A DNA stretch of 64,000 bases, from the NCBI GenBank assembly GCA_002720855.1, contig PBIN01000002.1:205930-269929 (forward strand), in the 5' to 3' direction. Under the pieces are notes generated by a model, which saw only the letters and a list, made by a program, of their open reading frames with translations, did not search any database and was not told the DNA's origin. A program made the position numbers and the translations under genes. Below, one piece after another: positions 1 to 64,000 of this stretch; positions within the stretch are counted from its first letter, which is position 1, and each line of letters starts with the position of its first letter. The DNA comes from Rhodospirillaceae bacterium. GTDB taxonomy: Bacteria; Pseudomonadota; Alphaproteobacteria; MPNO01; UBA2964.

Positions 1-677
1 CGAGCGTCATCAAACGCGTTGCGTGGGAGCCGGTATGGTACAACCATCTGACGGATCACCTCGGCATCAAGGGCATCAAGCGGGTCTCGATGCACGAGCC
101 GCTAACCAATATCCGCCGGGTGCTGTTTATCGTATTTGAGCGTGGGGTCCCGACCACGGAAATCTGGCGGGCGCTTTATGGTGCTTCAGTGCTCAACTCT
201 GCCGTCGGCAAATACATTATTGCGGTGAATGAGGATATTGATCCCGACGAGGGAGATGCTGTTTTCTGGGCGCTGGCCTATCGCGCCAACCCGGCGCTTG
301 ATGTCGCAATCCTGCCACATCGCGACAAAGGCCATGGTCCAAAAAGCGATCTTCGAATGGGACGCGAAGAAGCGACCATGCTGATCGATGCGACGCTTAA
401 ATCGGATATGCCGCCGATTGCCCTGCCAACCAAAGAATATATGGAAGGGGCCAAAGAGCTTTGGGAGAAGCTCGATCTGCCGCCGCTCAAACCAGAGAGC
501 CCATGGCATGGCTATTCGCTGGGTGACTGGCATGATCAGTGGGAAGACATGGCGAAACGGGCGGCTGATGGCAATTATCTGGAAAATGGGCGCAGAAGCG
601 CGCAGCTGCGCCGAAATGACGTCTTCCCCAATACGTCCATCCGCGATGTACCCGGCAATCCATTTGAGGACGAATAG
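1..677 (+). CDS. UbiD family decarboxylase, C-terminal part (truncated by window edge)
   Basis: This is the end of a UbiD-type prenyl-FMN-dependent (de)carboxylase. The frame is open from base 3, well before the first Met codon at 90, so the gene begins upstream of the window and about 224 residues are visible. The visible part matches the C-terminal halves of the two long UbiD proteins at 1362 and 24226: SVIKRVAWEP, LGIKGIKRV, HEPLTNIR, the VNEDIDP motif and the GHGP segment. The catalytic Arg and Glu pair would lie in the missing part. It ends 14 bases before the TetR gene, so the two are probably co-transcribed. The family acts on aromatic, heteroaromatic or alpha,beta-unsaturated acids in the cytoplasm; the substrate here is unknown. 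Confidence 0.9.
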   Translation, partial: SVIKRVAWEPVWYNHLTDHLGIKGIKRVSMHEPLTNIRRVLFIVFERGVPTTEIWRALYGASVLNSAVGKYIIAVNEDIDPDEGDAVFWALAYRANPALDVAILPHRDKGHGPKSDLRMGREEATMLIDATLKSDMPPIALPTKEYMEGAKELWEKLDLPPLKPESPWHGYSLGDWHDQWEDMAKRAADGNYLENGRRSAQLRRNDVFPNTSIRDVPGNPFEDE

Positions 678-691
678 CTAAAGGATAGCCA

Positions 692-1225
692 ATGAGCATT
701 AGCCGCGATGACTGGATCGATGCAGCCTGGAATGTCCTGGGCGAAGCGGGTGTGGAAGGCATCCGGGTCGAACAGCTAGCGCGCAAGCTCAGCGTAACCA
801 AAGGTAGCTTTTATTGGCATTTTAAAAATCGTCAGGGCCTCGTCGATGCAATGATCGAACGCTGGCTCGGCATGCGCGAAGAGGATCGGCCGGGATTCGT
901 ATCAGCAGCGGAGGAACCAGGTGAGCGCATCTGGAAAGTAATTGAAAGAGGCATCACGCGCGGAACACGGGGTCAGGCGGCGGCACTAAGGCTATGGGCA
1001 CAACGTAATCCCGAAGTCGCTGAAAAGATTGACGCCGCAGACTCAATTCGTCGCCAGTTTTTTGTCGATCAATTCAAAGAGCTCGGCCACGATGATGATA
1101 CTGCTGAAATTCGGGCTGAGGTCTATATGTCGGTCATTAGCGCGGAATTTCTCCATTCGGGCAGCCGCGACAAAGCGGACCGCCTGTCCTTGGCACGGCG
1201 CAAGCATGAAATGCTGATTGGTTAA
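692..1225 (+). CDS. TetR/AcrR family transcriptional regulator
   Basis: A 177-residue one-component regulator. The N-terminal TetR helix-turn-helix lies at about residues 25-45 (VEQLARKLSVTKGSFYWHFK), and the rest is the ligand-binding helical domain. An AAAGGAT ribosome site precedes the ATG. It sits between two UbiD decarboxylase genes, 14 bases after the first. The gap downstream of it holds a perfect 14-bp palindrome overlapping the -35 box of a good promoter for the second UbiD gene. The simplest reading, which is inference, is local repression of UbiD genes relieved by a pathway substrate. Confidence 0.9.
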   Translation: MSISRDDWIDAAWNVLGEAGVEGIRVEQLARKLSVTKGSFYWHFKNRQGLVDAMIERWLGMREEDRPGFVSAAEEPGERIWKVIERGITRGTRGQAAALRLWAQRNPEVAEKIDAADSIRRQFFVDQFKELGHDDDTAEIRAEVYMSVISAEFLHSGSRDKADRLSLARRKHEMLIG

Positions 1226-1262
1226 TGTCAGAGTTGGTATCCGTCATTTATTCGTAAAAACC

Positions 1263-1276
1263 ATACGGTACCGTAT
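1263..1276. promoter_or_regulatory. Palindromic operator, probable TetR site
   Basis: The sequence ATACGGTACCGTAT is a perfect 14-bp palindrome. It lies 38 bases after the TetR gene, and its last base is the first base of the -35 box of the promoter for the UbiD gene at 1362. Size, symmetry and position fit a TetR-family operator; binding is inferred. Confidence 0.6.
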
Positions 1277-1304
1277 TGACTCTGATGGGCCTCAAAAATA
1301 TGGT
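1276..1304 (+). promoter_or_regulatory. Sigma-70-type promoter for the UbiD gene at 1362
   Basis: A -35 box TTGACT (1276-1281) and a -10 box TATGGT (1299-1304) are separated by 17 bases. The expected transcript would start near 1311, giving a leader of about 50 bases before the ATG. The palindrome at 1263-1276 abuts the -35 box, as expected for a repressed promoter. Confidence 0.5.
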
Positions 1305-1361
1305 GCCCGCAGTTTGAAAAGCGCAGATTTCTGCGCCTAACGATCAACAGGGACAAGGAAA

Positions 1362-3104
1362 ATGGCTAAATCCATCCGGGAACAGACCGCGGAAGACCGT
1401 GGCTATGTCGATTTGCATGAACATATCGAAGTATTGCGCGATGCGGGGCTACTGTTTGAAGTTGATCGCGAGATCAATAAGGACACGGAAATGCATCCTT
1501 TGGTCCGCTGGCAGTATCGTGGCGGCGTTGAGGAAGAAGACCGTAAAGCCTGGATGTTTAATAACGTTACCGACGCCAAAGGCCGCAAATATGATATTCC
1601 GGTTTTGGTCGGCGGTCTGGCAGCCAACAGCGCCGTTTACAAACTTGGCATGCGTTGTGAGCTGGACGAGATCAAGGAAACCTGGATCAAGGCCCTGAAC
1701 AATCCCATCGACCCCAATGAGGTCGCATTCAACGAAGCGCCCTGTCACGACCTTGTCTATGAAGGGGATGATCTTTTAAACGGATTTGGTGTCGACCAGA
1801 TCCCCGTGCCCATATCGTCACCAGGTTGGGATAACGCGCCATATTTCGCGGCATCGCATTTCATCACCAAAGACCCGACGAACGATATCCAGAATATGGG
1901 TAACTATCGTGCGATGGTCAAAGCGCCAAATCGCGTCGGATTTAACCCTTCGATAGAATTACGCACTGGCGGTTACATGCATTGGGAAGAGTGGAAGAAG
2001 CTCGGCAAACCAATGCCGTGCGCCATCGTTATCGGTGCGCCACCGGTTGTTTCCTTTACGGCTGTACAAAAAGTGCCCGAGAAATATGACGAGTTTCAGG
2101 TCTCGGGAGGGCTATGTGGCAAGCCGCTCAACGTGGTGAAGGCCAAGACCGTTGATCTCTTGGTGCCTGCGGAAGCGGAAATCGTTATCGAGGGCTACAT
2201 TTCGACCGATTTGCTGGAACCCGAAGCGCCGTTTGGCGAAAGCCACGGCCATGTCAATTTGCAGGAATATAACGGTTTTATGGATGTGACTGCCGTGACG
2301 CGCCGAAAGGACGCGGTGATGGTTTCCTGGGTCAGCCAGGTCACACCATCGGAAAGCTCGGCCATTAAACGGCCTGCTTACGAAGCAGCACAAATTGAAC
2401 ATCTGCGTGACCACCTCGGTATCAAGGGCATTAAGCATGTTTGTACCCATGAGCCGCTGACGTCGCTGCATAAGTTGATCATAGCGGTGGTCGATCGTGA
2501 CATGCCCCGCACCGAAATCTGGCGAACATTATATGGAATTGCGTCGCTGAGACGGGCAGAGGGTAAATGGGTCATTGCCGTGAACGAAGACATCGATCCG
2601 GACGATACAAATGCTGTATTTTGGGCGATGTCCTATCGCTGTAAACCGCACCGGGATGTCGAAATCCTCAAGAACAAAGACGAAGGACATGGTCCCCGTT
2701 CTCTCGAGGATTCCAACGACTCCGCGGTTCTTGTCGATGCCACGCTCAAGGAAACCTATCCACCTGTTTCATTGCCCAAACGTGAATATATGGAAGGCGC
2801 CGCTAAGATTTGGTACGAGCTGGGCTTGCCGAAACTCAAGCCGCAACGCCCCTGGTACGGTTATGACATGGGTGAGTGGAATGAGGATCTCGAAACCATG
2901 GCCCAGCGTGCCGTGCGAGGCGAATACTGGCAAACGGGTGAAATTATCGCGCAAAAACGCCGTGGCGATCTGAAAATGAACACGGAGGTGCGCACCCTCG
3001 GCGAAGGAACGCCTGGTGCTGGAGACAGAAAAGACTCAGGTGACCTTTCCTGGGATGGTCTTAAGGAAGCGGCTGAACCGCTGAACGTCGAGCCCGAAGA
3101 GTAG
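1362..3104 (+). CDS. UbiD family decarboxylase (long form)
   Basis: A 580-residue prenyl-FMN-dependent (de)carboxylase, longer than the roughly 490-residue family norm. The cofactor-contacting NMGNYR motif is at residues 179-183 with Arg183. The paired acidic residues are in PEAPFGE (Glu288 and Glu293). The last 40 residues are a hydrophilic tail not shared with the paralogue at 24226. The ATG follows ACAAGGAAA, a good ribosome site. The protein resembles the 554-residue UbiD at 24226 along its length, including the shared segment VDREINKDTEMHPLVRW. It is probably controlled by the TetR upstream. No UbiX gene is in the window, so the cofactor must come from elsewhere in the genome. Confidence 0.92.
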   Translation: MAKSIREQTAEDRGYVDLHEHIEVLRDAGLLFEVDREINKDTEMHPLVRWQYRGGVEEEDRKAWMFNNVTDAKGRKYDIPVLVGGLAANSAVYKLGMRCELDEIKETWIKALNNPIDPNEVAFNEAPCHDLVYEGDDLLNGFGVDQIPVPISSPGWDNAPYFAASHFITKDPTNDIQNMGNYRAMVKAPNRVGFNPSIELRTGGYMHWEEWKKLGKPMPCAIVIGAPPVVSFTAVQKVPEKYDEFQVSGGLCGKPLNVVKAKTVDLLVPAEAEIVIEGYISTDLLEPEAPFGESHGHVNLQEYNGFMDVTAVTRRKDAVMVSWVSQVTPSESSAIKRPAYEAAQIEHLRDHLGIKGIKHVCTHEPLTSLHKLIIAVVDRDMPRTEIWRTLYGIASLRRAEGKWVIAVNEDIDPDDTNAVFWAMSYRCKPHRDVEILKNKDEGHGPRSLEDSNDSAVLVDATLKETYPPVSLPKREYMEGAAKIWYELGLPKLKPQRPWYGYDMGEWNEDLETMAQRAVRGEYWQTGEIIAQKRRGDLKMNTEVRTLGEGTPGAGDRKDSGDLSWDGLKEAAEPLNVEPEE

Positions 3105-3293
3105 CTCTTTCGACGCAACTGTGGGCCTTATCGCGGTGAGCCTGTAGCTGTTCAGAATTCGTACTATTCTGCGGCATATTCGATACGGTTGATTGGAGTT
3201 TTACCGTCTAATATCCTAGTGTCGATTGAAATATCAGGCATTTTTTCGGCCTAAGGTTTCAATGGATGGATACGAGGCAGGCACTTGGATAAA

Positions 3294-3821
3294 ATGACAG
3301 ACGATCAAGCATTTTATTATCTGAAAGAGTCTGTTCTCGCCGAAGGCGAGGAAATTCAGTGGACCGGTAGACCAGCTGCGGGTGCGGCGGTGGCGAAAGG
3401 CATCTCAAATTTCCTGTTTGGCATCTTTTTCTTCGGGTTTGCAGTATTTTGGACTGTAGGAGCATCGCAAGGTGGTTTGTTCGCGCTCTTTGGGATTCCA
3501 TTTATGGCTGTGGGTGCCTGGATGATCAGCGCTCCCGTGAGAACCTACATAAAAGCAAACAAGTCATATTATGCGGTAACGAATAAACGCGTAATCATCC
3601 TCACGGTTGGCCGTTCCTACACTTGCGTATCTATCGCGCCCAATGAAATTTCTGACTATGAAAGAACAGACAAACCGAATGGGACTGGAAATACCCGGCT
3701 TCGGAAAACGATTATCCACGGTAGAAACGGGATCCAAACGTCCATTGATTTTACTGATGGGTTGTGGGGCGTTTCTGATACGAAAGGTGCCGCAGACGCG
3801 ATCACTGCACTTCGTACCTAA
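3294..3821 (+). CDS. Membrane protein with bacterial PH domain
   Basis: About 175 residues. After a short N-terminus with GEEIQWTGRP there are two hydrophobic segments (about 34-50 and 57-73), then the bacterial PH-domain signature YYAVTNKRVIIL and a beta-rich tail. Such proteins are usually inner-membrane anchored with the PH fold in the cytoplasm; the role is unknown. An in-frame TTG at 3285 could also start translation, but the ATG at 3294 is preferred. It stands alone between the UbiD and SDR genes and has no evident link to their chemistry. Confidence 0.75.
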   Translation: MTDDQAFYYLKESVLAEGEEIQWTGRPAAGAAVAKGISNFLFGIFFFGFAVFWTVGASQGGLFALFGIPFMAVGAWMISAPVRTYIKANKSYYAVTNKRVIILTVGRSYTCVSIAPNEISDYERTDKPNGTGNTRLRKTIIHGRNGIQTSIDFTDGLWGVSDTKGAADAITALRT

Positions 3822-3900
3822 TTTTAGCGGTTGGGGATGCCTTGGTTCGTTTGCGATTCCCTTATAAGGTTTCCTAAATTGGCAAATAGGGAGGCCTCAT

Positions 3901-4659
3901 ATGGGACGCTTGGACGGAAAAGTCGCGCTGGTTACAGGTGCCGCGCAAGGAATCGGAGCGGAATTCGCCAAAGGTATGGCGGCTGAAGGCGCCAAGGTCG
4001 CGATTTCAGATCTAGATTCCGGACAGACAGTTGTTGATATCATCAAACAGGCCGGAGGCGATGCTATTGATGCGCCTTGCGATGTGTCTGACGAGGCTTC
4101 CGCACGCGCTGCCGTACAAAAGACAGTCGATGAATTTGGGCGTCTCGATATTCTTGTGAACAATGCTGCCATCTTTACGATGGTTGATCGCGCCAAGTTC
4201 GATGAAATTACAGTCGATGATTGGGATCGCGTTAGCGCCGTAAACATTAAGGGCGTCTGGATCATGTGCAAGGAAGCCGTCCCCGCGATGCGCCAGAACA
4301 ATTACGGCAAGATTATCAATATTTCATCCGGCCGTGCATTTAAGGGCTCTACCCACTTCCTACATTACGATGCATCCAAAGCTGCAGTTGTCGGGATCAC
4401 ACGATCACTGGCGCGGGAAATTGGTGGTGACAATATTTGCGTCAACGCGATCGCGCCGGGCGCGACAGCTAGCGAAAACGTTTTGAAACGCGACACAGAG
4501 CTTGGTACCACGATGGACGGCACGGTCAAAACCCGTGCGCTCAAGCGGATCGAAACGCCTGAAGACCTTGTTGGAGCGTGTTTGTTCCTGGCTTCTTCCG
4601 ACAGTGATTTTATCACAGGTCAAAGTCTGGTGGTCGATGGCGGTTCAGCGATGCACTAA
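3901..4659 (+). CDS. SDR family NAD(P)-dependent oxidoreductase
   Basis: A 252-residue classical short-chain dehydrogenase. Visible are the nucleotide-binding TGAAQGIG at residues 12-19, the structural NNAA at 87-90, the catalytic Ser near 142, Tyr156 and Lys160 (YDASK), and a C-terminal FITGQ..VDGG segment. The start is fixed by a GGGAGG ribosome site. It aligns without gaps over the first 160 residues with the SDRs at 19823, 20600 and 23354, so these are paralogues. The residue after the second beta strand is Asp38 (ISDLDSG), which favours NAD over NADP. It probably oxidises or reduces an alcohol/ketone intermediate linked to the UbiD enzymes; substrate unknown. Confidence 0.9.
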   Translation: MGRLDGKVALVTGAAQGIGAEFAKGMAAEGAKVAISDLDSGQTVVDIIKQAGGDAIDAPCDVSDEASARAAVQKTVDEFGRLDILVNNAAIFTMVDRAKFDEITVDDWDRVSAVNIKGVWIMCKEAVPAMRQNNYGKIINISSGRAFKGSTHFLHYDASKAAVVGITRSLAREIGGDNICVNAIAPGATASENVLKRDTELGTTMDGTVKTRALKRIETPEDLVGACLFLASSDSDFITGQSLVVDGGSAMH

Positions 4660-4710
4660 CATCAGTGCGGTTTCGGGGAGGATTCCTGCCAACCTAAAAA
4701 TGGTCCGAGT

Positions 4711-4902
4711 ATGAAACTGCTCCGGAAACACATGCTCAATGTCGCGGCCTTGTGCGTCGGCTTGATTGTCGGCCTGATTCTCTACGTCGGTTACGACAGA
4801 CATTTTCTCGTTGTAATCTGTATGCCGTTTATCGCATTGGGAGTTCTGTACATCATAAGAAATCCCCTAAATGCGTTTTTAGAATACATATCGCACCGAT
4901 GA
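4711..4902 (+). CDS. Small membrane protein, unknown
   Basis: A 63-residue predicted protein with two hydrophobic helices (about 9-26 and 33-48) separated by a short charged turn. It starts 51 bases after the SDR stop and ends 18 bases before the convergent GIY-YIG gene. The ribosome site is weak. The hydrophobic pattern and free-standing position favour a real gene, but there is no recognisable family. Confidence 0.4.
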   Translation: MKLLRKHMLNVAALCVGLIVGLILYVGYDRHFLVVICMPFIALGVLYIIRNPLNAFLEYISHR

Positions 4903-4920
4903 GTTTGAGCGCCCAGACGT

Positions 4921-5481
4921 TTACTGACCGAAAACCAGCCTTCGATCTTTGCCAAAATAATCGAAGCCAAGAAGTGACAATGTAAACCGCAGCTGCTCAA
5001 TAAAATATTCCATATCAGCTGTATCGGCTTCGGGAAGGGTTGCAGGTTCCGGTGATGCGTTGTTTGTCACAGAAGCCGTTTCGGCGTCTCGCGCCATCGC
5101 GATCAAACGACCTTCAATGTAGCGAATATGAGCTTTCGTGAGATTTTGATCCCGACTGGTTATGACACAAGCGACCGTCCAAAAGTCTCGCGATTTGTCA
5201 CTCTGGTGTTTGCGAAGACGGTTACCAACGTTCTCGCTTTCACCGACATAGATTTTCGTTCTTTGTTCGTCATTGGTCTCGCCAACCAGGATATAAACAC
5301 CAGGTCGTTTAAATTCATTGCGGTCCGGTTCCGAAACAATATTAGTGCGTGGAATAATTAGAACATGGCCGGTCCAGTTCATGATCTCGACTGTTGCGAG
5401 AGCGGTATCAAAATCTGAAGTTCCGCTACCGCAATTCTGGATATAAAGCCGAACGTTTCGGGTTCTCGCCATATGACTCAA
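4921..5481 (-). CDS. GIY-YIG domain protein (nuclease-like)
   Basis: A 186-residue protein with a GIY-YIG core: PGVYILVGE at about 55-63, KIYVGES about 13 residues later, then NRLRKH and a helix with IEGRLI, which supplies the family glutamate. GIY-YIG domains cut DNA using the two tyrosines, an arginine and that glutamate; here they read GVY and IYV, both with Tyr. The TTG at 5481 is preferred because a GGAG site lies 8 bases upstream; the ATG at 5472 has none at the right distance. The DNA around it is richer in AT than the enzyme genes. It is a single cargo-like gene with no partner that I can see. Confidence 0.75.
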   Translation of the reverse strand: MSHMARTRNVRLYIQNCGSGTSDFDTALATVEIMNWTGHVLIIPRTNIVSEPDRNEFKRPGVYILVGETNDEQRTKIYVGESENVGNRLRKHQSDKSRDFWTVACVITSRDQNLTKAHIRYIEGRLIAMARDAETASVTNNASPEPATLPEADTADMEYFIEQLRFTLSLLGFDYFGKDRRLVFGQ

Positions 5482-5489
5482 AAATCCGT

Positions 5490-5493
5490 CTCC
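5490..5493 (-). promoter_or_regulatory. Ribosome binding site deciding a TTG start
   Basis: On the minus strand this reads GGAG, 8 bases before the TTG at 5481. It is 17 bases from the ATG at 5472, so it supports the TTG start of the GIY-YIG gene. Confidence 0.45.
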
Positions 5494-5706
5494 CTGTCTG
5501 AATTAACCTTTTTGGAGTTCCTTCGAGGGTTTATTAAAAAAAATATAATACAACTTAAGAGAGTATTGGTAGTGACAAATTCATGGCAGCAAGTTGGCAA
5601 GAATTTGCTGTTGTCTCCGTCAAAAAATGGAATTTATACGCTGTCAGAAATCTTCAGGAATTGTTGTCGCTTATAATTCAGCCATAAAAATTCGCTTCTC
5701 TGGGAG

Positions 5707-6819
5707 CTAACCAATTTCTAGCGCGGTTTTAATATTGAGGCGATCGAGGTCGTCCATAAAATCCTCCAACGTCAATATACCAACGCACGGCGCGGCGCCT
5801 TTAAAATCAAGAGTTCCATCCCGGAGACGGCGTATCAAAGCGATGGCAGCAAGTGTAGGCACTTGAGGACCCACGCTGTCTTTTGCGATAAGTGTCCATT
5901 TGGCAGATGTATTTGTGCCGTTGCCGTCGATGCCTTTGGCTTCAACAATCATAGATCCGTCGTCGCTGCCAAAGCGTTGCAGGCGTAACGAGAGGTCCAG
6001 CATCTGACGTGCATAGGGAACAAGCGAGCGGATAAGACCCCAACGAACGAGTAACCCGAATCCAACCAGCCCCAGATGCAGCGGCGGAAGTTCCAAACCC
6101 GCATAAAATATGGCTTCTGATTTGGGTTTAAATCGCTCAACGAATAGGTCTAAATCGGGTGTTTCGCAAAGCGAAGCGAGACGTGTTCCCAATCCGGGGA
6201 TTTTAATGAACCTAGTGAGGCCCCAGCCGGGTGCAATAGTCCACTTTCCCCCGCGAAATAAACGCACGGATTTGCCGATATAGGTGAAAACGCCCCGAAC
6301 AACAGATAGCCCCCTGGGCGCCTTGTTTCCCGGGCATATGGCAACAGAAATAGAGTCTATCTCCTGCCAGTCGCGCGTGACGTGATCAAGAACAGCATTC
6401 GAAAAAGCGGGGGTGGCGCTCGCGCCTGAGAGAGCTGCGACGTTCCGTTTTGCTGCGCAATCGTTAAATTTGTGGATTTTTGAAACGAAGTCACGCCCGT
6501 CTGCGAGGTCAATATAGTGGCATCCAGCCATAATGGACGCATCGATAACTTTGGTATCACTGTTTTGGAAGGGGCCCGCCGCATCAATTACGACATCAAT
6601 ACCAAGTGACTTGATTTCCTTTCGCGTAATCTTGTCTCGATCAAGTCGATATGGGGTTGTTGATTTAGGGTATTGCACATGAAGATCTGCAAGAGTTCTT
6701 AACGTCCGTCCCGCGAGGATAGTAAATACACCGTCCTCTGCCGCGAGTTGCTCTACGATTAAACGGCCGAAAACCCCAGTGGCCCCAATCAGTAGAACTC
6801 TAAGATCACGATTCCTCAT
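5707..6819 (-). CDS. Saccharopine dehydrogenase-like NAD(P)-binding protein
   Basis: A 370-residue protein with an N-terminal Rossmann fold (GATGVFG at 12-18), followed by VVIDAAGPFQ and CHYIDLADGRDFV, typical of the saccharopine dehydrogenase/trans-acting enoyl reductase-like superfamily. The true reaction is not evident. Its ATG overlaps the stop codon of the DUF4166 gene upstream by one base (TGATG), so the two are translationally coupled. In many genomes these two domains are fused in one protein; here they are split into adjacent genes. The pair probably shares the operator-bearing promoter at 7534-7564. Confidence 0.85.
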   Translation of the reverse strand: MRNRDLRVLLIGATGVFGRLIVEQLAAEDGVFTILAGRTLRTLADLHVQYPKSTTPYRLDRDKITRKEIKSLGIDVVIDAAGPFQNSDTKVIDASIMAGCHYIDLADGRDFVSKIHKFNDCAAKRNVAALSGASATPAFSNAVLDHVTRDWQEIDSISVAICPGNKAPRGLSVVRGVFTYIGKSVRLFRGGKWTIAPGWGLTRFIKIPGLGTRLASLCETPDLDLFVERFKPKSEAIFYAGLELPPLHLGLVGFGLLVRWGLIRSLVPYARQMLDLSLRLQRFGSDDGSMIVEAKGIDGNGTNTSAKWTLIAKDSVGPQVPTLAAIALIRRLRDGTLDFKGAAPCVGILTLEDFMDDLDRLNIKTALEIG

Positions 6820-7514
6820 CAGGCTCCCCCAGCGTGATCCGCGTCACGGAATAACCCTGCCTGATGAAGGATAACTCCGAGTTTTGCCATCCTGACTTCG
6901 AGGTCGAAAACAAACTGGCCTCGCCTTTGATCGATATGGCGAACTGTTATGGTGAATGGCAGTAGCCAGCGCGGTAGGCGATAACGGCGCCCAAATAGAC
7001 GGGTAAAAAAGTGGTCGCTGCGGAACCGCATGACATCTTCTTCGACACCAACTCGAAGCGCCATGCCAATTCCAAATCCTATATATTCTTCAAGCCCTGT
7101 AGGTCCGGCAAAGCGTTTGGCGCTCCGAATAACCTGCGGAAATTTGTCTCTTCGGCCATAAATCCTGGTCCAGAGCTGACCTCCCGTCTTCTTCTCTTCC
7201 GTGACGGTGACGATCGCCGGCATATTTATCTCTGTGTCGAGCGGGAGGGGTGTGCCAATAAAACGACCAAGTTGAATAAGCAATTTTCCGGCGAAGGTCG
7301 CATGCGCACCGATGATTTTGCCGATATAGGTTTCAACGTCGGTATCTTTATGTCGTTTTGTAAATCCGCGTCTTACGGCTTTTGGGAGGGCGTTCCATTC
7401 TTCGCGGCTTAGAAGACGGCGAAAACGTAAATCTTCGACGGTATTGTCCGTGACGATCTGCGGGCCGATTGGATAAATGTCCGTCGGGTCCCGGGGTTTT
7501 TTTGCAATTGCCAT
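6819..7514 (-). CDS. DUF4166 domain protein
   Basis: A 231-residue protein. The pattern EWNALPKAVRRGF near residue 37, the G-rich middle (IGTPLP, WTRIYG) and the C-terminal region with ITVRHIDQRRGQFVFD match the DUF4166 family, which is often the C-terminal domain of saccharopine-dehydrogenase-like proteins. It is the first gene of a two-gene operon, with a one-base stop/start overlap to the next. The promoter region contains an inverted repeat identical in both arms to the one at the start of the neighbouring GbsR/MarR gene, so that regulator probably controls it. The biochemical function is unknown. Confidence 0.75.
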   Translation of the reverse strand: MAIAKKPRDPTDIYPIGPQIVTDNTVEDLRFRRLLSREEWNALPKAVRRGFTKRHKDTDVETYIGKIIGAHATFAGKLLIQLGRFIGTPLPLDTEINMPAIVTVTEEKKTGGQLWTRIYGRRDKFPQVIRSAKRFAGPTGLEEYIGFGIGMALRVGVEEDVMRFRSDHFFTRLFGRRYRLPRWLLPFTITVRHIDQRRGQFVFDLEVRMAKLGVILHQAGLFRDADHAGGA

Positions 7515-7533
7515 CGTCTTGTTCCATTTGCTA

Positions 7534-7564
7534 TTTCTGTCATTTATTTCTGTAAAGACAGAAA
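7534..7564. promoter_or_regulatory. Inverted-repeat operator upstream of the DUF4166 operon
   Basis: TTTCTGT (7547-7553) and ACAGAAA (7558-7564) form a perfect dyad with a 4-base spacer, and a further direct TTTCTGT half-site lies at 7534-7540. The same arms with the same spacer occur at 8160-8177 at the start of the GbsR/MarR gene. The site is about 33-50 bases upstream of the DUF4166 start, a position suited to repression. Confidence 0.6.
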
Positions 7565-7602
7565 CGTTTGTTCAAATAAAAACCAGCTACTAAGAAATCC
7601 TT

Positions 7603-8169
7603 TCATCCATCCTTTCTCTTGCGTCCCGAAAGCAGTCCGGTGACCTTTGTTCCCATCTTTATCAGTGCGATTAAGTTTGCCTTGGGAACGGTCAGCATCT
7701 GGTCATACCAGCGATTTGTTGTTTCCACGAACTCCTGCATTTCCTGTAATCGCCGAAGCGCAACCGGGCTGATTTTCTTGTCGCTTTTCGCCGCTTCGAT
7801 GCAATCCCTAAGCGCATTGGCAGCCGGATCGAGTTCACGTTCTTTGCGGCCTTGAACGATACGGGTCACCATTTCCCAAATATCCGTTATCGCTTCGTAA
7901 TGATCGCGGCGGTCACCCATTACCGGCGTTCTTTGTATGAGCTTCCAGGCGAGTAGCTCCTTGATGGAATTCGAAACGTTTGATCTGGCTAATCCGAGCG
8001 TCTCGGCTATTTCTTCCGCTGTAATTGGCCGTTCTGACAGATAGAGCAAAGCCTGTATTTGGGCGACAGAACGGTTGACCCCCCACTGGTTACCCAAATC
8101 GCCCCAGTGAAGGATGAAGCGGGCCATCGCTTCGGGTATTTCTTCGGTTCTGTCAATAATTTCTGTCAT
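7603..8169 (-). CDS. GbsR/MarR family transcriptional regulator
   Basis: A 188-residue winged-helix regulator. The segment ARFILHWGDLGNQWGVNRS, the HTH ITAEEIAETLGLARSNVSNSIKEL (about 50-73) and the wing with GDRRDHYEA are the GbsR-type MarR pattern. The ATG at 8169 lies inside a perfect inverted repeat and has no ribosome site at a normal distance. The second Met (codon 15, at 8127) is an alternative start just before the conserved region. The gene is upstream of, and on the same strand as, the DUF4166/saccharopine-dehydrogenase-like operon and faces away from the TauD gene at 8280. Autoregulation plus control of the operon is the likely arrangement. Confidence 0.85.
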   Translation of the reverse strand: MTEIIDRTEEIPEAMARFILHWGDLGNQWGVNRSVAQIQALLYLSERPITAEEIAETLGLARSNVSNSIKELLAWKLIQRTPVMGDRRDHYEAITDIWEMVTRIVQGRKERELDPAANALRDCIEAAKSDKKISPVALRRLQEMQEFVETTNRWYDQMLTVPKANLIALIKMGTKVTGLLSGRKRKDG

Positions 8170-8177
8170 AACAGAAA
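8160..8177. promoter_or_regulatory. Inverted-repeat operator overlapping the GbsR/MarR start codon
   Basis: TTTCTGT (8160-8166) and ACAGAAA (8171-8177) are separated by 4 bases that contain the start codon (CAT at 8167-8169 on the plus strand). It is identical in arms and spacing to 7547-7564. It could also affect the divergent TauD gene, which starts about 100 bases away. Confidence 0.6.
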
Positions 8178-8279
8178 TATAGGAAATCCTACCGGCTGGC
8201 GCAAGGGTGAATTAGAATCACAGTGACGAAACCCTGTATCGCGTTCTAGAATTTAAATTGCCACGATTGGATTCAATTG

Positions 8280-9128
8280 ATGCAAATAGAACGTCTATCT
8301 GATGCGCTTGGTGCGGAGGTTACCGGAATTGACCTAACGTCAATCGACGTTACGACGTTTGAAGATATCCGTGCGGCATTTCTCGAATATCAACTCCTAG
8401 TGTTTCGTGATCAGCATTTGTCACCGGATGCGCATATAGCCTTTAGCGAAAGGTTCGGGCCAATTGAAACACGGCCTGACAGGCCGTTTACATTGCCGGG
8501 CTATCCAGAAGTAAGCGTTCTTTCCAACCGGGTGGTGGATGGAGAACCAGTCGGGGTGATCAGCGCAGGGGATTTCTGGCATACAGATCTCTCTTTCTCC
8601 GAAATTCCATGCCGGGCGACATTCTTGCATGCGCTAGAAGTCGCGGAGGAAGGCGGCGATACCGAATGGTCGAACATTTATATGGCCTATGACACCTTGT
8701 CAGACGACATGAAGGAAAGGATTACCGATCTCAAAGGTATCCATGTGTTTGATCGTCGTCGCAATAGACGGGCGCAAGTGGATCAGCAATTCGTCGAAAA
8801 GGCTGACAAGGTCTATGGCATTCCGATTTCCGATGCAGTGCATCCGGTTGTGAGACACCACCCCGAAACCGGCCGCAAATCACTCTATATTTCCCCGCGT
8901 TTCGTAGTTGGAATCGAGGGTATGGATGACCAGGAAGCGCAGCCGCTACTGGACGCGTTATTTGAACACCAAATCCGTCCCGAATTTCGCTACTGCCATA
9001 AATGGAAGAAGGGTGATCTCCTGATGTGGGACAATCCTTGCTTGATTCATATTGGACGAGGGGAGATCAAACCGCCTGGCATCCGCCATATGCATCGCAC
9101 CATGGTTTTGGGTGACCGGCCGCATTAA
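8280..9128 (+). CDS. TauD/TfdA family Fe(II)/2-oxoglutarate dioxygenase
   Basis: About 282 residues, a normal length for the family. The iron ligands are His101 and Asp103 (FWHTDLSF) and the distal His in LIHIGRG near residue 258; the 2-oxoglutarate arginine is in RHMHRT. The enzyme hydroxylates its substrate while decarboxylating 2-oxoglutarate, often cleaving an ether, ester or sulfonate bond. The ATG at 8280 directly follows a TTG codon, and the ATG is preferred. It is closest in motif layout to the TauD proteins at 16016 and 16876. It lies upstream of the RutE/RutA-like pair, with a 76-base gap. Confidence 0.9.
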   Translation: MQIERLSDALGAEVTGIDLTSIDVTTFEDIRAAFLEYQLLVFRDQHLSPDAHIAFSERFGPIETRPDRPFTLPGYPEVSVLSNRVVDGEPVGVISAGDFWHTDLSFSEIPCRATFLHALEVAEEGGDTEWSNIYMAYDTLSDDMKERITDLKGIHVFDRRRNRRAQVDQQFVEKADKVYGIPISDAVHPVVRHHPETGRKSLYISPRFVVGIEGMDDQEAQPLLDALFEHQIRPEFRYCHKWKKGDLLMWDNPCLIHIGRGEIKPPGIRHMHRTMVLGDRPH

Positions 9129-9204
9129 ATTCCGTGCAGATGTGGTGTATGGCGGCTCGGCAACATAAACTAAGGGCTTCTTTTGAATATCAAGGAGAAC
9201 CAGC

Positions 9205-9789
9205 ATGACCGCCGATAGCGACATGCTCGATGTCATATTTAATGAGGGCCGCACATACGATGCGTTTCTCGACAAGCCAGTGCCCGAGTCATTGCTTCAG
9301 GAAGCTTATGATCTGGCAAAAATGGCACCAACAAGTGCCAATTGCCAACCTATGCGAATCTTGTTTCTTTCAACACAGGAAGCCAAAGACCGCTTGGGAC
9401 CTGCATTGTCTTCGACAAACCGGGAAAAAACGGTGAAAGCGCCCGTAGTGGCGGTTATCGCGCACGATCTTGCGTTCTATGAAAACCTTCCAAAACTCTA
9501 CCGAATTCCTGGCGCTGAAAAATGGTTCATGGGCCAGGATGGGTTGATAGAGGAAACCGCTTTCAGAAACGGCGCCCTCCAGGGGGCCTATTTTATGTTG
9601 GCGGCGCGCGCGGTTGGACTCGGTGTTGGACCAATGTCGGGATTTGACAACGGCGCGGTCGATGCGGAGTTCTTTTCGGACAGTAGTTGGCGATCCAACT
9701 TTGTATGCAATATCGGCTATGGCGACGATGGTGCTGTCCCCGACCGTGATCCACGCCTGGATTTTGCCGAAGCCTGCAAGGTGCTCTGA
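9205..9789 (+). CDS. RutE/HadB-like nitroreductase family protein (malonic semialdehyde reductase-like)
   Basis: A 194-residue FMN nitroreductase-fold protein. It closely follows the RutE pattern: GPTSANC-like APTSANCQPMRI near residue 40, RPALSS-like GPALSSTNREKT, EETAFRN, MSGF and NIGYGD. RutE reduces malonic semialdehyde to 3-hydroxypropionate in the Rut pyrimidine pathway. The start is preceded by AAGGAGAA. It is 4 bases upstream of a RutA-like luciferase-family gene, so the two form an operon. No RutB, RutC, RutD, RutF or RutG is nearby, so the pathway may not be uracil breakdown; a different semialdehyde or a nitro/quinone substrate is possible. Confidence 0.8.
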   Translation: MTADSDMLDVIFNEGRTYDAFLDKPVPESLLQEAYDLAKMAPTSANCQPMRILFLSTQEAKDRLGPALSSTNREKTVKAPVVAVIAHDLAFYENLPKLYRIPGAEKWFMGQDGLIEETAFRNGALQGAYFMLAARAVGLGVGPMSGFDNGAVDAEFFSDSSWRSNFVCNIGYGDDGAVPDRDPRLDFAEACKVL

Positions 9790-9793
9790 GTTT

Positions 9794-10915
9794 ATGGACG
9801 GTTCAGTTAACGCCGAAAAAGCAACCCGTAGTTTTGATCAGCACAAGCTTAAACTTGGATTGTTTGGACTTAATTGTTCTGGGGGTCTGTCAGCGACGAT
9901 GGTACCCGAACGGTGGCAAGGAACCTGGGCTGAAAATCTTGAAATTGCCAAGATTGCGGATGAGGCGGGCCTGGATTTCCTGTTGCCGCTCGGACGCTGG
10001 AAGGGATATGGCGGTGAAACCGATCATAATGGCGGTAGTCTGGAAACGCTGACCTGGGCATGCGGTATCCTGGCCGCCACCAAGCACATTATGGCTTTTG
10101 GCACCGTCCACGTGCCGCTCTTCAATCCCATTGTAGCTGCCAAGCAGATGGTAACAGCGGATCAAATAGGCGGCGGCCGGTTTGGACTGAATATTGTCTG
10201 CGGCTGGAATCTTGGTGAGTTCAATATGGCCGGGGTTGAGCTCAATGCGCATGAAGCACGTTATGAGCAGGGCCAGGAATGGGTCGATATTGTATCCAGG
10301 GCCTGGACGTCTGAAGAACCTTTTGATTACGAAGGCGAGCACTACTCTGTAAAGGGTGCGCTCATGAAACCAAAGCCGGTTTCTGGAGATCGGCCTCTTG
10401 TAGTTTCGGCAGGTAATTCCGAACGCGGGAGAGAGTTCGCCGCCCGCAATTCTGACATGATGTTCACTGGCATTCGCGTCGATGTCGATGAGATCAGTGA
10501 GGACATTGCGCCGTTAAAGGCGCAGGCAAAAACGTATGGCCGGGATATCGGTATTTTCACGAACTGCTATGTTGTTTGTCGCCCGACCCGCAAAGAGGCT
10601 GAAGAATACCACGATCATTACGCGCTTGAGTTGGCGGATCATCAGGCTGTCGAAAATCTGATTGAAGGACGAAGTGTCCGCGGTCGGTTTGACGAATTGC
10701 CTGAGGCAATGCTGCGAAACCTCAAGCAACGCGCAGGAGGTGGTAACGGCGCATACCCAATCGTCGGCGATCCTGACGAGGTCGCCGATTTGCTTATTAG
10801 ATTGAACGCTGCCGGTATAGACGCTTTCGCCATGGGAATGGCGAACTATCTGGAGCACTTCCCATATTTTCGCGATGAAGTTCTCCCGCGATTGGAAGAA
10901 GCTGGCGTGCGTTAG
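9794..10915 (+). CDS. LLM class flavin-dependent monooxygenase, RutA-like
   Basis: A 373-residue luciferase-like monooxygenase. The pattern resembles RutA and dimethylsulfone/alkanesulfonate monooxygenases: DFLLPLGRWKGYGG, GGRFGLNIVCGWNLGEF, the HARYEQG segment, and PLVVSAGNSERGREFAAR. The ATG at 9794 is 4 bases after the RutE-like stop; the frame is open further upstream, but that region is the neighbouring gene. RutA-type enzymes open a heterocyclic ring or oxidise a C-S or C-N bond with FMNH2 and oxygen, using a flavin reductase supplied in trans. It is convergent with the lipid fusion gene, with 3 bases between stops. Confidence 0.85.
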   Translation: MDGSVNAEKATRSFDQHKLKLGLFGLNCSGGLSATMVPERWQGTWAENLEIAKIADEAGLDFLLPLGRWKGYGGETDHNGGSLETLTWACGILAATKHIMAFGTVHVPLFNPIVAAKQMVTADQIGGGRFGLNIVCGWNLGEFNMAGVELNAHEARYEQGQEWVDIVSRAWTSEEPFDYEGEHYSVKGALMKPKPVSGDRPLVVSAGNSERGREFAARNSDMMFTGIRVDVDEISEDIAPLKAQAKTYGRDIGIFTNCYVVCRPTRKEAEEYHDHYALELADHQAVENLIEGRSVRGRFDELPEAMLRNLKQRAGGGNGAYPIVGDPDEVADLLIRLNAAGIDAFAMGMANYLEHFPYFRDEVLPRLEEAGVR

Positions 10916-10918
10916 TTT

Positions 10919-13900
10919 TTACTCTCCAACCATTTCCTGTATGGCTGGATAGTCGAGCTTGCCGGTGCCGAGAAGCGGCAGGCTGTCGACAACTTTTACT
11001 GTTCTCGGAATCATAATTTCGGCGATTCCAGCTGATTTCGCGTATTCCAGTAATTGCGCGCGATCAGCACCTTCCATGTCGGTCAACAGGATTACCTGCT
11101 CGCCTTTTTTGTCGTCCGGAACACTGACGGCGGCGTGCATTTGGTTCGGCCAGATGGCAGTGGCATACCCTTCAACGGCGGTCAGCGAGACCATTTCGCC
11201 GGCGATTTTTGCAAAACGCTTTGCCCTGCCAAGGATCGTGACATATCCGTGCTGGTCAATATCGACGATGTCGCCTGTATCGTAAATATTGTCTTCTGGG
11301 GGTTCCAACTCGCCGGGTTTATCCGCTTTGTAATAACCAAGCATAATATTCGGCCCTGACACGAGTAATTTCCCACCCTGATCAATTCCGGGTACAGCTT
11401 CTATTTTGCTATCGATGCTGGGTAATAGTCGGCCTACAGTTCCCGCCTTGAAATGCATCGGGGTGTTTACAGCCAAGACCGGGGCTGTTTCAGTCGCTCC
11501 ATATCCCTCCATGATCCTTAGACCGAATTTGTCGGCCCACATTTTACGGGTGTCGTCGCGGACTTTTTCCGCCCCGGCGAATACATAACGCAGGCTATAA
11601 AAATCATAAGGGTGCGCTGCCTTGCCATAACCTCCAAGAAATGTGTCAGTGCCAAAGAGGATCGTCGCATCCGTATCATAAACGAGTGCAGGCACGATCC
11701 GGTAATGCAGTGGGGATGGGTAGAGGAAGGTCTTCAAACCAGAGAGAATTGGTAAAAGTGTTCCACCTGTCAGCCCAAAGGAGTGAAACATTGGCAGGGC
11801 ATTGAACACGATATCGCGCGGATTAAAATCGACTTTTGCAGCAAGCTGATAGCGATTGGCCATCAAATTAGTATGGCTGAGGACAACCCCTTTCGGTGCT
11901 CCTTCCGATCCGCTGGTAAAAAGAATTACGGCGGGATCTGAAGCCGTCTTTTTGTTGGCGGCAATGCGAAGTCTTGGAAATAGTCTCTGGAATATTCCGG
12001 CGATCTTATCTGTCGCCGAAATCAGATCGCGGATGTCTTCCAGATAGCGTACTTCGACTTTCTCTGAAAGGGCGGCGGCGACATCATCGAGTTCCGCAAG
12101 TTTAATAAATTTGCGCGATGTCAACACGACATCCAATTGCGCGGTCTCAACCGCCGAAATCATATTTTTGATGCCGGTAGAAAAGTTGAGCATGGCCGGC
12201 GTTCGGTCAAAAGCTTGCAAAGCGAAGAAGGTCACGGCGCCGCCGAGAGAGTTTGGCAGTAAAACACCTACAGGTTTGTCCTTTGCAGTCAGCCGTGAGA
12301 TCCGTCGACCCAGCACAAGGGAAGATAATAGCAATCGGTTATATGAAAGAGGATTTCGGTCGGTGTCTTCAACGATTAAGTGTCGCCCGCCATTGATCTT
12401 TCTCGCTTCGACTAGGCCTTCGAAAAGCGTCCGGCGGTAGTCACAGGTTTCGAATATCAGGTCGCTCATTATGTCGTATAGGCGTTCACCGGTAATTTGT
12501 CGGCGCAACCGGCCGCTAATGTCTTCGGGCAGGTCGAATTGCCGTGGTGGCAACAAAGTAAGGGTAATTTTCGGAAAAAGTCGCCGCCGAATTTTACCAC
12601 GCAATCGCGAGAATGCGGTGTACTCTGCTCCGTCAATACGCACCGGGATGATCATTGCATCGGCCTTGTCAGCGACCATGCCAGGGCCTTCGTAAATCTT
12701 CATCAGGGCGCCGGTTACGGTAATACGGCCTTCCGGGAAAATGACACAGTGCCGATCTTCCTTAACTGCCTTGATCAGACCTTTCATAGACATTGAGTTC
12801 GTCGGATCGACAGGGAAGGCGTCCACCAGGGTCAGGAAAGGTTTTACCCACCATTGCTCTGAAATATGCGTGTTGACCGCAAACATCGGACGAATGGGTA
12901 AAAACGCGGCTAGCAGGAGTGGGTCGAGGAAGGATACGTGGTTTACAACAATGACCGCCCGTTTTCCCGCCTTGTTGTAGTGCTCCATGCCTCTGACATC
13001 GACGCGGTAAATAATTTTTAGCAATGTGGCCAGAATCATTTTTACGAGATGATGTGGCAATAGTCGGCAGATATAGAGCGCGACAAATCCGTTGGCGATT
13101 GCCAGCGCTAAAAACACTTGAGGTATTGACCAGTCAGACGCCAGCATCAGTGTTGCGATTATGGCGCCGACAACCATGAACAGGGCGTTCAAGATATTGT
13201 TTGCCGCGATCGTACGTGAACGTGTTGTCGGGTCGCTGTCGTTTTGAAGAATGGCGTAAAGCGGAACAGTGTAGAGTCCGCCGCAAATAGATATGGCCGT
13301 TAAATCAAACAGAATTCGCCAGTTCGCTGGCGATTCCATAAACTGGATGGCCGTAATAAGCTGGCCTTCGGGCGCATGCAAACCCTGCGAAGCAAAGTAT
13401 AGATCGAGTGTGAATGCAGTTAGTGCAAGAGCACTTAAAGGTACAAATTTTGCTGAAATTTCACCCTTTAAGAGTTTTGTGCATACGTAGGTACCGACCC
13501 CGATCCCTAAAGAAAACGTCACCATAAACAGGGTGACGACGCTCGCATCTCCGCCGAGCAAGACTCTAGAGAAATTCGGAAACTGCGACAGGAATGTAGC
13601 GCCGGTTAACCAAAACCAGGAAATACCAATAATCGATAAAAAGACCGATCTGGTTTCGCGAGCCCGACTGATCATTCGCCAGGTTTCCTGCAGAATATTC
13701 ACGTTTAAGCGCAGGCCCGGTTCCGCCGCTTTAGCCTCTGGAATAGACCGGCTGGCAACCCAGCCAACAAGCGCGATGAAAATCAATGAAACGGAAACAA
13801 TAGAAATCCCTTGATCTGAGACGATCAGCAGGCCTCCGGCAATGGTACCGATCAAGATTGCGAGAAAAGTGCCTCCCTCGACCAGAGCGTTGCCGCCGAT

Positions 13901-14329
13901 AAGTTCTTGCTCTTTTAGGTGAACTGGCAAAATGCCGTATTTCAGGGGGCCAAAAAATGCCGACTGTGTGCCCATAAGGAACAGCACAACGATCAAGAAA
14001 TAAGTATTTGAGAAATAAAAACCCGCAACCGCGATTGCCATGATGACAATTTCCGCAAGCTTTATCCGCTGGATGGCGACAGATTTTTCGTATTTGTCTG
14101 CGATCTGTCCTGCGGTGGCGGAAAACAGGAAGAAGGGCAGGATAAAAATGCCAGCTGCCGCTGTTACCAAAATTTGCGGGCTAATATCAGGAGACTTCAG
14201 CAAGCCAAATGTGATCATTACAATCAGCGCCTGCTTCATCAGGTTGTCATTCATTGCTCCAAGAAACTGCGTTACGAAGAGCGGTAGAAATCTCTTTGTC
14301 TTAAGGAGGTTTGTTGGCGTTTCGGTCAT
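10919..14329 (-). CDS. aas: LplT-like MFS transporter / PlsC acyltransferase / acyl-ACP synthetase fusion
   Basis: A 1136-residue three-part protein. Residues about 1-420 are an MFS transporter of the LplT lysophospholipid flippase type (about 12 helices). Residues about 430-620 are a PlsC-type acyltransferase with NHVSFLD (HX4D) and FPEGRIT. The rest is an AMP-forming ligase with FTSGSEGAPKG, GYGATETAP and YDTGD. This matches Aas fused to LplT: the protein flips lysophosphatidylethanolamine inward and re-acylates it at the inner membrane. It is the last gene of a minus-strand group after the methyltransferase, with a 6-base gap. The fusion is known in proteobacteria, so it is housekeeping rather than part of the catabolic region. 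Confidence 0.92.
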   Translation of the reverse strand: MTETPTNLLKTKRFLPLFVTQFLGAMNDNLMKQALIVMITFGLLKSPDISPQILVTAAAGIFILPFFLFSATAGQIADKYEKSVAIQRIKLAEIVIMAIAVAGFYFSNTYFLIVVLFLMGTQSAFFGPLKYGILPVHLKEQELIGGNALVEGGTFLAILIGTIAGGLLIVSDQGISIVSVSLIFIALVGWVASRSIPEAKAAEPGLRLNVNILQETWRMISRARETRSVFLSIIGISWFWLTGATFLSQFPNFSRVLLGGDASVVTLFMVTFSLGIGVGTYVCTKLLKGEISAKFVPLSALALTAFTLDLYFASQGLHAPEGQLITAIQFMESPANWRILFDLTAISICGGLYTVPLYAILQNDSDPTTRSRTIAANNILNALFMVVGAIIATLMLASDWSIPQVFLALAIANGFVALYICRLLPHHLVKMILATLLKIIYRVDVRGMEHYNKAGKRAVIVVNHVSFLDPLLLAAFLPIRPMFAVNTHISEQWWVKPFLTLVDAFPVDPTNSMSMKGLIKAVKEDRHCVIFPEGRITVTGALMKIYEGPGMVADKADAMIIPVRIDGAEYTAFSRLRGKIRRRLFPKITLTLLPPRQFDLPEDISGRLRRQITGERLYDIMSDLIFETCDYRRTLFEGLVEARKINGGRHLIVEDTDRNPLSYNRLLLSSLVLGRRISRLTAKDKPVGVLLPNSLGGAVTFFALQAFDRTPAMLNFSTGIKNMISAVETAQLDVVLTSRKFIKLAELDDVAAALSEKVEVRYLEDIRDLISATDKIAGIFQRLFPRLRIAANKKTASDPAVILFTSGSEGAPKGVVLSHTNLMANRYQLAAKVDFNPRDIVFNALPMFHSFGLTGGTLLPILSGLKTFLYPSPLHYRIVPALVYDTDATILFGTDTFLGGYGKAAHPYDFYSLRYVFAGAEKVRDDTRKMWADKFGLRIMEGYGATETAPVLAVNTPMHFKAGTVGRLLPSIDSKIEAVPGIDQGGKLLVSGPNIMLGYYKADKPGELEPPEDNIYDTGDIVDIDQHGYVTILGRAKRFAKIAGEMVSLTAVEGYATAIWPNQMHAAVSVPDDKKGEQVILLTDMEGADRAQLLEYAKSAGIAEIMIPRTVKVVDSLPLLGTGKLDYPAIQEMVGE

Positions 14330-14335
14330 AAAGTC

Positions 14336-14974
14336 CTAATTGGATTTAGTAACAGCTGTAACGATGTACAATGGGTCGGTATCACCGGGGTTTGGCGAAA
14401 TATCGGCCATCTCTGGCGTGTCGAATCCTTCTGCCTCGCTGAAATAGTAGCCGACAAGTTTGGCGTGATTAATATCATCCATGTGATGCCATATGGCGAC
14501 CGCTTTGGTCGGGAAACACCGGTTCGAAAACGACACAATACACCGGCACCCTGGGCGCAATACGCGGGCAATCTCTCCAAAAACGTGAATAGGATGAATC
14601 AGATACTGAACGGACACCGTGATCATGCAGCCGTCAAATGAGTTGTCGGCAAACGGCAATGTTGGATTATTGCTGAGATTGTGAACCAGTCTTTCTGTGA
14701 GTTGCGGGTTTTCATCAAGTTCAACCTGGTTCATGCCGAGCCCGGTTACACTTTTATATTCGACGTCCCACGGTAGATGGGAGACGCAACTCGACATTAG
14801 ATCGAGCAATTCGCCACCTGCCGGAAGATTTTCTCGAAAATAGTCGTTTAGCGCGGCACAGGCGGGATCATCGATATGAGTAACCAGCCGGGGTTGCTCG
14901 TAAAAGATTGCATCGTCGGTTTCGTCGACCCGCTGGAAATGTTCGGGTTGCAGCTGGTCACTATCATCTTCCAC
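14336..14974 (-). CDS. Class I SAM-dependent methyltransferase
   Basis: A 212-residue protein with GELLDLMSSCVSHLP as motif I (a variant without the usual GxGxG), LGMNQVELDENP, LPFADNSFDGCMITVSVQYL as motif II/III, and EIARVLRPGCRCIVSFSNRCFP. This is the usual UbiE/Methyltransf_11-like order. The target is unknown. It follows the TauD gene by 2 bases and precedes the Aas fusion by 6, so the three are probably one transcript. Confidence 0.8.
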   Translation of the reverse strand: MEDDSDQLQPEHFQRVDETDDAIFYEQPRLVTHIDDPACAALNDYFRENLPAGGELLDLMSSCVSHLPWDVEYKSVTGLGMNQVELDENPQLTERLVHNLSNNPTLPFADNSFDGCMITVSVQYLIHPIHVFGEIARVLRPGCRCIVSFSNRCFPTKAVAIWHHMDDINHAKLVGYYFSEAEGFDTPEMADISPNPGDTDPLYIVTAVTKSN

Positions 14975-14976
14975 TG

Positions 14977-15858
14977 TTATTCGACCGTCGCTTCCTGGAG
15001 AGGTGGTTCACCCGCGAACACAGGGTGTTCGTCCTCCAATGTAATCCGGCGCAGCATACGTCTTTCATCACGAGGGAAATCGGTCCGGGCGTGAACCGAA
15101 CACCGATTGTCCCACATCATGATATCGCCGGGTCTCCATTTATGTTCATAGACAAATTCAGGTTTCGCCTGATGCTCAAAAAGAAAATCCAATAGCTCGC
15201 GACTTTCTTCGGGGCTCACATCGAGAATTTCCTCTGTCATAAGTTCGCTGACAAAAAGCGCTGAGCGACCGGTTTCAGGGTGTTTCCTGAATACCGGATG
15301 AAAATAATGCGGATGGACGCTTATATCGTAACTATCTTCCGTCTTATTCTGGTTGCCATAATCGTAAATATGAAGCGCCTTTTTCGTGCCAATCCGTTTC
15401 TTGATCGACTCTGGAAGCGTTTCCGCCGCTTTGTAGCTGTTTGAAAACAGAGTGTTCCCCCCATGCGATGGAACGTCGATAGCATAAAGCAGTGTCGCCT
15501 TTAATGGATTTTCGTAATAGGGCGTATCGGAATGAAACATCATCTCACCGTCAGGCAACGTCCCTATAGGTTTACCGTTTTCCCTTACATTGGTGATAAG
15601 CATTAAGGCATTGCTGGCATTTTGTTCGTGTTTCGTGGCCGTTGATTGATGTCGCACGGCAACCTTTCCGAAATTAGCTGCATACGCCGTTTGTTGATCC
15701 AATGTTAGGTCTTGATCTCGTACCAGGACAACGAGGTAATCATACCAGGCTTGTTCGATGGCCTTCGCTGTTTTCGGATCCAAAGGTTCACGCAAGTCAA
15801 CGCCAAGAACCTCAACGCCGATCGCATCGCAAATTGGGCGTAACTCAATGTCTGTCAT
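14977..15858 (-). CDS. TauD/TfdA family dioxygenase
   Basis: 293 residues from the ATG at 15858, which has a perfect AGGAGG 5 bases upstream; a TTG further upstream is rejected for that reason. Iron ligands are His109 and Asp111 (MFHSDTPYY) with a distal His in CSVHART; the arginine is in RMLRRITL. The HSDTPY form resembles the TauD at 22388 (HHDTCY) and differs from the HSDLSY group at 16016 and 16876, so two subfamilies are present. It is divergent from the TauD at 16016, with a shared 157-base intergenic region. Substrate unknown. Confidence 0.88.
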   Translation of the reverse strand: MTDIELRPICDAIGVEVLGVDLREPLDPKTAKAIEQAWYDYLVVLVRDQDLTLDQQTAYAANFGKVAVRHQSTATKHEQNASNALMLITNVRENGKPIGTLPDGEMMFHSDTPYYENPLKATLLYAIDVPSHGGNTLFSNSYKAAETLPESIKKRIGTKKALHIYDYGNQNKTEDSYDISVHPHYFHPVFRKHPETGRSALFVSELMTEEILDVSPEESRELLDFLFEHQAKPEFVYEHKWRPGDIMMWDNRCSVHARTDFPRDERRMLRRITLEDEHPVFAGEPPLQEATVE

Positions 15859-15863
15859 TACAG

Positions 15864-15869
15864 CCTCCT
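15864..15869 (-). promoter_or_regulatory. Ribosome binding site of the TauD gene ending at 14977
   Basis: The plus strand CCTCCT reads AGGAGG on the minus strand, 5 bases before the ATG at 15858. It decides the start against the longer frame. Confidence 0.7.
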
Positions 15870-15932
15870 GAATACTGCTTTTTTTCAATTGAACGCCATC
15901 GGCTGGCGAAACTCAACAGCAAGCCGCTTCAT

Positions 15933-15961
15933 TTGACGCTTTACCGGACGGCGCGTAGAGT
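15933..15961 (+). promoter_or_regulatory. Possible promoter for the TauD-TauD-VOC-UbiD cluster
   Basis: TTGACG (15933-15938), 17 bases, then TAGAGT (15956-15961) in the gap between two divergent TauD genes. It would give a leader of about 45 bases before the ATG at 16016. It rests on box matches only. Confidence 0.35.
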
Positions 15962-16015
15962 CTTGGAAAAGCGCAGAAATTGCGAAAAACAAAGGCGTTA
16001 CGCACGGAGGCTAAG

Positions 16016-16867
16016 ATGAAAATTTCACAGCTGACTGAGGCGTTCGGAGCAGTGGTATCTGGCGTCGACCTGGGCAACGTTGATCCTGAAGGGGTGGAAG
16101 AAATTCGCGAGGCATTCCACAAACATCAAGTTTTGTTGTTCAGGGATCAGGAAATTTCAATGGAACAACATATAGTCTTTAGCAAGAATTTCGGTCCACT
16201 CGAAGTCCACATCTCCAAGGATAGCCTTCACAAAGACCATGAAGAAATATTGTTGGTTTCGAATGTAAAGGAAAATGGGAAATATATCGGTGTCGAGAAC
16301 GCGGGAGATTCCTGGCATTCGGATTTGTCCTATATGCCCGAACCAAGCCTGGGCTCTCTCCTCTATGCATTGGAAGTATCAGAAGTCGGCGGCGATACTG
16401 AATGGTTGAATATGTATGCGGCCTACGACACGCTGCCACAAAAAACCAAGGAACGAATTGAGGGGCTCAAGGCCCGGCACAGTTTTAACCGATACAAAAA
16501 CAAACGTATCGGCGTACCCGACCAACGGAAGGTTGGTGGCAAGGAACGCTATGCGAAAATAAGCCCGCCGGATGTTTTCCATCCTGTTGCGCGTACCCAT
16601 CCCGAAACCGGCCGGAAGGCGCTTTATGTATCGCCGCGTTTCACCTTGGGAATTCTCGATGGATCAGACGACGAAGCGCAAGATTTGCTCGACGAATTAA
16701 TTGAGCACGCCACGCAGCGGGACTTTGTTTATCACCACAGTTGGAAAGTCGGTGATCTAATTATGTGGGACAACCGCAATACTTTGCATCTCGCATGCCG
16801 GGGTATTCCTGAAGGCCAAATTCGCCACATGCACCGGACAACCATTTCGGGCGATGTGCCGTTTTAG
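16016..16867 (+). CDS. TauD/TfdA family dioxygenase
   Basis: 283 residues starting at the ATG with GGAGG 5 bases upstream (16006-16010). Iron ligands are His101 and Asp103 (WHSDLSY) with the distal His in TLHLACRG; RHMHRT holds the 2-oxoglutarate arginine. It is first in a likely operon TauD-TauD-VOC-UbiD. The next TauD starts 8 bases after its stop and is very similar (GGDTEW..NMY.AYDTL, HPETGRKALYVS), which points to a tandem duplication. It could form a heteromer with the neighbour or act on a related substrate. Confidence 0.9.
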   Translation: MKISQLTEAFGAVVSGVDLGNVDPEGVEEIREAFHKHQVLLFRDQEISMEQHIVFSKNFGPLEVHISKDSLHKDHEEILLVSNVKENGKYIGVENAGDSWHSDLSYMPEPSLGSLLYALEVSEVGGDTEWLNMYAAYDTLPQKTKERIEGLKARHSFNRYKNKRIGVPDQRKVGGKERYAKISPPDVFHPVARTHPETGRKALYVSPRFTLGILDGSDDEAQDLLDELIEHATQRDFVYHHSWKVGDLIMWDNRNTLHLACRGIPEGQIRHMHRTTISGDVPF

Positions 16868-16875
16868 GACGCGTA

Positions 16876-17736
16876 GTGTCAGATATGCAGATAAACCCTT
16901 TATCAGAAGCGTTGGGTGCGGAAGTCATCGGGGTCAACGTTGGCGAATTTGATGAAGCGGCTTTTGATAAAATTCATGATGCGTTCCTGGAATACCAGGT
17001 CCTGGTATTTCGAAATCAAAACCTTCCGCCCGACAGACAGGTTTCTTTTGCGCGCCGGTTTGGTGAACTCGACATTCACGTCCAAAAAGAAAGCGCGTTG
17101 CCTGGTCACGAGGAAATTCAAATTCTTTCGACTAAAAAAATAGATGGAAAATATGTTGGTTCACCATCGGCTGGCGACAACTGGCACTCCGACTTGTCCT
17201 ATTCAGATCTGCCGACGCTTTGCAGCATGCTTTATGCAATGGAAATTCCGGAAGAGGGCGGCGATACGGAGTGGGCGAACATGTATACCGCTTATGAGAC
17301 GCTGTCGGACGAAATGAAACGTCAACTAGATGGATTGCATGCGCGTCATACCTACAATCGCTTTCGAAATCCCCGTGTCGAAGTTCCCGAAGTTTATAAA
17401 GGGCAGGGCAAACAGCGTTACGCAGATATTGCCCCGCCAGATGCGATCCATCCGGTTGTACGAACCCATCCCGAAACCGGGCGCAAAGCACTCTATATTT
17501 CGGAACGATTTACGATCGGTATAGAGGAGTTGCCTGAAGAAGATGGTCAGGCGCTGCTGGATGAATTGATCGCCCACCAAAAACAACGAGACTTCATTTA
17601 TCGTCATAAATGGGATCAGCACGATCTGACCATTTGGGACAATCGATGCTTAATACATTTGGCGTGCGGTGGTGTTCCAGAGGGCCAGATTAGGCATATG
17701 CACCGCGTCATCGTTCGCGGCGACAAACCTTTTTGA
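16876..17736 (+). CDS. TauD/TfdA family dioxygenase (tandem paralogue)
   Basis: 286 residues if the GTG at 16876 is used (AGGA upstream); the ATG at 16885 is an alternative start three codons later. His104 and Asp106 (WHSDLSY) bind iron with the distal His in CLIHLACGG; the arginine is in RHMHRV. It shares most of its sequence pattern with the preceding TauD, including GGDTEWANMYTAYETL. It is followed 25 bases later by the VOC gene. Together the two TauDs probably give oxidative steps on a substrate also handled by the UbiD enzyme downstream. Confidence 0.9.
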   Translation: MSDMQINPLSEALGAEVIGVNVGEFDEAAFDKIHDAFLEYQVLVFRNQNLPPDRQVSFARRFGELDIHVQKESALPGHEEIQILSTKKIDGKYVGSPSAGDNWHSDLSYSDLPTLCSMLYAMEIPEEGGDTEWANMYTAYETLSDEMKRQLDGLHARHTYNRFRNPRVEVPEVYKGQGKQRYADIAPPDAIHPVVRTHPETGRKALYISERFTIGIEELPEEDGQALLDELIAHQKQRDFIYRHKWDQHDLTIWDNRCLIHLACGGVPEGQIRHMHRVIVRGDKPF

Positions 17737-17761
17737 TCTTATAAATTAGGAGAAATCGAAA

Positions 17762-18187
17762 ATGGCTGAGCAACGACCTGCCGCAACGAAACCTCGCATC
17801 AGGCACACGATGTTCAGGGTAAAAGACCTGGAAAGATCGGTGAGATTTTATACTGAGGTACTTGGCATGAAAGAATTTCGCCGCAATGAAAATGAAGGTG
17901 GGAAATACACCGTCGTATTCTTAGGGTTTGGCGATGAAAACAAGGATCCCGCCATCGAATTGACCTATAACTGGGGACAGGATGACGGATACGAACTCGG
18001 GACCGGGTACGGTCATGTAGCAATTGGCTATCCGGATATTTATGATATCTGCAACAAGGTCGAAGAATTTGGCATGGAAGTGCCGCGTCCACCGGGTCCG
18101 CTTAAACATTCCGGACCCAACGGACCTGTAATTGCGTTCATCCGGGACCCAGACGGTTATTCAATCGAACTCGGACAAAGAGCGTAA
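17762..18187 (+). CDS. VOC superfamily metalloenzyme (glyoxalase I-like)
   Basis: A 141-residue protein with the GloA order of metal ligands: His15 (IRHTMFRV), Glu66 (AIELTYNW), His85 (GYGHVAIG) and Glu136 (YSIELGQ). The pattern RSVRFYTEVLGM is diagnostic of glyoxalase I, which turns the methylglyoxal-glutathione hemithioacetal into lactoylglutathione. In this position it may instead act on a pathway intermediate or remove a toxic 2-oxoaldehyde. The ribosome site AGGAGAA precedes the ATG. It lies between the TauD pair and a UbiD gene, 24 bases before the latter. Confidence 0.85.
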   Translation: MAEQRPAATKPRIRHTMFRVKDLERSVRFYTEVLGMKEFRRNENEGGKYTVVFLGFGDENKDPAIELTYNWGQDDGYELGTGYGHVAIGYPDIYDICNKVEEFGMEVPRPPGPLKHSGPNGPVIAFIRDPDGYSIELGQRA

Positions 18188-18211
18188 TTTCCATATTGGG
18201 GAGATTAAATA

Positions 18212-19696
18212 ATGGCGGAGTACGCCCCGGCAAAAGCTGCTACTTCTAGCAATGAACATAACTTTGCCTATGAAGATTTGAGAGATTGGTTGGCCGAAGC
18301 CGAACGCCTTGGCGAGCTGGAGATTATTAAAGGTGCGAGCTGGGAAGAAGATATCGGGTTGGCTGCAACAGTCGCCAAATATCGTGATGGCTCCCCGGCT
18401 TTACTGTTTGATGAAGTGCCTGGCTGCGCCAAAGGGTTTCGTGTTCTTTCAAACTTCTTTGGTGGCAAGCGCAAGAACATGACGCTGGGATTTCCCGAAC
18501 ATCTCAATAAGGTTGAGTTGTCGGAGGCGTGGGCCGGTGTCTATTCGCATGAACAGGGCGCTCTAATTCCACCGGTTTATGTCGATGATGGGCCGGTTTT
18601 TGAAAACATAATGATGGGAGATGAAGTTAACGTTCTCGCTTTCCCGTCACCCATGTGGCACGAGGATGACGGCGGTCGTTATATTGGCACCGGCACATAC
18701 AACGTAACCCAGGACCCGGACACAGGCTGGTACAATCTTGGTTGTTACCGGGTCATGGTCATCGATGAAAAAACCGTTGCCTATAATTCTGCGCCGGGCA
18801 AACACGGAAGAGTTCATCACGACAAGCACGTTGCAAAGGGCGAAAAAATGCCCGTGGTGATGGTTGTCGGTGGTGAGCCGCTCGCTTTTCTGCTGGGCGG
18901 GTATGAGGTGCCATCGGGCGTAAGTGAGTTTGATGTCATGGGTGGTCTCCGCAACAAGCCAATTGAATTGGTCCGCGGCAAAGTCACTGGACTGCCTTTC
19001 CCTGCCGATGCAGAGATCGTCATTGAGGGGTGGGTCGATCCTGAAGAAGTTGTTCCTGAAGGTCCGTTTGGCGATTGGTGCGGCAGCTATACAGAAAAGG
19101 GCCGTGTACGCCCGAAATGCGATGTGGCGGCGATTTATCATCGCAATGATCCCATAATTCTTGGTTTTCCTCCTCAGCACCTGCCGGACGAGTTCTCACG
19201 TTTTAGGGCGATTACGCGGTCGGCATTGATGAAACGCAATATCGAAGCGGCTGGCGTGCCTGACATCCATCAAGTTTGGTGCCATGAGGTTGGTGGATCA
19301 CGCATGTTAACCGGTGTGTCGATCAAGGCACGTTATCCTGGCCATGCCACGCAAGCGGGACATATCGCGAGCCAATGTCATGCCGGTGCCTACGCCGGAA
19401 AATGGGTGATTGTTACGGATGACGATATCGATGTCACAGACCTCGAGGAGTTGATCTGGTGCGCTTTGATGTGTTGCGACCCTGCAACGGAAATGGACAT
19501 CATCAAAAACGCGTGGACATCAAATGCTGATCCACGTCTTCACCCCGATGATAAAGCCAAGGGCAATATTACAAACTCGCGGTTGATTATTGACGCGACG
19601 AAACCTTTCCACTGGGCGGACAGGTTTCCGAAGTCCACTAAGCCAAAACCGGAGGTGCTCGAAGCGGCCCGTAAAAAATTCGGCCATCTGGCATGA
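18212..19696 (+). CDS. UbiD family decarboxylase (standard-length form)
   Basis: A 494-residue UbiD-type (de)carboxylase of normal length. The NLGCYR motif (175-180, Arg180) and HGRVHHDKH are cofactor-site features; the acidic pair is Glu283 and Asp288 in PEGPFGD. The Asp in the second place is also found in UbiD itself, so it is not a defect. It differs clearly from the two long paralogues at 1362 and 24226 (PEAPFGE) and belongs to another branch. GGGGAG precedes the ATG. It is the fourth gene of the TauD-TauD-VOC-UbiD cluster; two SDR genes follow after 126 bases. Confidence 0.92.
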   Translation: MAEYAPAKAATSSNEHNFAYEDLRDWLAEAERLGELEIIKGASWEEDIGLAATVAKYRDGSPALLFDEVPGCAKGFRVLSNFFGGKRKNMTLGFPEHLNKVELSEAWAGVYSHEQGALIPPVYVDDGPVFENIMMGDEVNVLAFPSPMWHEDDGGRYIGTGTYNVTQDPDTGWYNLGCYRVMVIDEKTVAYNSAPGKHGRVHHDKHVAKGEKMPVVMVVGGEPLAFLLGGYEVPSGVSEFDVMGGLRNKPIELVRGKVTGLPFPADAEIVIEGWVDPEEVVPEGPFGDWCGSYTEKGRVRPKCDVAAIYHRNDPIILGFPPQHLPDEFSRFRAITRSALMKRNIEAAGVPDIHQVWCHEVGGSRMLTGVSIKARYPGHATQAGHIASQCHAGAYAGKWVIVTDDDIDVTDLEELIWCALMCCDPATEMDIIKNAWTSNADPRLHPDDKAKGNITNSRLIIDATKPFHWADRFPKSTKPKPEVLEAARKKFGHLA

Positions 19697-19822
19697 ACTT
19701 GATGACGGTTGCTGTATTGGCATCGAGTTATATTTTCACCGCTGACCCGGATAACGAACCGCTTAATCTATGCGGTTTCCGGTTTTGCGCTCACAATGCG
19801 AGATATTCTGAGGGAGACTTAA

Positions 19823-20584
19823 ATGGGACAGCTTGACGGAAGGGTAGCGATCGTTACCGGGGGATCGCTTGGCATCGGTGCCGATTATTGCAAGAGAATG
19901 GCGGAAGAGGGGGCGAAAGTTGTGATCGCGGATCTCGAAGATGGCAGCAATGTCGTTGCCGTAATTGAGCAGGCTGGCGGCGACGCAATATTCGTTGAAA
20001 CCGATGTTGCCGACGAGGCGGCCAATATGAACATGGTAGCGAAAGCTGTGGAAGCATATGGCAAAGTTGATATTCTCGTTGCCAACGCCGGACTTTACAC
20101 ACACCTCAAACGTAAACCGTCAGCCGATGAAACGACGGATGAATGGGACGACGTTTATAACGTGAATATCAAAGGCGTATGGCTCGGCGCGAAGGCCTGT
20201 ATCCCCGAAATGACTAAAAAAGGCTATGGCAAGATTATCAACATCGCGTCCACGGCGGCTTTTCAGGGGACACCTGGGATAACACGCTATGCGGCATCAA
20301 AGGCCGCAGTTGTTGGCATTACTCGTTCCATGGCGCGCGAATATGGTGACAATGGAATCCGGATTAACGCCATCGCGCCGGGCCCTATTGAGACCGAGAC
20401 CGGCAAACAATATGAAACAGAAGAAAGCATTAAACGACGCGAAGCGAGCGGCAAGAAACGTGCGCTTGGGCGCAATGGTATGCCACAAGATCTAACGGGG
20501 CTTTGCGTCTTTCTCGCGTCGGAGAAAAGTGATTTCATGAGTGGTCAAACGGTCGTCGCCGATGGCGGCGGCACGATGTGGTGA
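19823..20584 (+). CDS. SDR family NAD(P)-dependent oxidoreductase
   Basis: 253 residues. TGGSLGIG at 12-19, VANAG at 86-90, Ser143, Tyr156 and Lys160 (YAASK), and FMSGQ..VADGG at the end. Asp37 after the second strand (IADLEDG) suggests NAD preference. It is preceded by GAGGGAGAC. The next SDR starts 15 bases downstream; the two are probably co-expressed. It aligns gap-free in the first 160 residues with the SDRs at 3901, 20600 and 23354. Confidence 0.9.
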   Translation: MGQLDGRVAIVTGGSLGIGADYCKRMAEEGAKVVIADLEDGSNVVAVIEQAGGDAIFVETDVADEAANMNMVAKAVEAYGKVDILVANAGLYTHLKRKPSADETTDEWDDVYNVNIKGVWLGAKACIPEMTKKGYGKIINIASTAAFQGTPGITRYAASKAAVVGITRSMAREYGDNGIRINAIAPGPIETETGKQYETEESIKRREASGKKRALGRNGMPQDLTGLCVFLASEKSDFMSGQTVVADGGGTMW

Positions 20585-20599
20585 GAAGGAACTAGAGTA

Positions 20600-21361
20600 A
20601 TGGCAAGACTGGATGGACGCGTTGCAATTGTAACCGGTGGCGCGCGCAGCATTGGCGCGGCATTTGCAAAGGGTATGGCGGCAGAAGGCGCGAAGGTGGT
20701 AATCGCCGATCTGGATGACGCCGACGAAACGCTTGGCGTTATTAAACAGGCCGGCGGCGAGGCGATGGCCGTTAAAACCGATGTCACCAGCGAAGGTGAT
20801 TGCGAGGCAATGGTTGCCGCTGCTGTTGAGAATTATGGCAAGCTCGACATCCTTGTAGCGAACGCAGGTCTGTGGGTTCACCTGGAACGCCAGTCTGCGA
20901 CCGAGATTGATATCGATACTTGGGACAAGGTGATGTCGGTCAATGTGAAGGGTGTTTGGCTTTCTGCCAAAGCCGCTATCCCCGAAATGATCAAAAACGA
21001 ATATGGCAAGATCGTCACTGTTGCATCGACCCGCGCAATGAAGGGCGGTGCCGGCATGTTGCATTACGATGCCAGTAAAGGAGCGGTCATTGGCATGACC
21101 CGTTCGCTGGCACGCGAGTACGGGCCGTCCGGTATCTGCGCGAATGTTATTGCGCCTGGTGCGACCGACACCGAAATTAGCCGCGCTTTGGCAGACGACA
21201 CGCAGAAAGAACGCCGTGTCGCGAGTGCCCAGGCACGGGCAATTAAGCGCGCAGAAGAAGCGGATGATCTCGTTGGCGCCTGCCTGCATTTAGCATCGCC
21301 GGAAAGTGATTTTATGTCCGGTCAGACTCTGGTCGTCGATGGTGGTGCGATTGTTTGGTAG
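20600..21361 (+). CDS. SDR family NAD(P)-dependent oxidoreductase (tandem paralogue)
   Basis: 253 residues with TGGARSIG at 12-19 (a less usual form of TGxxxGIG, with Ser in place of the second Gly), VANAG at 86-90, Ser143, Tyr156 and Lys160 (YDASK), and FMSGQTLVVDGG. GAAGGAACTAGAGTA precedes the ATG. It is in tandem with the SDR at 19823 and ends 11 bases before the convergent TPR lipoprotein gene. The pair may act on successive hydroxyl groups or opposite stereoisomers; that is inference. Confidence 0.9.
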   Translation: MARLDGRVAIVTGGARSIGAAFAKGMAAEGAKVVIADLDDADETLGVIKQAGGEAMAVKTDVTSEGDCEAMVAAAVENYGKLDILVANAGLWVHLERQSATEIDIDTWDKVMSVNVKGVWLSAKAAIPEMIKNEYGKIVTVASTRAMKGGAGMLHYDASKGAVIGMTRSLAREYGPSGICANVIAPGATDTEISRALADDTQKERRVASAQARAIKRAEEADDLVGACLHLASPESDFMSGQTLVVDGGAIVW

Positions 21362-21372
21362 GGAATAGGTAT

Positions 21373-22362
21373 TTAGCGCCTAAGCTTTCTGGCTATCAAT
21401 TCCCTTGTTTCGGATGCTCCCTCCAGGTTTGGATTTTTGCTGAGAGCTATTTCAATATTTTCTCGTGCTTCTATAAATTTTCCTAATTTATATAGCGAAA
21501 ACGCTAGTCCACCATAGGCTAGGGCGTTCTGCGCGTTTAGTTCTATTGATTTCTTGTAATTTTTTACCGCAAGAGAATGTTTTCCGTTCAACAAATAGGT
21601 AACAGCGCGTGCGAAATACCCCTCATAAAATCTGGGTCTTAATATTATCGCGCTATCGAAATCTTTCAAAGCGAGTTGATATTTTTTCCACTGACTAAAA
21701 AGATTGCCTCTTGAAATTAAGACATCGTAATCATTGGGTTTCAGTTTGTTGGCTTTATTGAGGTCTTGGATTGCCTTGTGACGCTTGCCCATCTTAAAAA
21801 GAGTTTCCCCTCTTACGACGTATAAGGCGTGAAATTTAGGTTGGAATAAGAGGGCAGTGTCGTAGTCAGAGATAGCCTCCGTATATTTTCCTAGGTTCAT
21901 AAAGGAGGTACCCCGTCCCATAAATATTATGAAGTTGTCAGGGTCACGTCTTATGGCCTTTGTGAACTCCTTTACGGCGCCGCGATACTCCTTCTTTTGA
22001 AACAAGTATGCCGCTTTTAGAAAGTGTTTGGGCTCCCATTGGTTAGATTCGTCTTCGTAGAGTCGCTTAATAAAATTTGGGTCAGATTTTGAAACGGAAA
22101 GCATATCCAACCAAGCCAGATTAGGTTTCCCCATTGCTAAATGAAGTTGGGCACGAGATCTTAATGCTTCTGCTTTCTCCAGCGGATTCTCCTCAACTTT
22201 TATATACGCGTCGCATGCAGTTAGCCGTAAATTAAAGCTGAGTTTTTCATTCTTGCAGTCGGTAAGGCCGCCAACCGATTGTGGTTTTTGGGAGCCGGTC
22301 GTTTGGCAACCAGCACCTACGCCAATAAAAATCAGGAAAACCGCTAATCTATAAACAAACAT
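21373..22362 (-). CDS. TPR-repeat lipoprotein
   Basis: A 329-residue protein with a lipoprotein signal (hydrophobic stretch 4-17, lipobox VGAGC with Cys19), then TPR repeats from about residue 45 to the end (for example NFIIFMGRGTSFMNLGKYTEA and FHALYVVRGETLFKMGKRHKA). It is probably anchored to the outer or inner membrane from the periplasm and serves as a protein-binding scaffold. The gene is visibly richer in AT than its neighbours and has no evident metabolic role, so it may be an insertion of different origin or a gene under other codon pressure. Confidence 0.85.
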   Translation of the reverse strand: MFVYRLAVFLIFIGVGAGCQTTGSQKPQSVGGLTDCKNEKLSFNLRLTACDAYIKVEENPLEKAEALRSRAQLHLAMGKPNLAWLDMLSVSKSDPNFIKRLYEDESNQWEPKHFLKAAYLFQKKEYRGAVKEFTKAIRRDPDNFIIFMGRGTSFMNLGKYTEAISDYDTALLFQPKFHALYVVRGETLFKMGKRHKAIQDLNKANKLKPNDYDVLISRGNLFSQWKKYQLALKDFDSAIILRPRFYEGYFARAVTYLLNGKHSLAVKNYKKSIELNAQNALAYGGLAFSLYKLGKFIEARENIEIALSKNPNLEGASETRELIARKLRR

Positions 22363-22387
22363 TATTTGTCAGTTCAGTATGTCAATG

Positions 22388-23230
22388 TCAGGCCACTAGT
22401 TTGTCGCCACTTACCTTACTACGCCTTAGGCGCCGGTCGTCGCCGATCTCAAAATGCGTTCGGGCATGCGTCACGGCAAGATTGTCCCAGATGACGAAAT
22501 CGCCGACCGACCATTGGTGTTCGTAGACGAACTGCCGCTGTTCTGCGTGGTCAAAAATTGAATCGAGGATCGGGCTGCTGTCTTCGACAGATAGTCCCTC
22601 TATCTGACAGGTCATGAGCCGATTGACGAAGAGCGCTTCGCGGCCATTTTGAGGGTGGGTAACGACGCAGGGCTGCCACGCCTTTTCGATATTCTCTAAA
22701 TTTTCGAGATCAGGTTTATCAATTGTCGCGTAGTCGTAAACGTTGAGGGCATTCTTTCCGTGGATCTCCTTTTTCAGGTCCTCCGGCAATGTGTCCCATG
22801 CCTGATACATGTTGCCCCACATCGTATTGCCGCCAACCTTTGGCACAGCAATAGAATACAGCATGGTGAATTTATCGGGCTCATCTGTGTAGCAGGTGTC
22901 GTGATGAAACCACATCTCGCCATCTGGAATCACGCCGGTGGGTTCGCCATTCTCATCACGAATGTTGCTAACATACGCAATCCCCGGTGTTTCGTAGGAA
23001 CTCGCTGGCGAAACGTAATCATCGGGGAGTTTTCTTTTGCGGACAGGGCCCAGCGATTTGGTGAAGGCGAGCTGTTGTTTCGCATTAAAGGTTTGATCAG
23101 GGAAAATCGTGACCGAGTATTCATGAACAATGGCACGGATCTCAGCCGCGAGTGCTTCATCGGGGGTCTCACGGAGATCGATCCCTGTAATACGGGCGCC
23201 CAACGGCGCATCCAACGGCGTGACTTTCAT
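22388..23230 (-). CDS. TauD/TfdA family dioxygenase
   Basis: 280 residues. Iron ligands are His109 and Asp111 (WFHHDTCY) with the distal His in AVTHARTHF; the arginine is in RRLRRSKV. It belongs to the same subfamily as the TauD ending at 14977 (shared GxxxDGEMxFHxDT and the long FEHQ/VYEH segment near the C-terminus). The start has GGAGGCAATTGA upstream. It is divergent from an SDR-UbiD pair, with a 123-base shared promoter region, which repeats the UbiD-SDR-TauD association seen elsewhere in the window. Confidence 0.88.
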   Translation of the reverse strand: MKVTPLDAPLGARITGIDLRETPDEALAAEIRAIVHEYSVTIFPDQTFNAKQQLAFTKSLGPVRKRKLPDDYVSPASSYETPGIAYVSNIRDENGEPTGVIPDGEMWFHHDTCYTDEPDKFTMLYSIAVPKVGGNTMWGNMYQAWDTLPEDLKKEIHGKNALNVYDYATIDKPDLENLENIEKAWQPCVVTHPQNGREALFVNRLMTCQIEGLSVEDSSPILDSIFDHAEQRQFVYEHQWSVGDFVIWDNLAVTHARTHFEIGDDRRLRRSKVSGDKLVA

Positions 23231-23353
23231 TCAATTGCCTCCAATTGAGGATGATCTTAACAGATATGCTGTTTGATTGGCTAAGGGGAGTTGAATCTGG
23301 GGCTGGCAAACGCCAAACTGCGCCTAAACAAACCAAAAATCATGGAGAATTCG

Positions 23354-24112
23354 ATGGGGAGAGTAGAGGGTCGCGTCGCGATTGTTACCGGCGCTGCACA
23401 AGGTCTCGGGGCTACATACGCACGTGCATTGGCGGCGGAAGGTGCCAAAGTGGCAATTGCGGATCGCGATAGTGGGGCGGCTGTCGTTGAGGAGATAAAA
23501 GCGGCCGGTGGCGACGCTATAGATGTTCCAACGGATGTCTCCCAGGAAGATGCAACTCTCGAAATGGTCGCCAAGACTGTCGAAGCGTTTGGAAAGCTTG
23601 ACGTTCTGGTCAATAACGCGGCTATCTTCACGGCTGTCGAACGCAAAGGATTCGATGAAATTCCTGTTGAAGAATGGGATTTGATGCATGCGGTTAACGT
23701 CCGCGGTACCTGGCTCTGTTGCCGGGCAGCTGTGGCGGAAATGCGCAAGCAACAATACGGCAAGATCATCAACATCTCGACCAGCAGAATATTTCAGGGG
23801 GTCCCGTTTTTCCTGCACTACGATTCAACAAAGGGTGCCGTCTTGGCGATTACCCGTTCGCTGTGTAAAGAAGTCGGCGACGATGGAATTCGGGTAAACT
23901 GCATCGCGCCGGGATCGACAATGAGTGAGAATGTTCTCAAGCGGACGAATTGGAAGGGGAGTGGCGCGGCTGTTCAGCTCGCTAACCGTATGATTAAACG
24001 AGAAGAATTGCCAGAAGATCTCGTCGGTGCGGTCGTCTTTCTTTCATCTGCGGAGAGTGATTTCGTTACCGGCCAAACTATGCTGATAGATGGTGGTGTT
24101 AGTACACACTGA
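23354..24112 (+). CDS. SDR family NAD(P)-dependent oxidoreductase
   Basis: 252 residues from the ATG at 23354, chosen because the paralogues all start MGRLDG or MARLDG and GGAGAA lies just upstream; the frame is open earlier with ATGs at 23342 and further back. TGAAQGLG at 12-19, NNAA at 87-90, Tyr156 and Lys160 (YDSTK), and FVTGQTMLIDGG. Most similar to the SDR at 3901 (same TGAAQG and NNAAIFT). It is followed by the UbiD at 24226 after 113 bases that contain a 7-bp hairpin. Confidence 0.9.
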   Translation: MGRVEGRVAIVTGAAQGLGATYARALAAEGAKVAIADRDSGAAVVEEIKAAGGDAIDVPTDVSQEDATLEMVAKTVEAFGKLDVLVNNAAIFTAVERKGFDEIPVEEWDLMHAVNVRGTWLCCRAAVAEMRKQQYGKIINISTSRIFQGVPFFLHYDSTKGAVLAITRSLCKEVGDDGIRVNCIAPGSTMSENVLKRTNWKGSGAAVQLANRMIKREELPEDLVGAVVFLSSAESDFVTGQTMLIDGGVSTH

Positions 24113-24225
24113 TATTGGTGCCGGTCGTTAAGCCGCCACACCAACCCTTAACCCCCGCCGGGTTGGCCTAACGATACGGTTGCGCTATAGCTTCGCCCGA
24201 ATTTCGATACTGAAAGGAAAAAACC

Positions 24226-25890
24226 TTGGCGACACAGGCGAAAGACGTGGAAAAACGTACACCTGCACGCAGTTATCCTGATCTTCATGATCATCTGAAG
24301 GCGCTCGATGAAGCGGGTCTGTTGGTTACGGTGGATCGCGAGATCAATAAAGATACCGAGATGCACCCGTTAGTGCGCTGGCAGTTCCGCGGGGGGATCG
24401 AAGAAAAAGACCGTAAGGCCTTTCTGTTCACCAATGTTGTTGATTCCAAAGGCAATAAGTTCGATATGCCGGTTGCCGTGGGTGTTCTGGCAGCTAACCG
24501 CGAAATTTATGCGATGGGGATGGGTTGTGCCGTGGAAGAGGTCCAAAGTCGCTGGGCTGAGGCAATCGCCAATCCAATTCCGCCAAAAGAGATTTCCAGT
24601 GAGGAGGCACCTTGCCACGAGATTATCATTGAGGGAGCCGATCTCGATAATCCGGGTAATGCTCTGGATGCTATTCCGGTGCCGATTTCAACGCCGGGCT
24701 GGGATGTCGGACCGGTAGCTACGCTGACCCAATATGTGACCAAAGACCCCGACAACGGATTGACCAATATGGGCAACTATCGCGCCCAGGTTAAATCGCC
24801 GCGTCGGATGGGGATGAACCCATCACTGGAACTGCGTCCAGGAATATATATTCATTGGCAAAAAATGAAGGAGCGCGGCGAAAAACTTCCCGCCGCTGTC
24901 GTTCTCGGAGCACCTTCATGTGTTACATTCACAGCAGCACAGAAACTGCCTGAAAACCTTGAAGAAATTACTGTCGCTGGAGGCCTCGTTGGCTCGCCTA
25001 TAAATGTCGTCAAAGCACGCACGGTGGACCTGATGGTTCCTGCGGAAGCGGAGATCGTTGTTGAAGGATTTATCGATACCAAAATGCTTGAACCGGAAGC
25101 GCCATTTGGCGAGAGCCACGGCCACGTGAATCTGCAGGAATTCAACGCTTATATGGATGTCACATGCATCACTCGCCGGTCAAATGCATGTATGACCTCC
25201 ATTATTTCGCAGGTTACACCGTCAGAAAGTTCCTGCATCAAGCAGGTCGCCTACGAGACTATTTTTATGAACCATATGCGCGACGCGCTGGGGATTAAGG
25301 GCGTCAAACGCGTTGCTCTTCATGAACCACTGACGAATATCCGCAAATTGGTTGTTGTCGTTTGTGAAAGAGATATGCCGACGACAGAGGTGTGGCGTGC
25401 ACTCTATGGTGCTGCAACCCTGCTTCGTGCGGGCGGCAAGTTCGTTATTGCGGTGAATGACGATATCGATCCGTCCAATGCAGATGCGCTGTTCTGGGCG
25501 ATGGCCTATCGCTGTAATCCCATTCTTGATATGCAGGTACTGCCGCATCGTGATCAGGGCCACGGACCGCGTTCGAAGCGGAATAACGGCGAGGATGGAT
25601 CAGTTCTCTATGATGCGACCCTGAAGGAAGATTTTCCGCCAATTTCGTTGCCCAAACGCGAATTCATGGAGAATGCAGCGAATATCTGGGACGAAATCGG
25701 CCTGCCAAAGCTTAAGCCACAGGAACCTTGGTTTGGGTATTCACTCGGTGAGTGGGGAGACGATTTCGACGAAGCCGCCAAGATGGCGACCGATAGCGAA
25801 TACTGGGCCTATGGTAAACGGATTGCGCAACGCCGCCGTTCGGATGTTGAAATGAACACAGAAGTTCGCGACGTCGACGAGACGAAATAG
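24226..25890 (+). CDS. UbiD family decarboxylase (long form)
   Basis: 554 residues, starting at a TTG 7 bases after AAAGGA; no in-frame ATG lies upstream or within the next 45 codons. NMGNYR at 181-186 (Arg186) and PEAPFGE with Glu291 and Glu296 are the cofactor and catalytic features. It is a paralogue of the UbiD at 1362 and of the fragment at 1-677: shared EINKDTEMHPLVRWQ, GESHGHVNLQE, LGIKGVKRV and HEPLTNIRK. Position after an SDR and across from a TauD gene suggests it belongs to their pathway. Confidence 0.92.
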   Translation: MATQAKDVEKRTPARSYPDLHDHLKALDEAGLLVTVDREINKDTEMHPLVRWQFRGGIEEKDRKAFLFTNVVDSKGNKFDMPVAVGVLAANREIYAMGMGCAVEEVQSRWAEAIANPIPPKEISSEEAPCHEIIIEGADLDNPGNALDAIPVPISTPGWDVGPVATLTQYVTKDPDNGLTNMGNYRAQVKSPRRMGMNPSLELRPGIYIHWQKMKERGEKLPAAVVLGAPSCVTFTAAQKLPENLEEITVAGGLVGSPINVVKARTVDLMVPAEAEIVVEGFIDTKMLEPEAPFGESHGHVNLQEFNAYMDVTCITRRSNACMTSIISQVTPSESSCIKQVAYETIFMNHMRDALGIKGVKRVALHEPLTNIRKLVVVVCERDMPTTEVWRALYGAATLLRAGGKFVIAVNDDIDPSNADALFWAMAYRCNPILDMQVLPHRDQGHGPRSKRNNGEDGSVLYDATLKEDFPPISLPKREFMENAANIWDEIGLPKLKPQEPWFGYSLGEWGDDFDEAAKMATDSEYWAYGKRIAQRRRSDVEMNTEVRDVDETK

Positions 25891-25990
25891 ACGGGTTTGC
25901 TAGGGTTTTCTTAATTCACGTTGAGTTGAATTCACCGGATCAGTTTTGCTTCCCATTTTAGGCACAGACCAAACAACACGGGCTGGATCG

Positions 25991-26851
25991 ATGTCTCCAA
26001 CAAACAGATTTTCCAAAAGTTCTTTCCGTATAGCGCTCGTCCTGCTGTGCGCGCCATTTCTCACAGGTTTTTCGATTGAAGCGCTTTTTGCGCCGCGAGC
26101 GCATCTTCTCGAAATGTGGGTCGTACATGATGCGGAGTCCAAACGGACTATAGACCACAGTAGTTGGGACACACTGCTCAAACGATATGTGGTGATGGGC
26201 TCTGATGGCATAAACCGGTTTGCTTATAAACGGGTGACAAAAAAGGACCGTGCACTTCTGGAAAGCTACATTCGGGAAATTTCGAAAACGAAAATCAGTA
26301 ATTATAACCGTGATGAACAATTCGCCTTCTGGGTGAATCTCTATAATGCTCGAACGATAAAGGTGATTCTCGATCACCCCGATGCGAAAACGATACGGGA
26401 TATTGATATTTCCCCCGGCTTTTTTGCCGACGGACCCCGGGGCAAAAAGATGATGGTGGTTGAGGATACGATCCTGTCTCTTAATGACGTCGAGCACGGC
26501 ATTTTGCGACCGATCTGGAAGGATCCCTATATTCACTATGCCGTAAATTGTGCTTCGCTGAGTTGCCCAAACCTCTTGCCGACGGCTTTCACTGGCAAGA
26601 ACTACAGACAGCTATTGGCTGGGGCGGCGCGCTCTTACATCAATCATCCGCGCGGCGTCACGATCGAAGACGGTCAAATCAAGGTTTCCAGTATATATGT
26701 CTGGTTTGGCGAGGATTTCGGTGGTGAACCTGGCGTACTTAAACATCTCAAGAAATATTCGCAGAGAGAGCGCGTCCGGGTAATTCTTCACAGCCGTTCT
26801 TCTATCGCAGACCACGGATATGACTGGGCACTAAACGGGGTCAGCCAATAG
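25991..26851 (+). CDS. DUF547 domain protein, exported
   Basis: 286 residues from the ATG at 25991 (an in-frame TTG at 25946 gives a longer, less likely start). The N-terminus has a basic region and a hydrophobic stretch (about 12-26), consistent with a signal peptide or anchor. The DUF547 core is clear: FAFWVNLYNARTIKVILDH, MVVEDTILSLNDVEHGILRP, and HYAVNCASLSCPNLL, followed by GVTIEDGQIKVSSIYVWF. The family is common in proteobacteria but has no settled function. It is convergent with the DUF3047 gene, with 5 bases between stops. Confidence 0.85.
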   Translation: MSPTNRFSKSSFRIALVLLCAPFLTGFSIEALFAPRAHLLEMWVVHDAESKRTIDHSSWDTLLKRYVVMGSDGINRFAYKRVTKKDRALLESYIREISKTKISNYNRDEQFAFWVNLYNARTIKVILDHPDAKTIRDIDISPGFFADGPRGKKMMVVEDTILSLNDVEHGILRPIWKDPYIHYAVNCASLSCPNLLPTAFTGKNYRQLLAGAARSYINHPRGVTIEDGQIKVSSIYVWFGEDFGGEPGVLKHLKKYSQRERVRVILHSRSSIADHGYDWALNGVSQ

Positions 26852-26856
26852 TTCGC

Positions 26857-27558
26857 TCAGTGTTCCGCCATAAAACGAATGTCGACAATTGCCGCCCTGG
26901 ATTTCAGACCGGTATCGTCAGTGTCTGCGGAAATAGCGATATGGCTTGGCGAAGGGGCCGAGGTACCAAATAACCGCTGATAATCCGCCCGAATGTTAAT
27001 TCTTTCTGTGACCCATTCCGCGGCAGGGGCCTTGTCTCCCCGTTTGATAACAATCATTCCCCGTTCAGGTAGATGGGGGTTGGGGAAACTTGACCCCGCC
27101 TTATGTTTTCCCCCCCACATACAGGTGATGACGCGGCCTCCTGGCGGAAGGCCGATTAAGTCGGAAAGTGCATCGCCAATTGAGCTCCAAACGCTGCTTT
27201 CATCTTCCTTCAGGGGAAACCAAACGTGCAGAGCAATTGGTCGGTCGTCACCGCCTTTCACAGATGCATCGGTAGCAGGTAAACGCTGGTCGACCCGCCA
27301 GCGCCATTCAAGAACGGGATAGTCCTCGACTCGTTTGAGTTCGCGGACAATCATGCCAAACCCGGCCATACTGTCGGCCACGAGGGAACCGTCTTCGCCC
27401 TTCGTAAAGGCTGTCTGGTTAACGCCGGGGATCGTAATACTTTGCCAACCTGTATCGGCAGGTCCATCGTAAACTGGTATCTGGACTGTCGCTGCGGCGT
27501 TCGTGGCTAAGCCCAGTGTCAAAACGAGCGGGATCGTTACTTTACATAATCTCTTCAT
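26857..27558 (-). CDS. DUF3047 domain protein, exported
   Basis: A 233-residue protein with a cleavable-looking signal peptide (hydrophobic core about 8-20, then ATNAAA). DUF3047 features are the LEWRWRVDQRLPATDASVKGGDDRPIALHVWFP block and the later ITCMWG segment. The role is unknown. Its ATG overlaps the stop of the diiron ferritin-like gene by 4 bases, so the two are translationally coupled, which suggests a shared job even though one product is exported and the other cytoplasmic. Confidence 0.8.
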   Translation of the reverse strand: MKRLCKVTIPLVLTLGLATNAAATVQIPVYDGPADTGWQSITIPGVNQTAFTKGEDGSLVADSMAGFGMIVRELKRVEDYPVLEWRWRVDQRLPATDASVKGGDDRPIALHVWFPLKEDESSVWSSIGDALSDLIGLPPGGRVITCMWGGKHKAGSSFPNPHLPERGMIVIKRGDKAPAAEWVTERINIRADYQRLFGTSAPSPSHIAISADTDDTGLKSRAAIVDIRFMAEH

Positions 27559-28319
27559 GCTGTAACGGGTTCAATCAATCCAAGTTGTGCGAGACTTTGT
27601 ACTTGTAATGCCCAGCGCCGTTCAGAGAAACCTTTGACGGCTCTCCAAAGCACAGCGTTATCATTCACAAGTGCTTTTATGCAAGCGTCCCATACATCTT
27701 TGATTGCTGCGACCGTTTCCAACCGTTCTTCCTCAGTAAGTTTCGTACTTGAGCTGTTACCGACCAGTTGTCCGAAAGCGACGTGACGCGCCTCGTCCTG
27801 TGTTACGCGGCGATTTATCTCGTGAAACAGGGGGCACCGAATGTCGCCCGAGAGTTCGTGCTGCAATGTTAGAGCCTCACTTTCCAAAACGACGTGAATT
27901 GCAAAAACCAGGCCGGAAGGCGGCCCTTTCCAGTTTATGAGTTGCTTTGTCGCTTCGGTAAATCCGTCGGGAATAATGGGCGGCATGCCGACACGTTCCA
28001 GATAGGTCCGATAAACTTTTGCATGGCGATCTTCATCAGCAGCCTGATACTCCAAAAGAGTCTGGAGCTCGGATTTAGGTGAATCCGCGAGGAGCATCTT
28101 GCAGGCTGCTGCCGTCGCCTCTTCACCGGCCATTAAGGCCCCTAAAGCACGACCAATAAATCGCTGCGTTAAAAAATTTGGCGGCGATGGGTGAATAGCC
28201 CAGTCAATTCCGCTCTCAACCTGCCATTGGCCCGCTTTTGCGTTGTCGATGAGCTTGGTAATCTGGTTCTCGCGGTGGTCGCCCGGCCTATCGCGGGCAG
28301 TAGAGGACGTATCGTGCAT
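27555..28319 (-). CDS. Diiron ferritin-like protein
   Basis: A 254-residue, mostly helical protein with two ExxH motifs typical of carboxylate-bridged diiron sites: Glu96/His99 in ADEDRH and Glu176/His179 in QDEARH. Further acidic ligands are probably Glu66 or Glu67 (AGEEAT) and Glu146 or Glu148 (VLESEAL). This places it near ferritin-like oxygenases (AurF-like or related). Oxidation of an amine or C-H bond is possible, but I cannot name a substrate. It overlaps the DUF3047 gene by 4 bases and starts 105 bases after the membrane protein ending at 28425. Confidence 0.75.
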   Translation of the reverse strand: MHDTSSTARDRPGDHRENQITKLIDNAKAGQWQVESGIDWAIHPSPPNFLTQRFIGRALGALMAGEEATAAACKMLLADSPKSELQTLLEYQAADEDRHAKVYRTYLERVGMPPIIPDGFTEATKQLINWKGPPSGLVFAIHVVLESEALTLQHELSGDIRCPLFHEINRRVTQDEARHVAFGQLVGNSSSTKLTEEERLETVAAIKDVWDACIKALVNDNAVLWRAVKGFSERRWALQVQSLAQLGLIEPVTA

Positions 28320-28424
28320 GGACTGTCTATTTTCGTTGCCTATAACGAAAATGTGGTAGCCCGACTTAATTTGGGAAGTAACAGCGGGATGACATGTTTG
28401 TTATCTCGCCAAACGGTTTGCCAA

Positions 28425-28721
28425 TTAAGCCTGCTTGCAGCTCAGTAGTAAGAACATGATAAGCAGAAAAGCGGATCCGGTAACCGATGCGACAATTGTA
28501 AATCGCCAGGCCAGTTTGCAGCCTAACTCATCGAAATAAAGGTCGGGTTTCATAAAGTAGGACGGTTTAACAAAGTTCTTTTTGCGAAACCAAATATTTT
28601 TTGGTGGGTCGGGCGGTACCAGCAAATGATCGTTTAGGACACGGGACATGATCGCCATCGCGGCGGCTCCTGCGAGAAAAATCCAAACAAGGACACTTGA
28701 GTGTTCCCAAAGACCACACAT
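28425..28721 (-). CDS. Small membrane protein, unknown
   Basis: 98 residues with two hydrophobic helices (about 9-25 and 74-93) flanking a basic, aromatic-rich middle (NIWFRKKNFVKPSYFMKP). It starts 2 bases after the stop of an ornithine-cyclodeaminase-like gene, with GGGA upstream, so it is the last gene of the ThDP-OCD-OCD operon. I do not recognise the family. Confidence 0.55.
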   Translation of the reverse strand: MCGLWEHSSVLVWIFLAGAAAMAIMSRVLNDHLLVPPDPPKNIWFRKKNFVKPSYFMKPDLYFDELGCKLAWRFTIVASVTGSAFLLIMFLLLSCKQA

Positions 28722-28723
28722 AA

Positions 28724-29833
28724 TCAGTCCCTAATATCCTGTAACAACCACTCAGTAGGTATTTCGTTTCCGAGGCCCGCTTCCTTGGCGAGTTCGTAGG
28801 TTCGCCCGGCGACGGCGTGAAATTGATTGCCTTGCAGGTTCCCGCGTTCCGAATAGCTGATTTGATCACTTGATGTGCGACCACGATTTGTCCCTGCTAG
28901 AAGATCGGAGAAATACATCACCTTGTCGGGCATCGCGACGCCATGAGCACGGGTGCCGAGCGGCTTTTGTCGCAGCCCGTTATCGACGTCGGGTCTTGCG
29001 GCATAGGTGATCCATTCGTCAGCAAGTGCCATCTCGGGCAATCCTTCAGGGTGCGGTGCATTACCAAATCTGAAATAGACATCGACCTTTTCCTGTGCTT
29101 CGGGCCCTACCATACCCGTGCCGCCACCGACGTTAAGAATATGCATACCGGGTTGCAATAGGTCAGCCCGAACAACGGGCACGGAGGCGTTGGTACAACC
29201 AGCAATGATGTCGGCGCCCTGGTAGGCGTCTTCCTCATTGTCGCAGGCAATAACCTCGATATCCCATTTGGCGCGCATTTCCTCGGCATAGGTCTCACGG
29301 TTTTCTTTGGTTGGGCTGTAGACCTGCAGTTTTTTGATGTTTCGAACGCACATGAAGGCGTCCATGTGACTGCGGGCCATACCGCCAGAGCCCAGCATAC
29401 AAACAACTTCGGAATCCTCGCGGCTCATATATTTGACTCCGATACCGCCATCCGCACCGACACGCATATGCTGCAAGATACCGTCATTGATAAAAGCAAG
29501 TGGTTCGCCGGTCTCTACGCTCGTAAGCAGAATTAGCCCGCAAAACAGCCCGGGTTTGCTGCAATATTTCTGGTGAGTTCGATTGCCATCGACAACGGTC
29601 TCGTATGTGACGTCTGACTTCATGCGAATGGCGAAATATCCTTTGGTGGAACCACCTTCCATCGTCCCCCATTGATAGACCTTGCCATCTGATGTCGGAA
29701 TCTGGATGTCGATCCGGGGGCGGCACACGGCTTCCTGCTCGGCGAGATCGGCGTAGGCAGATTCAAGCACGTCGATGGTGTCCTGCATGGTCAGGATTTC
29801 CGCTACCATGTCGTTATTGATTACGAGTGTCAT
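28724..29833 (-). CDS. Ornithine cyclodeaminase/mu-crystallin family protein
   Basis: A 369-residue member of the OCD family. The N-terminal dimerisation region contains FAIRMKSD with the active-site Lys; the NAD-binding Rossmann part has VCMLGSGGMARSHMDAF (about residues 145-160), then IKKLQVYSPTKENR and VNVGGG-like ILNVGGG. These enzymes are NAD(H)-dependent imine reductases, amino acid dehydrogenases or cyclodeaminases. It is in tandem with a close paralogue at 29846, 12 bases downstream of its stop, in an operon headed by a ThDP enzyme. The inserted segment MEGGSTKGYFAIRMKSDVTYE is shared by the two copies. Confidence 0.9.
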   Translation of the reverse strand: MTLVINNDMVAEILTMQDTIDVLESAYADLAEQEAVCRPRIDIQIPTSDGKVYQWGTMEGGSTKGYFAIRMKSDVTYETVVDGNRTHQKYCSKPGLFCGLILLTSVETGEPLAFINDGILQHMRVGADGGIGVKYMSREDSEVVCMLGSGGMARSHMDAFMCVRNIKKLQVYSPTKENRETYAEEMRAKWDIEVIACDNEEDAYQGADIIAGCTNASVPVVRADLLQPGMHILNVGGGTGMVGPEAQEKVDVYFRFGNAPHPEGLPEMALADEWITYAARPDVDNGLRQKPLGTRAHGVAMPDKVMYFSDLLAGTNRGRTSSDQISYSERGNLQGNQFHAVAGRTYELAKEAGLGNEIPTEWLLQDIRD

Positions 29834-29845
29834 CGGTCTGTTCCT

Positions 29846-30958
29846 CTAATTCCGGATATCCTGCAGGAACCACTCGGTGGGAACCTCATTGCCAAGTTCT
29901 GCTTCTTTGGCAAGCTCATAAGCCCGGCCCGCCACGGCATGGAACTGATTGCCCTGTAAATTGCCGCGCTCGGAGTAGGTAATCTGCTCACTTGATGTTC
30001 TGCCGCGATTGCTGCCCTCCATGATGTCTTTGAAATAAAGCACTTTGTCAGGCATCGCGACACCATGGGCCCGTCCGCCTTTCTTTCTATTCTTGAAACC
30101 GTAATCGTGTTCGGGCCTTGCCGCATACGTTAGAAATTCGTCTGCGAGATTGAGTTCCGCCAACCCTTCCGGCGCTGGTGCATTTCCAAATCGGAAGTAA
30201 ACATCGATGAGGTCCTGCGTCTCTTGAGTGACCATACCGCCACCACCGCCGACATTGATGACGTGTTGTCCTGCTTCGAGGCATTCGGGTCGGATAACCG
30301 GCACCGCGGAATCCGTGCATCCCGCAACGATGTCAGCGCCTTTATAGATATCCTCGTGCTTGTCGCAGACAACAATTTCTATTTCATGCTTAGCCCGCAT
30401 TTCCTCAGCATAGGCTTCCCGGTTGGCCTTCGTTGGGCTGAAGACCTGAACCTTTTTGATGTTGCGGACGCACATAAACGCATCGAGGTGGGTTCGGGCC
30501 ATACCGCCAGAGCCAATCATCCCGACGACCTCGGAATTTTCACGGCTCATATATTTGACACCGATGCCACCATCGGCACCCACCCGCATATGCTGTAAGA
30601 CGCCGTCATTGATAAAGGCGAGAGGAGTCCCTGTTTCGACGTCGGTAACGAAAATCAAACCGCAGAATGTCCCTGGCTCGGTGCAGTATTTTTCCTGACT
30701 GCGAACGCCTTCGTACTCTGTCTCGTAGATGATGTCGGACTTCATGCGAATGGCGAAATAACCACCGACCGAGCCGCCCTCCATCGTTCCCCATTGATAG
30801 GCCTTCTGCGGATCGCTTGTCGGAATTTGGATATCGACGCGTGGCCGGCACACCGCCTCGCCATCGGCGAGATCGCGATAGGCTTTTTCCAGCACGTCAA
30901 TTGTGTCCTGCATCGTCAGGACCTTTGAGACAACATCGTTATTGATGAAGAGGGTCAT
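29846..30958 (-). CDS. Ornithine cyclodeaminase/mu-crystallin family protein (tandem paralogue)
   Basis: 370 residues, highly similar to the neighbour ending at 28724 along the full length: VINNDMV/FINNDVV start, EAVCRPR, MEGGS..GYFAIRMKSD, the Rossmann VGMIGSGGMARTHLDAF, and a shared C-terminal EVPTEWFLQDIR. The pair arose by tandem duplication. It starts 11 bases after the ThDP gene. The paralogues may form a heteromer or reduce related imines derived from 2-oxoacids that the ThDP enzyme also recognises; that is inference. Confidence 0.9.
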   Translation of the reverse strand: MTLFINNDVVSKVLTMQDTIDVLEKAYRDLADGEAVCRPRVDIQIPTSDPQKAYQWGTMEGGSVGGYFAIRMKSDIIYETEYEGVRSQEKYCTEPGTFCGLIFVTDVETGTPLAFINDGVLQHMRVGADGGIGVKYMSRENSEVVGMIGSGGMARTHLDAFMCVRNIKKVQVFSPTKANREAYAEEMRAKHEIEIVVCDKHEDIYKGADIVAGCTDSAVPVIRPECLEAGQHVINVGGGGGMVTQETQDLIDVYFRFGNAPAPEGLAELNLADEFLTYAARPEHDYGFKNRKKGGRAHGVAMPDKVLYFKDIMEGSNRGRTSSEQITYSERGNLQGNQFHAVAGRAYELAKEAELGNEVPTEWFLQDIRN

Positions 30959-30969
30959 TTGCTTTGGCT

Positions 30970-32832
30970 CTAATTCAGTGACGTGTGGACATCGACCAGC
31001 GCGACACCGCCTTTGTCGACAATATCTGCGGCACGCTCAAAAGCGCCTGCGAGTTCCTTGGGATCACGCACCGGTTCTTCCGCCCAGGCACCATAACCAC
31101 GGGCGACAGTGCAATAGTCCGGTTCTGGTCCGACCATTCGTTGCCCAATCCAGGCATTTTCGGCCGGGCGCCCACGCCGATAGGCAAGCGTGATCTGATG
31201 CTCCTCGTCATTGCCGAATGACGTGTTGTTGTGAAGCACAATCATAATCGGAATTTTGTAGTGGACGGCAGTCCAGATGGCCGCTGGGCCCATGGTGAAA
31301 TCGCCATCGCCGATTATAGCAACTGTGAACTTGCCTTGGTCACGCCCCGCAAGCGCGGAGCCGATGATCCCGCCCGGCCCATAGCCGATGCCGCCTCCAA
31401 TGGAGTTGGACAAGAACTGTCCCGCGCCATCGAATTCCCAGATGCCATCGTACCATGCGCGATAGTTGCGGGCGGCGAGGAGCCAGTCCTTGTCTTTCAC
31501 CGCATTGAAAAGTTCCGCCGTCATGCGTGGCAAATAAATCGGCACCTGATCCCATTTCGCCTTCATCGCATCTGTTTGGCTTTTGCGTAGTTCGTCATGC
31601 ATCTGCGAAATTTCAGCACGACGCTCTTCCGCTCGTTTGAGCCAGGCAGGGTTATCCGTGGCGCGGCGTTTCACTTCTTCGGTAACCTGTTTGAGGCCGT
31701 AGAGCCCATCTGCCTGAAGTTGAATGTCTACAGGGTGCACCGGTCCGCCGAGATGTGTCCAGTGTTGAACCGCGAAATCATTCATGGAGAGGTCAATGAC
31801 TTTCATCTTGCCGGCATTAACTTCATCGCCCGCGCCGCGGGCGCCTTCATAAGCGCCGATATTGTTCGAGATATCGAGACAATCGACGCATAGAACCGCA
31901 TCGGTCTTTGCCAGCAGCATCTTTTTAAATTCACCTTCTGCTTTAGTGCGGCCGAAACTGGCATTGAGGTTCTGCGGATGATTTGACGGCATGCAGATGA
32001 TGTCATGCCCATCCTGGTAGGCAGCACCGAGCGTCTCCACGAGATCGGTCATTACGGGCGTCGTCGCCGCGTCATATCCAACGCGACCACCGAGGATCAG
32101 AGGCCAGTCGGCTTCTATCAGCGCATCGACAGCCTCAGAAACTGCCTCTGCTGGCGCGGCCACCGGGGCCGCTGGTTGATAGCGCGATGCAGCCACATTT
32201 GGCATCGTGACACCGTCAGGGATTTCGTCCTCCTGCACGACGACGTCGACGGAAACATATGTCGGTGAGCAGGGTGTGCTCGTTGCGATGCGTTGCGCGC
32301 GGGCGATGGAATCAAGACAGCCTTGCAGGGTGATCGGCTCGTCTGTCCATTTTGTGACGTCCTTGACGATATCGCATTGCGTATTGGCAGAATGAATCCA
32401 GTCTGTCTTGCGGCGCTGCGCTGGGTCAGCCGGACCCGAACCCCCTAGTACGATGACAGGCATCCGGTCGGCCATGGCGTTATAGAACGCCATCGTTGCA
32501 TGCTGGACACCGACAAGATCGTGGAGGAACGCCATGGCGGGACGGCCTGTTGCTTTACAATAACCTTGCGCCATTGCGACCGCGATTTCTTCGTGCGCGA
32601 CCAGAATAATTTGCGGTTTGTGGTTTCGCGTGTGGTTGACCAGAGAGTCATGAACACCGCGAAACGATGATCCCGGAGTCAGGAAGATATAATCGTGGCC
32701 AAGCTCGCCGATCAGCTCGGCAATCATGTCCGAACCGTATTCGGCTTCGGACTGGTTTGCCGGAAGGTTGATGGGGGACTCCGAAGCAAACTCGGGGGCA
32801 GCCGGATAATTGTTATTGATTTCGTCGCTCAT
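30970..32832 (-). CDS. ThDP-dependent decarboxylase/synthase family enzyme
   Basis: A 620-residue member of the acetolactate synthase/benzoylformate decarboxylase superfamily. The PYR domain has the cofactor-activating Glu81 (VAHEEIAVAMAQGY) and the active-site loop LTPGSSFRG; the central domain has ILGGRVGYD; the PP domain has IGDGDFTMGPAA ending in LHNN, the Mg/ThDP motif. About 35 additional residues precede the PYR domain. First gene of an operon with two OCD genes and a small membrane protein. Divergent from a ThDP-FMN oxidase operon at 33038, with 205 bases between them. Confidence 0.9.
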   Translation of the reverse strand: MSDEINNNYPAAPEFASESPINLPANQSEAEYGSDMIAELIGELGHDYIFLTPGSSFRGVHDSLVNHTRNHKPQIILVAHEEIAVAMAQGYCKATGRPAMAFLHDLVGVQHATMAFYNAMADRMPVIVLGGSGPADPAQRRKTDWIHSANTQCDIVKDVTKWTDEPITLQGCLDSIARAQRIATSTPCSPTYVSVDVVVQEDEIPDGVTMPNVAASRYQPAAPVAAPAEAVSEAVDALIEADWPLILGGRVGYDAATTPVMTDLVETLGAAYQDGHDIICMPSNHPQNLNASFGRTKAEGEFKKMLLAKTDAVLCVDCLDISNNIGAYEGARGAGDEVNAGKMKVIDLSMNDFAVQHWTHLGGPVHPVDIQLQADGLYGLKQVTEEVKRRATDNPAWLKRAEERRAEISQMHDELRKSQTDAMKAKWDQVPIYLPRMTAELFNAVKDKDWLLAARNYRAWYDGIWEFDGAGQFLSNSIGGGIGYGPGGIIGSALAGRDQGKFTVAIIGDGDFTMGPAAIWTAVHYKIPIMIVLHNNTSFGNDEEHQITLAYRRGRPAENAWIGQRMVGPEPDYCTVARGYGAWAEEPVRDPKELAGAFERAADIVDKGGVALVDVHTSLN

Positions 32833-33037
32833 AGTGTCTCCCGGAATAGGGCTGGAATACGCCTTGCCTGTTATGGAATTAGCTTATCTTCCGGATCGGG
32901 ATTGGCAAAGGGTGCGCAATCAGATGCCTTTTGAATATTCATTCGTCTGCTCACCTAGACGCAGCCCGAAATGTCGACGACAATGGGGTTCAGAACAAAT
33001 CACCGGTGTGCTTAAGGCCGGACAGAGAGGAAGATCG

Positions 33038-34759
33038 ATGCCGACGAAAACCCTTAAAAACGTCACTGTTGCCGATGCCTATTTGGAGGTTTTGGCGGAT
33101 CGCGGCGTCGATTACCTTTTTGCCAATGCGGGGACTGATTTCGCACCGCTCATCGAGGCGTTGGCCAAAGCGCAGGCGCTTGGCACACCCCATCCTCATC
33201 CGGTGACCTGCCCGCATGAAAACACCGCGCAGCATATGGCGATTGGCTACTACCTGGTTACTGGGCGGCCCCAGCTGACGATGATGCACGTAAATGTCGG
33301 CACCGCGAACGCGATGAATGGATTGTTAAATGCATCGCGAGGCCAAACGCCGATGCTGTTCACCGCGGGGCGCACCCCGACCAATGAAGACACGCTCAAG
33401 GGCCATCGAACCCTCGATATCCATTGGACACAGGAAATGTTCGATCAGGGCGGCATGACCCGTGAAGCCGTCAAATGGGACTATGAACTGCGCAACGGTG
33501 AGCAGGTGGAAACGGTTGTGGATCGCGCACTCAGTGTCATGATGAGCGATCCCAAAGGGCCGGCATATTTGTCACTACCTCGCGAGGTGCTGGCAATAGA
33601 AATGGACGAGTTCAATTATGAGTCGCCGGGACGGATTCAGGCCGCATCGCCAAGTCTTCCCAATGCGCAGGCATTGGAGGAAGCAGCAGCGATCCTGGCG
33701 AAGGCGGAAAACCCTGTCATCATCACCAACTGGGGCGGCCGTAACCCAAACGTCATGCCGGCACTCGTTGATCTGGCAGAAAAATACGCGATCCCAGTGG
33801 TCGAGTATCGCAACAGGTTCGTTGCCATGCCCCGCCGTCATCCGATGTTTGCGGGCAATAACCCCAATCCGTTTGTCGAAGCAGCGGATGCAATTTTGGT
33901 TATGGATAGCGCAACGCCTTGGCTCCCGTCGCAAGTTAACCCATCAGAAGACTGTAAGGTTCTCCATCTGGCCCCGGACCCGCATTACAGCTATTTACCC
34001 ATTCGGGGTTTCCGCTCCGACATCGCGTTGGCTTGCGATAGCGCGCTGGGATTGCAGGCACTCAACGCAGCGATGGAAGAGCCGTCCAAGTCCAATCAGA
34101 AAGCCATCGACAGCCGACGCAAGTCAGTATCGGCGTTACATGAAGAGCTTGAAGAAAGCTGGGCGAAAAAACTGGAAGATGTCAAAAACCAGACGCCTAT
34201 TCATCCGGCCTGGATTTCCGATTGCATCGCCAAGATCAGCGATGCGGATACCATATTTGCCAAAGAATCCCAGTTGCAGGTGCAGTATCTCGATACATCA
34301 AAACCCACCAAGATACTAAATGCAGGCGCCTCATCCGGATTGGGCCATGGTATGGGCGTCGCACTCGGTGCCAAGCTCGCCAATCGGGACAGTTTGGTTA
34401 TCGGCACGCACGGCGATGGCTCCTATATGTTTAACGTGCCGGTCTCCGCGCATTACGTTGCTGCCGAGCAGGAATGCCCGATCCTGACAGTGGTGTTCAA
34501 TAACCAGAAATGGCAGGCCGTTCGCGGTGCGTCACTGGGCATGCATCCCGATGGCTATGCTGCGAAGGCCAACCAGCCGCCGTTAATGTATTTCACCGTC
34601 GACCAGCATTATGAAAAACTGGTTGAGGTGTCTGGCGGGTATGGCGAGCAGGTCACCGATCCCAAAGACATGCTTCCTGCACTGGAAAGGGCCGTGAAAG
34701 AGGTCATGGTCAATAAACGTTCGGCGTTGCTCAATGTCATGGCATCAGACCCAACTTAA
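33038..34759 (+). CDS. ThDP-dependent enzyme, benzoylformate decarboxylase-like
   Basis: 573 residues from the ATG at 33038 (AGAGGAAG upstream); an open frame extends to 32810 but crosses the divergent promoter region. Glu61 (CPHENTAQHMAIGY) activates the cofactor; the PP domain has THGDGSYMFN and ends in VFNN. The LFANAGTDFAPLIEAL start places it in a branch different from the other five ThDP enzymes here. It is 14 bases upstream of an FMN 2-hydroxyacid oxidase, giving an oxidase-decarboxylase pair like that of mandelate catabolism. Confidence 0.9.
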   Translation: MPTKTLKNVTVADAYLEVLADRGVDYLFANAGTDFAPLIEALAKAQALGTPHPHPVTCPHENTAQHMAIGYYLVTGRPQLTMMHVNVGTANAMNGLLNASRGQTPMLFTAGRTPTNEDTLKGHRTLDIHWTQEMFDQGGMTREAVKWDYELRNGEQVETVVDRALSVMMSDPKGPAYLSLPREVLAIEMDEFNYESPGRIQAASPSLPNAQALEEAAAILAKAENPVIITNWGGRNPNVMPALVDLAEKYAIPVVEYRNRFVAMPRRHPMFAGNNPNPFVEAADAILVMDSATPWLPSQVNPSEDCKVLHLAPDPHYSYLPIRGFRSDIALACDSALGLQALNAAMEEPSKSNQKAIDSRRKSVSALHEELEESWAKKLEDVKNQTPIHPAWISDCIAKISDADTIFAKESQLQVQYLDTSKPTKILNAGASSGLGHGMGVALGAKLANRDSLVIGTHGDGSYMFNVPVSAHYVAAEQECPILTVVFNNQKWQAVRGASLGMHPDGYAAKANQPPLMYFTVDQHYEKLVEVSGGYGEQVTDPKDMLPALERAVKEVMVNKRSALLNVMASDPT

Positions 34760-34773
34760 GGCCCGTTTTTTGA

Positions 34774-35868
34774 ATGAGTGATATCGAGACTTTTACGACG
34801 TTGCAGCAGATCGCCGTTCGCGCACTGCGCAATCTCAACTGGAATGTCTATGACTATTTGATGGGTGGCTCGGAAACCGAGACGACGTTGAAACGCAATC
34901 GTCAGGGTTTCGATGCGCTCGCCCTCGCACCGCGCATTTTGCGTAACGTTGCCAATGTCGATCCGTCGGTAACATTCATGGGCAAGCAATTGCGCACACC
35001 GGTCATGCTGGCGCCAATTGGCTCGCTGCAATTGATGACACCGGATGGCGGTTTGGCAGCAGCGCAGGCGGCAGCCGAGGCGGGCACCATCACGATTTTG
35101 AGCTCGGTGACAAATCCAGAAATGGAAGATGTCGGCCCAGCGACGAACGGACCCAAAGTATATCAGCTTTATGTCAAAGGCGATGACGACTGGATCGATG
35201 TTCAGGTCAAGCGGGCGATTGATTCAGGTTTCGAGATATTTTGTTTAACAGTTGATACCGCGATCTATAGCCGCCGCGAACGCGATCTAATAAAGCGCTG
35301 GGCGCCGAGCTCGCGGCAGGCGGTTAATGACGGCGCAGACTTTCTTCCGATGCTGAGTTGGGAGACCGTGAAACGTTTCAAGGATCGGCATGACATTCCG
35401 TTGATTTTGAAGGGCATTGGTACCGGCGAAGATGCCGAGATTGCGCTGCAACATGGTATCGAATGTATCTATGTCTCCAACCATGGCGGACGCCAACTCG
35501 ATCATGGCCGTGGTTCAATCGAGGTGTTGCCGGAGGTTGTCGAGGTCGCCAAGGGCAAATCGAGCATCGTCATGGATGGTTCCATCCTGCGCGGCACAGA
35601 TGTCATCAAGGCGATGGCGTTGGGCGCTGATGCTGTCTGCATTGGTAAGCTGCAGGGGTTGGGATTGGCTGCAGGCGGCAAGGACGGTCTCGTCCATACG
35701 CTGAGATTGCTCGAAGAGGAAATTCGAACCTCGATGGCCTTGCTGGGGCTTCATGATTTTTCAGAAATTGACGCAAGTTTTGTTGAGGCGGTCGAGCCTC
35801 TGATCGAACCAAGCGTTACCTCACCCTATACGCATATTGAATACGACGAGCGGGAGTATGAAAGATGA
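34774..35868 (+). CDS. FMN-dependent alpha-hydroxy acid oxidase/dehydrogenase
   Basis: 364 residues of the glycolate oxidase/lactate dehydrogenase/mandelate dehydrogenase family. N-terminal YDYLMGGSETETTLKRNR is the typical substrate/FMN segment; LILKGIGTGEDA holds the FMN lysine; VSNHGGRQLDH holds the catalytic base His and the substrate Arg; IVMDGSILRGTDVIKAMALGA is the phosphate-binding part. It oxidises a 2-hydroxyacid to the 2-oxoacid. Its stop overlaps the ATG of the next ThDP gene by 4 bases, so it is translationally coupled to a probable decarboxylase of its product. Confidence 0.92.
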   Translation: MSDIETFTTLQQIAVRALRNLNWNVYDYLMGGSETETTLKRNRQGFDALALAPRILRNVANVDPSVTFMGKQLRTPVMLAPIGSLQLMTPDGGLAAAQAAAEAGTITILSSVTNPEMEDVGPATNGPKVYQLYVKGDDDWIDVQVKRAIDSGFEIFCLTVDTAIYSRRERDLIKRWAPSSRQAVNDGADFLPMLSWETVKRFKDRHDIPLILKGIGTGEDAEIALQHGIECIYVSNHGGRQLDHGRGSIEVLPEVVEVAKGKSSIVMDGSILRGTDVIKAMALGADAVCIGKLQGLGLAAGGKDGLVHTLRLLEEEIRTSMALLGLHDFSEIDASFVEAVEPLIEPSVTSPYTHIEYDEREYER

Positions 35869-37664
35869 GTGATATCAAGGCGCATGACCGGCCGGTCAAT
35901 CTCGGTAATCCGCAGATGGGCTGGGCCAGCGACGTTGCAGCGGAAATGCTGCGGCAGCTGGGGATCAAATATATTTCCCTGAACCCGGGGGCGAGCTATC
36001 GCGGGCTTCATGACTCCATCGTCAACTATCTTGGTAATGATACGCCGCAGATGCTGATCTGTTTACATGAGGACCATGCGGTGCATGTGGCGCAGGGCTA
36101 TGCAAAGGCCACCGGCGAACCCATGGGCTGTGCGTTGCATTCCAATGTCGGACTGATGCATGGGCTGATGGCGATCTTTAACGCTTGGTGTTACCGCGCC
36201 CCGATGATCATGATGGGAGCAACGGGTCCGGTTGATGCGCCGCTGCGCCGTCCATGGATCGACTGGATCCATACCGCCAAGGATCAGGGTGCCATGTTGC
36301 GCAACTATACAAAATGGGATGACGAGCCGCGTTCGGCGGAAGCGATTGTCGAGACCATGTTGCGGGCCAATCAGATGGCACGCTCAGAACCGCCGGGGCC
36401 GGTCTATGTCTGTCTCGATGCCGGTTTACAGGAACAGGCGCTGGAAGAGGAAATCACCATTCCCGATGTCAGCCGTTTCCAGACATCCGACCCGCCGCAG
36501 GCATCATCGAGCGCGGTCAAAGAGGTCGCGGATATGCTGCTCGGGGCATCCGATCCGGTGATCATGATCGGTCGCAGTGCACGTACGCAGGAGGCCTGGG
36601 ACAACAGGGTCAAATTGGCCGAAGCCGTCGGGGCAGGGGTCGTGACCAATCTCCGCAATGCTGCTGTTTTCCCAAGCGATCATCTTTTGCATGTCGGCCG
36701 TCCGGCGGGGCGCATCAACGATACGATCCGTAATGCAGTTCTTGGCGCGGATGCCGTGCTCAGTCTCAACTGGCTGGATTTTGGCGGCACGCAACGTCTT
36801 CTCAATCGCGACGGTGGTATCAAGGGCAGTATTGTGCATTGTTCGATGGAACCCTATGTCCATAACGGTTGGGGAATGGAGCTGTTCGAGTTGCCGATGG
36901 CAGACGTCAAGATCGAAGCCGATCATGATGCGCTGGTTACCCAACTGCTTGAAGAGATCAACAGTCGTGGCGTTGATGCCAAATGGGATGGCAAACGCGC
37001 CGGGCCCGAACCGGAGGCATATGATAAAATTGCCGACCGCGATGCTGACAGTGTTTTACAACCCGCCGATATCGTAACCGCATTGGCGGAGGCACAGGGC
37101 GACCGCAAGATCAGCTTGAACCGTGTCAGTTCAGGCGGTGTTGGTCCGGCCTATCACTTTACCCACCCGCTTTCCTATCTCGGACATGACGGTGGCGGTG
37201 GTCTGGCCTCAGGGCCGGGCACGTCGGTAGGCGCGGCACTCGCCGTCATGGATAGCGACTGGCTTCCCGTATCTGTGCTCGGCGATGGCGATTTCATGCA
37301 GGGCAACACGGCGCTGTGGACCGCCGCGAAATACAAAATCCCGATGCTGGTCATCATCTCGAATAACCGTTCGAACTTTAACGATGAGCTGCATCAGGAA
37401 ACCGTCGCCAAGGATCGCGACCGGCCGGTTGAGAACCGCTGGATAGGGATGCGTATTAGCGAGCCTGATATTGAGCTGGAGGAACTCGCCTGTTCACTCG
37501 GATTCGAAGCGCAGGGACCGATCACCACCGCAGGCGAGCTTATGGAAGCGATGGAAAACGGGCTCAAGGCTGTTGAGGCCGGGGGGCAGCACCTGATTAA
37601 TGTGCATGTCGATACGGGTTATGCCGAACCGCCGCTGATGCGTGGCGGAAGCAAGGGCGAATAA
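35865..37664 (+). CDS. ThDP-dependent decarboxylase family enzyme
   Basis: 599 residues. LNPGASYRGLHDS and Glu69 (LHEDHAVHVAQGYA) are in the PYR domain; LGDGDFMQGN ending in ISNN is the PP-domain Mg/ThDP motif. It overlaps the FMN oxidase stop by 4 bases (ATGA) and is followed by a very similar paralogue at 37687 (shared PVNxGNPxMGWASDVAAEML from residue 10). Substrate unknown; the fused chemistry 2-hydroxyacid to 2-oxoacid to aldehyde plus CO2 is the natural proposal for this operon. Confidence 0.92.
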   Translation: MSDIKAHDRPVNLGNPQMGWASDVAAEMLRQLGIKYISLNPGASYRGLHDSIVNYLGNDTPQMLICLHEDHAVHVAQGYAKATGEPMGCALHSNVGLMHGLMAIFNAWCYRAPMIMMGATGPVDAPLRRPWIDWIHTAKDQGAMLRNYTKWDDEPRSAEAIVETMLRANQMARSEPPGPVYVCLDAGLQEQALEEEITIPDVSRFQTSDPPQASSSAVKEVADMLLGASDPVIMIGRSARTQEAWDNRVKLAEAVGAGVVTNLRNAAVFPSDHLLHVGRPAGRINDTIRNAVLGADAVLSLNWLDFGGTQRLLNRDGGIKGSIVHCSMEPYVHNGWGMELFELPMADVKIEADHDALVTQLLEEINSRGVDAKWDGKRAGPEPEAYDKIADRDADSVLQPADIVTALAEAQGDRKISLNRVSSGGVGPAYHFTHPLSYLGHDGGGGLASGPGTSVGAALAVMDSDWLPVSVLGDGDFMQGNTALWTAAKYKIPMLVIISNNRSNFNDELHQETVAKDRDRPVENRWIGMRISEPDIELEELACSLGFEAQGPITTAGELMEAMENGLKAVEAGGQHLINVHVDTGYAEPPLMRGGSKGE

Positions 37665-37686
37665 CGGGAAGGTATGGAGAAAAATA

Positions 37687-39477
37687 ATGGCTGATTTAAC
37701 CAAATTCGACCGGCCCGTGAATGTCGGAAATCCCAAGATGGGCTGGGCCAGTGATGTCGCCGCCGAAATGTTGCGGCGCATGGGCATCAAATATCTGTCA
37801 ATGAACCCGGGTGCGAGCTATCGCGGGTTTCATGACTCTATCGTCAACTATCTCGGCAATGACGGTCCGCAGATGATCCTGTGTCTGCACGAAGATCATG
37901 CGGTGCATATCGCACAGGGCTATGCCAAGGCGACGGATGAGCCGATGGGCTGCATCCTGCATTCCAATGTCGGGTTGATGCACGGCATGATGGGCATCTT
38001 CAATGCCTGGTGTAACCGCCTGCCGATGGTGATCATGGGCGCGACTGGCCCCGTCGATGCCCCCAAACGGCGGCCTTGGATCGACTGGATTCACACCGCC
38101 AAGGACCAGGGCGCCTTGATCCGCGATTTCGTCAAATATGACGATGAGCCGCGTTCCGCCCAGGCATTGGCCGAGACTATGGTCCGCGTTAACAAAACCA
38201 TCCGTACTGCGCCGACCGCACCGGCCTATGTCTGTCTCGATGCCGGGCTTCAGGAATCCGAGATCGATCCGGAAATGAAGCTACCGGATGTCTCACGCTT
38301 TTTGCCGCCACCGCCGACACCGGCACCGCAGGAAAGCATCGATAAGGCTGCCGATCTGCTGGCCAATGCCAAGAATCCGGTAATCATGGCCGGCCGGTTG
38401 AAGCGTTCAGAGGAAGGCTGGGCCAATCGTATTAAATTGGCCGAAATGCTGGGCGCTGGCGTTGTGACCGATATGAAGACCGGCGCAAGCTTCCCGACCG
38501 ATCATCCGCTGCATCTTGCGCCACCAAGCAACCGGCCGCGCGCGGAAGCTGAAACCGAAGTTGCCAAGGCGGATGTCATTCTTGATCTCAACTGGGTCGA
38601 TCTCGCAGGCACCTTCAAGCTGATCTTTGGCCGTGACGATGTGAATGCCGAGGTCATCCATGTTTCAATGGATTCGATCATCCATAATGGCTGGACCACG
38701 GATCATATGGGCATGCCACTTGGCGACGTGACCATGCTGGCCGAACCGGAGCCGGTTGTTGAACAGCTTCTCGATGCGCTGGAAAAACGGCTGGATGGCA
38801 AGTCCAAATGGGATGGTGAAAACAAGGGGCGCACGGCAGAGCCTGATGTCACCTATGACATGCTCAACCAGGAGGATGAGGTCTCGGTTGAGGCGCTGAC
38901 CCTGTGCATGAATGAAGCGCGCAAGGGCCGCAACATAACGCTGACCAACGTCACCATCGGCTGGGCCGCGGATGGCTATCATTTCACCCACCCGCTGGAT
39001 TATCTCGGTAATGACGGCGGCGGCGGGTTGGCATCAGGCCCCGGCACAGCAATTGGCGGCGGGCTGGCACTCGCCGATACCGACCGCACGGTTGTCGCTG
39101 TGCTTGGCGATGGCGATACCATGCAGGGCTCGTCCTCGCTATGGACGGCAGCGCATTACAGCATTCCCGTACTGTTTGTGATCTCCAACAACCGATCCAA
39201 CTTCAACGACGAGATTCATCAGGAAACGGTTGCCAAGACGCGTGACCGTCCCGTCGAAAATCGCTGGATCGGTCAGCGGATCGACGATCCCACGGTTGAG
39301 ATCGAACGCTATGCCAAATCGCTTGGCGTCGAGTCCGCCGGTCCGATTGAAAAGATTGCCGATCTGGTTCCTGCGTTACAGCACGCACTGTCCGTTGTTG
39401 AATCCGGCAAGCCGTATCTGCTGAACGTGCATGTGCAGAAGGGCTACGCGGTTCCACCACCTGCCCGCGAGGCATAG
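37687..39477 (+). CDS. ThDP-dependent decarboxylase family enzyme (tandem paralogue)
   Basis: 596 residues from the ATG at 37687 (GGAGA upstream, 22 bases after the previous stop). Glu69 (LHEDHAVHIAQGYA) and LGDGDTMQGS..ISNN give intact cofactor motifs. It aligns without gaps for at least the first 200 residues with the product of 35865; both share RRPWIDWIHTAKDQGA and SNNRSNFNDE.HQETVAK. A recent tandem duplication giving either isozymes or an alpha/beta pair is likely. Last gene of the operon; 207 bases of non-coding DNA follow. Confidence 0.92.
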   Translation: MADLTKFDRPVNVGNPKMGWASDVAAEMLRRMGIKYLSMNPGASYRGFHDSIVNYLGNDGPQMILCLHEDHAVHIAQGYAKATDEPMGCILHSNVGLMHGMMGIFNAWCNRLPMVIMGATGPVDAPKRRPWIDWIHTAKDQGALIRDFVKYDDEPRSAQALAETMVRVNKTIRTAPTAPAYVCLDAGLQESEIDPEMKLPDVSRFLPPPPTPAPQESIDKAADLLANAKNPVIMAGRLKRSEEGWANRIKLAEMLGAGVVTDMKTGASFPTDHPLHLAPPSNRPRAEAETEVAKADVILDLNWVDLAGTFKLIFGRDDVNAEVIHVSMDSIIHNGWTTDHMGMPLGDVTMLAEPEPVVEQLLDALEKRLDGKSKWDGENKGRTAEPDVTYDMLNQEDEVSVEALTLCMNEARKGRNITLTNVTIGWAADGYHFTHPLDYLGNDGGGGLASGPGTAIGGGLALADTDRTVVAVLGDGDTMQGSSSLWTAAHYSIPVLFVISNNRSNFNDEIHQETVAKTRDRPVENRWIGQRIDDPTVEIERYAKSLGVESAGPIEKIADLVPALQHALSVVESGKPYLLNVHVQKGYAVPPPAREA

Positions 39478-39547
39478 GCGAGGGTAGCGCAAGCCGTTAG
39501 TCGAAGAGCCATTTGCAGGCAGCTGCATAACGCTAATTCTGATATTC

Positions 39548-39569
39548 TTTCAACTATTGATAGTTGAAA
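39548..39569. promoter_or_regulatory. Long perfect palindrome, probable operator
   Basis: Arms TTTCAACTAT (39548-39557) and ATAGTTGAAA (39560-39569) are perfect inverted repeats around TG. The size and AT-rich TTCAACTA half-site resemble operators of MarR-type or similar dimeric regulators. It lies between the ThDP operon and the AT-rich gene at 39685; no regulator gene is adjacent. Confidence 0.55.
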
Positions 39570-39600
39570 CGCTTTGACGCGTGATAGGGTTGTGGCGCGA

Positions 39601-39626
39601 CAGCCGGTGCTGATTGGCTCCGGCTG
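39601..39626 (+). repeat. Hairpin in the leader of the gene at 39685
   Basis: CAGCCGG (39601-39607) pairs with CCGGCTG (39620-39626) across a 12-base loop. No T run follows, so it is not a classic terminator; it may be a leader structure. Confidence 0.4.
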
Positions 39627-39684
39627 CGGAGTGGTACGATTAGATAACGCCAGACCTCCAAAGTTTTGTTGTAGGGTTTAAGTT

Positions 39685-40227
39685 ATGAACTGCCTGGTTA
39701 AGTTGTTGTTCTGTCTGGGTATCTTATTAATGTCGCTGGCTATTTATTTGGAGATTTGGCCGTATCCGAATTCGCCGCCGGTTCCAGATATTTCAGCAAA
39801 AATTTGGTTGCCAGAAGTAATAACTGAAAATCAGGCGGAAAGATTAGTTGCAAGACTGAGAAAGGCTGCGGAAACACCCGGTTTGTCTGGCCGCATGACA
39901 GATTTTACGAACTTTGATTGGGATCTTGTCTGCTATCACGGGCGATATCGACAGCCGAGCGCAAAATTAAAGGGAAAGTACTATGGCGAAGGTGGCGACG
40001 ACACATTCGGAGGTAGTGAATACGACGCGTATTTATCATTTTATAAGAACAAAATAAATATTATTTCGGTAAAGTTCGACCTTTTAAAGGTAAAAGTTTC
40101 TACGACCTTTTATAAATATATATGTTCAGACGTTAATACTAAGTTCATTATTGATAAACGTCCTGCTGATTTTGATCTAAAATTTAAAAAAGACACCGTT
40201 TTCATTAAAAAACGCGATGAAAAATAA
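39685..40227 (+). CDS. Membrane-anchored or secreted hypothetical protein, AT-rich
   Basis: 180 residues with one N-terminal hydrophobic helix (about 5-22) followed by YPNSPP and a beta-rich soluble part ending in Lys-rich strands. I do not recognise the family. The gene is far richer in AT, especially after 40020, than the enzyme genes on both sides, a sign of separate origin. Upstream are a 22-base palindrome and a hairpin, so it may have its own regulated promoter. Confidence 0.6.
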   Translation: MNCLVKLLFCLGILLMSLAIYLEIWPYPNSPPVPDISAKIWLPEVITENQAERLVARLRKAAETPGLSGRMTDFTNFDWDLVCYHGRYRQPSAKLKGKYYGEGGDDTFGGSEYDAYLSFYKNKINIISVKFDLLKVKVSTTFYKYICSDVNTKFIIDKRPADFDLKFKKDTVFIKKRDEK

Positions 40228-40270
40228 TAGGTCACACCTCCAAAGATGGATGATTCTTGGACGGTAAAAC

Positions 40271-42055
40271 CTAAGTCAGCGCCGCCTTGCCCTTGCCGCG
40301 GCGGCAGATGGTGTCGACCAGAGCCGGTTTGCCTTTCTTAACCTGTTCGATGGCGCGTTTGACAGCGGCCTGAACGTCGTCGCCATTTTCAATCGGCCCT
40401 TCCGCCCACCAGCCCTGCGCGCGGGCGAGCCCGGCAAAGTCAGGATCGGGGTCGAGCAGGTCCATGCCGATATAAGCACGGCTCGGATCGGTGCCGCGAT
40501 TATTGGCGATCACGATCTGATGGTTCCAGTCATTGTAATAGGCGCGGTTGTTGTACATCACGATCAGCATCGGGATTTCGTACTTCGCCGCCATCCACAG
40601 CGCCCCGGCATCGAACATCAGATCGCCATCCGGCTGCAGATCGATGCAGAGCCGTCCAGTGCCTTTATTGGCCAGCGCGACGCCAAGCGAAGTGCCGATC
40701 TGTGTGCCAGTGCCAAGCTCTCGCCCGCCATGACAATAAGGCCGGTCGAAGTCCCACAGACGGCGCGCCGCATCATGCATGGTGCCAGCGGTGAGGACCC
40801 AGTCTTCGTCCTTGATGACCTCCCAGATTTCAAGCGCGAGACGGCCAACCGTCATGGGTTGTGCATCCCAATCCTCTTCGGCTTCCTTGCGCCATTGCGC
40901 GCGGACGGCGCGATGTTTCTCGCCGATCATCTCAGTGCGGTTGGCAATCTTCTCCGCCAGCCCATCGGTATTGGCGATACGTTCTTTCAGGAGATCGGTT
41001 AGCATGGGTGAGGCGGTGACGACATCTGCTGTCATGCGGACATCAGGATAGAGCGTGCGGGCATAATCCATCGACCATTTTGAGATTTCCTGATCGGTCC
41101 ATCCAATATCGATCCATTTCGCATCTTCCTTCACGGATGGCTTGACAGTCCGGGTCGAGATATCGCGGACATGGGTGTGTTTTTCAAAGTCAGCGACATC
41201 CAGTAACAGCACCGCATCGACGCCGTCATAGCAGGCCTCCTGATCCATTGAGAGATTGAGCGGATGGTTGCCGGGAAAATTAAGACGCGAGTTTACATCC
41301 CACACACTGGCGCCCAGCGTTTCCGCGAGATCGACGACATGATCCCAGCCGTGCGGCGGGCGCGCGGCGAAGTCTGCGACGATGGCCGGACGTTCGGCGG
41401 CGGCCAGAATATCGGCGGCCTCGGTCAACGCCGTCGGATCGGGGGCGGCCTGTGCGGGAACTTTTACGGTATCCTCCGGCGGCATTTTCACTTCATGCTC
41501 AAGCGGCGCTTCCTGAAGTCCCGCGTCGTAGCACATATAGATAGGTCCCTGACGGCCGGTCATCATGACGGAATAGGCACGGGCAAAGGAGTCCGGCACA
41601 TAATCGATTGTCGCGGGTTGCGCGTCCCACTTAATGTAGTCGCGCAATACCTGGCCCTGAACATTGGCGGAATGAATCCAGTCGATAAACGGACGGCGTT
41701 TTGGCTCGGCGACAGGGCCGGTCGCACCAACAATGAACACCGGCGCGCGATCGAGATAGGCGTAATAGACGCCCATCGGCGCATGCAATAATCCAACTAG
41801 GTTGTGGACGATGGCGATCATCGGTTTGCCGGAATGACGAGCGTAACCATGGGCCATTTGCACAGCAATTTTTTCATGCGTGCACAGCATCATTGGCGGA
41901 TCGTTTTCGCCATAATTGACGAGACTGTCATGGAGGCCGCGATAGGAGGCGCCCGGGTTCAGAGCGATATGCTCAAACCCGTACTGTTTGATCAGGTCGA
42001 CGATGACGTCCGACTGGTATTTTGTGTTGGATTTTTTGATGCCCTCGTCGCTCAT
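40271..42055 (-). CDS. ThDP-dependent enzyme with PDG in place of GDG
   Basis: 594 residues from the ATG at 42055 (GGGACGG upstream; the ATG at 42067 lacks a ribosome site, and the paralogue also starts MSD). LNPGASYRGLHDS and Glu61 (THEKIAVQMAHGY) are intact. The PP-domain motif reads LQPDGDLMFD and ends in YNNRAYYND, so the first Gly of GDG is Pro, as in the paralogue at 43073. The metal-binding Asp and Asn are kept, so the enzyme may still be active. Last gene of the ThDP-DUF3891-ThDP operon. Confidence 0.9.
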   Translation of the reverse strand: MSDEGIKKSNTKYQSDVIVDLIKQYGFEHIALNPGASYRGLHDSLVNYGENDPPMMLCTHEKIAVQMAHGYARHSGKPMIAIVHNLVGLLHAPMGVYYAYLDRAPVFIVGATGPVAEPKRRPFIDWIHSANVQGQVLRDYIKWDAQPATIDYVPDSFARAYSVMMTGRQGPIYMCYDAGLQEAPLEHEVKMPPEDTVKVPAQAAPDPTALTEAADILAAAERPAIVADFAARPPHGWDHVVDLAETLGASVWDVNSRLNFPGNHPLNLSMDQEACYDGVDAVLLLDVADFEKHTHVRDISTRTVKPSVKEDAKWIDIGWTDQEISKWSMDYARTLYPDVRMTADVVTASPMLTDLLKERIANTDGLAEKIANRTEMIGEKHRAVRAQWRKEAEEDWDAQPMTVGRLALEIWEVIKDEDWVLTAGTMHDAARRLWDFDRPYCHGGRELGTGTQIGTSLGVALANKGTGRLCIDLQPDGDLMFDAGALWMAAKYEIPMLIVMYNNRAYYNDWNHQIVIANNRGTDPSRAYIGMDLLDPDPDFAGLARAQGWWAEGPIENGDDVQAAVKRAIEQVKKGKPALVDTICRRGKGKAALT

Positions 42056-42157
42056 GAGCCGTCCCATATCTGATAAATTATTGAATTGCGTTGCCTGAAA
42101 TTAGCAGCCGCGCGCAGGTGGGGCTAGCCCACCCAAATTATTTACCGGGAAGGTGCG

Positions 42158-43000
42158 TTACGCAGCGACGAAGGTGAAAACCTGTTCTTCGGTCGGCAAG
42201 CCCGCGATATGGGCACCCAGGTCGTCCGGCCTGTCGTCATCGGAAAACGCCGTGAGATAGCGCCCCTTTGAATGAATTTCGAGCGTGTCACCCGCAAACG
42301 GAAACGGCGCAAACGAATAGGTGCCATTGCCCTGCGGCGTTACCGTAACAGTCGTGTCGTTGTTCTTGCTTTCGGGTACGTGGGTAAAGACTTCTACCGC
42401 GCGGTCGCTGTCGTGGCGGAGATTAAAATAGAGCGCCAGCGTGTCGCAGAACTGCAGTAGTTTGTAATTGCGGAACAGTGTTTCTTCCTCGACCCAACCA
42501 GCCGTTTCGGGGTTGGCAGCGAGGTTGGCCTTGAGCTGTTCCTGGCGGGCAATTTCGCCTTCGAGAATTTCATTCGTCTCATCAGCCATCTCCGGCGAGA
42601 TTGGCGTGGAGGTCGAGCCGCCCTGACGCACCCGAAAGTCGGAGAAGCCATAGCGAGCATGATAGAGGCCCCAGGTGTGCATGGACGCTAGCAAGCCGCA
42701 ATAATCATGTTTCGCCTGATTGAAATCGGGCGACAGTTTGGTGGTCGCCGCACCGCCCGGACCCTTGGCACCACCGACTCCGGTCGGAAAACCACTCTTG
42801 GGATCGAGCACGGGATTGGCATCGAATTTGTCCCAGCCCCGATCATGATGACCGATGACATAAATGGTTTCTTCATAGGGGGCGGGTTTGTCGAAACGAT
42901 CGTTGCCAAAGGCGCGGGCAAACTGTTCACAGAGCTGATTATGCTCAGCCATCAGACTGACAAAGCGGGGTTGGCCGTCGGGTGCGTTCTGAATCATCAT
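42158..43000 (-). CDS. DUF3891 family protein
   Basis: 280 residues. The conserved H-x-Q/N-L pattern (AEHNQLCEQFA near residue 20), VIGHHDRGWDKFDANPVLD (about 48-66) and the late LxxCDTLALYFNLRHD segment mark DUF3891. The His/Asp pattern HHD suggests a metal-dependent helical hydrolase fold, but no activity is established. It lies between two paralogous ThDP genes, 72 bases after one and 102 before the other, and so is probably expressed with them. Possible roles include hydrolysis or protection of a ThDP-enzyme product; this is speculative. Confidence 0.8.
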   Translation of the reverse strand: MMIQNAPDGQPRFVSLMAEHNQLCEQFARAFGNDRFDKPAPYEETIYVIGHHDRGWDKFDANPVLDPKSGFPTGVGGAKGPGGAATTKLSPDFNQAKHDYCGLLASMHTWGLYHARYGFSDFRVRQGGSTSTPISPEMADETNEILEGEIARQEQLKANLAANPETAGWVEEETLFRNYKLLQFCDTLALYFNLRHDSDRAVEVFTHVPESKNNDTTVTVTPQGNGTYSFAPFPFAGDTLEIHSKGRYLTAFSDDDRPDDLGAHIAGLPTEEQVFTFVAA

Positions 43001-43072
43001 GGCTATAGTCCTCCGTAACTCTTCGGACGTTGGCTTAACGCGTGATCATACTAGCAGAAAACTGCGTTTCAG

Positions 43073-44848
43073 CTAAGCCGCTTCGCCGCGCCGCCAGGTG
43101 ATGACATCAACCAGCGCGGGCTTGCCCTTCTTGACTTCCGCCATCGCACGTTGAACCGCAGGCTGGATTTCCTTGGGGTCCATAATCGGACCCTCGGCAT
43201 ACCAATCCAAACCTTTTGCGATATGGGCAAAATCGGGGGCAGGGCCTTCAAGGTCCATGCCGATATAGGCGCGGTCCGGATCGGTGCCGCGTTTATTAGC
43301 CACCGAAATCTGATGCGCCCAGTCGTTATAATAGGCGCGGTTGTTATACATGATGACCAGAATGGGGATTTCGTACTTGGCAGCAATCCACAATCCGCCG
43401 AGATCGAACATTAGATCGCCGTCGGGCTGCAAATCGACAACGACTTTTTCCGTATCCTTGTAGGCATAGGCGACACCGAGCGAGAGACCGAACTGAGTGC
43501 CCGTGCCGAGATCACGGCCCGGATGTTGATAGGGCTTGTCAAAGTTCCAGACCTTACGAACCCAGTCCTTGAGTGTGCCTGCGGTAAGAACCCAATCCTC
43601 TTCCTTGATTGCTTCCCAGACCTCTGTTGCCATACGGGTTTCATGCATCGGCATCTGATCCCAGGTGTCCTTGACCTGTTCCTGCCACTTGGCCCATTGC
43701 GCCGCATGCTTTTCACCAACGACCTGCGCGCGGTCCTTTACCTTCGCCGCCAGTTTGGGATCGGCATCGATCCGTGTTTTGCAGGCTTCGGTCAGCGCCG
43801 GGATCGCATTGGCGGTATCAGACAGAATCCGCATATCCCAATTGTGATGTTTGTTGTAGTCGGTGGCCCATTTGCTGATTTCAATGTCGGCGAAACCGAT
43901 ATCGATCCATTTGCAGTCGGGCGTTGTGATGGCTTCGACTTCACGGGTTTCCCAGTTCGGTTTATGCGATCCCCGAGTCCAGTCGACAACATCGAGCGCA
44001 ACGACGAGGTCAGCGCCTTCGAACGCATCGGCGTGCATGGAAACGCTCAGCGGATGCTGGTTCGGAAAGCCGAGCCGTTTGTTGATGTCAAAAACAGCGG
44101 AGCCCATGGTCTCGGCAAGTTCTACGGTGTCGTCAAATCCAATCGGTGCGCGGGCGGCGTATTCGGTAAGCAGGACAGGATAGTCGGCATCCACCAGCAT
44201 ATCGGCGGCTTCGCCGATCAATTTTGGATCGGCCGCGAGACGTGGCGGCACCTTCACCGCATCGGCCGACGGAATTTGTACGTTTTCGGTAAGTTCCGCT
44301 TCTTGCAGCCCGGCGTCATAGACCATGTAAACCGGGCCTTGCGGCTCGGTCATCATGATCGAGTAAGCACGGGCAAAGGAGTCTGCCACGCCATGAACGC
44401 TGGCGGGCTGATAATCCCATTTGGTGTAATCGCGTATTGCGGAACCTTGCGCAAACGCAGTGTGTATCCAGTCAATGAAGGGACGTCGGAGTTTTTCATC
44501 CATAGGCCCTGTCGCGCCCATCAAAAAGACCGGGCATCGATCAATATAGGCGTAATAGACAGCGAGCGGTGCATGCAGCAGGCCGACGACGTTGTGGACG
44601 ATCGCCGGCATGGGTTTGCCCGTCGCTTTTGCGTAGCCGTGTGCGATCTGAACAGCGAGTTTTTCATGATTGCACAGGATCATCGGCGGATCATCTTCGC
44701 CGTAATTGACCAGGCTGTCGTGAAGTCCTCGGTAACTCGCGCCCGGATTTAGGGGAATTGCGGGAAAATCGTACAGTTTGATCATGTCGACAATGACGTC
44801 GGACTGATAACGGGTATTGGCTTTGCGGATTGGTCCACCGTCACTCAT
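43073..44848 (-). CDS. ThDP-dependent enzyme with PDG in place of GDG (paralogue)
   Basis: 591 residues. Glu62 (NHEKLAVQIAHGYA) and LNPGASYRGLHDS are intact; the PP-domain motif is LQPDGDLMFD..YNNRAYYND, with Pro replacing the first Gly. Closely similar to the product of 40271 over its length (RRPFIDWIH, MTEPQGPVYMVYDAGLQEA versus MTGRQGPIYMCYDAGLQEA, GTDPDRAYIGMDL). It heads the minus-strand operon and is divergent from the molybdenum hydroxylase gene. Confidence 0.9.
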   Translation of the reverse strand: MSDGGPIRKANTRYQSDVIVDMIKLYDFPAIPLNPGASYRGLHDSLVNYGEDDPPMILCNHEKLAVQIAHGYAKATGKPMPAIVHNVVGLLHAPLAVYYAYIDRCPVFLMGATGPMDEKLRRPFIDWIHTAFAQGSAIRDYTKWDYQPASVHGVADSFARAYSIMMTEPQGPVYMVYDAGLQEAELTENVQIPSADAVKVPPRLAADPKLIGEAADMLVDADYPVLLTEYAARAPIGFDDTVELAETMGSAVFDINKRLGFPNQHPLSVSMHADAFEGADLVVALDVVDWTRGSHKPNWETREVEAITTPDCKWIDIGFADIEISKWATDYNKHHNWDMRILSDTANAIPALTEACKTRIDADPKLAAKVKDRAQVVGEKHAAQWAKWQEQVKDTWDQMPMHETRMATEVWEAIKEEDWVLTAGTLKDWVRKVWNFDKPYQHPGRDLGTGTQFGLSLGVAYAYKDTEKVVVDLQPDGDLMFDLGGLWIAAKYEIPILVIMYNNRAYYNDWAHQISVANKRGTDPDRAYIGMDLEGPAPDFAHIAKGLDWYAEGPIMDPKEIQPAVQRAMAEVKKGKPALVDVITWRRGEAA

Positions 44849-45017
44849 TTTTCAAATACCTTCTTAGCTGAATGGGGGCCCGCAACGGGCTTTGGCATCA
44901 GGATATCAACTGGCGCGTAATTCGTCACCGGCTGCCCCTTTCTTTCCTGCCCGCTGCAGAATATTATCCTGCCAATCCCGGCAAGCGCTGGCAATGCAGT
45001 ACAGTTTGGAGAAGTTT

Positions 45018-47354
45018 ATGGTTGAGAAGTTTGGCGTCGGACAGCCCGTACCGCGTTATGAAGATCCGCGCCTATTGACGGGTGGCGGCAGGTATATGGA
45101 CGACAACCAACTGCCAAACGAAACGCGCGCCTACATTCTGCGCTCGCCATACGCCCACGCCAAAATTAATTCCATGGATATCTCCACAGCCAAACAGGCT
45201 CCGGGCGTTGTAGAGGTTTTAATCGGCCAGGATTATATCGATGACGGGCATGGCGAACTAAAATGTTCGCCGGTGCAAAAGCAGCGCGACGGTTCGCGAA
45301 TGTTTGAGCCTGACAATCCGCCACTGGTGATCGATTCCGTGAAAATGGTCGGCGACTATATTGCCATGATCATTGCCGAGACCATTGATCAGGCGAAGGA
45401 CGCTGCAGAGTTGATCGAAATCGATTTCGAGCCATTGCCAGCTGTATCTCTGCCGTATGATGCCGGGCAGCCTGATGCGCCGAAGGTTTGGCTCGAACAC
45501 GACAGCAATATCTGTTTTGTCCATACGGTCGGCGATAAAGCTGCTACCGATGCGGCATTTGAAAGCGCCGCCAAGGTTGCCGGCGGGGAGCTGCCAGTTA
45601 ACCGCAGTGCGCACGTTACGATGGAGCCGCGCGGCGCCATCGGCGATTTCAATCAGGGATCGGGGATGCTGACGCTTTATACCGGGGTGCATTACCCCTG
45701 GCAGTTGCGCGAAGAGTTGGCGAACAAGATTTTTCATATGCCGGAGACAAAAGTCCGCGTGGTTGCGGGCGATATGGGCGGCAGTTTTGGATTGCGGGGC
45801 GGCACCTATCGCGAACATGTTCTCATTAGTTGGGCTTCTCTCAGGATAGGCCGTCCGGTCAAATGGGTCTGTGAACGGTCCGAAGGTTTCATGAGTGACC
45901 ACCAGGGTCGGGATGTCTATTGGGATGCTGAGATCGCCCTGGATGAGAACAACAAGTTCCTCGCGGTGCGTGCAACCAGTTTCGCCAACGTCGGTGCCTA
46001 TCTTGCAAGTAAAGGCACGCTGCCGCCAATTGCCAATCTCGGTACGATGGCGGGGACCTATCATATTCCGGCGATGCATGTCGATGTCACAGCGGTGTTC
46101 ACCAACACCAATCCGATATGTCCCTTCAGGGGCAACGGTCGTCCCGAAGCCTCCTATGTTATCGAGCGGTTAATCGATCTTGCGGCGGATGAAATCGGGG
46201 AGGATCCTGCTGAACTGCGTCGGATCAACCAAATTCCTCCGGAGGACATTCCGTACAAGACCGCTCTTGTCTTTACCTATGACAGTGGTGATTTCGGCGA
46301 CAACCTTGAGAAGGGTTTGGAGATGATTGATTACGACGGCTTTGCGGCCCGTCGTGAAGAATCGAAGGCCCGTGGAAAGCTGCGTGGCATCGGCATTTCC
46401 AACAGTATCGAGCGCGCCGCTGCTGCAAGTCTTGAACAGGTTGAAATTCGTTTCAACCCGGGCGGCACGGTCACGCTTTACGCTGGGACAAGCCAGCAGG
46501 GGCAGGGACACGAGACGATCTACAAGCAGATCATGAATGATGCGCTTGGGCTCGATCCGGATGACATTGGATTTAACGAAGGCGATACATCGCTCCTTGC
46601 ATTCGGCGGCGGCACTGGCGGCTCACGTTCGGCAACGCTGGGTGGTTCTGCCGTTCTCGGTGCAAGTGAGAAAATTGTTGAAAAAGCCACCAGAATGGCC
46701 GCTCATCTGATGGAAGCAGCAGAAGCCGATATTGAATTTGCCGACGGGACTTTCACTGTTGCTGGTACCGATAAGACCATCAGTCTGACGGAAGTTGCCA
46801 AAGCGAGTTACAAACCCAAAGCCATGCCAGCTGATATTGAACCAGGCCTTGGTGTGGTATTTACCTATGAAGCGCCACAAGAAAACTTCCCCAATGGTTG
46901 TCATGCGTGCGAGCTGGAGATCGACCCAGAAACTGGTGTGATCGAAATTCTCAGCTACAAAGTCGTGGATGATGTTGGCACGGTTCTCAATCCTCTGACA
47001 CTCAAGGGTCAGATTATGGGCGGTGTTGCACATGGTGTGGGGCAGGCTCTGCTTGAAGAAATTCAGTTTGATCCTGATAGCGGCCAGCTCGTTACCGGAT
47101 CGTTTATGGATTATACGATGCCGCGCGCCGATAATATGAGCTATGTCGATGTTTTGAGTAACCCGTGTCCTACAGCGACCAACCCGCTTGGTTGCAAAGG
47201 TGCTGGCGAAGCAGGAACGGTTGGTGCGGTGCCCTGTGTTATGAATGCAGTGGTCGACGCGCTATCAGAATACGGCATTCGTCATATCGATATGCCGGCG
47301 ACGCCGGCCAAGGTTTGGGAGGCGATCGAGGCTGCCAAGAAAGACGCCGCGTAG
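45018..47354 (+). CDS. Molybdenum hydroxylase large subunit (xanthine dehydrogenase/CoxL superfamily)
   Basis: 778 residues from the ATG at 45018 (GGAGAAG upstream); an ATG at 44994 in the same frame is an alternative. Visible are the N-terminal GVGQPVPRYEDPRLLTGGGRYMDD, MGGSFGLRGG, FRGNGRPEASYVIERLID, the cofactor-binding QQGQGHETIYKQI, and GCKGAGEAGTVGA with the catalytic Glu. There is no AYRCSFR loop, so it is not a form I CO dehydrogenase. Such enzymes hydroxylate an aromatic, heterocyclic or aldehyde carbon with water. The FAD and 2Fe-2S subunits are absent from the window. An alpha/beta hydrolase gene follows 10 bases later. Confidence 0.9.
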   Translation: MVEKFGVGQPVPRYEDPRLLTGGGRYMDDNQLPNETRAYILRSPYAHAKINSMDISTAKQAPGVVEVLIGQDYIDDGHGELKCSPVQKQRDGSRMFEPDNPPLVIDSVKMVGDYIAMIIAETIDQAKDAAELIEIDFEPLPAVSLPYDAGQPDAPKVWLEHDSNICFVHTVGDKAATDAAFESAAKVAGGELPVNRSAHVTMEPRGAIGDFNQGSGMLTLYTGVHYPWQLREELANKIFHMPETKVRVVAGDMGGSFGLRGGTYREHVLISWASLRIGRPVKWVCERSEGFMSDHQGRDVYWDAEIALDENNKFLAVRATSFANVGAYLASKGTLPPIANLGTMAGTYHIPAMHVDVTAVFTNTNPICPFRGNGRPEASYVIERLIDLAADEIGEDPAELRRINQIPPEDIPYKTALVFTYDSGDFGDNLEKGLEMIDYDGFAARREESKARGKLRGIGISNSIERAAAASLEQVEIRFNPGGTVTLYAGTSQQGQGHETIYKQIMNDALGLDPDDIGFNEGDTSLLAFGGGTGGSRSATLGGSAVLGASEKIVEKATRMAAHLMEAAEADIEFADGTFTVAGTDKTISLTEVAKASYKPKAMPADIEPGLGVVFTYEAPQENFPNGCHACELEIDPETGVIEILSYKVVDDVGTVLNPLTLKGQIMGGVAHGVGQALLEEIQFDPDSGQLVTGSFMDYTMPRADNMSYVDVLSNPCPTATNPLGCKGAGEAGTVGAVPCVMNAVVDALSEYGIRHIDMPATPAKVWEAIEAAKKDAA

Positions 47355-47364
47355 CGTTTGGGAT

Positions 47365-48288
47365 ATGCCGAAAGAGCAATCGGTCTCAATCGGCGACGGT
47401 GAGAACACTCTCTTTGGGACGCTGACGCTTCCGGAAAATACCAAGTCCTTTGATGCTGTTTTAATCTGGTCCGGATCGGGGCCGACAGATCGCGATGGAA
47501 ATTTCATCGGTCACAACAACAACTGTCTGGAAATGCTGGCGCATTGTCTGGCTGAAGCCGGATATGCATCGCTCCGAACCGATAAGCGCGGCATTGGCGA
47601 AAGTATGGAAGCGATGGGCCCCGAGGCCGATCTTCGTTTTGAAAACTTTGTCGAAGATGCGGTCGGTTGGGCAATGTTTCTGAAAAATTTTTCCGGTGCA
47701 CGCCATGTCTTTCTGCTGGGTCATAGCGAGGGCGCACTCGTTCAGACAATTGCGGCACAAATGTTTGAGGCAGCAGGACTTTTGCTTCTCGCTGGTACCG
47801 GATTTCGCGCCGCAGACATCTTGCGGCGGCAATTGTCGGCACCCGATATCAATATTTCAGAGCCTTTGCTGACGGAAACCTATGAAATCATTGAGGCCCT
47901 TGAAGAGGGAAGGGTCGTACAAAGTGTATCTGCAGACCTCGATGCGCAATTTCGGCCAACTATTCAGCCTTATCTGATTTCATGGTTTGCATTGGATCCG
48001 CAAGAGGAATTGGCCAAAACCTCGGTTCCAGTACTTGTCATACAAGGCACGACAGATATGCAGATAACGGTGGAAGATTCAGAACGTTTATCGTTAGCCC
48101 GACCGGGTATCGATTTTGTGAAAATCAACGGCATGAATCATGTGTTGAAAGATGCCCCGAAATACAAACCTTCAAACTATGCGACCTATGGGAAACCCTT
48201 GCTTCCACTCGCGGGCAATTTGATGCCGACGATTACTGAATTTCTCGATGTCCAGGCTCAGGCGGCGAGTGCCGCGAACGACCGATAG
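47365..48288 (+). CDS. Alpha/beta hydrolase
   Basis: 307 residues from the ATG at 47365; the earlier open frame lies within the molybdenum hydroxylase gene. The nucleophile elbow is GHSEG (Ser121), the acid is probably in QGTTDMQI, and the base is in GMNHVLKD near the end. SGSGPTDRDGNFIGHNN near residue 37 is typical of bacterial serine hydrolases of the YqjL/esterase group. Its start is 10 bases after the hydroxylase stop, so it probably hydrolyses an ester or amide linked to that pathway. Convergent with the FMN oxidase gene, 8 bases apart. Confidence 0.85.
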   Translation: MPKEQSVSIGDGENTLFGTLTLPENTKSFDAVLIWSGSGPTDRDGNFIGHNNNCLEMLAHCLAEAGYASLRTDKRGIGESMEAMGPEADLRFENFVEDAVGWAMFLKNFSGARHVFLLGHSEGALVQTIAAQMFEAAGLLLLAGTGFRAADILRRQLSAPDINISEPLLTETYEIIEALEEGRVVQSVSADLDAQFRPTIQPYLISWFALDPQEELAKTSVPVLVIQGTTDMQITVEDSERLSLARPGIDFVKINGMNHVLKDAPKYKPSNYATYGKPLLPLAGNLMPTITEFLDVQAQAASAANDR

Positions 48289-48296
48289 TTTAAATT

Positions 48297-49370
48297 TTAT
48301 TGAACTCGGCCGCCCGGCAAATGCGGAAATGCAGAATGTTCGTGCGGTAACGTCACGGGCATTGCTTCGGTGACGCATTCCGGGCCGAGCTCGTCCAGAG
48401 AGGTGACGCCAATCAGCCCCATTGTCGTAATGATCTCTCGTTCGAGCAGTTCAAGACATCGGACAAGGCCCTCGGCACCACCAGCGCCAAGACCGTATGC
48501 TTGCAATCGCCCAATGCCAACGGATTTGGCACCCAGTGCTATCGCTTTGACAATATCTGTGCCGCGGGTAAACCCGCCATCGATAAACACCTCGGCTTTG
48601 CCGTCGACCGCGGCCACGACTTCCGGTAGCATCTGAATGTTGCCGAGAACATGGTCCAGCTGCCGCCCGCCGTGATTTGAGATGTAAACCCCTTGAACAC
48701 CATGCTCGACCGCGAGAGCAGCATCTTCAGCAGTCATAATACCTTTGAGGATAAGCGGACGATCACCGATTTCATCCTGAATAAGTTTGACCGTGTCCCA
48801 GGTGATTTTCTTTTGCCACTCGCGTGACGCCACCCGGCGCAAGGCTAGCTGAGCCGGGTTAAGGCGTTCGCGGTTGCCGTAAAAAGCAGAGTCGACAGTA
48901 AGTGTAACCGTCGCGTAATCAGCCTTAACCACCCGACGCACGAGGTCACGGATCCAGTCATCATCGCCCCGCACATAAATTTGAAAGGACTTTGGATGCG
49001 GACTGTTGGCGGCAACTTCTTCAAGACTCGGTTGGCACACCGTCGATAGAAAATTTACTGTTCCAAACTCTTCCGCGGCCGTATCAGCATCGAGTCCACC
49101 ATTCACTGAGAACCGTTCGATACCACCCATTGGTGCCAATAACACCGGAATTCGCAGCTTTTGTCCAAAGAACTCGGTTTCGGTGTTGATGTCGCTAACA
49201 TCCCGGCAGATGCGCGGTCGAAAAGCGAGGCAATCGAGCGAGAGACGGTTGCGCCGGAGCGATGTTTCGCTTTCGGCGGCACCGCAAATATAATCCCAAT
49301 TATCCTGATCGAGATTGCGGCGAGCCAACATGATCATGTCGTGCGTGGTCTCGAATAGGGCGTCGCTCAT
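48297..49370 (-). CDS. FMN-dependent alpha-hydroxy acid oxidase/dehydrogenase
   Basis: 357 residues. WDYICGAAESETSLRRNR (variant of the DYxxGGSxxE segment), LILKGIMTAEDA with the FMN lysine, ISNHGGRQLDH with the catalytic His, and VFIDGGFTRGTDIVKAIALGA. It is the second of two tandem copies, 37 bases after the copy at 49408. Compared with that paralogue the GG of the N-terminal motif is GA. Substrate is a 2-hydroxyacid of unknown side chain. Confidence 0.9.
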   Translation of the reverse strand: MSDALFETTHDMIMLARRNLDQDNWDYICGAAESETSLRRNRLSLDCLAFRPRICRDVSDINTETEFFGQKLRIPVLLAPMGGIERFSVNGGLDADTAAEEFGTVNFLSTVCQPSLEEVAANSPHPKSFQIYVRGDDDWIRDLVRRVVKADYATVTLTVDSAFYGNRERLNPAQLALRRVASREWQKKITWDTVKLIQDEIGDRPLILKGIMTAEDAALAVEHGVQGVYISNHGGRQLDHVLGNIQMLPEVVAAVDGKAEVFIDGGFTRGTDIVKAIALGAKSVGIGRLQAYGLGAGGAEGLVRCLELLEREIITTMGLIGVTSLDELGPECVTEAMPVTLPHEHSAFPHLPGGRVQ

Positions 49371-49407
49371 TGCGTTCTCCGTAAGTATCTATTGGTGGTC
49401 AGACAAA

Positions 49408-50478
49408 TCAGGTTAAACGGCCGCCCGGAATATGGGGGAAGGCACTCATCTCGTGAGCCTGATTTACCGGTCGCGCCGTGGCCAGAAATGACGGGTTAAG
49501 TTGATCCAGCGATGTTACACCGAGAAGGCCCATAGCAATTTTAATCTCGTCTTCGAGGATACTCAGGCAATCCATCAGTGCAGAAAGACCCCCGGCAGCG
49601 AGTGCAAAGGCCTGCAATTTTCCGATGCCAACCGCCTGAGCGCCGAGTGCGATCGCCTTTAGAACATCTGTGCCGCGCATAAACCCGCCATCGACAAAGA
49701 TTTCAGCTTTGCCATCCACCGCAGCGACGATCTCCGGAAGGACCTGGATTGTCGCACGGTCGTGATCAAGCTGACGGCCGCCATGATTGGAAACGTAGAT
49801 TACTGAGGCGCCGTGCTGGACGCCGATTTCGGCATCTTCGGGCCGGCTGACCCCTTTAAGGATCATCGGTCCGCCCCAAATCTGGCCGATTTCATCCCAG
49901 GTGTCCCAGTTGAGTGCCGCAAGAAATTCCCGGCCTGCCGCGTTTTTTCGCGTCGGTGGAGTCCAGCCAGCCATCATTTGACGTTCACGGTTGGAATACA
50001 CAGCAGCATCAACCGTAACGGCGAGGGCGGCATAGTTGTTTTGTTTTACTCGGCCGAGCAGCTCTTCCAGCCAGTCGCGTCCACCCCGTACATAGATCTG
50101 ATAAACCTTTGGGTGCAGGCTATTCATGGCAATTTCTTCAAGCGTCGGCATCGAATGGCCGCTGAGCATATTGAGGATGCCAAACTCTTCGGCGGCATCA
50201 TCAACCGCCTGCGCGGCAGCTGGCGTTACGAGTTGTAGCGATGCCATTGGCGCCAGAAAAACAGGGATTCGCGATTTGTGACCCAAAACCGTCGTCGCAT
50301 AATCAACTTCTGAAACATCGTTTAGAACACGGGGTTTGAAAGCAATGGAGTCCAGACCGAACCGGTTGCGGCGCATCGCAGTTTCGCTTTCGCTGCCGCC
50401 CGTTAAATAGTCCCAGACGGGTCCGCGTGCATTGCGTCTGGCCTGTCTGATGATTTCATGATTGGTCAGGAATTCCAT
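49408..50478 (-). CDS. FMN-dependent alpha-hydroxy acid oxidase/dehydrogenase (tandem paralogue)
   Basis: 356 residues. WDYLTGGSESETAMRRNR, MILKGVSRPEDA, VSNHGGRQLDHDR with the catalytic His, and FVDGGFMRGTDVLKAIALGA. First gene of the minus-strand pair; divergent from the TauD gene at 50605 across 126 bases. With the copy at 34774, three enzymes of this family lie within 16 kb. Confidence 0.92.
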   Translation of the reverse strand: MEFLTNHEIIRQARRNARGPVWDYLTGGSESETAMRRNRFGLDSIAFKPRVLNDVSEVDYATTVLGHKSRIPVFLAPMASLQLVTPAAAQAVDDAAEEFGILNMLSGHSMPTLEEIAMNSLHPKVYQIYVRGGRDWLEELLGRVKQNNYAALAVTVDAAVYSNRERQMMAGWTPPTRKNAAGREFLAALNWDTWDEIGQIWGGPMILKGVSRPEDAEIGVQHGASVIYVSNHGGRQLDHDRATIQVLPEIVAAVDGKAEIFVDGGFMRGTDVLKAIALGAQAVGIGKLQAFALAAGGLSALMDCLSILEDEIKIAMGLLGVTSLDQLNPSFLATARPVNQAHEMSAFPHIPGGRLT

Positions 50479-50604
50479 CGACTTTAATCTCCAATTGAAG
50501 GCCAGACCTTAGAGGCCGCAATCCGGGTTGTCGAGGCAACGACAGGCGGGATTAGAGTATGAATTCAGTTTCCTCAACTCGCCTTTACCGGATAAAATTT
50601 ACAG

Positions 50605-51672
50605 ATGGTATCTAGAGAACCCGCCAATCCAATGAAACCCGTTGTCGATCCGGCGGCGTGGAGCGCTGCTGATCTTGCAGATGACCAAGGTTGGGTACAC
50701 GAGCTGTCGGACACCGATATTGCGGAACTCGACACGGTTGTGCACACGCTGGATTCACGAATTTCGGATGTTCTTGAGATCACCGACTCCGATATTGACC
50801 TTCCAAGTCTGGGACCAAGACTCGAAGGAATAGCCGACGACATTATTGAGGGGCGGGGGCTGGCATTGATTCGCGGTATTCCTGTTGAACGGTATACGAG
50901 GCTGCAATCGGCGATTGCGTTTTGGTGCATCGGTAGCTTTGTTGGTGAACCTGTATCCCAAAATGCCAAAGGCCATTTGCTTGGTCATGTACAGGATCTT
51001 GGCGGTACATCTTTGAAGAATCCGAATAATCGCGGATATCAAACCCACGATGGGCTGCCTTATCATTGTGATTCCTGCGATGTCGTCGTTTTAATGTGTT
51101 TGCATCCCTCAAAAAGCGGCGGCGAAAGCACCGTCGTCAGTTCTCTCAATATTTACAATGAGATGCTGAAGCGAAACCCGGCAGCCACCGCGGCTTTAAC
51201 AGAGGCGATCTATCGTGATCGGCGAAACGAGGTGCCAAATGGCAGGAAACCCTGGTTTCAGCTGCCTGTTTTCAACTTTCACAAGGATTATATGACCGTG
51301 AGCTGGCAGGGCGGATATATCCGTTCTGCGCAGCGATTTGATGAGTTACCCCGGCATTCGGACGATTTAAAGGACGGTCTTGATCTGTTTAATAAACTCG
51401 CGAACGAGCTGGCATATTCGATGGAATTCAAACCCGGAGACATACAGCTATTGCACAATCATGTCACTGTGCATTCACGAACCGCATTCGAGGATTTTCC
51501 CGAATACGAGCGCAAGCGCCATCTTTTGCGCCTCTGGTTGGCCACACCAAATGGACGTCCATTGTCACCCGCCTACAAAAACCGTTATGGTAAGCTGGAA
51601 CCGGGCGTTCGACCTGCGGGCGGAATAATTGTTCCAGGGACTGTATTTAAGGCGCCTTTGGAGGCAGAATAG
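50605..51672 (+). CDS. TauD/TfdA-fold dioxygenase, divergent and longer form
   Basis: 355 residues, about 70 longer than the other TauD proteins here because of an N-terminal extension of about 80 residues. Ligands are His154 and Asp156 (YHCDSCD) and a distal His in LLHNHVTVHSRT; the Arg is in RHLLRLWL. The layout recalls the gamma-butyrobetaine/CAS-like branch of the TauD family. It starts a plus-strand group leading into the amidohydrolase/Rieske genes, with a 67-base gap before the first amidohydrolase. Confidence 0.88.
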   Translation: MVSREPANPMKPVVDPAAWSAADLADDQGWVHELSDTDIAELDTVVHTLDSRISDVLEITDSDIDLPSLGPRLEGIADDIIEGRGLALIRGIPVERYTRLQSAIAFWCIGSFVGEPVSQNAKGHLLGHVQDLGGTSLKNPNNRGYQTHDGLPYHCDSCDVVVLMCLHPSKSGGESTVVSSLNIYNEMLKRNPAATAALTEAIYRDRRNEVPNGRKPWFQLPVFNFHKDYMTVSWQGGYIRSAQRFDELPRHSDDLKDGLDLFNKLANELAYSMEFKPGDIQLLHNHVTVHSRTAFEDFPEYERKRHLLRLWLATPNGRPLSPAYKNRYGKLEPGVRPAGGIIVPGTVFKAPLEAE

Positions 51673-51739
51673 GTGTAAGAAACGGTAATTTCGCATTTTC
51701 AGAGGGTGCGAAATCTCTACGTCACTTAGGAGAAGATAA

Positions 51740-52948
51740 ATGGAATTAGCCACGAGTGATCGTTATCACGCGATGAGCGTGGATAGCTTCGATACGGAAA
51801 AGCTATTGACCAATGCGGCGCGTCAGCGCGATGCCCGAAAATTAAACGAATTTCCAATATTTGATTCTGACGCGCATCACTATGAAAGTGAATCAATTTC
51901 GGAAATTATCGACTATATCGACGATGACATCCTGAATCATCTGGCGCGCGCTAACCCCGGAATTATTTCGCAGGGCCGCGGCGGTTATCAGCCGATGGGA
52001 GGGCGGATTACACGTTATCCACTCCGCAAAATCGAAGAAACTCCTGCGGATGGCGTTCACCGCGACGTGCACCTGTCTCGCAGATGGATGGACGCAATGG
52101 GCATAGATTATATCGGTCTATTCCCAACCGGTATGCTGGGTATTGGTCTCATTCCCCAGGTAGAGGTCGAGGTTCAGTATGCCCGTGCCTATATGCGCTG
52201 GCTAACCGAAAAGATTTTGCCGAGCGACCCTCGCGTCAAAGGCTACGTCTTTCTTCCCTTCAATAGCCCTGAAGCGGCTTATGAAATTGCGACAGAGTTT
52301 GGCGATAAGGAAGGTATCATTGGCTTCTTAATCACCAGTCCTCGCTATAAGCCCGTTCATGACAATGCTTATATGAAGACCTACAGCTATATTGAGGAAA
52401 CCGGAAAGCCGTTGATCTTCCATTCTGGTCTCAATTGGAATGATCCTTTGATGTCGGTGACCAATCGCTTCATCGCAGCTCATGCGCTCGGTTTCACGCT
52501 CTATAACGTGATCCATATGTGCAACTGGATCACCAACGCATTGAATGAACGTTTCCCCAAAATTCCAGTCGTTTGGACGGAATCGGGTCTTGCCTGGGTG
52601 CCGTGGCTCGCACAGCGGCTTGATAACGATTACAAGATGCGCTCGTCGGAGTGCCCAGGGCTTAAGAAGCTGCCGAGCGACTATATGGCTGACATGTACT
52701 ACACAAGCCAGCCAATGGAGATGCCGAACGACCTTTCTTTCCTGGAAAGCACTTTCAAGATGATCAATGCGGAAACCCAGCTGCTCTATGCCTCGGACTA
52801 TCCGCACTGGGATGCCGATATGCCGATGACAATCTATGACCTTCCTTTCCTGGATGAGAAAGCGAAGCGTAATATTCTTGGCGGCAATGCCATCCGGATA
52901 TTCAATCTCGATGTTTCGGATCGGTACCCAGACTACAAGGCGGCTTAA
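51740..52948 (+). CDS. Amidohydrolase-2 family metalloenzyme (ACMSD/LigW-like)
   Basis: 402 residues. The metal-binding start DSDAHHYE (Asp42, Asp44, His46, His47) is the family's DxDxH form, followed by a TIM-barrel pattern, LIFHSGLNWND with the second His, and a C-terminal ASDYPHWD with the catalytic Asp. Members include metal-dependent nonoxidative decarboxylases of hydroxybenzoates and ring-fission products, so decarboxylation is as likely as hydrolysis. Paralogue of the protein at 53782. AGGAGAAG precedes the ATG. A strong hairpin follows the gene. Confidence 0.88.
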   Translation: MELATSDRYHAMSVDSFDTEKLLTNAARQRDARKLNEFPIFDSDAHHYESESISEIIDYIDDDILNHLARANPGIISQGRGGYQPMGGRITRYPLRKIEETPADGVHRDVHLSRRWMDAMGIDYIGLFPTGMLGIGLIPQVEVEVQYARAYMRWLTEKILPSDPRVKGYVFLPFNSPEAAYEIATEFGDKEGIIGFLITSPRYKPVHDNAYMKTYSYIEETGKPLIFHSGLNWNDPLMSVTNRFIAAHALGFTLYNVIHMCNWITNALNERFPKIPVVWTESGLAWVPWLAQRLDNDYKMRSSECPGLKKLPSDYMADMYYTSQPMEMPNDLSFLESTFKMINAETQLLYASDYPHWDADMPMTIYDLPFLDEKAKRNILGGNAIRIFNLDVSDRYPDYKAA

Positions 52949-52971
52949 CCGCCCAATGAATACTGAACTTG

Positions 52972-53003
52972 CGAAGGCCGGGTTTAACACCCGGCCTTCG
53001 TTT
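52972..53003 (+). terminator. Intrinsic terminator-like hairpin
   Basis: A perfect 12-bp stem (52972-52983 with 52989-53000, arms CGAAGGCCGGGT and ACCCGGCCTTCG) around a 5-base loop, followed by TTT. It lies 24 bases after the amidohydrolase stop and before the Rieske gene. The T run is short, so it may only attenuate. Confidence 0.65.
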
Positions 53004-53072
53004 CAAAGACGGGTTTGACAGCTCAGAGGACGAAGGCGAAAATTAAAGAAATGAAGGTAGAAAGGGAGTGTA

Positions 53073-53444
53073 ATGGCTAGAGAGATTTTGGTCGGAAAGG
53101 CCTCCGACTTCAAAGAAGGGGATAAGAAAATTGTCCCCCACGGCAAGAATAGCGAGATCGGTGTCTATCTTGTCCATGGAAATTGGTATGCCTATGCAAA
53201 TCTCTGCCCCCACCAGGGTGGTCCCGCATGTGAAGGTCTGTTGATGGCCAAGGTAGAAGAGGTGATTGCTGAGGATAAGACCTATCAGGGCATGCGCTTC
53301 AATCATGACGAAATGCATATCGTCTGTCCGTGGCACGGCTGGGAATTCGATATCGCTGATGGGCAGGCCGTCGCTGATCGGAAATGGAGCCTCCGCAAAT
53401 TCGATGTCGAATTGCGGGGTGAAGATGTCTATGTCCTCGCCTGA
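53073..53444 (+). CDS. Small Rieske [2Fe-2S] ferredoxin-like protein
   Basis: 123 residues. Cluster ligands are Cys45/His47 (CPH) and Cys85/His88 (CPWHGWEF). The gap between the two motifs is 37 residues, against about 15-17 in classic Rieske oxygenase ferredoxins, so a long loop is inserted. It has no signal peptide and is cytoplasmic. It lies between two amidohydrolases together with an overlapping small gene. It may deliver electrons to an oxygenase elsewhere or be a subunit of a complex with the adjacent proteins. GAAAGGGAG precedes the ATG. Confidence 0.88.
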   Translation: MAREILVGKASDFKEGDKKIVPHGKNSEIGVYLVHGNWYAYANLCPHQGGPACEGLLMAKVEEVIAEDKTYQGMRFNHDEMHIVCPWHGWEFDIADGQAVADRKWSLRKFDVELRGEDVYVLA

Positions 53445-53772
53445 CCAAGATCCAAGAGCCGCTGATTTGCCTGAGGGCGGTGAGGTTATCGCCCACATCC
53501 CCGATGAAGAAGCCGCGCTTCGCGCTTTCGCCAAGGCGGTAAGCGAAATTCCGGAAGGAGAACCTATTCCGGATGAAATCGTGCAGCAGGGTCTTACCGC
53601 GCTAACGCGGCTTTATGCTGTAAAATTCCAGCTTGGCGAGCGCTGGGAACCCTTTACAGAGAGTAGTTTAGTACCGGCAACGGCGGCGATGATAATGTGC
53701 ACAGCAATGATGCGTGCCGTTAATGTCGAGGTTTTCGAACTCGGCATGTGGCAAAGCTGGTCTGGTGCCTAA
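53425..53772 (+). CDS. Unknown small protein overlapping the Rieske gene
   Basis: 115 residues starting at 53425 (or 113 from the ATG at 53431); the frame is open earlier but only inside the Rieske gene. GGGGTGA provides a ribosome site. It overlaps the Rieske stop by 20 bases and ends 9 bases before the second amidohydrolase, so it is coupled to both. Sequence features are an acidic N-terminus, a helix-rich middle (LTALTRLYAVKFQLGERWEPF) and a Met-rich ATAAMIMCTAMMRAVNVEVFELGMWQSW. I do not recognise the family; a small partner subunit is the best guess from position. Confidence 0.65.
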   Translation: MSMSSPDQDPRAADLPEGGEVIAHIPDEEAALRAFAKAVSEIPEGEPIPDEIVQQGLTALTRLYAVKFQLGERWEPFTESSLVPATAAMIMCTAMMRAVNVEVFELGMWQSWSGA

Positions 53773-53781
53773 GAGGAAATA

Positions 53782-55008
53782 ATGGATTTACCGACAAGCG
53801 ATATTCATAAGCAAGCTGTAGAGTCTTTTGATACATCCAGTTTGCTGACTAATGCGGCTCGCCAGAGAGACGCAAGAAATTATGCAGCGTTCCCAATAGT
53901 TGATGTCGATTGTCATCATTACGAAAATGAATCCATCTCGGAAATTGTTAAGTACATTGATGACCCTGTCCTGAAACAGATGGGCATGCTTTACACCTCC
54001 GGAGGTACGGGCGGACAAACCCCTTTCAATCCAGGTCTTGTCGGATATCAGGATATTGCCGGTCGCGTGACCCGGTATCCACTACGCAAAACGGAAACCA
54101 CACCAGCGGATGATAAACACCGCGACGTTCATCTTTCCCTGCGTTGGATGGATGCGATGGGCGTAGACTATGTCTGCCTTTTTCCGACGCCTATGCTAAG
54201 CCTTGGGCTGCATCCGCAGGCCGAAGTAGAAGCCGGTTTGGCGAAAGCTTATAACCGCTGGCTGCTAGAAAACATTACCGCTAAGGAAGATCGCATCAAG
54301 ACGATGCTCTATGTTCCGTTTAGCGACCCCGAAGCCGCCTATGAAACGGTGCAGGAATTTGGCGATCACCCCGATGTAATTGGTTTTATGATCGTCTCTG
54401 TCCGATATCATGCGGTACACAGCAATCCTTACATGAAGACTTATGCGCTCATGGAAGAAATCGGCAAACCGCTCGGATTTCACAGTAACTATAATTGGAA
54501 TGACCGGCTTGTCGGAAACAGCAATCGATTTTTGGTGACGCACGCACTTGGATTTACCGTCTATAACGCTGTGCATATCTGCAACTGGGTGGTTAATGGC
54601 CTCCCCGAACGTTTTCCAAAACTCAAAACTGTCTGGATCGAATCCGGATTGGCATGGATTCCCTGGGTGATGCAGCGGCTGGATAACGACTATAAAATGC
54701 GCTGGTCTGAAGCACCGTCGCTTAAGGGTCTGCCGAGCGACTATATGCGCGAGATGTATTACACCAGCCAGCCAATGGAAATGCCGGATCGTAAAGAGAT
54801 ACTGCAAATGACCTTTGATATGATCAAGGCGGATACTCAGCTTTTATGGGCATCGGACTATCCGCATTGGGATATGGACGTACCGAGCGTGATCTATGAT
54901 CTGCCGTTCCTGGACGAAAACGAGAAACGCCGCATTCTAGGCGGTAATGCGATTGAACTGTTTGACCTGGACGTCAGCAGCAGGTTTCCAAATTACAAAG
55001 CAGCATAG
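53782..55008 (+). CDS. Amidohydrolase-2 family metalloenzyme (paralogue)
   Basis: 408 residues with DVDCHHYE (Asp41, Asp43, His45, His46), LGFHSNYNWND, and ASDYPHWD. Highly similar to the protein at 51740 (shared LLTNAARQRDAR, HYENESISEIV, RWMDAMG, LPSDYMREMYYTSQPMEMP), so the two are duplicates flanking the Rieske and small genes. An acidic/metal site and a TIM barrel support decarboxylase or hydrolase activity. It ends 12 bases before the MmgE/PrpD gene, in the same operon. Confidence 0.88.
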   Translation: MDLPTSDIHKQAVESFDTSSLLTNAARQRDARNYAAFPIVDVDCHHYENESISEIVKYIDDPVLKQMGMLYTSGGTGGQTPFNPGLVGYQDIAGRVTRYPLRKTETTPADDKHRDVHLSLRWMDAMGVDYVCLFPTPMLSLGLHPQAEVEAGLAKAYNRWLLENITAKEDRIKTMLYVPFSDPEAAYETVQEFGDHPDVIGFMIVSVRYHAVHSNPYMKTYALMEEIGKPLGFHSNYNWNDRLVGNSNRFLVTHALGFTVYNAVHICNWVVNGLPERFPKLKTVWIESGLAWIPWVMQRLDNDYKMRWSEAPSLKGLPSDYMREMYYTSQPMEMPDRKEILQMTFDMIKADTQLLWASDYPHWDMDVPSVIYDLPFLDENEKRRILGGNAIELFDLDVSSRFPNYKAA

Positions 55009-55020
55009 CGGCGCACACCT

Positions 55021-56316
55021 ATGACACTTACGGAAGGTCTTATTCGGCTCATACGCGAAAAGCCGGTCTCGGATAGTGATCTCCATAAAACGGCCCTATT
55101 CACGCTGGATGCGGTTGCCAATACCATCGCCGGTCGCAATTCCATTCCTGGCCGCAAACTTTTGCAATGGTCTGAAAACCGGCCACTGGATGCTGCCAGG
55201 CGGGCTTTTGTTATGGGTGGCCTTACCCATATTCTCGAAGTCGATGATGTGCATCGTGCGTCGGTCATTCATACGGGTTGTGTGACAGTTCCTGTTGCGC
55301 TGTCAATTGCGGCGGAACGAGATATTCCCGGAGATAAATTTCTTAAAAGTGTGCTTTTTGGGTTTGAAGCAACCTGCCGGGTAGGGATGGCAGTCGGACC
55401 CACGCACTATAAGGTTTGGCATAATACGGCGACCTGTGGTCCGTTCGGCAGTGCGATGACGGCAGCAACTTTGCTTGATCTTTCGGATGAGCAGGCGATG
55501 CATGCGTTAGGCAATGCTGGGACACAGTCAGCTGGCCTGTGGGAATTTCTTGCAACCGGTGCTATGAGCAAGCATCTGCATGCCGGGCGCGCTGCGGAAG
55601 CTGGTTTGGTCGCTGCCGAACTTGCGGAGATAGATTTCACCGGACCTCCGGCAATTCTCGAAGGCCCTGCTGGTTTCTTCGCAGGTGCCTGTCCCGACGC
55701 GGATCCTGATGCTGTTCTGCGCGATCCTGATGCCGCATGGCAAGTTCATTTGACGTCGATAAAACCCTGGCCTTCTTGTCGGCACACACATCCTGCCATC
55801 GATGCTTCCTTGGCGGTATTCGAGGAGCTTGAAGGTGGTGCCATCGATCATATTGAAGTGGAAACCTATCAGGCCGCACTTGATGTATGTGACCGACCGG
55901 TCGCCGACAGCGAATATGAAGGCAAGTTTTCTCTGCAACATTGTGTTGCTGCCGCTTTGCAACGGGGCAAAGTTGACTTTTCGGCTTTCGGTCCCGAGGC
56001 GCGCGAGCAAGCCGCCGTCCTCGCGAAGAAAGTCAGTGTTAGTGCCAAAGAACCATATGCAACGGCGTATCCAGGTTCCTGGGGTGCCGCTGTTTCGGTA
56101 ATCCTCGAAGATGGTACCAAAGTCGAATCCGCTAAGCCCGAATGTAAAGGGGATCCGGAAGCGGCATTGACCGACGACGAAATGATTAATAAAGCACGGG
56201 ATCTGATCCGCTTTGGTGGCGTTAATGACCCGAATGCGGTTATTGATGGTATTCTGGAAATGTCTCAGGGAGGCAAGCCGCTTGACGTTGGCACGGTGTT
56301 GGCGCCAGCGGCATAA
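55021..56316 (+). CDS. MmgE/PrpD family protein
   Basis: 431 residues of the 2-methylcitrate dehydratase/aconitate decarboxylase-like fold. Typical features: DAVANTIAG, GGLTHILEVDDVH, GFEATCRVGMAVGPTHYKVWHNTATCGPFG, GNAGTQSAGLWEFLATGAMSKHLHAGRAAEAGL and IKPWPSCRHTHPAID. Members dehydrate methylcitrate or related tri/dicarboxylates or decarboxylate aconitate. It follows the amidohydrolase at 53782 by 12 bases and precedes the Tct transporter by 129 bases. With a PrpB-fold enzyme downstream it suggests a tricarboxylate branch. Confidence 0.9.
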   Translation: MTLTEGLIRLIREKPVSDSDLHKTALFTLDAVANTIAGRNSIPGRKLLQWSENRPLDAARRAFVMGGLTHILEVDDVHRASVIHTGCVTVPVALSIAAERDIPGDKFLKSVLFGFEATCRVGMAVGPTHYKVWHNTATCGPFGSAMTAATLLDLSDEQAMHALGNAGTQSAGLWEFLATGAMSKHLHAGRAAEAGLVAAELAEIDFTGPPAILEGPAGFFAGACPDADPDAVLRDPDAAWQVHLTSIKPWPSCRHTHPAIDASLAVFEELEGGAIDHIEVETYQAALDVCDRPVADSEYEGKFSLQHCVAAALQRGKVDFSAFGPEAREQAAVLAKKVSVSAKEPYATAYPGSWGAAVSVILEDGTKVESAKPECKGDPEAALTDDEMINKARDLIRFGGVNDPNAVIDGILEMSQGGKPLDVGTVLAPAA

Positions 56317-56365
56317 TTTCGGTGATTTCGGATAACCATAACGTACGCGAATAATACCGAAATTA
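56314..56365. repeat. Spaced inverted repeat between MmgE/PrpD and tctC
   Basis: TAATTTCGGT (56314-56323, starting in the stop codon) and ACCGAAATTA (56356-56365) are perfect 10-bp arms 32 bases apart. It may be a long-loop hairpin or a two-half-site operator; no T run follows. Confidence 0.35.
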
Positions 56366-56445
56366 ATGTTGCGAATTGGTCACGTTGGGGCCTATCGTTC
56401 AATCAAGAACAATAGTCCCGTTTGATAATTATTATGGAGAATGAG

Positions 56446-57404
56446 ATGAGGAAGACTTTGTTGTTTTCTGCAGCTGCAGCAGCATTGATGACCGTGGTTT
56501 CTGTACCACAGCGAACGCCGCCAAGTTTAATTGTAAAACAGCTAAACTGATTGTTCCCTGGGGCCCTGGTGGCGGTACAGCCGTTTTGTTTGGCCTGTTC
56601 GAAAAATATATGAATGCAAATGGCGCCAGTCCTAAAATCAAGGTGGTAACTATTCCCGGACAGGGCGGCAATAAGGGCGCAAAAGTTGCTGTAAAGGAAA
56701 AGGCCGATGGATGCTCGCTATTTGCGATCCATCAGAGCGCGATCATTTCGCATCTCGCAAAGCGCGTTAATTTTAACTACACGGCGTTTGAAACTGTTGC
56801 GCATTTGACCGTTACACCAAGCATTTTGTCTGGCAGTCCGAAGGTGCCCTACAGCAGTTATGATGGCATGCTCAAGCACCTCAAAGCTAATCCTGGCAAA
56901 GTGAAGGTGGGCGCTGCGCTTGGCGCAACCAGCCATTTCATCTGGCTGATCTTCGGCGAAAAAACCGGGACGTCGTTCAGTTTCGTTCCTGTTCAAGGTG
57001 GCACGGGCAAGCGGAAGCAGCTTCTCATGAACAACACCTTCAGCCTGGCTGAAATGAATGAGGCGGCTGCGGCGAAACAGCTAAAATCTGGTCTTATGAA
57101 ACCGTTTGCCATTGCCGCTGTGAAGCGGTCCCCCGCATTCCCCAATGTTCCAACCTTGCGGGAAAAAGGCGTAGATCTCGTTTATGCGCTGAACCGGGGA
57201 ATCGTTGCACCGAAAGGAACGCCAAAAGACAAGATTGCGCATTGGGCCGCAGCTTTTGGCAAGCCGCTAAAGGACCCGGCATTTGTTAAGCAGATCGCTG
57301 CAAAGGGAACCGGTCTTCAATATATGGGGCCGGACGCTTACAAGAAATGGTTTGCGGCACAGACGGCGTTATTTACCAGAGTGCACAACAGCATTCGTAA
57401 ATAA
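56446..57404 (+). CDS. tctC: TctC-like tricarboxylate-binding protein, apparent frameshift in the signal peptide
   Basis: A tripartite tricarboxylate transporter binding protein. A good signal peptide starts at the ATG at 56446 (MRKTLLFSAAAAALMTVVS), but that frame meets TGA at about 56548. The mature protein (ANAAKFNCKTAKLIVPWGPGGG and onward to 57404) is in another frame that joins at about 56500-56505. One missing base there would restore a single protein of about 319 residues, the normal TctC size. The mature part has the LIVPWGPGGGT start, GPGG-binding loop and RGIVAPKGTPKDK. Either a sequence error or a real mutation is possible. Periplasmic role in substrate capture. Confidence 0.8.
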
Positions 57405-57420
57405 GGTCTGATCTTACATA

Positions 57421-57457
57421 AAGAGCGGCCTGCGTAATGCGCGTAGGCCGCTCTTTT
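57421..57457 (+). terminator. Hairpin between tctC and tctB
   Basis: An 11-bp perfect stem (57421-57431 with 57445-57455; AAGAGCGGCCT and AGGCCGCTCTT) with a 13-base loop, ending in TTTT. It fits partial termination that lowers expression of the membrane subunits relative to the binding protein, as in many binding-protein transporter operons. Confidence 0.65.
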
Positions 57458-57474
57458 GATCTTCTCTGTTTGTA

Positions 57475-58074
57475 ATGAATCGGCTCAATCGAGATACGCT
57501 GATCGCCGTCATTTTGCTGCTGCTGGTGGGCTTTTTTATGTACTCCAGTTTTAGTATCAAGACGCCGGTGTTTGAAAAGCTCGCGCCGGGTCAAATGGAC
57601 CCCGGCTTTTGGCCGAGAATAATTCTCACGGGTCTCGCCATAATGGGGCTCATTTATCTCTTCCAATCAATCGTTACGCCGCCGCCGCCGGCAGAGAAGC
57701 GTGGTGGCCTCATTGGGTGGTACCGACATTATAAAAACCCTATTTGGTGCTTTGTCGTTTTTGCGATCTTTTTGACGATCATTCCTATTTTGGGAATGTT
57801 GATCGCCGGTCTTTTGTTTGTGTTTGCCTTGATGACCATGCTTGGACCCAAGGACAAGGCGGCATTTAAACGGCATAGCTGGACAACTATGGGTACCGTC
57901 GGTGGCATGTGGTTTATCTTTGCCTGTCTGCTTGAGGTGCAACTTCCTAAAGGCCAATACACCGGCCTTTTTGATGAATGGCTACTGGTCAATGTATGCG
58001 GGATCGTTTCCACAATAGGTGAAATATTCGCTGACGCTGCCCCCTCATGTTCGGCGTTGTTGGCAAGCGTGTGA
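57475..58074 (+). CDS. tctB: TctB-like small membrane subunit
   Basis: 199 residues with four hydrophobic helices (about 9-25, 47-64, 80-95, 97-115, plus a later one). The short first helix, DPGFWPRII, and the middle ILGMLIAGLLFVFALMTMLG are typical of TctB. The C-terminal 35 residues beyond LPKGQYTGLFDEWLL are unusual in length and composition and could be a lineage-specific tail. It starts after the hairpin following tctC and ends 11 bases before tctA. Confidence 0.85.
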   Translation: MNRLNRDTLIAVILLLLVGFFMYSSFSIKTPVFEKLAPGQMDPGFWPRIILTGLAIMGLIYLFQSIVTPPPPAEKRGGLIGWYRHYKNPIWCFVVFAIFLTIIPILGMLIAGLLFVFALMTMLGPKDKAAFKRHSWTTMGTVGGMWFIFACLLEVQLPKGQYTGLFDEWLLVNVCGIVSTIGEIFADAAPSCSALLASV

Positions 58075-58085
58075 AGGCTTGAACA

Positions 58086-59768
58086 ATGATTTTCGACAAC
58101 ATCATGTTAGCGACTTCCGAGCTGATGTCTGTCAGCACGATGTTGCTCATGATCCTCGGAGTTATATCGGGGCTCGTCGCGGGCGCCATACCGGGCTTCA
58201 CCATTGCAATGGCCGTCGTGCTCGTCTTGCCGTTTACGTTTGGTATGACGGCGGTGCAGGGTCTCGCGACAATGATTGGTGTTTATGTCGGCGGACTGTC
58301 GGGCGGGCTCATGTCCGGAATTTTGACAGGGATTCCCGGTACGCCATCTTCGGTAGCGACAACGTTTGACGGTTTTCCATTGGCTCGAAAAGGACGTCCC
58401 GGCCTGGCATTGGGTCTCGGCGTTTGGGCTTCGTTCTTTGGCGGCGTAATAAGCGCCATTGTTTTGGTGCTGGTAGCACCCCAGCTTGCGCGCATCGGGC
58501 AGGAGTTCCAGCCTTGGGACTATTTCGCACTCATGGCATTCGCTTTGACCGTTACCGCATCACTGGCTGGAGACAATATGGTCAAAGGGCTTATCGCCGG
58601 GTTGATCGGATTATTAGTCGCAACGGTGGGCGAAGATGCTGTCGTTGGTGTGCCGCGATTTACCTTTGGTAGCGATGCCGTTCAGCAGGGATTTGCATTC
58701 CTGCCGGTCCTCATCGGATTATTTGCCTTCACCAGATTGCTCAGCGATGTTCAGGACACGTCCAAAGCGCAGGGCAATCTCGGCGCGCATTCAGCAGAGT
58801 CAGTAAAAATAGAGCATTTAAAAGCGGCGAAAGCCGTTCTCTCGCGTTGGGGAAATCTGATCCGCTCGTCGTTGATTGGCGTGTTTACGGGTGTACTGCC
58901 GGCGGCAGGTAGTTCGATCTCCAATATATTGGCGTATGACCAGGCCAAGAAATACTCGAAGGAACCGGAAAAATTTGGAACCGGTACCGTCGATGGGATT
59001 GTCGCTCCGGAGTCGGCAAATAACGCCACCGCTGGCGGCGCCCTGATCATGATGATGGCACTCGGTATCCCGGGCGACATCGTTACCGCAGTGATGTTGG
59101 GCGCATTGTTGATCCACGATGTGGTGCCAAGCCCAACATTTATCGTCGAACAGCCGACAATCGCCTATGCCATCTTTATCGCCTTCTTTGTGGCGAATTT
59201 TATGATGCTTGCCTTGCAGTCGGTGACGTTGCGGGGCTTTGTCGCCGTAACACGCGTGCGTATGTATATGCTGGCGTCGGTGATCCTTTTCTATTGCGCG
59301 CTTGGCGTCTTTGCTTTGAACAATATCCAGTTCGATATGTGGACATTGTTCTGGTTTGGCGTCGGCGGTTTCATCATGCGTTCGCTTGGATTTCCAATTG
59401 TCCCCGTAATATTGGGTGTCGTTTTGGGCAATATTGCGGAGAACGCATTAGCGCAGGTCATTGCGATATCAACCGATCCGACGATGTTTTTGATGCGACC
59501 GTGGTCTCTTTTCTTTATTGTCCTCGGATTATTCTCATCCTTCTTTCATGTCTATCAAAAGAACCGCGCCGTTAAGCGCTGGACCCTCGGTTTCATTCCG
59601 GCCATGTGTGTTTGTCTAAGCCTGCCCGTCTACATGATGGATGGCGTCGTTCGGCCCATCCTCGGTGTTTGTCTTGGCCTTTTTGGGCTTTATCTGTTTG
59701 TTCAGCGTGCCCGCGCTGGTTGGACGTTGCCTGATCCGGAGCCGGTTCGCGAAGTTGGAGATTTGTAA
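58086..59768 (+). CDS. tctA: TctA-like large membrane subunit
   Basis: 560 residues with about 12 transmembrane helices. TctA marks: GLVAGAIPGFT, GVYVGGLSGGLMSGILTGIPGTPSSVATTFDGFPLARKGRPG (split over the first and second conserved loops), TGVLPAAGSSISNILAYDQAKK and ESANNATAGGALIMMMALGIPGD. Together with TctC and TctB it forms a proton- or sodium-coupled carboxylate importer. It ends 1 base before the PEP mutase/ICL gene, so transport and lyase are coupled in expression. Confidence 0.92.
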   Translation: MIFDNIMLATSELMSVSTMLLMILGVISGLVAGAIPGFTIAMAVVLVLPFTFGMTAVQGLATMIGVYVGGLSGGLMSGILTGIPGTPSSVATTFDGFPLARKGRPGLALGLGVWASFFGGVISAIVLVLVAPQLARIGQEFQPWDYFALMAFALTVTASLAGDNMVKGLIAGLIGLLVATVGEDAVVGVPRFTFGSDAVQQGFAFLPVLIGLFAFTRLLSDVQDTSKAQGNLGAHSAESVKIEHLKAAKAVLSRWGNLIRSSLIGVFTGVLPAAGSSISNILAYDQAKKYSKEPEKFGTGTVDGIVAPESANNATAGGALIMMMALGIPGDIVTAVMLGALLIHDVVPSPTFIVEQPTIAYAIFIAFFVANFMMLALQSVTLRGFVAVTRVRMYMLASVILFYCALGVFALNNIQFDMWTLFWFGVGGFIMRSLGFPIVPVILGVVLGNIAENALAQVIAISTDPTMFLMRPWSLFFIVLGLFSSFFHVYQKNRAVKRWTLGFIPAMCVCLSLPVYMMDGVVRPILGVCLGLFGLYLFVQRARAGWTLPDPEPVREVGDL

Positions 59769-59769
59769 A

Positions 59770-60591
59770 ATGACGCAAGGCGAAAAAGCAGAGAAATTTA
59801 GAGATATGCATCGCGAAGGCATATTTGTGTTGCCAAATGCCTGGGATGTCGCAAGCGCATGCGTGCTCGCAGACGTCGGATATGAAGCTATCGCGACGAC
59901 TAGCGGTGGTTGCGCGTTTTCAGTCGGCTATTGCGATGGCGAAAACATCGGCCGTGACGGTATGGTTGACGTCGTTCGCCGTATGGCCGGTGGTGTTTCG
60001 ATCCCCGTGAGCGCGGATATGGAAGCGGGTTACGGGCCTTCGCCGGAAGACGTTGCCGAAACTGTTTCCGCAGCACTTGGCGCGGGTGCGGTTGGTGTCA
60101 ATATTGAAGACAGTGACAAAAGAGGCCCCAGACGCCTCCATGATCTTGATCTCGCCATCGATCGCATACGCGCTGCCCGCAAAGCGGCTGATGAATTCGG
60201 AATTCCTGCCGTCGTCAACGCCCGCACCGACGGCTACATGCTGGGTAGCGAAGAAGATATGTTTGATGAAACGGTGAAAAGGGCGAATGCCTATCTTGAT
60301 GCGGGTGCAGACTGCGCTTTCGTTATCGGCGCGCGGGATGGCGAATTAATCGGACGGCTTGCCACCGCAATAGAAGGGCCGATGAATGTATTGGCAGGAC
60401 CCGGAACGCCGCCTGTTAATGAATTAGGAGAAATGGGGGTTCGTCGCGTGACCGTCGGAGGCAATATTGCAAAGGCCGCCTATACCCTGGTCAAAACCGC
60501 AGCTGAGGAAATGCAAACCTCTGGAACGTATGAATACGCCGAGGGAATTTTCTCTCAGCCTGAAATGCACCGGATTTTAAAAGGTGAATAG
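59770..60591 (+). CDS. PEP mutase/isocitrate lyase family enzyme
   Basis: 273 residues from the ATG at 59770, one base after the tctA stop (GGAG upstream); the longer open frame lies within tctA. TIM-barrel features: NAWDVASAC, TSGGCAFSVGYCDGENI, Asp83 and Glu85 (ADMEAGYG), VNIEDS and VVNARTDGYM. There is no KKCGH active-site loop of true isocitrate lyase, so it is closer to PEP mutase, oxaloacetate hydrolase or 2-methylisocitrate lyase-like members. The usual PDG is CDG here. It probably cleaves or forms a C-C or C-P bond in the compound imported by the Tct system. Confidence 0.88.
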   Translation: MTQGEKAEKFRDMHREGIFVLPNAWDVASACVLADVGYEAIATTSGGCAFSVGYCDGENIGRDGMVDVVRRMAGGVSIPVSADMEAGYGPSPEDVAETVSAALGAGAVGVNIEDSDKRGPRRLHDLDLAIDRIRAARKAADEFGIPAVVNARTDGYMLGSEEDMFDETVKRANAYLDAGADCAFVIGARDGELIGRLATAIEGPMNVLAGPGTPPVNELGEMGVRRVTVGGNIAKAAYTLVKTAAEEMQTSGTYEYAEGIFSQPEMHRILKGE

Positions 60592-60599
60592 ATTTCCGC

Positions 60600-61556
60600 T
60601 TAATCAGAGAATTCGTAAGTTTCTTTGCCCAAGACTTCCAGGTTTCTATTCAGTCTGACTAATAATGCAGATAGTTCTGCAGCATCGGTTGAATCCAGTG
60701 CAGGACCCGGTTTGCGCGTTGTTGCGGAACTGATAATTCCGCGTCGACGTAAAACGTCTTTGCGGAGCGCCAACCCTATACCGATCTGTTGTTCGTGCCG
60801 GACAAGCGGAAGATAGGCGTCAAACAGGTCTTCTGCTTCTTCGAATTTTTCGTTGGAATGAAGCGCGCAAACCTGAACCATCATTTCGGCAAAGGCAAAA
60901 CCGGTCATGGCACCATCGACGCCTCGTTGAAGCTCTTGCGGTAGATACAAAGCGCCATTGCCGACAAGAACGCTGACCCGGCGCCGGTTTCCGGCTTCTT
61001 CGTCCTGACGGAATTGCGAGATCTTCCTTAATCCGGGCGAATCTTCGTGCTTTAAGATTTTCAAACTGGGAAGGTCTGCGAAAAGTTTGTTCAAGAGCTC
61101 CACGGAAAAATACACGTTGCTGCTTGGCGGGTAGTCCTGCAGCACAATGGGTGTGTCTCCCAATGTCTCACAGACATCATGATAGTAGTTTTCGATTTGC
61201 CTGTCGGTTCGCAAACCAGCCATGGGCGCGACCATGACGCCTGAAGCCCCGATATTCATGACGTTACTTGTCAGGGTTTGAATTGCCCCCAGCGCTGGTG
61301 CCGACACGCCGACCACGACAGGAACCCGTCCTTCAACGCGGTTCAGAACGCGTTCGCAAAACGTAATGGACTCATCAGGTGTCAGTTTTGGTGCCTCACC
61401 CATAACACCAAGGATCGTCATGCCTGTTACGCCGCTTTCCAGATAGTAATCGACCATCCGGTCGGTACTTTCCAGGTCGAGGGCGCCATCCTCCTCGAAC
61501 GGTGTTGCAGAGATGATAAAAACGCCCTTCGCGGTCTCATCCAGTACTGGTGACAT
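60600..61556 (-). CDS. Dihydrodipicolinate synthase/N-acetylneuraminate lyase family aldolase
   Basis: 318 residues. The fold is recognisable from ATPFEEDGALD, MTILGVMGEAPKLT in place of GTTGE, VPVVVGVSA, the Tyr in VLQDYPPSSN (Tyr142) and the probable Schiff-base Lys169 in LKILKHED. It lacks the usual YN(V/I)P signature, so it is not DapA for lysine synthesis; a catabolic aldolase or dehydratase is likelier. AGGA precedes the ATG by 7 bases. It is convergent with the PEP mutase-like gene (8 bases) and divergent from the hydantoinase gene. Confidence 0.85.
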   Translation of the reverse strand: MSPVLDETAKGVFIISATPFEEDGALDLESTDRMVDYYLESGVTGMTILGVMGEAPKLTPDESITFCERVLNRVEGRVPVVVGVSAPALGAIQTLTSNVMNIGASGVMVAPMAGLRTDRQIENYYHDVCETLGDTPIVLQDYPPSSNVYFSVELLNKLFADLPSLKILKHEDSPGLRKISQFRQDEEAGNRRRVSVLVGNGALYLPQELQRGVDGAMTGFAFAEMMVQVCALHSNEKFEEAEDLFDAYLPLVRHEQQIGIGLALRKDVLRRRGIISSATTRKPGPALDSTDAAELSALLVRLNRNLEVLGKETYEFSD

Positions 61557-61646
61557 GATTAATCCTAATCTATTGCCAGATGGTTTTGCTGTTCGCTTGT
61601 GATAGCGTCTAGTCTGATCAAACTTGACCGGTAAGGAAAGACCATC

Positions 61647-63104
61647 GTGGCTGAATTCGACCTTGTCATCCGGAACGCAGATGTTGCTACAGAACGCGAC
61701 CGGTTCGCCTGCGATATCGGTGTGCAGGATGGAAAAATCGCGGCACTTGAATCCGGTCTATCCGATGGTGAACGAGAAATCGATGTCGAAGGTATGCTCG
61801 TTATGCCTGGCGGGGTCGATAGCCACTGTCATGTAGAGCAAATTTCGTCCAACGGCGTTTGGACGGCAGATGACTGGTTCACCGCAACGCGGTCCGCTGC
61901 TTGTGGCGGGACCACCACAATTATTCCCTTTGCCTGTCAGCATCGCGGTGACTCGCTTCGTGAGGTGGTGAAAGAATATCACGAGATGGCGACGCCTAAG
62001 GCCGTCATCGATTACGCGTTTCATTTAATAGTTTCCGATCCGACAGATCAGGTTCTCGGACAGGAACTCCCGGCTCTAATCAAAGACGGCTATACCAGCT
62101 TCAAAATCTATCTGACGTATGATGCGCTGATGCTGACCGACCGGCAGTTTCTGGACGTTTTAGCGGTAGCGCGCAGCGAAGGTGCCATGGTTATGGTGCA
62201 CGCTGAGAATAATGACATGATCGCTTGGATGGCCGAGCGATTACTCCGGGCCGGTTTACGGGAGCCAAAATTTCATGCCGTCGCGCGCCCCATGCTGGTA
62301 GAGCGTGAAGCGACACATCGCAGTATCGCATTGGCTGAGCTGGTTGATGTTCCAATCCTTATTGTTCATGTGTCAGGTGGTGAGGCGATCGAACAAATTC
62401 GCTGGGCACAGGAACGCGGTTTAAACGTCTATGGGGAGACATGTCCACAATATCTATTTCTGACAGAAGATGATCTGGATAAACCGGGGCTGGAAGGTGC
62501 CAAGCATATGTGTAGCCCGCCGCCTCGTGATAAAGCCAATCAGGAAGTCGTCTGGAAAGCGCTTGAGGACGGTTTGTTTGAAGTGTTTTCTTCAGACCAT
62601 GCGCCCTACCGGTTCGATGACCCCGAAGGGAAGTTCAAAGCGGGCCGTGATGCCCATTTCAAACAGATTGCAAACGGCGTTCCCGGTTTGGAAGTTCGTT
62701 TGCCGCTTTTATTTTCTGAGGGTGTTGGCAAAGGACGAATTTCTTTGCAGGAGTTCGTCGCCTTAACCGCGACAAATGCCGCGCGTCTTTATGGCCTTCA
62801 TCCCCGTAAAGGAGACGTTGCGATAGGCAGCGATGCAGACATTACGATTTGGGACCCCGACAAGCAGGTAACGATTAGGCAATCGATCCTGCATGATGCG
62901 ATGGATTACACGCCGTATGATGGTATGGAAGTAACTGGATGGCCGGTTACGACTTTTTCACGTGGCAATATCGTATGGGATAACAATGAATTTCTCGGTA
63001 AAGCCGGGCAGGGAGATTTTCTGCCCTGCGATACGCCGCCCGCGCTTTCGGCAAAGCGTCAACCTGTAACAGCTTTCGATCCGGTGACGGGTGAGCTGAG
63101 TTAG
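61647..63104 (+). CDS. Dihydropyrimidinase/D-hydantoinase family enzyme
   Basis: 485 residues starting at a GTG with AAGGAAAG upstream. Metal ligands are His60 and His62 (DSHCH; the usual form is DxHxH), the carbamylated Lys153 in SFKIYLTYD, later His in VHAEN and VHVSGGEA, and Asp in SSDHAPYRFDD. It hydrolyses cyclic amides such as dihydropyrimidines, hydantoins or related rings in the cytoplasm. A ring-opening amide hydrolase fits with the RutA/RutE-like pair at 9.2-10.9 kb, but they are 50 kb apart. Divergent from the DapA-like gene across 90 bases; its stop overlaps the convergent SDR gene by 4 bases. Confidence 0.9.
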   Translation: MAEFDLVIRNADVATERDRFACDIGVQDGKIAALESGLSDGEREIDVEGMLVMPGGVDSHCHVEQISSNGVWTADDWFTATRSAACGGTTTIIPFACQHRGDSLREVVKEYHEMATPKAVIDYAFHLIVSDPTDQVLGQELPALIKDGYTSFKIYLTYDALMLTDRQFLDVLAVARSEGAMVMVHAENNDMIAWMAERLLRAGLREPKFHAVARPMLVEREATHRSIALAELVDVPILIVHVSGGEAIEQIRWAQERGLNVYGETCPQYLFLTEDDLDKPGLEGAKHMCSPPPRDKANQEVVWKALEDGLFEVFSSDHAPYRFDDPEGKFKAGRDAHFKQIANGVPGLEVRLPLLFSEGVGKGRISLQEFVALTATNAARLYGLHPRKGDVAIGSDADITIWDPDKQVTIRQSILHDAMDYTPYDGMEVTGWPVTTFSRGNIVWDNNEFLGKAGQGDFLPCDTPPALSAKRQPVTAFDPVTGELS

Positions 63105-63889
63105 ATACTCCGAATATAGCCGCCATCGACACGGATTGTGCCGCCCGTTACATAACCTGCACAGTCACTCACGAGAAAAGCAGCAACTTTGGCAAATTCG
63201 TCAACGGTACCGTATCGTCCCGCCGGTATCGTTGCATGAGAAGCTTTAACGACGTCCTCTACGGGTATGCCCTGGGCCTTGGAAGCATTTGCATCAATTT
63301 GGTCAACCCGGTCCGTATGAATGCGGCCGGGCATAATTGCATTTACGGTGACGCCATCTTTGGCGATTTCAGTCGATAAGGTTTTGGCCCAACCGATGAG
63401 AGAGGCCCGCAAAGTGTTGGAAATTCCGAGATTGGGTATCGGCTGCGCAGCGCCCGAACTTGAAATAATCAGGATACGGCCCCAACCCCGCTCTCTCATG
63501 CCGGGTAAAAACGCGTTGGCGATTTCGATCTGACTCAGAACGACAGGACGGAATTGTTGTTCAATAACTTCTGGGTTGGCCGCAGCAATTGCCCCGGGAG
63601 GAGGGCCGCCACCGTTATTAACGACAATATCGATACCGCCAAATTCCTCAGTCACTGATGTAATGAGGTCAGCGACAGAGGATGCCTCCGTCAAATCCAG
63701 GCGGTAGCCCTTGGCTTTAATGCTGGTCCGGTTTGCGAGTTCTTCTGCCTGGGTCTGCATTGCCGCACCGTCACGTCCGCAAAGCGCGACATTTGCCCCC
63801 TCTGCTGCGAGCTGCTCAGCAATCCCCTGACCAAGACCTCTTGAGCCACCCAGAATAAGAGCGCGTTTGTCGGTTAGGCCTAAATCCAT
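63101..63889 (-). CDS. SDR family protein lacking the YxxxK motif
   Basis: 262 residues. The Rossmann GGSRGLGQGIA (14-24) and VVNNGGGPP (89-97) are present, as are Ser143-145. The catalytic Tyr and Lys are replaced: the segment reads GISNTLR, so Ser157 stands for Tyr and Arg161 for Lys. A subgroup of 3-oxoacyl-ACP reductase-like SDRs has this SNxLR form, so it is probably not a decayed copy, but classical dehydrogenase chemistry is doubtful. It is unlike the four other SDRs here. Its stop overlaps the hydantoinase stop by 4 bases; the 111 bases upstream of its start to the window edge hold no gene I can support. Confidence 0.88.
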   Translation of the reverse strand: MDLGLTDKRALILGGSRGLGQGIAEQLAAEGANVALCGRDGAAMQTQAEELANRTSIKAKGYRLDLTEASSVADLITSVTEEFGGIDIVVNNGGGPPPGAIAAANPEVIEQQFRPVVLSQIEIANAFLPGMRERGWGRILIISSSGAAQPIPNLGISNTLRASLIGWAKTLSTEIAKDGVTVNAIMPGRIHTDRVDQIDANASKAQGIPVEDVVKASHATIPAGRYGTVDEFAKVAAFLVSDCAGYVTGGTIRVDGGYIRSI

Positions 63890-64000
63890 TCTTATAATCC
63901 TTTGTTAGAACACTCGGAGATTTCAGATTTCGTGTTGCCGTTTCTGCCGGGACTTTGAGCTGAATGCCATAACCGGCGGACAAAGGTATCTTTGCACCAT

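Follow-up and report, generated by a model that had tools for sequence, protein, structure and literature searches.

A conserved alphaproteobacterial gene unit encoding a probable tandem amidohydrolase-fold oxygenase, a Rieske ferredoxin and a small protein of an unnamed family

The 64,000-nucleotide stretch of DNA analysed here (hereafter the window) contains a conserved unit of four genes that probably encodes an oxygenase of a recently described kind, the amidohydrolase-related dinuclear oxygenase (ARO) class, which would use two metal ions (manganese and/or iron) to introduce oxygen into small organic acids. The enzyme class itself is known; what differs here is a conserved gene for a small protein (hereafter SML) and an intact tandem pair of AROs. 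From the sequences, the unit is likely an AibH2-like catabolic multicomponent monooxygenase of the ARO class with an undescribed accessory or effector component. Its placement in the ARO class follows from the ranking of PDB matches, the metal ligand set and the adjacent Rieske gene, and the view of SML as a dedicated component follows from its exclusive linkage, a conserved 14-nt overlap and selection. The unit and its direct neighbours are arranged as follows.

50605..51672, + strand: TauD/TfdA-family dioxygenase (PF02668, E 9e-36), directly upstream of the unit; a neighbour kept in loci L035-L037.
51740..52948, + strand: ARO-1 (A1), probable PF04909 amidohydrolase-fold dinuclear oxygenase subunit, 402 aa (Pfam PF04909, E 2.8e-21).
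53073..53444, + strand: Rieske [2Fe-2S] ferredoxin, 123 aa, C-x-H-x37-C-x2-H (Pfam PF00355, E 7.3e-13).
53431..53444, + strand: overlap of the Rieske 3' end with the SML start, 14 nt, ATGTCCTCGCCTGA; same length in 69/79 units.
53431..53772, + strand: SML, small protein, 113 aa from the conserved start or 115 aa from the ATG at 53425; helical, unnamed family.
53782..55008, + strand: ARO-2 (A2), paralogue of A1, 408 aa (Pfam PF04909, E 8.2e-23).
55021..56316, + strand: MmgE/PrpD-family protein (PF03972/PF19305), directly downstream of the unit; kept in L035-L038 and in 14 loci overall.

The four genes of the unit are real and conserved. The initial annotation of two paralogous amidohydrolases around a Rieske gene and a small ORF agrees with our coordinates, and all four genes are on the + strand. 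Conservation of the unit in other genomes is borne out by a search with SML alone in about 780 genomes, which gave 25 places, including a second unit in the window genome, and all 25 are flanked by Rieske and ARO genes. This second copy is about 85 kb off, at about C2:172,370-174,256 (L032), and consists of an ARO with its own Rieske protein and SML.

A1 and A2 are 64% identical. Both had been read as ACMSD/LigW-like enzymes, but a sequence search of the PDB places AROs on top for each of them (8SM7, 8SM6, 8SM9, 8SM8, AibH2 in 6M1W chain B, and PtmU3), and their nearest characterised relatives are thus oxygenases. The best match has an E value of about 1e-31 for A1 and 4e-37 for A2 (8SM7), and A2 matches AibH2 at 3e-25, whereas the best decarboxylase reaches only 2e-6 (A1) and 1e-11 (A2). 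In AibH2, the dinuclear Mn/Fe or diiron site is formed by D25, H27, H211, E265, D337 and H340, six ligands by which the class is defined, and an acidic second-shell residue at the D342 position is typical of binuclear members (PMC7782822, PMC10401708). The six AibH2 ligands and the second-shell Asp are all found in both A1 and A2 (7/7). These seven positions are nearly invariant among 112 gathered sequences, with single exceptions at two positions and a few gaps, and the D342 position is Asp in all 110 sequences with a letter there. This conservation would fit a dinuclear site and is by itself no proof of oxygenase activity.

The PDB ranking and the ligand set led us to reject a LigW/ACMSD decarboxylase. 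More broadly, A1 and A2 could resemble ACMSD/LigW in catalysing a metal-dependent nonoxidative decarboxylation or a hydrolysis, with the Rieske protein serving another enzyme, as the common Pfam family PF04909 and the weaker PDB matches to 5-carboxyvanillate decarboxylase, ACMSD and gamma-resorcylate decarboxylase would allow. We consider this very improbable in view of the far better ARO matches, the second-site ligands and the acidic D342-position residue present in both proteins, and a Rieske-ARO link conserved in Pseudomonadota and in bins labelled Acidobacteria. From the earlier inference of a decarboxylating or hydroxylating complex, homology to AibH1H2, SfbO and PtmU3 supports the hydroxylating part and leaves the decarboxylating part unsupported.

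The known systems resemble the unit to different degrees. The Aib monooxygenase AibH1H2GF of Rhodococcus wratislaviensis (PMC7782822, PMC10401708) likewise combines two PF04909 proteins and a Rieske protein in one catabolic cluster, and its sequence similarity to the unit is low. The best PDB matches, SfbO and the other candidate AROs (8SM6-8SM9; PMC10811679), have one PF04909 oxygenase encoded alongside a Rieske ferredoxin, and SfbO and the window AROs have in common a His-Trp-Asp motif at the second metal. Since the sulfate-binding Arg232 and Arg235 of SfbO find no counterpart in A1 in a pairwise alignment, the substrate probably differs from that of SfbO. The diiron monooxygenase PtmU3 (6OMP) has the same fold class and ligand pattern as the window AROs and accepts CoA-linked substrates (PMC7782822); its similarity to A1 and A2 is weaker.

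In published work, the hallmark of AROs is a neighbouring gene for a small Rieske ferredoxin, with 90% co-occurrence (PMC10401708), and this link has served for "guilt by association" (PMC10811679). In the unit, the Rieske gene (53073-53444) adjoins the AROs, so a redox protein wired between amidohydrolases, which had been regarded as unexpected, is the published arrangement. We scanned a species-representative genome collection with a Rieske alignment and inspected the best 80 loci. An ARO gene is adjacent in 79 of them, and the remaining locus is near a contig end. The motif of the window protein is CPHQ...CPWH, and the reported distance of 37 residues between C-x-H and C-x2-H is exact. Among the best 80 loci, 79 relatives have a spacing of 36-37, and the lone value of 31 may reflect an early pattern match. 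Ten other Rieske proteins of the same genome have a spacing of 16-17, and those beside more distant AROs one of 32-36. In the AlphaFold model (mean pLDDT 90.7), the insert, at about residues 56-84, forms a long beta-hairpin, and Foldseek matches the model to CarAc-type Rieske ferredoxins (E 1e-5), that is, a normal Rieske ferredoxin fold. The unusual spacing is thus characteristic of this ferredoxin group. Separately, the same genome has 36 Rieske-domain matches; many look like Rieske oxygenases, suggesting an organism specialised in breaking down organic matter oxidatively.

A1 and A2 represent a lineage-specific duplication, and both look intact, unlike AibH1 and AibH2. On the ARO tree, the A1 and A2 sequences of the genus and family fall into distinct clades, one for each, with short branches, and both have low dN. 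Relatives in the next family have a single ARO per unit (L038 and Defluviicoccus L076-L080), and tandem pairs are also found in L047, L081 and L082. Three further close ARO paralogues are encoded in the genome, one with its own Rieske protein and SML (L032) and two, L033 (C14:286007) and L034 (C7:163483), with neither nearby; the latter two have full ligand sets and may use the partners of the window unit in trans.

These observations bear on how the two oxygenases work together. A1 and A2 may form one hetero-oligomer with a catalytic and a structural subunit, as the AibH1H2 heterotetramer would suggest (PMC7782822), and the two paralogues indeed flank the Rieske and SML genes across the genus and family. 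We find this arrangement possible but doubtful, as AibH1 is mononuclear and has no D342 equivalent, whereas A1 and A2 both retain the full dinuclear set, and most relatives (46/80) have a single ARO with the Rieske protein and SML. Alternatively, A1 and A2 could each act on a substrate of its own as independent oxygenases served by a single Rieske/SML pair, a reading that we rate only slightly below even. It is favoured by the two separately conserved clades, each with a complete ligand set, and by L033 and L034, which could draw on the same pair in trans; the co-linear conservation, however, would be compatible with a hetero-oligomer as well.

SML has two in-frame starts, at 53425 (20-nt overlap with the Rieske gene, 115 aa) and at 53431 (14-nt overlap, 113 aa). 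The 115-residue ORF with a 20-base overlap first proposed therefore holds for the first ATG but not for the conserved start. The start of SML may be the second in-frame ATG, since it gives the overlap used by the relatives: of 79 cases, 69 have an overlap of exactly 14 nt. Among the ten exceptions, nine carry an in-frame ATG located 17 nt inside the Rieske gene, and L072 has lost the 14-nt start and kept the 20-nt start.

SML is under purifying selection. Outside the overlap, it differs from that of one congener, the nearest, at 9, 2 and 65 sites at codon positions 1, 2 and 3, respectively, and dN is low and dS near-saturated for all four genes of the unit. Translation of the small ORF, as initially supposed, is favoured by this selection evidence only. 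A chance ORF was rejected on the basis of selection, the conserved overlap and linkage.

No Pfam or NCBIfam model matched SML, and a sequence search against solved structures gave no match below E 0.02. Its structure model, of moderate confidence (pLDDT 78), is all-helical with four helices; comparison of this model by Foldseek, which bears on a relation to effectors of the MmoB/T4moD type, gave no significant match (best E 1.3), and VIA-align gave generic helical matches with Z below 7. No conserved Cys/His metal-binding pattern was seen in the SML alignment.

Among the about 780 genomes searched, SML is found with this enzyme kind and nowhere else. Searched alone, it is present in 14 of 385 genomes of the same class, and when a profile was run against 398 genomes of the phylum, all matches came from that class. 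In the Rieske-anchored set of the best 80 loci, SML is present in 58 and absent from 21, about a quarter, of these close Rieske-ARO loci; ARO chemistry therefore need not have SML in every lineage. The set of 25 places and the Rieske-anchored set share a few genomes (L038 and L086, for example, are the same contig), and their counts are not fully independent. The loci without SML are clustered in the ARO tree; about five or six changes account for their distribution. That SML had merely been overlooked there through divergence was dismissed after an unfiltered search at E up to 1 that took in ORFs down to 30 aa and gave one weak match, located in a single locus well beyond the ARO on its downstream side. 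Judged by eye from their lengths, the Rieske and ARO genes of these loci show no extension, and thus there is no sign of an SML fusion. Where SML is present, gene order is variable, with Rieske-ARO-SML in L040, L041, L121 and L133, and the partnership is retained. Acidobacteria MAGs (L088-L090) have close Rieske-ARO pairs without SML, and a Flavobacteriales MAG (L075) has a Rieske protein 93% identical to that of the window, probably from a mis-binned alphaproteobacterial contig.

SML would be a dedicated accessory component whose synthesis is tied to that of the Rieske protein through translational coupling. Its likeliest partner would be the oxygenase, alone or paired with the ferredoxin, and its role that of an effector or assembly aid that promotes coupling or assembly; the distance correlations among SML, ARO and Rieske (0.70-0.74) do not tell which protein it binds. 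We propose only tentatively that SML is an effector or coupling protein, bound to the ARO and controlling electron delivery to it or its activation of O2. By analogy, soluble methane monooxygenase (sMMO) and toluene-4-monooxygenase with its effector likewise combine a dinuclear hydroxylase, a Rieske ferredoxin and a small extra protein, but their hydroxylases are four-helix bundles (PMC7782822), whereas the window AROs are TIM barrels. On the other hand, SML could be an assembly or metal-insertion factor, a chaperone for the dinuclear site or the ARO fold outside the catalytic cycle, which is a possibility that we hold lightly. Its small size, helical nature and absence from some lineages with otherwise complete units would suit such a factor; moreover, heterologous AibH1H2 required chaperones for good yield, and metal content decides its activity (PMC10401708). 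However, SML is coupled to the Rieske gene (69/79) and not to the ARO gene, and its alignment lacks the Cys/His pattern of metal binding.

In the catalytic cycle that we consider for the ARO-class monooxygenase, a reductase encoded elsewhere would give electrons to the Rieske ferredoxin, which would pass them on to a putative dinuclear Mn/Fe or Fe/Fe site within the TIM barrel of the AROs. Once reduced, this site would activate O2 and hydroxylate a small organic-acid substrate during catabolism. In the aib cluster, the FMN/[2Fe-2S] reductase AibF is encoded adjacently, but no counterpart or other reductase gene adjoins the unit in the window, suggesting that the electron donor here is probably shared. 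A genome-wide search for AibF-like proteins found one weak partial match (27%), beside an apparent Rieske oxygenase gene set. An AibF-like PDR/VanB reductase is found near the unit in Thioclava and Phaeobacter; in Phaeobacter gallaeciensis, the unit is carried by plasmid pP75_b.

Genes conserved around the unit within the family encode a TauD-type dioxygenase, two FMN alpha-hydroxyacid dehydrogenases, a molybdenum hydroxylase-like protein, MmgE/PrpD, an isocitrate-lyase-like protein and tripartite tricarboxylate transporter components (the last three partly named by eye). Over all loci, the commonest neighbours look, from their sequences, like ABC transporters, MmgE/PrpD and an isocitrate-lyase-like lyase. 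These genes would fit the uptake and breakdown of small organic acids. Elsewhere in the window, genes that look UbiD-like (decarboxylases at 1362-3104, 18212-19696 and 24226-25890, and an apparent fourth fragment at 90-677) and several TauD-like dioxygenase genes (8277-9128, 14977-17736 and 22388-23230) form a large island where paralogues for organic-acid catabolism seem to have multiplied. Several genes for enzymes of the thiamine-diphosphate type, named by eye, cluster with an FMN alpha-hydroxyacid dehydrogenase at 30970-44848, and homologues of these genes are also near Rieske-SML-ARO units elsewhere (10 loci).

The unit had been put forward as a candidate for an undescribed system. The enzyme class and its Rieske partner are already known, and the undescribed part is the small ORF, to which the first reading rightly drew attention: the ARO papers searched mention no SML-like protein in their main text, although supplementary neighbourhood drawings may show one. 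The gene table of the aib cluster lists no small protein (PMC7782822), and SML is not mentioned in the main text of the SfbO paper (PMC10811679).

AROs are a young enzyme class with few members of known activity, and firm evidence for Mn-dependent C-H hydroxylation dates only from 2023 (PMC10401708). With its two intact AROs in tandem, the unit lends itself to testing substrate division. SML may help explain the weak activity of recombinant AROs assayed without partners, and its presence in Phaeobacter, Thioclava, Sinorhizobium and Aminobacter, all of them culturable, offers direct access to the natural reductants, cofactor loading and coupling of AROs. If SML does act as an effector, it would be an independently evolved TIM-barrel counterpart of the soluble methane and toluene monooxygenase effectors and would define a four-component ARO class.
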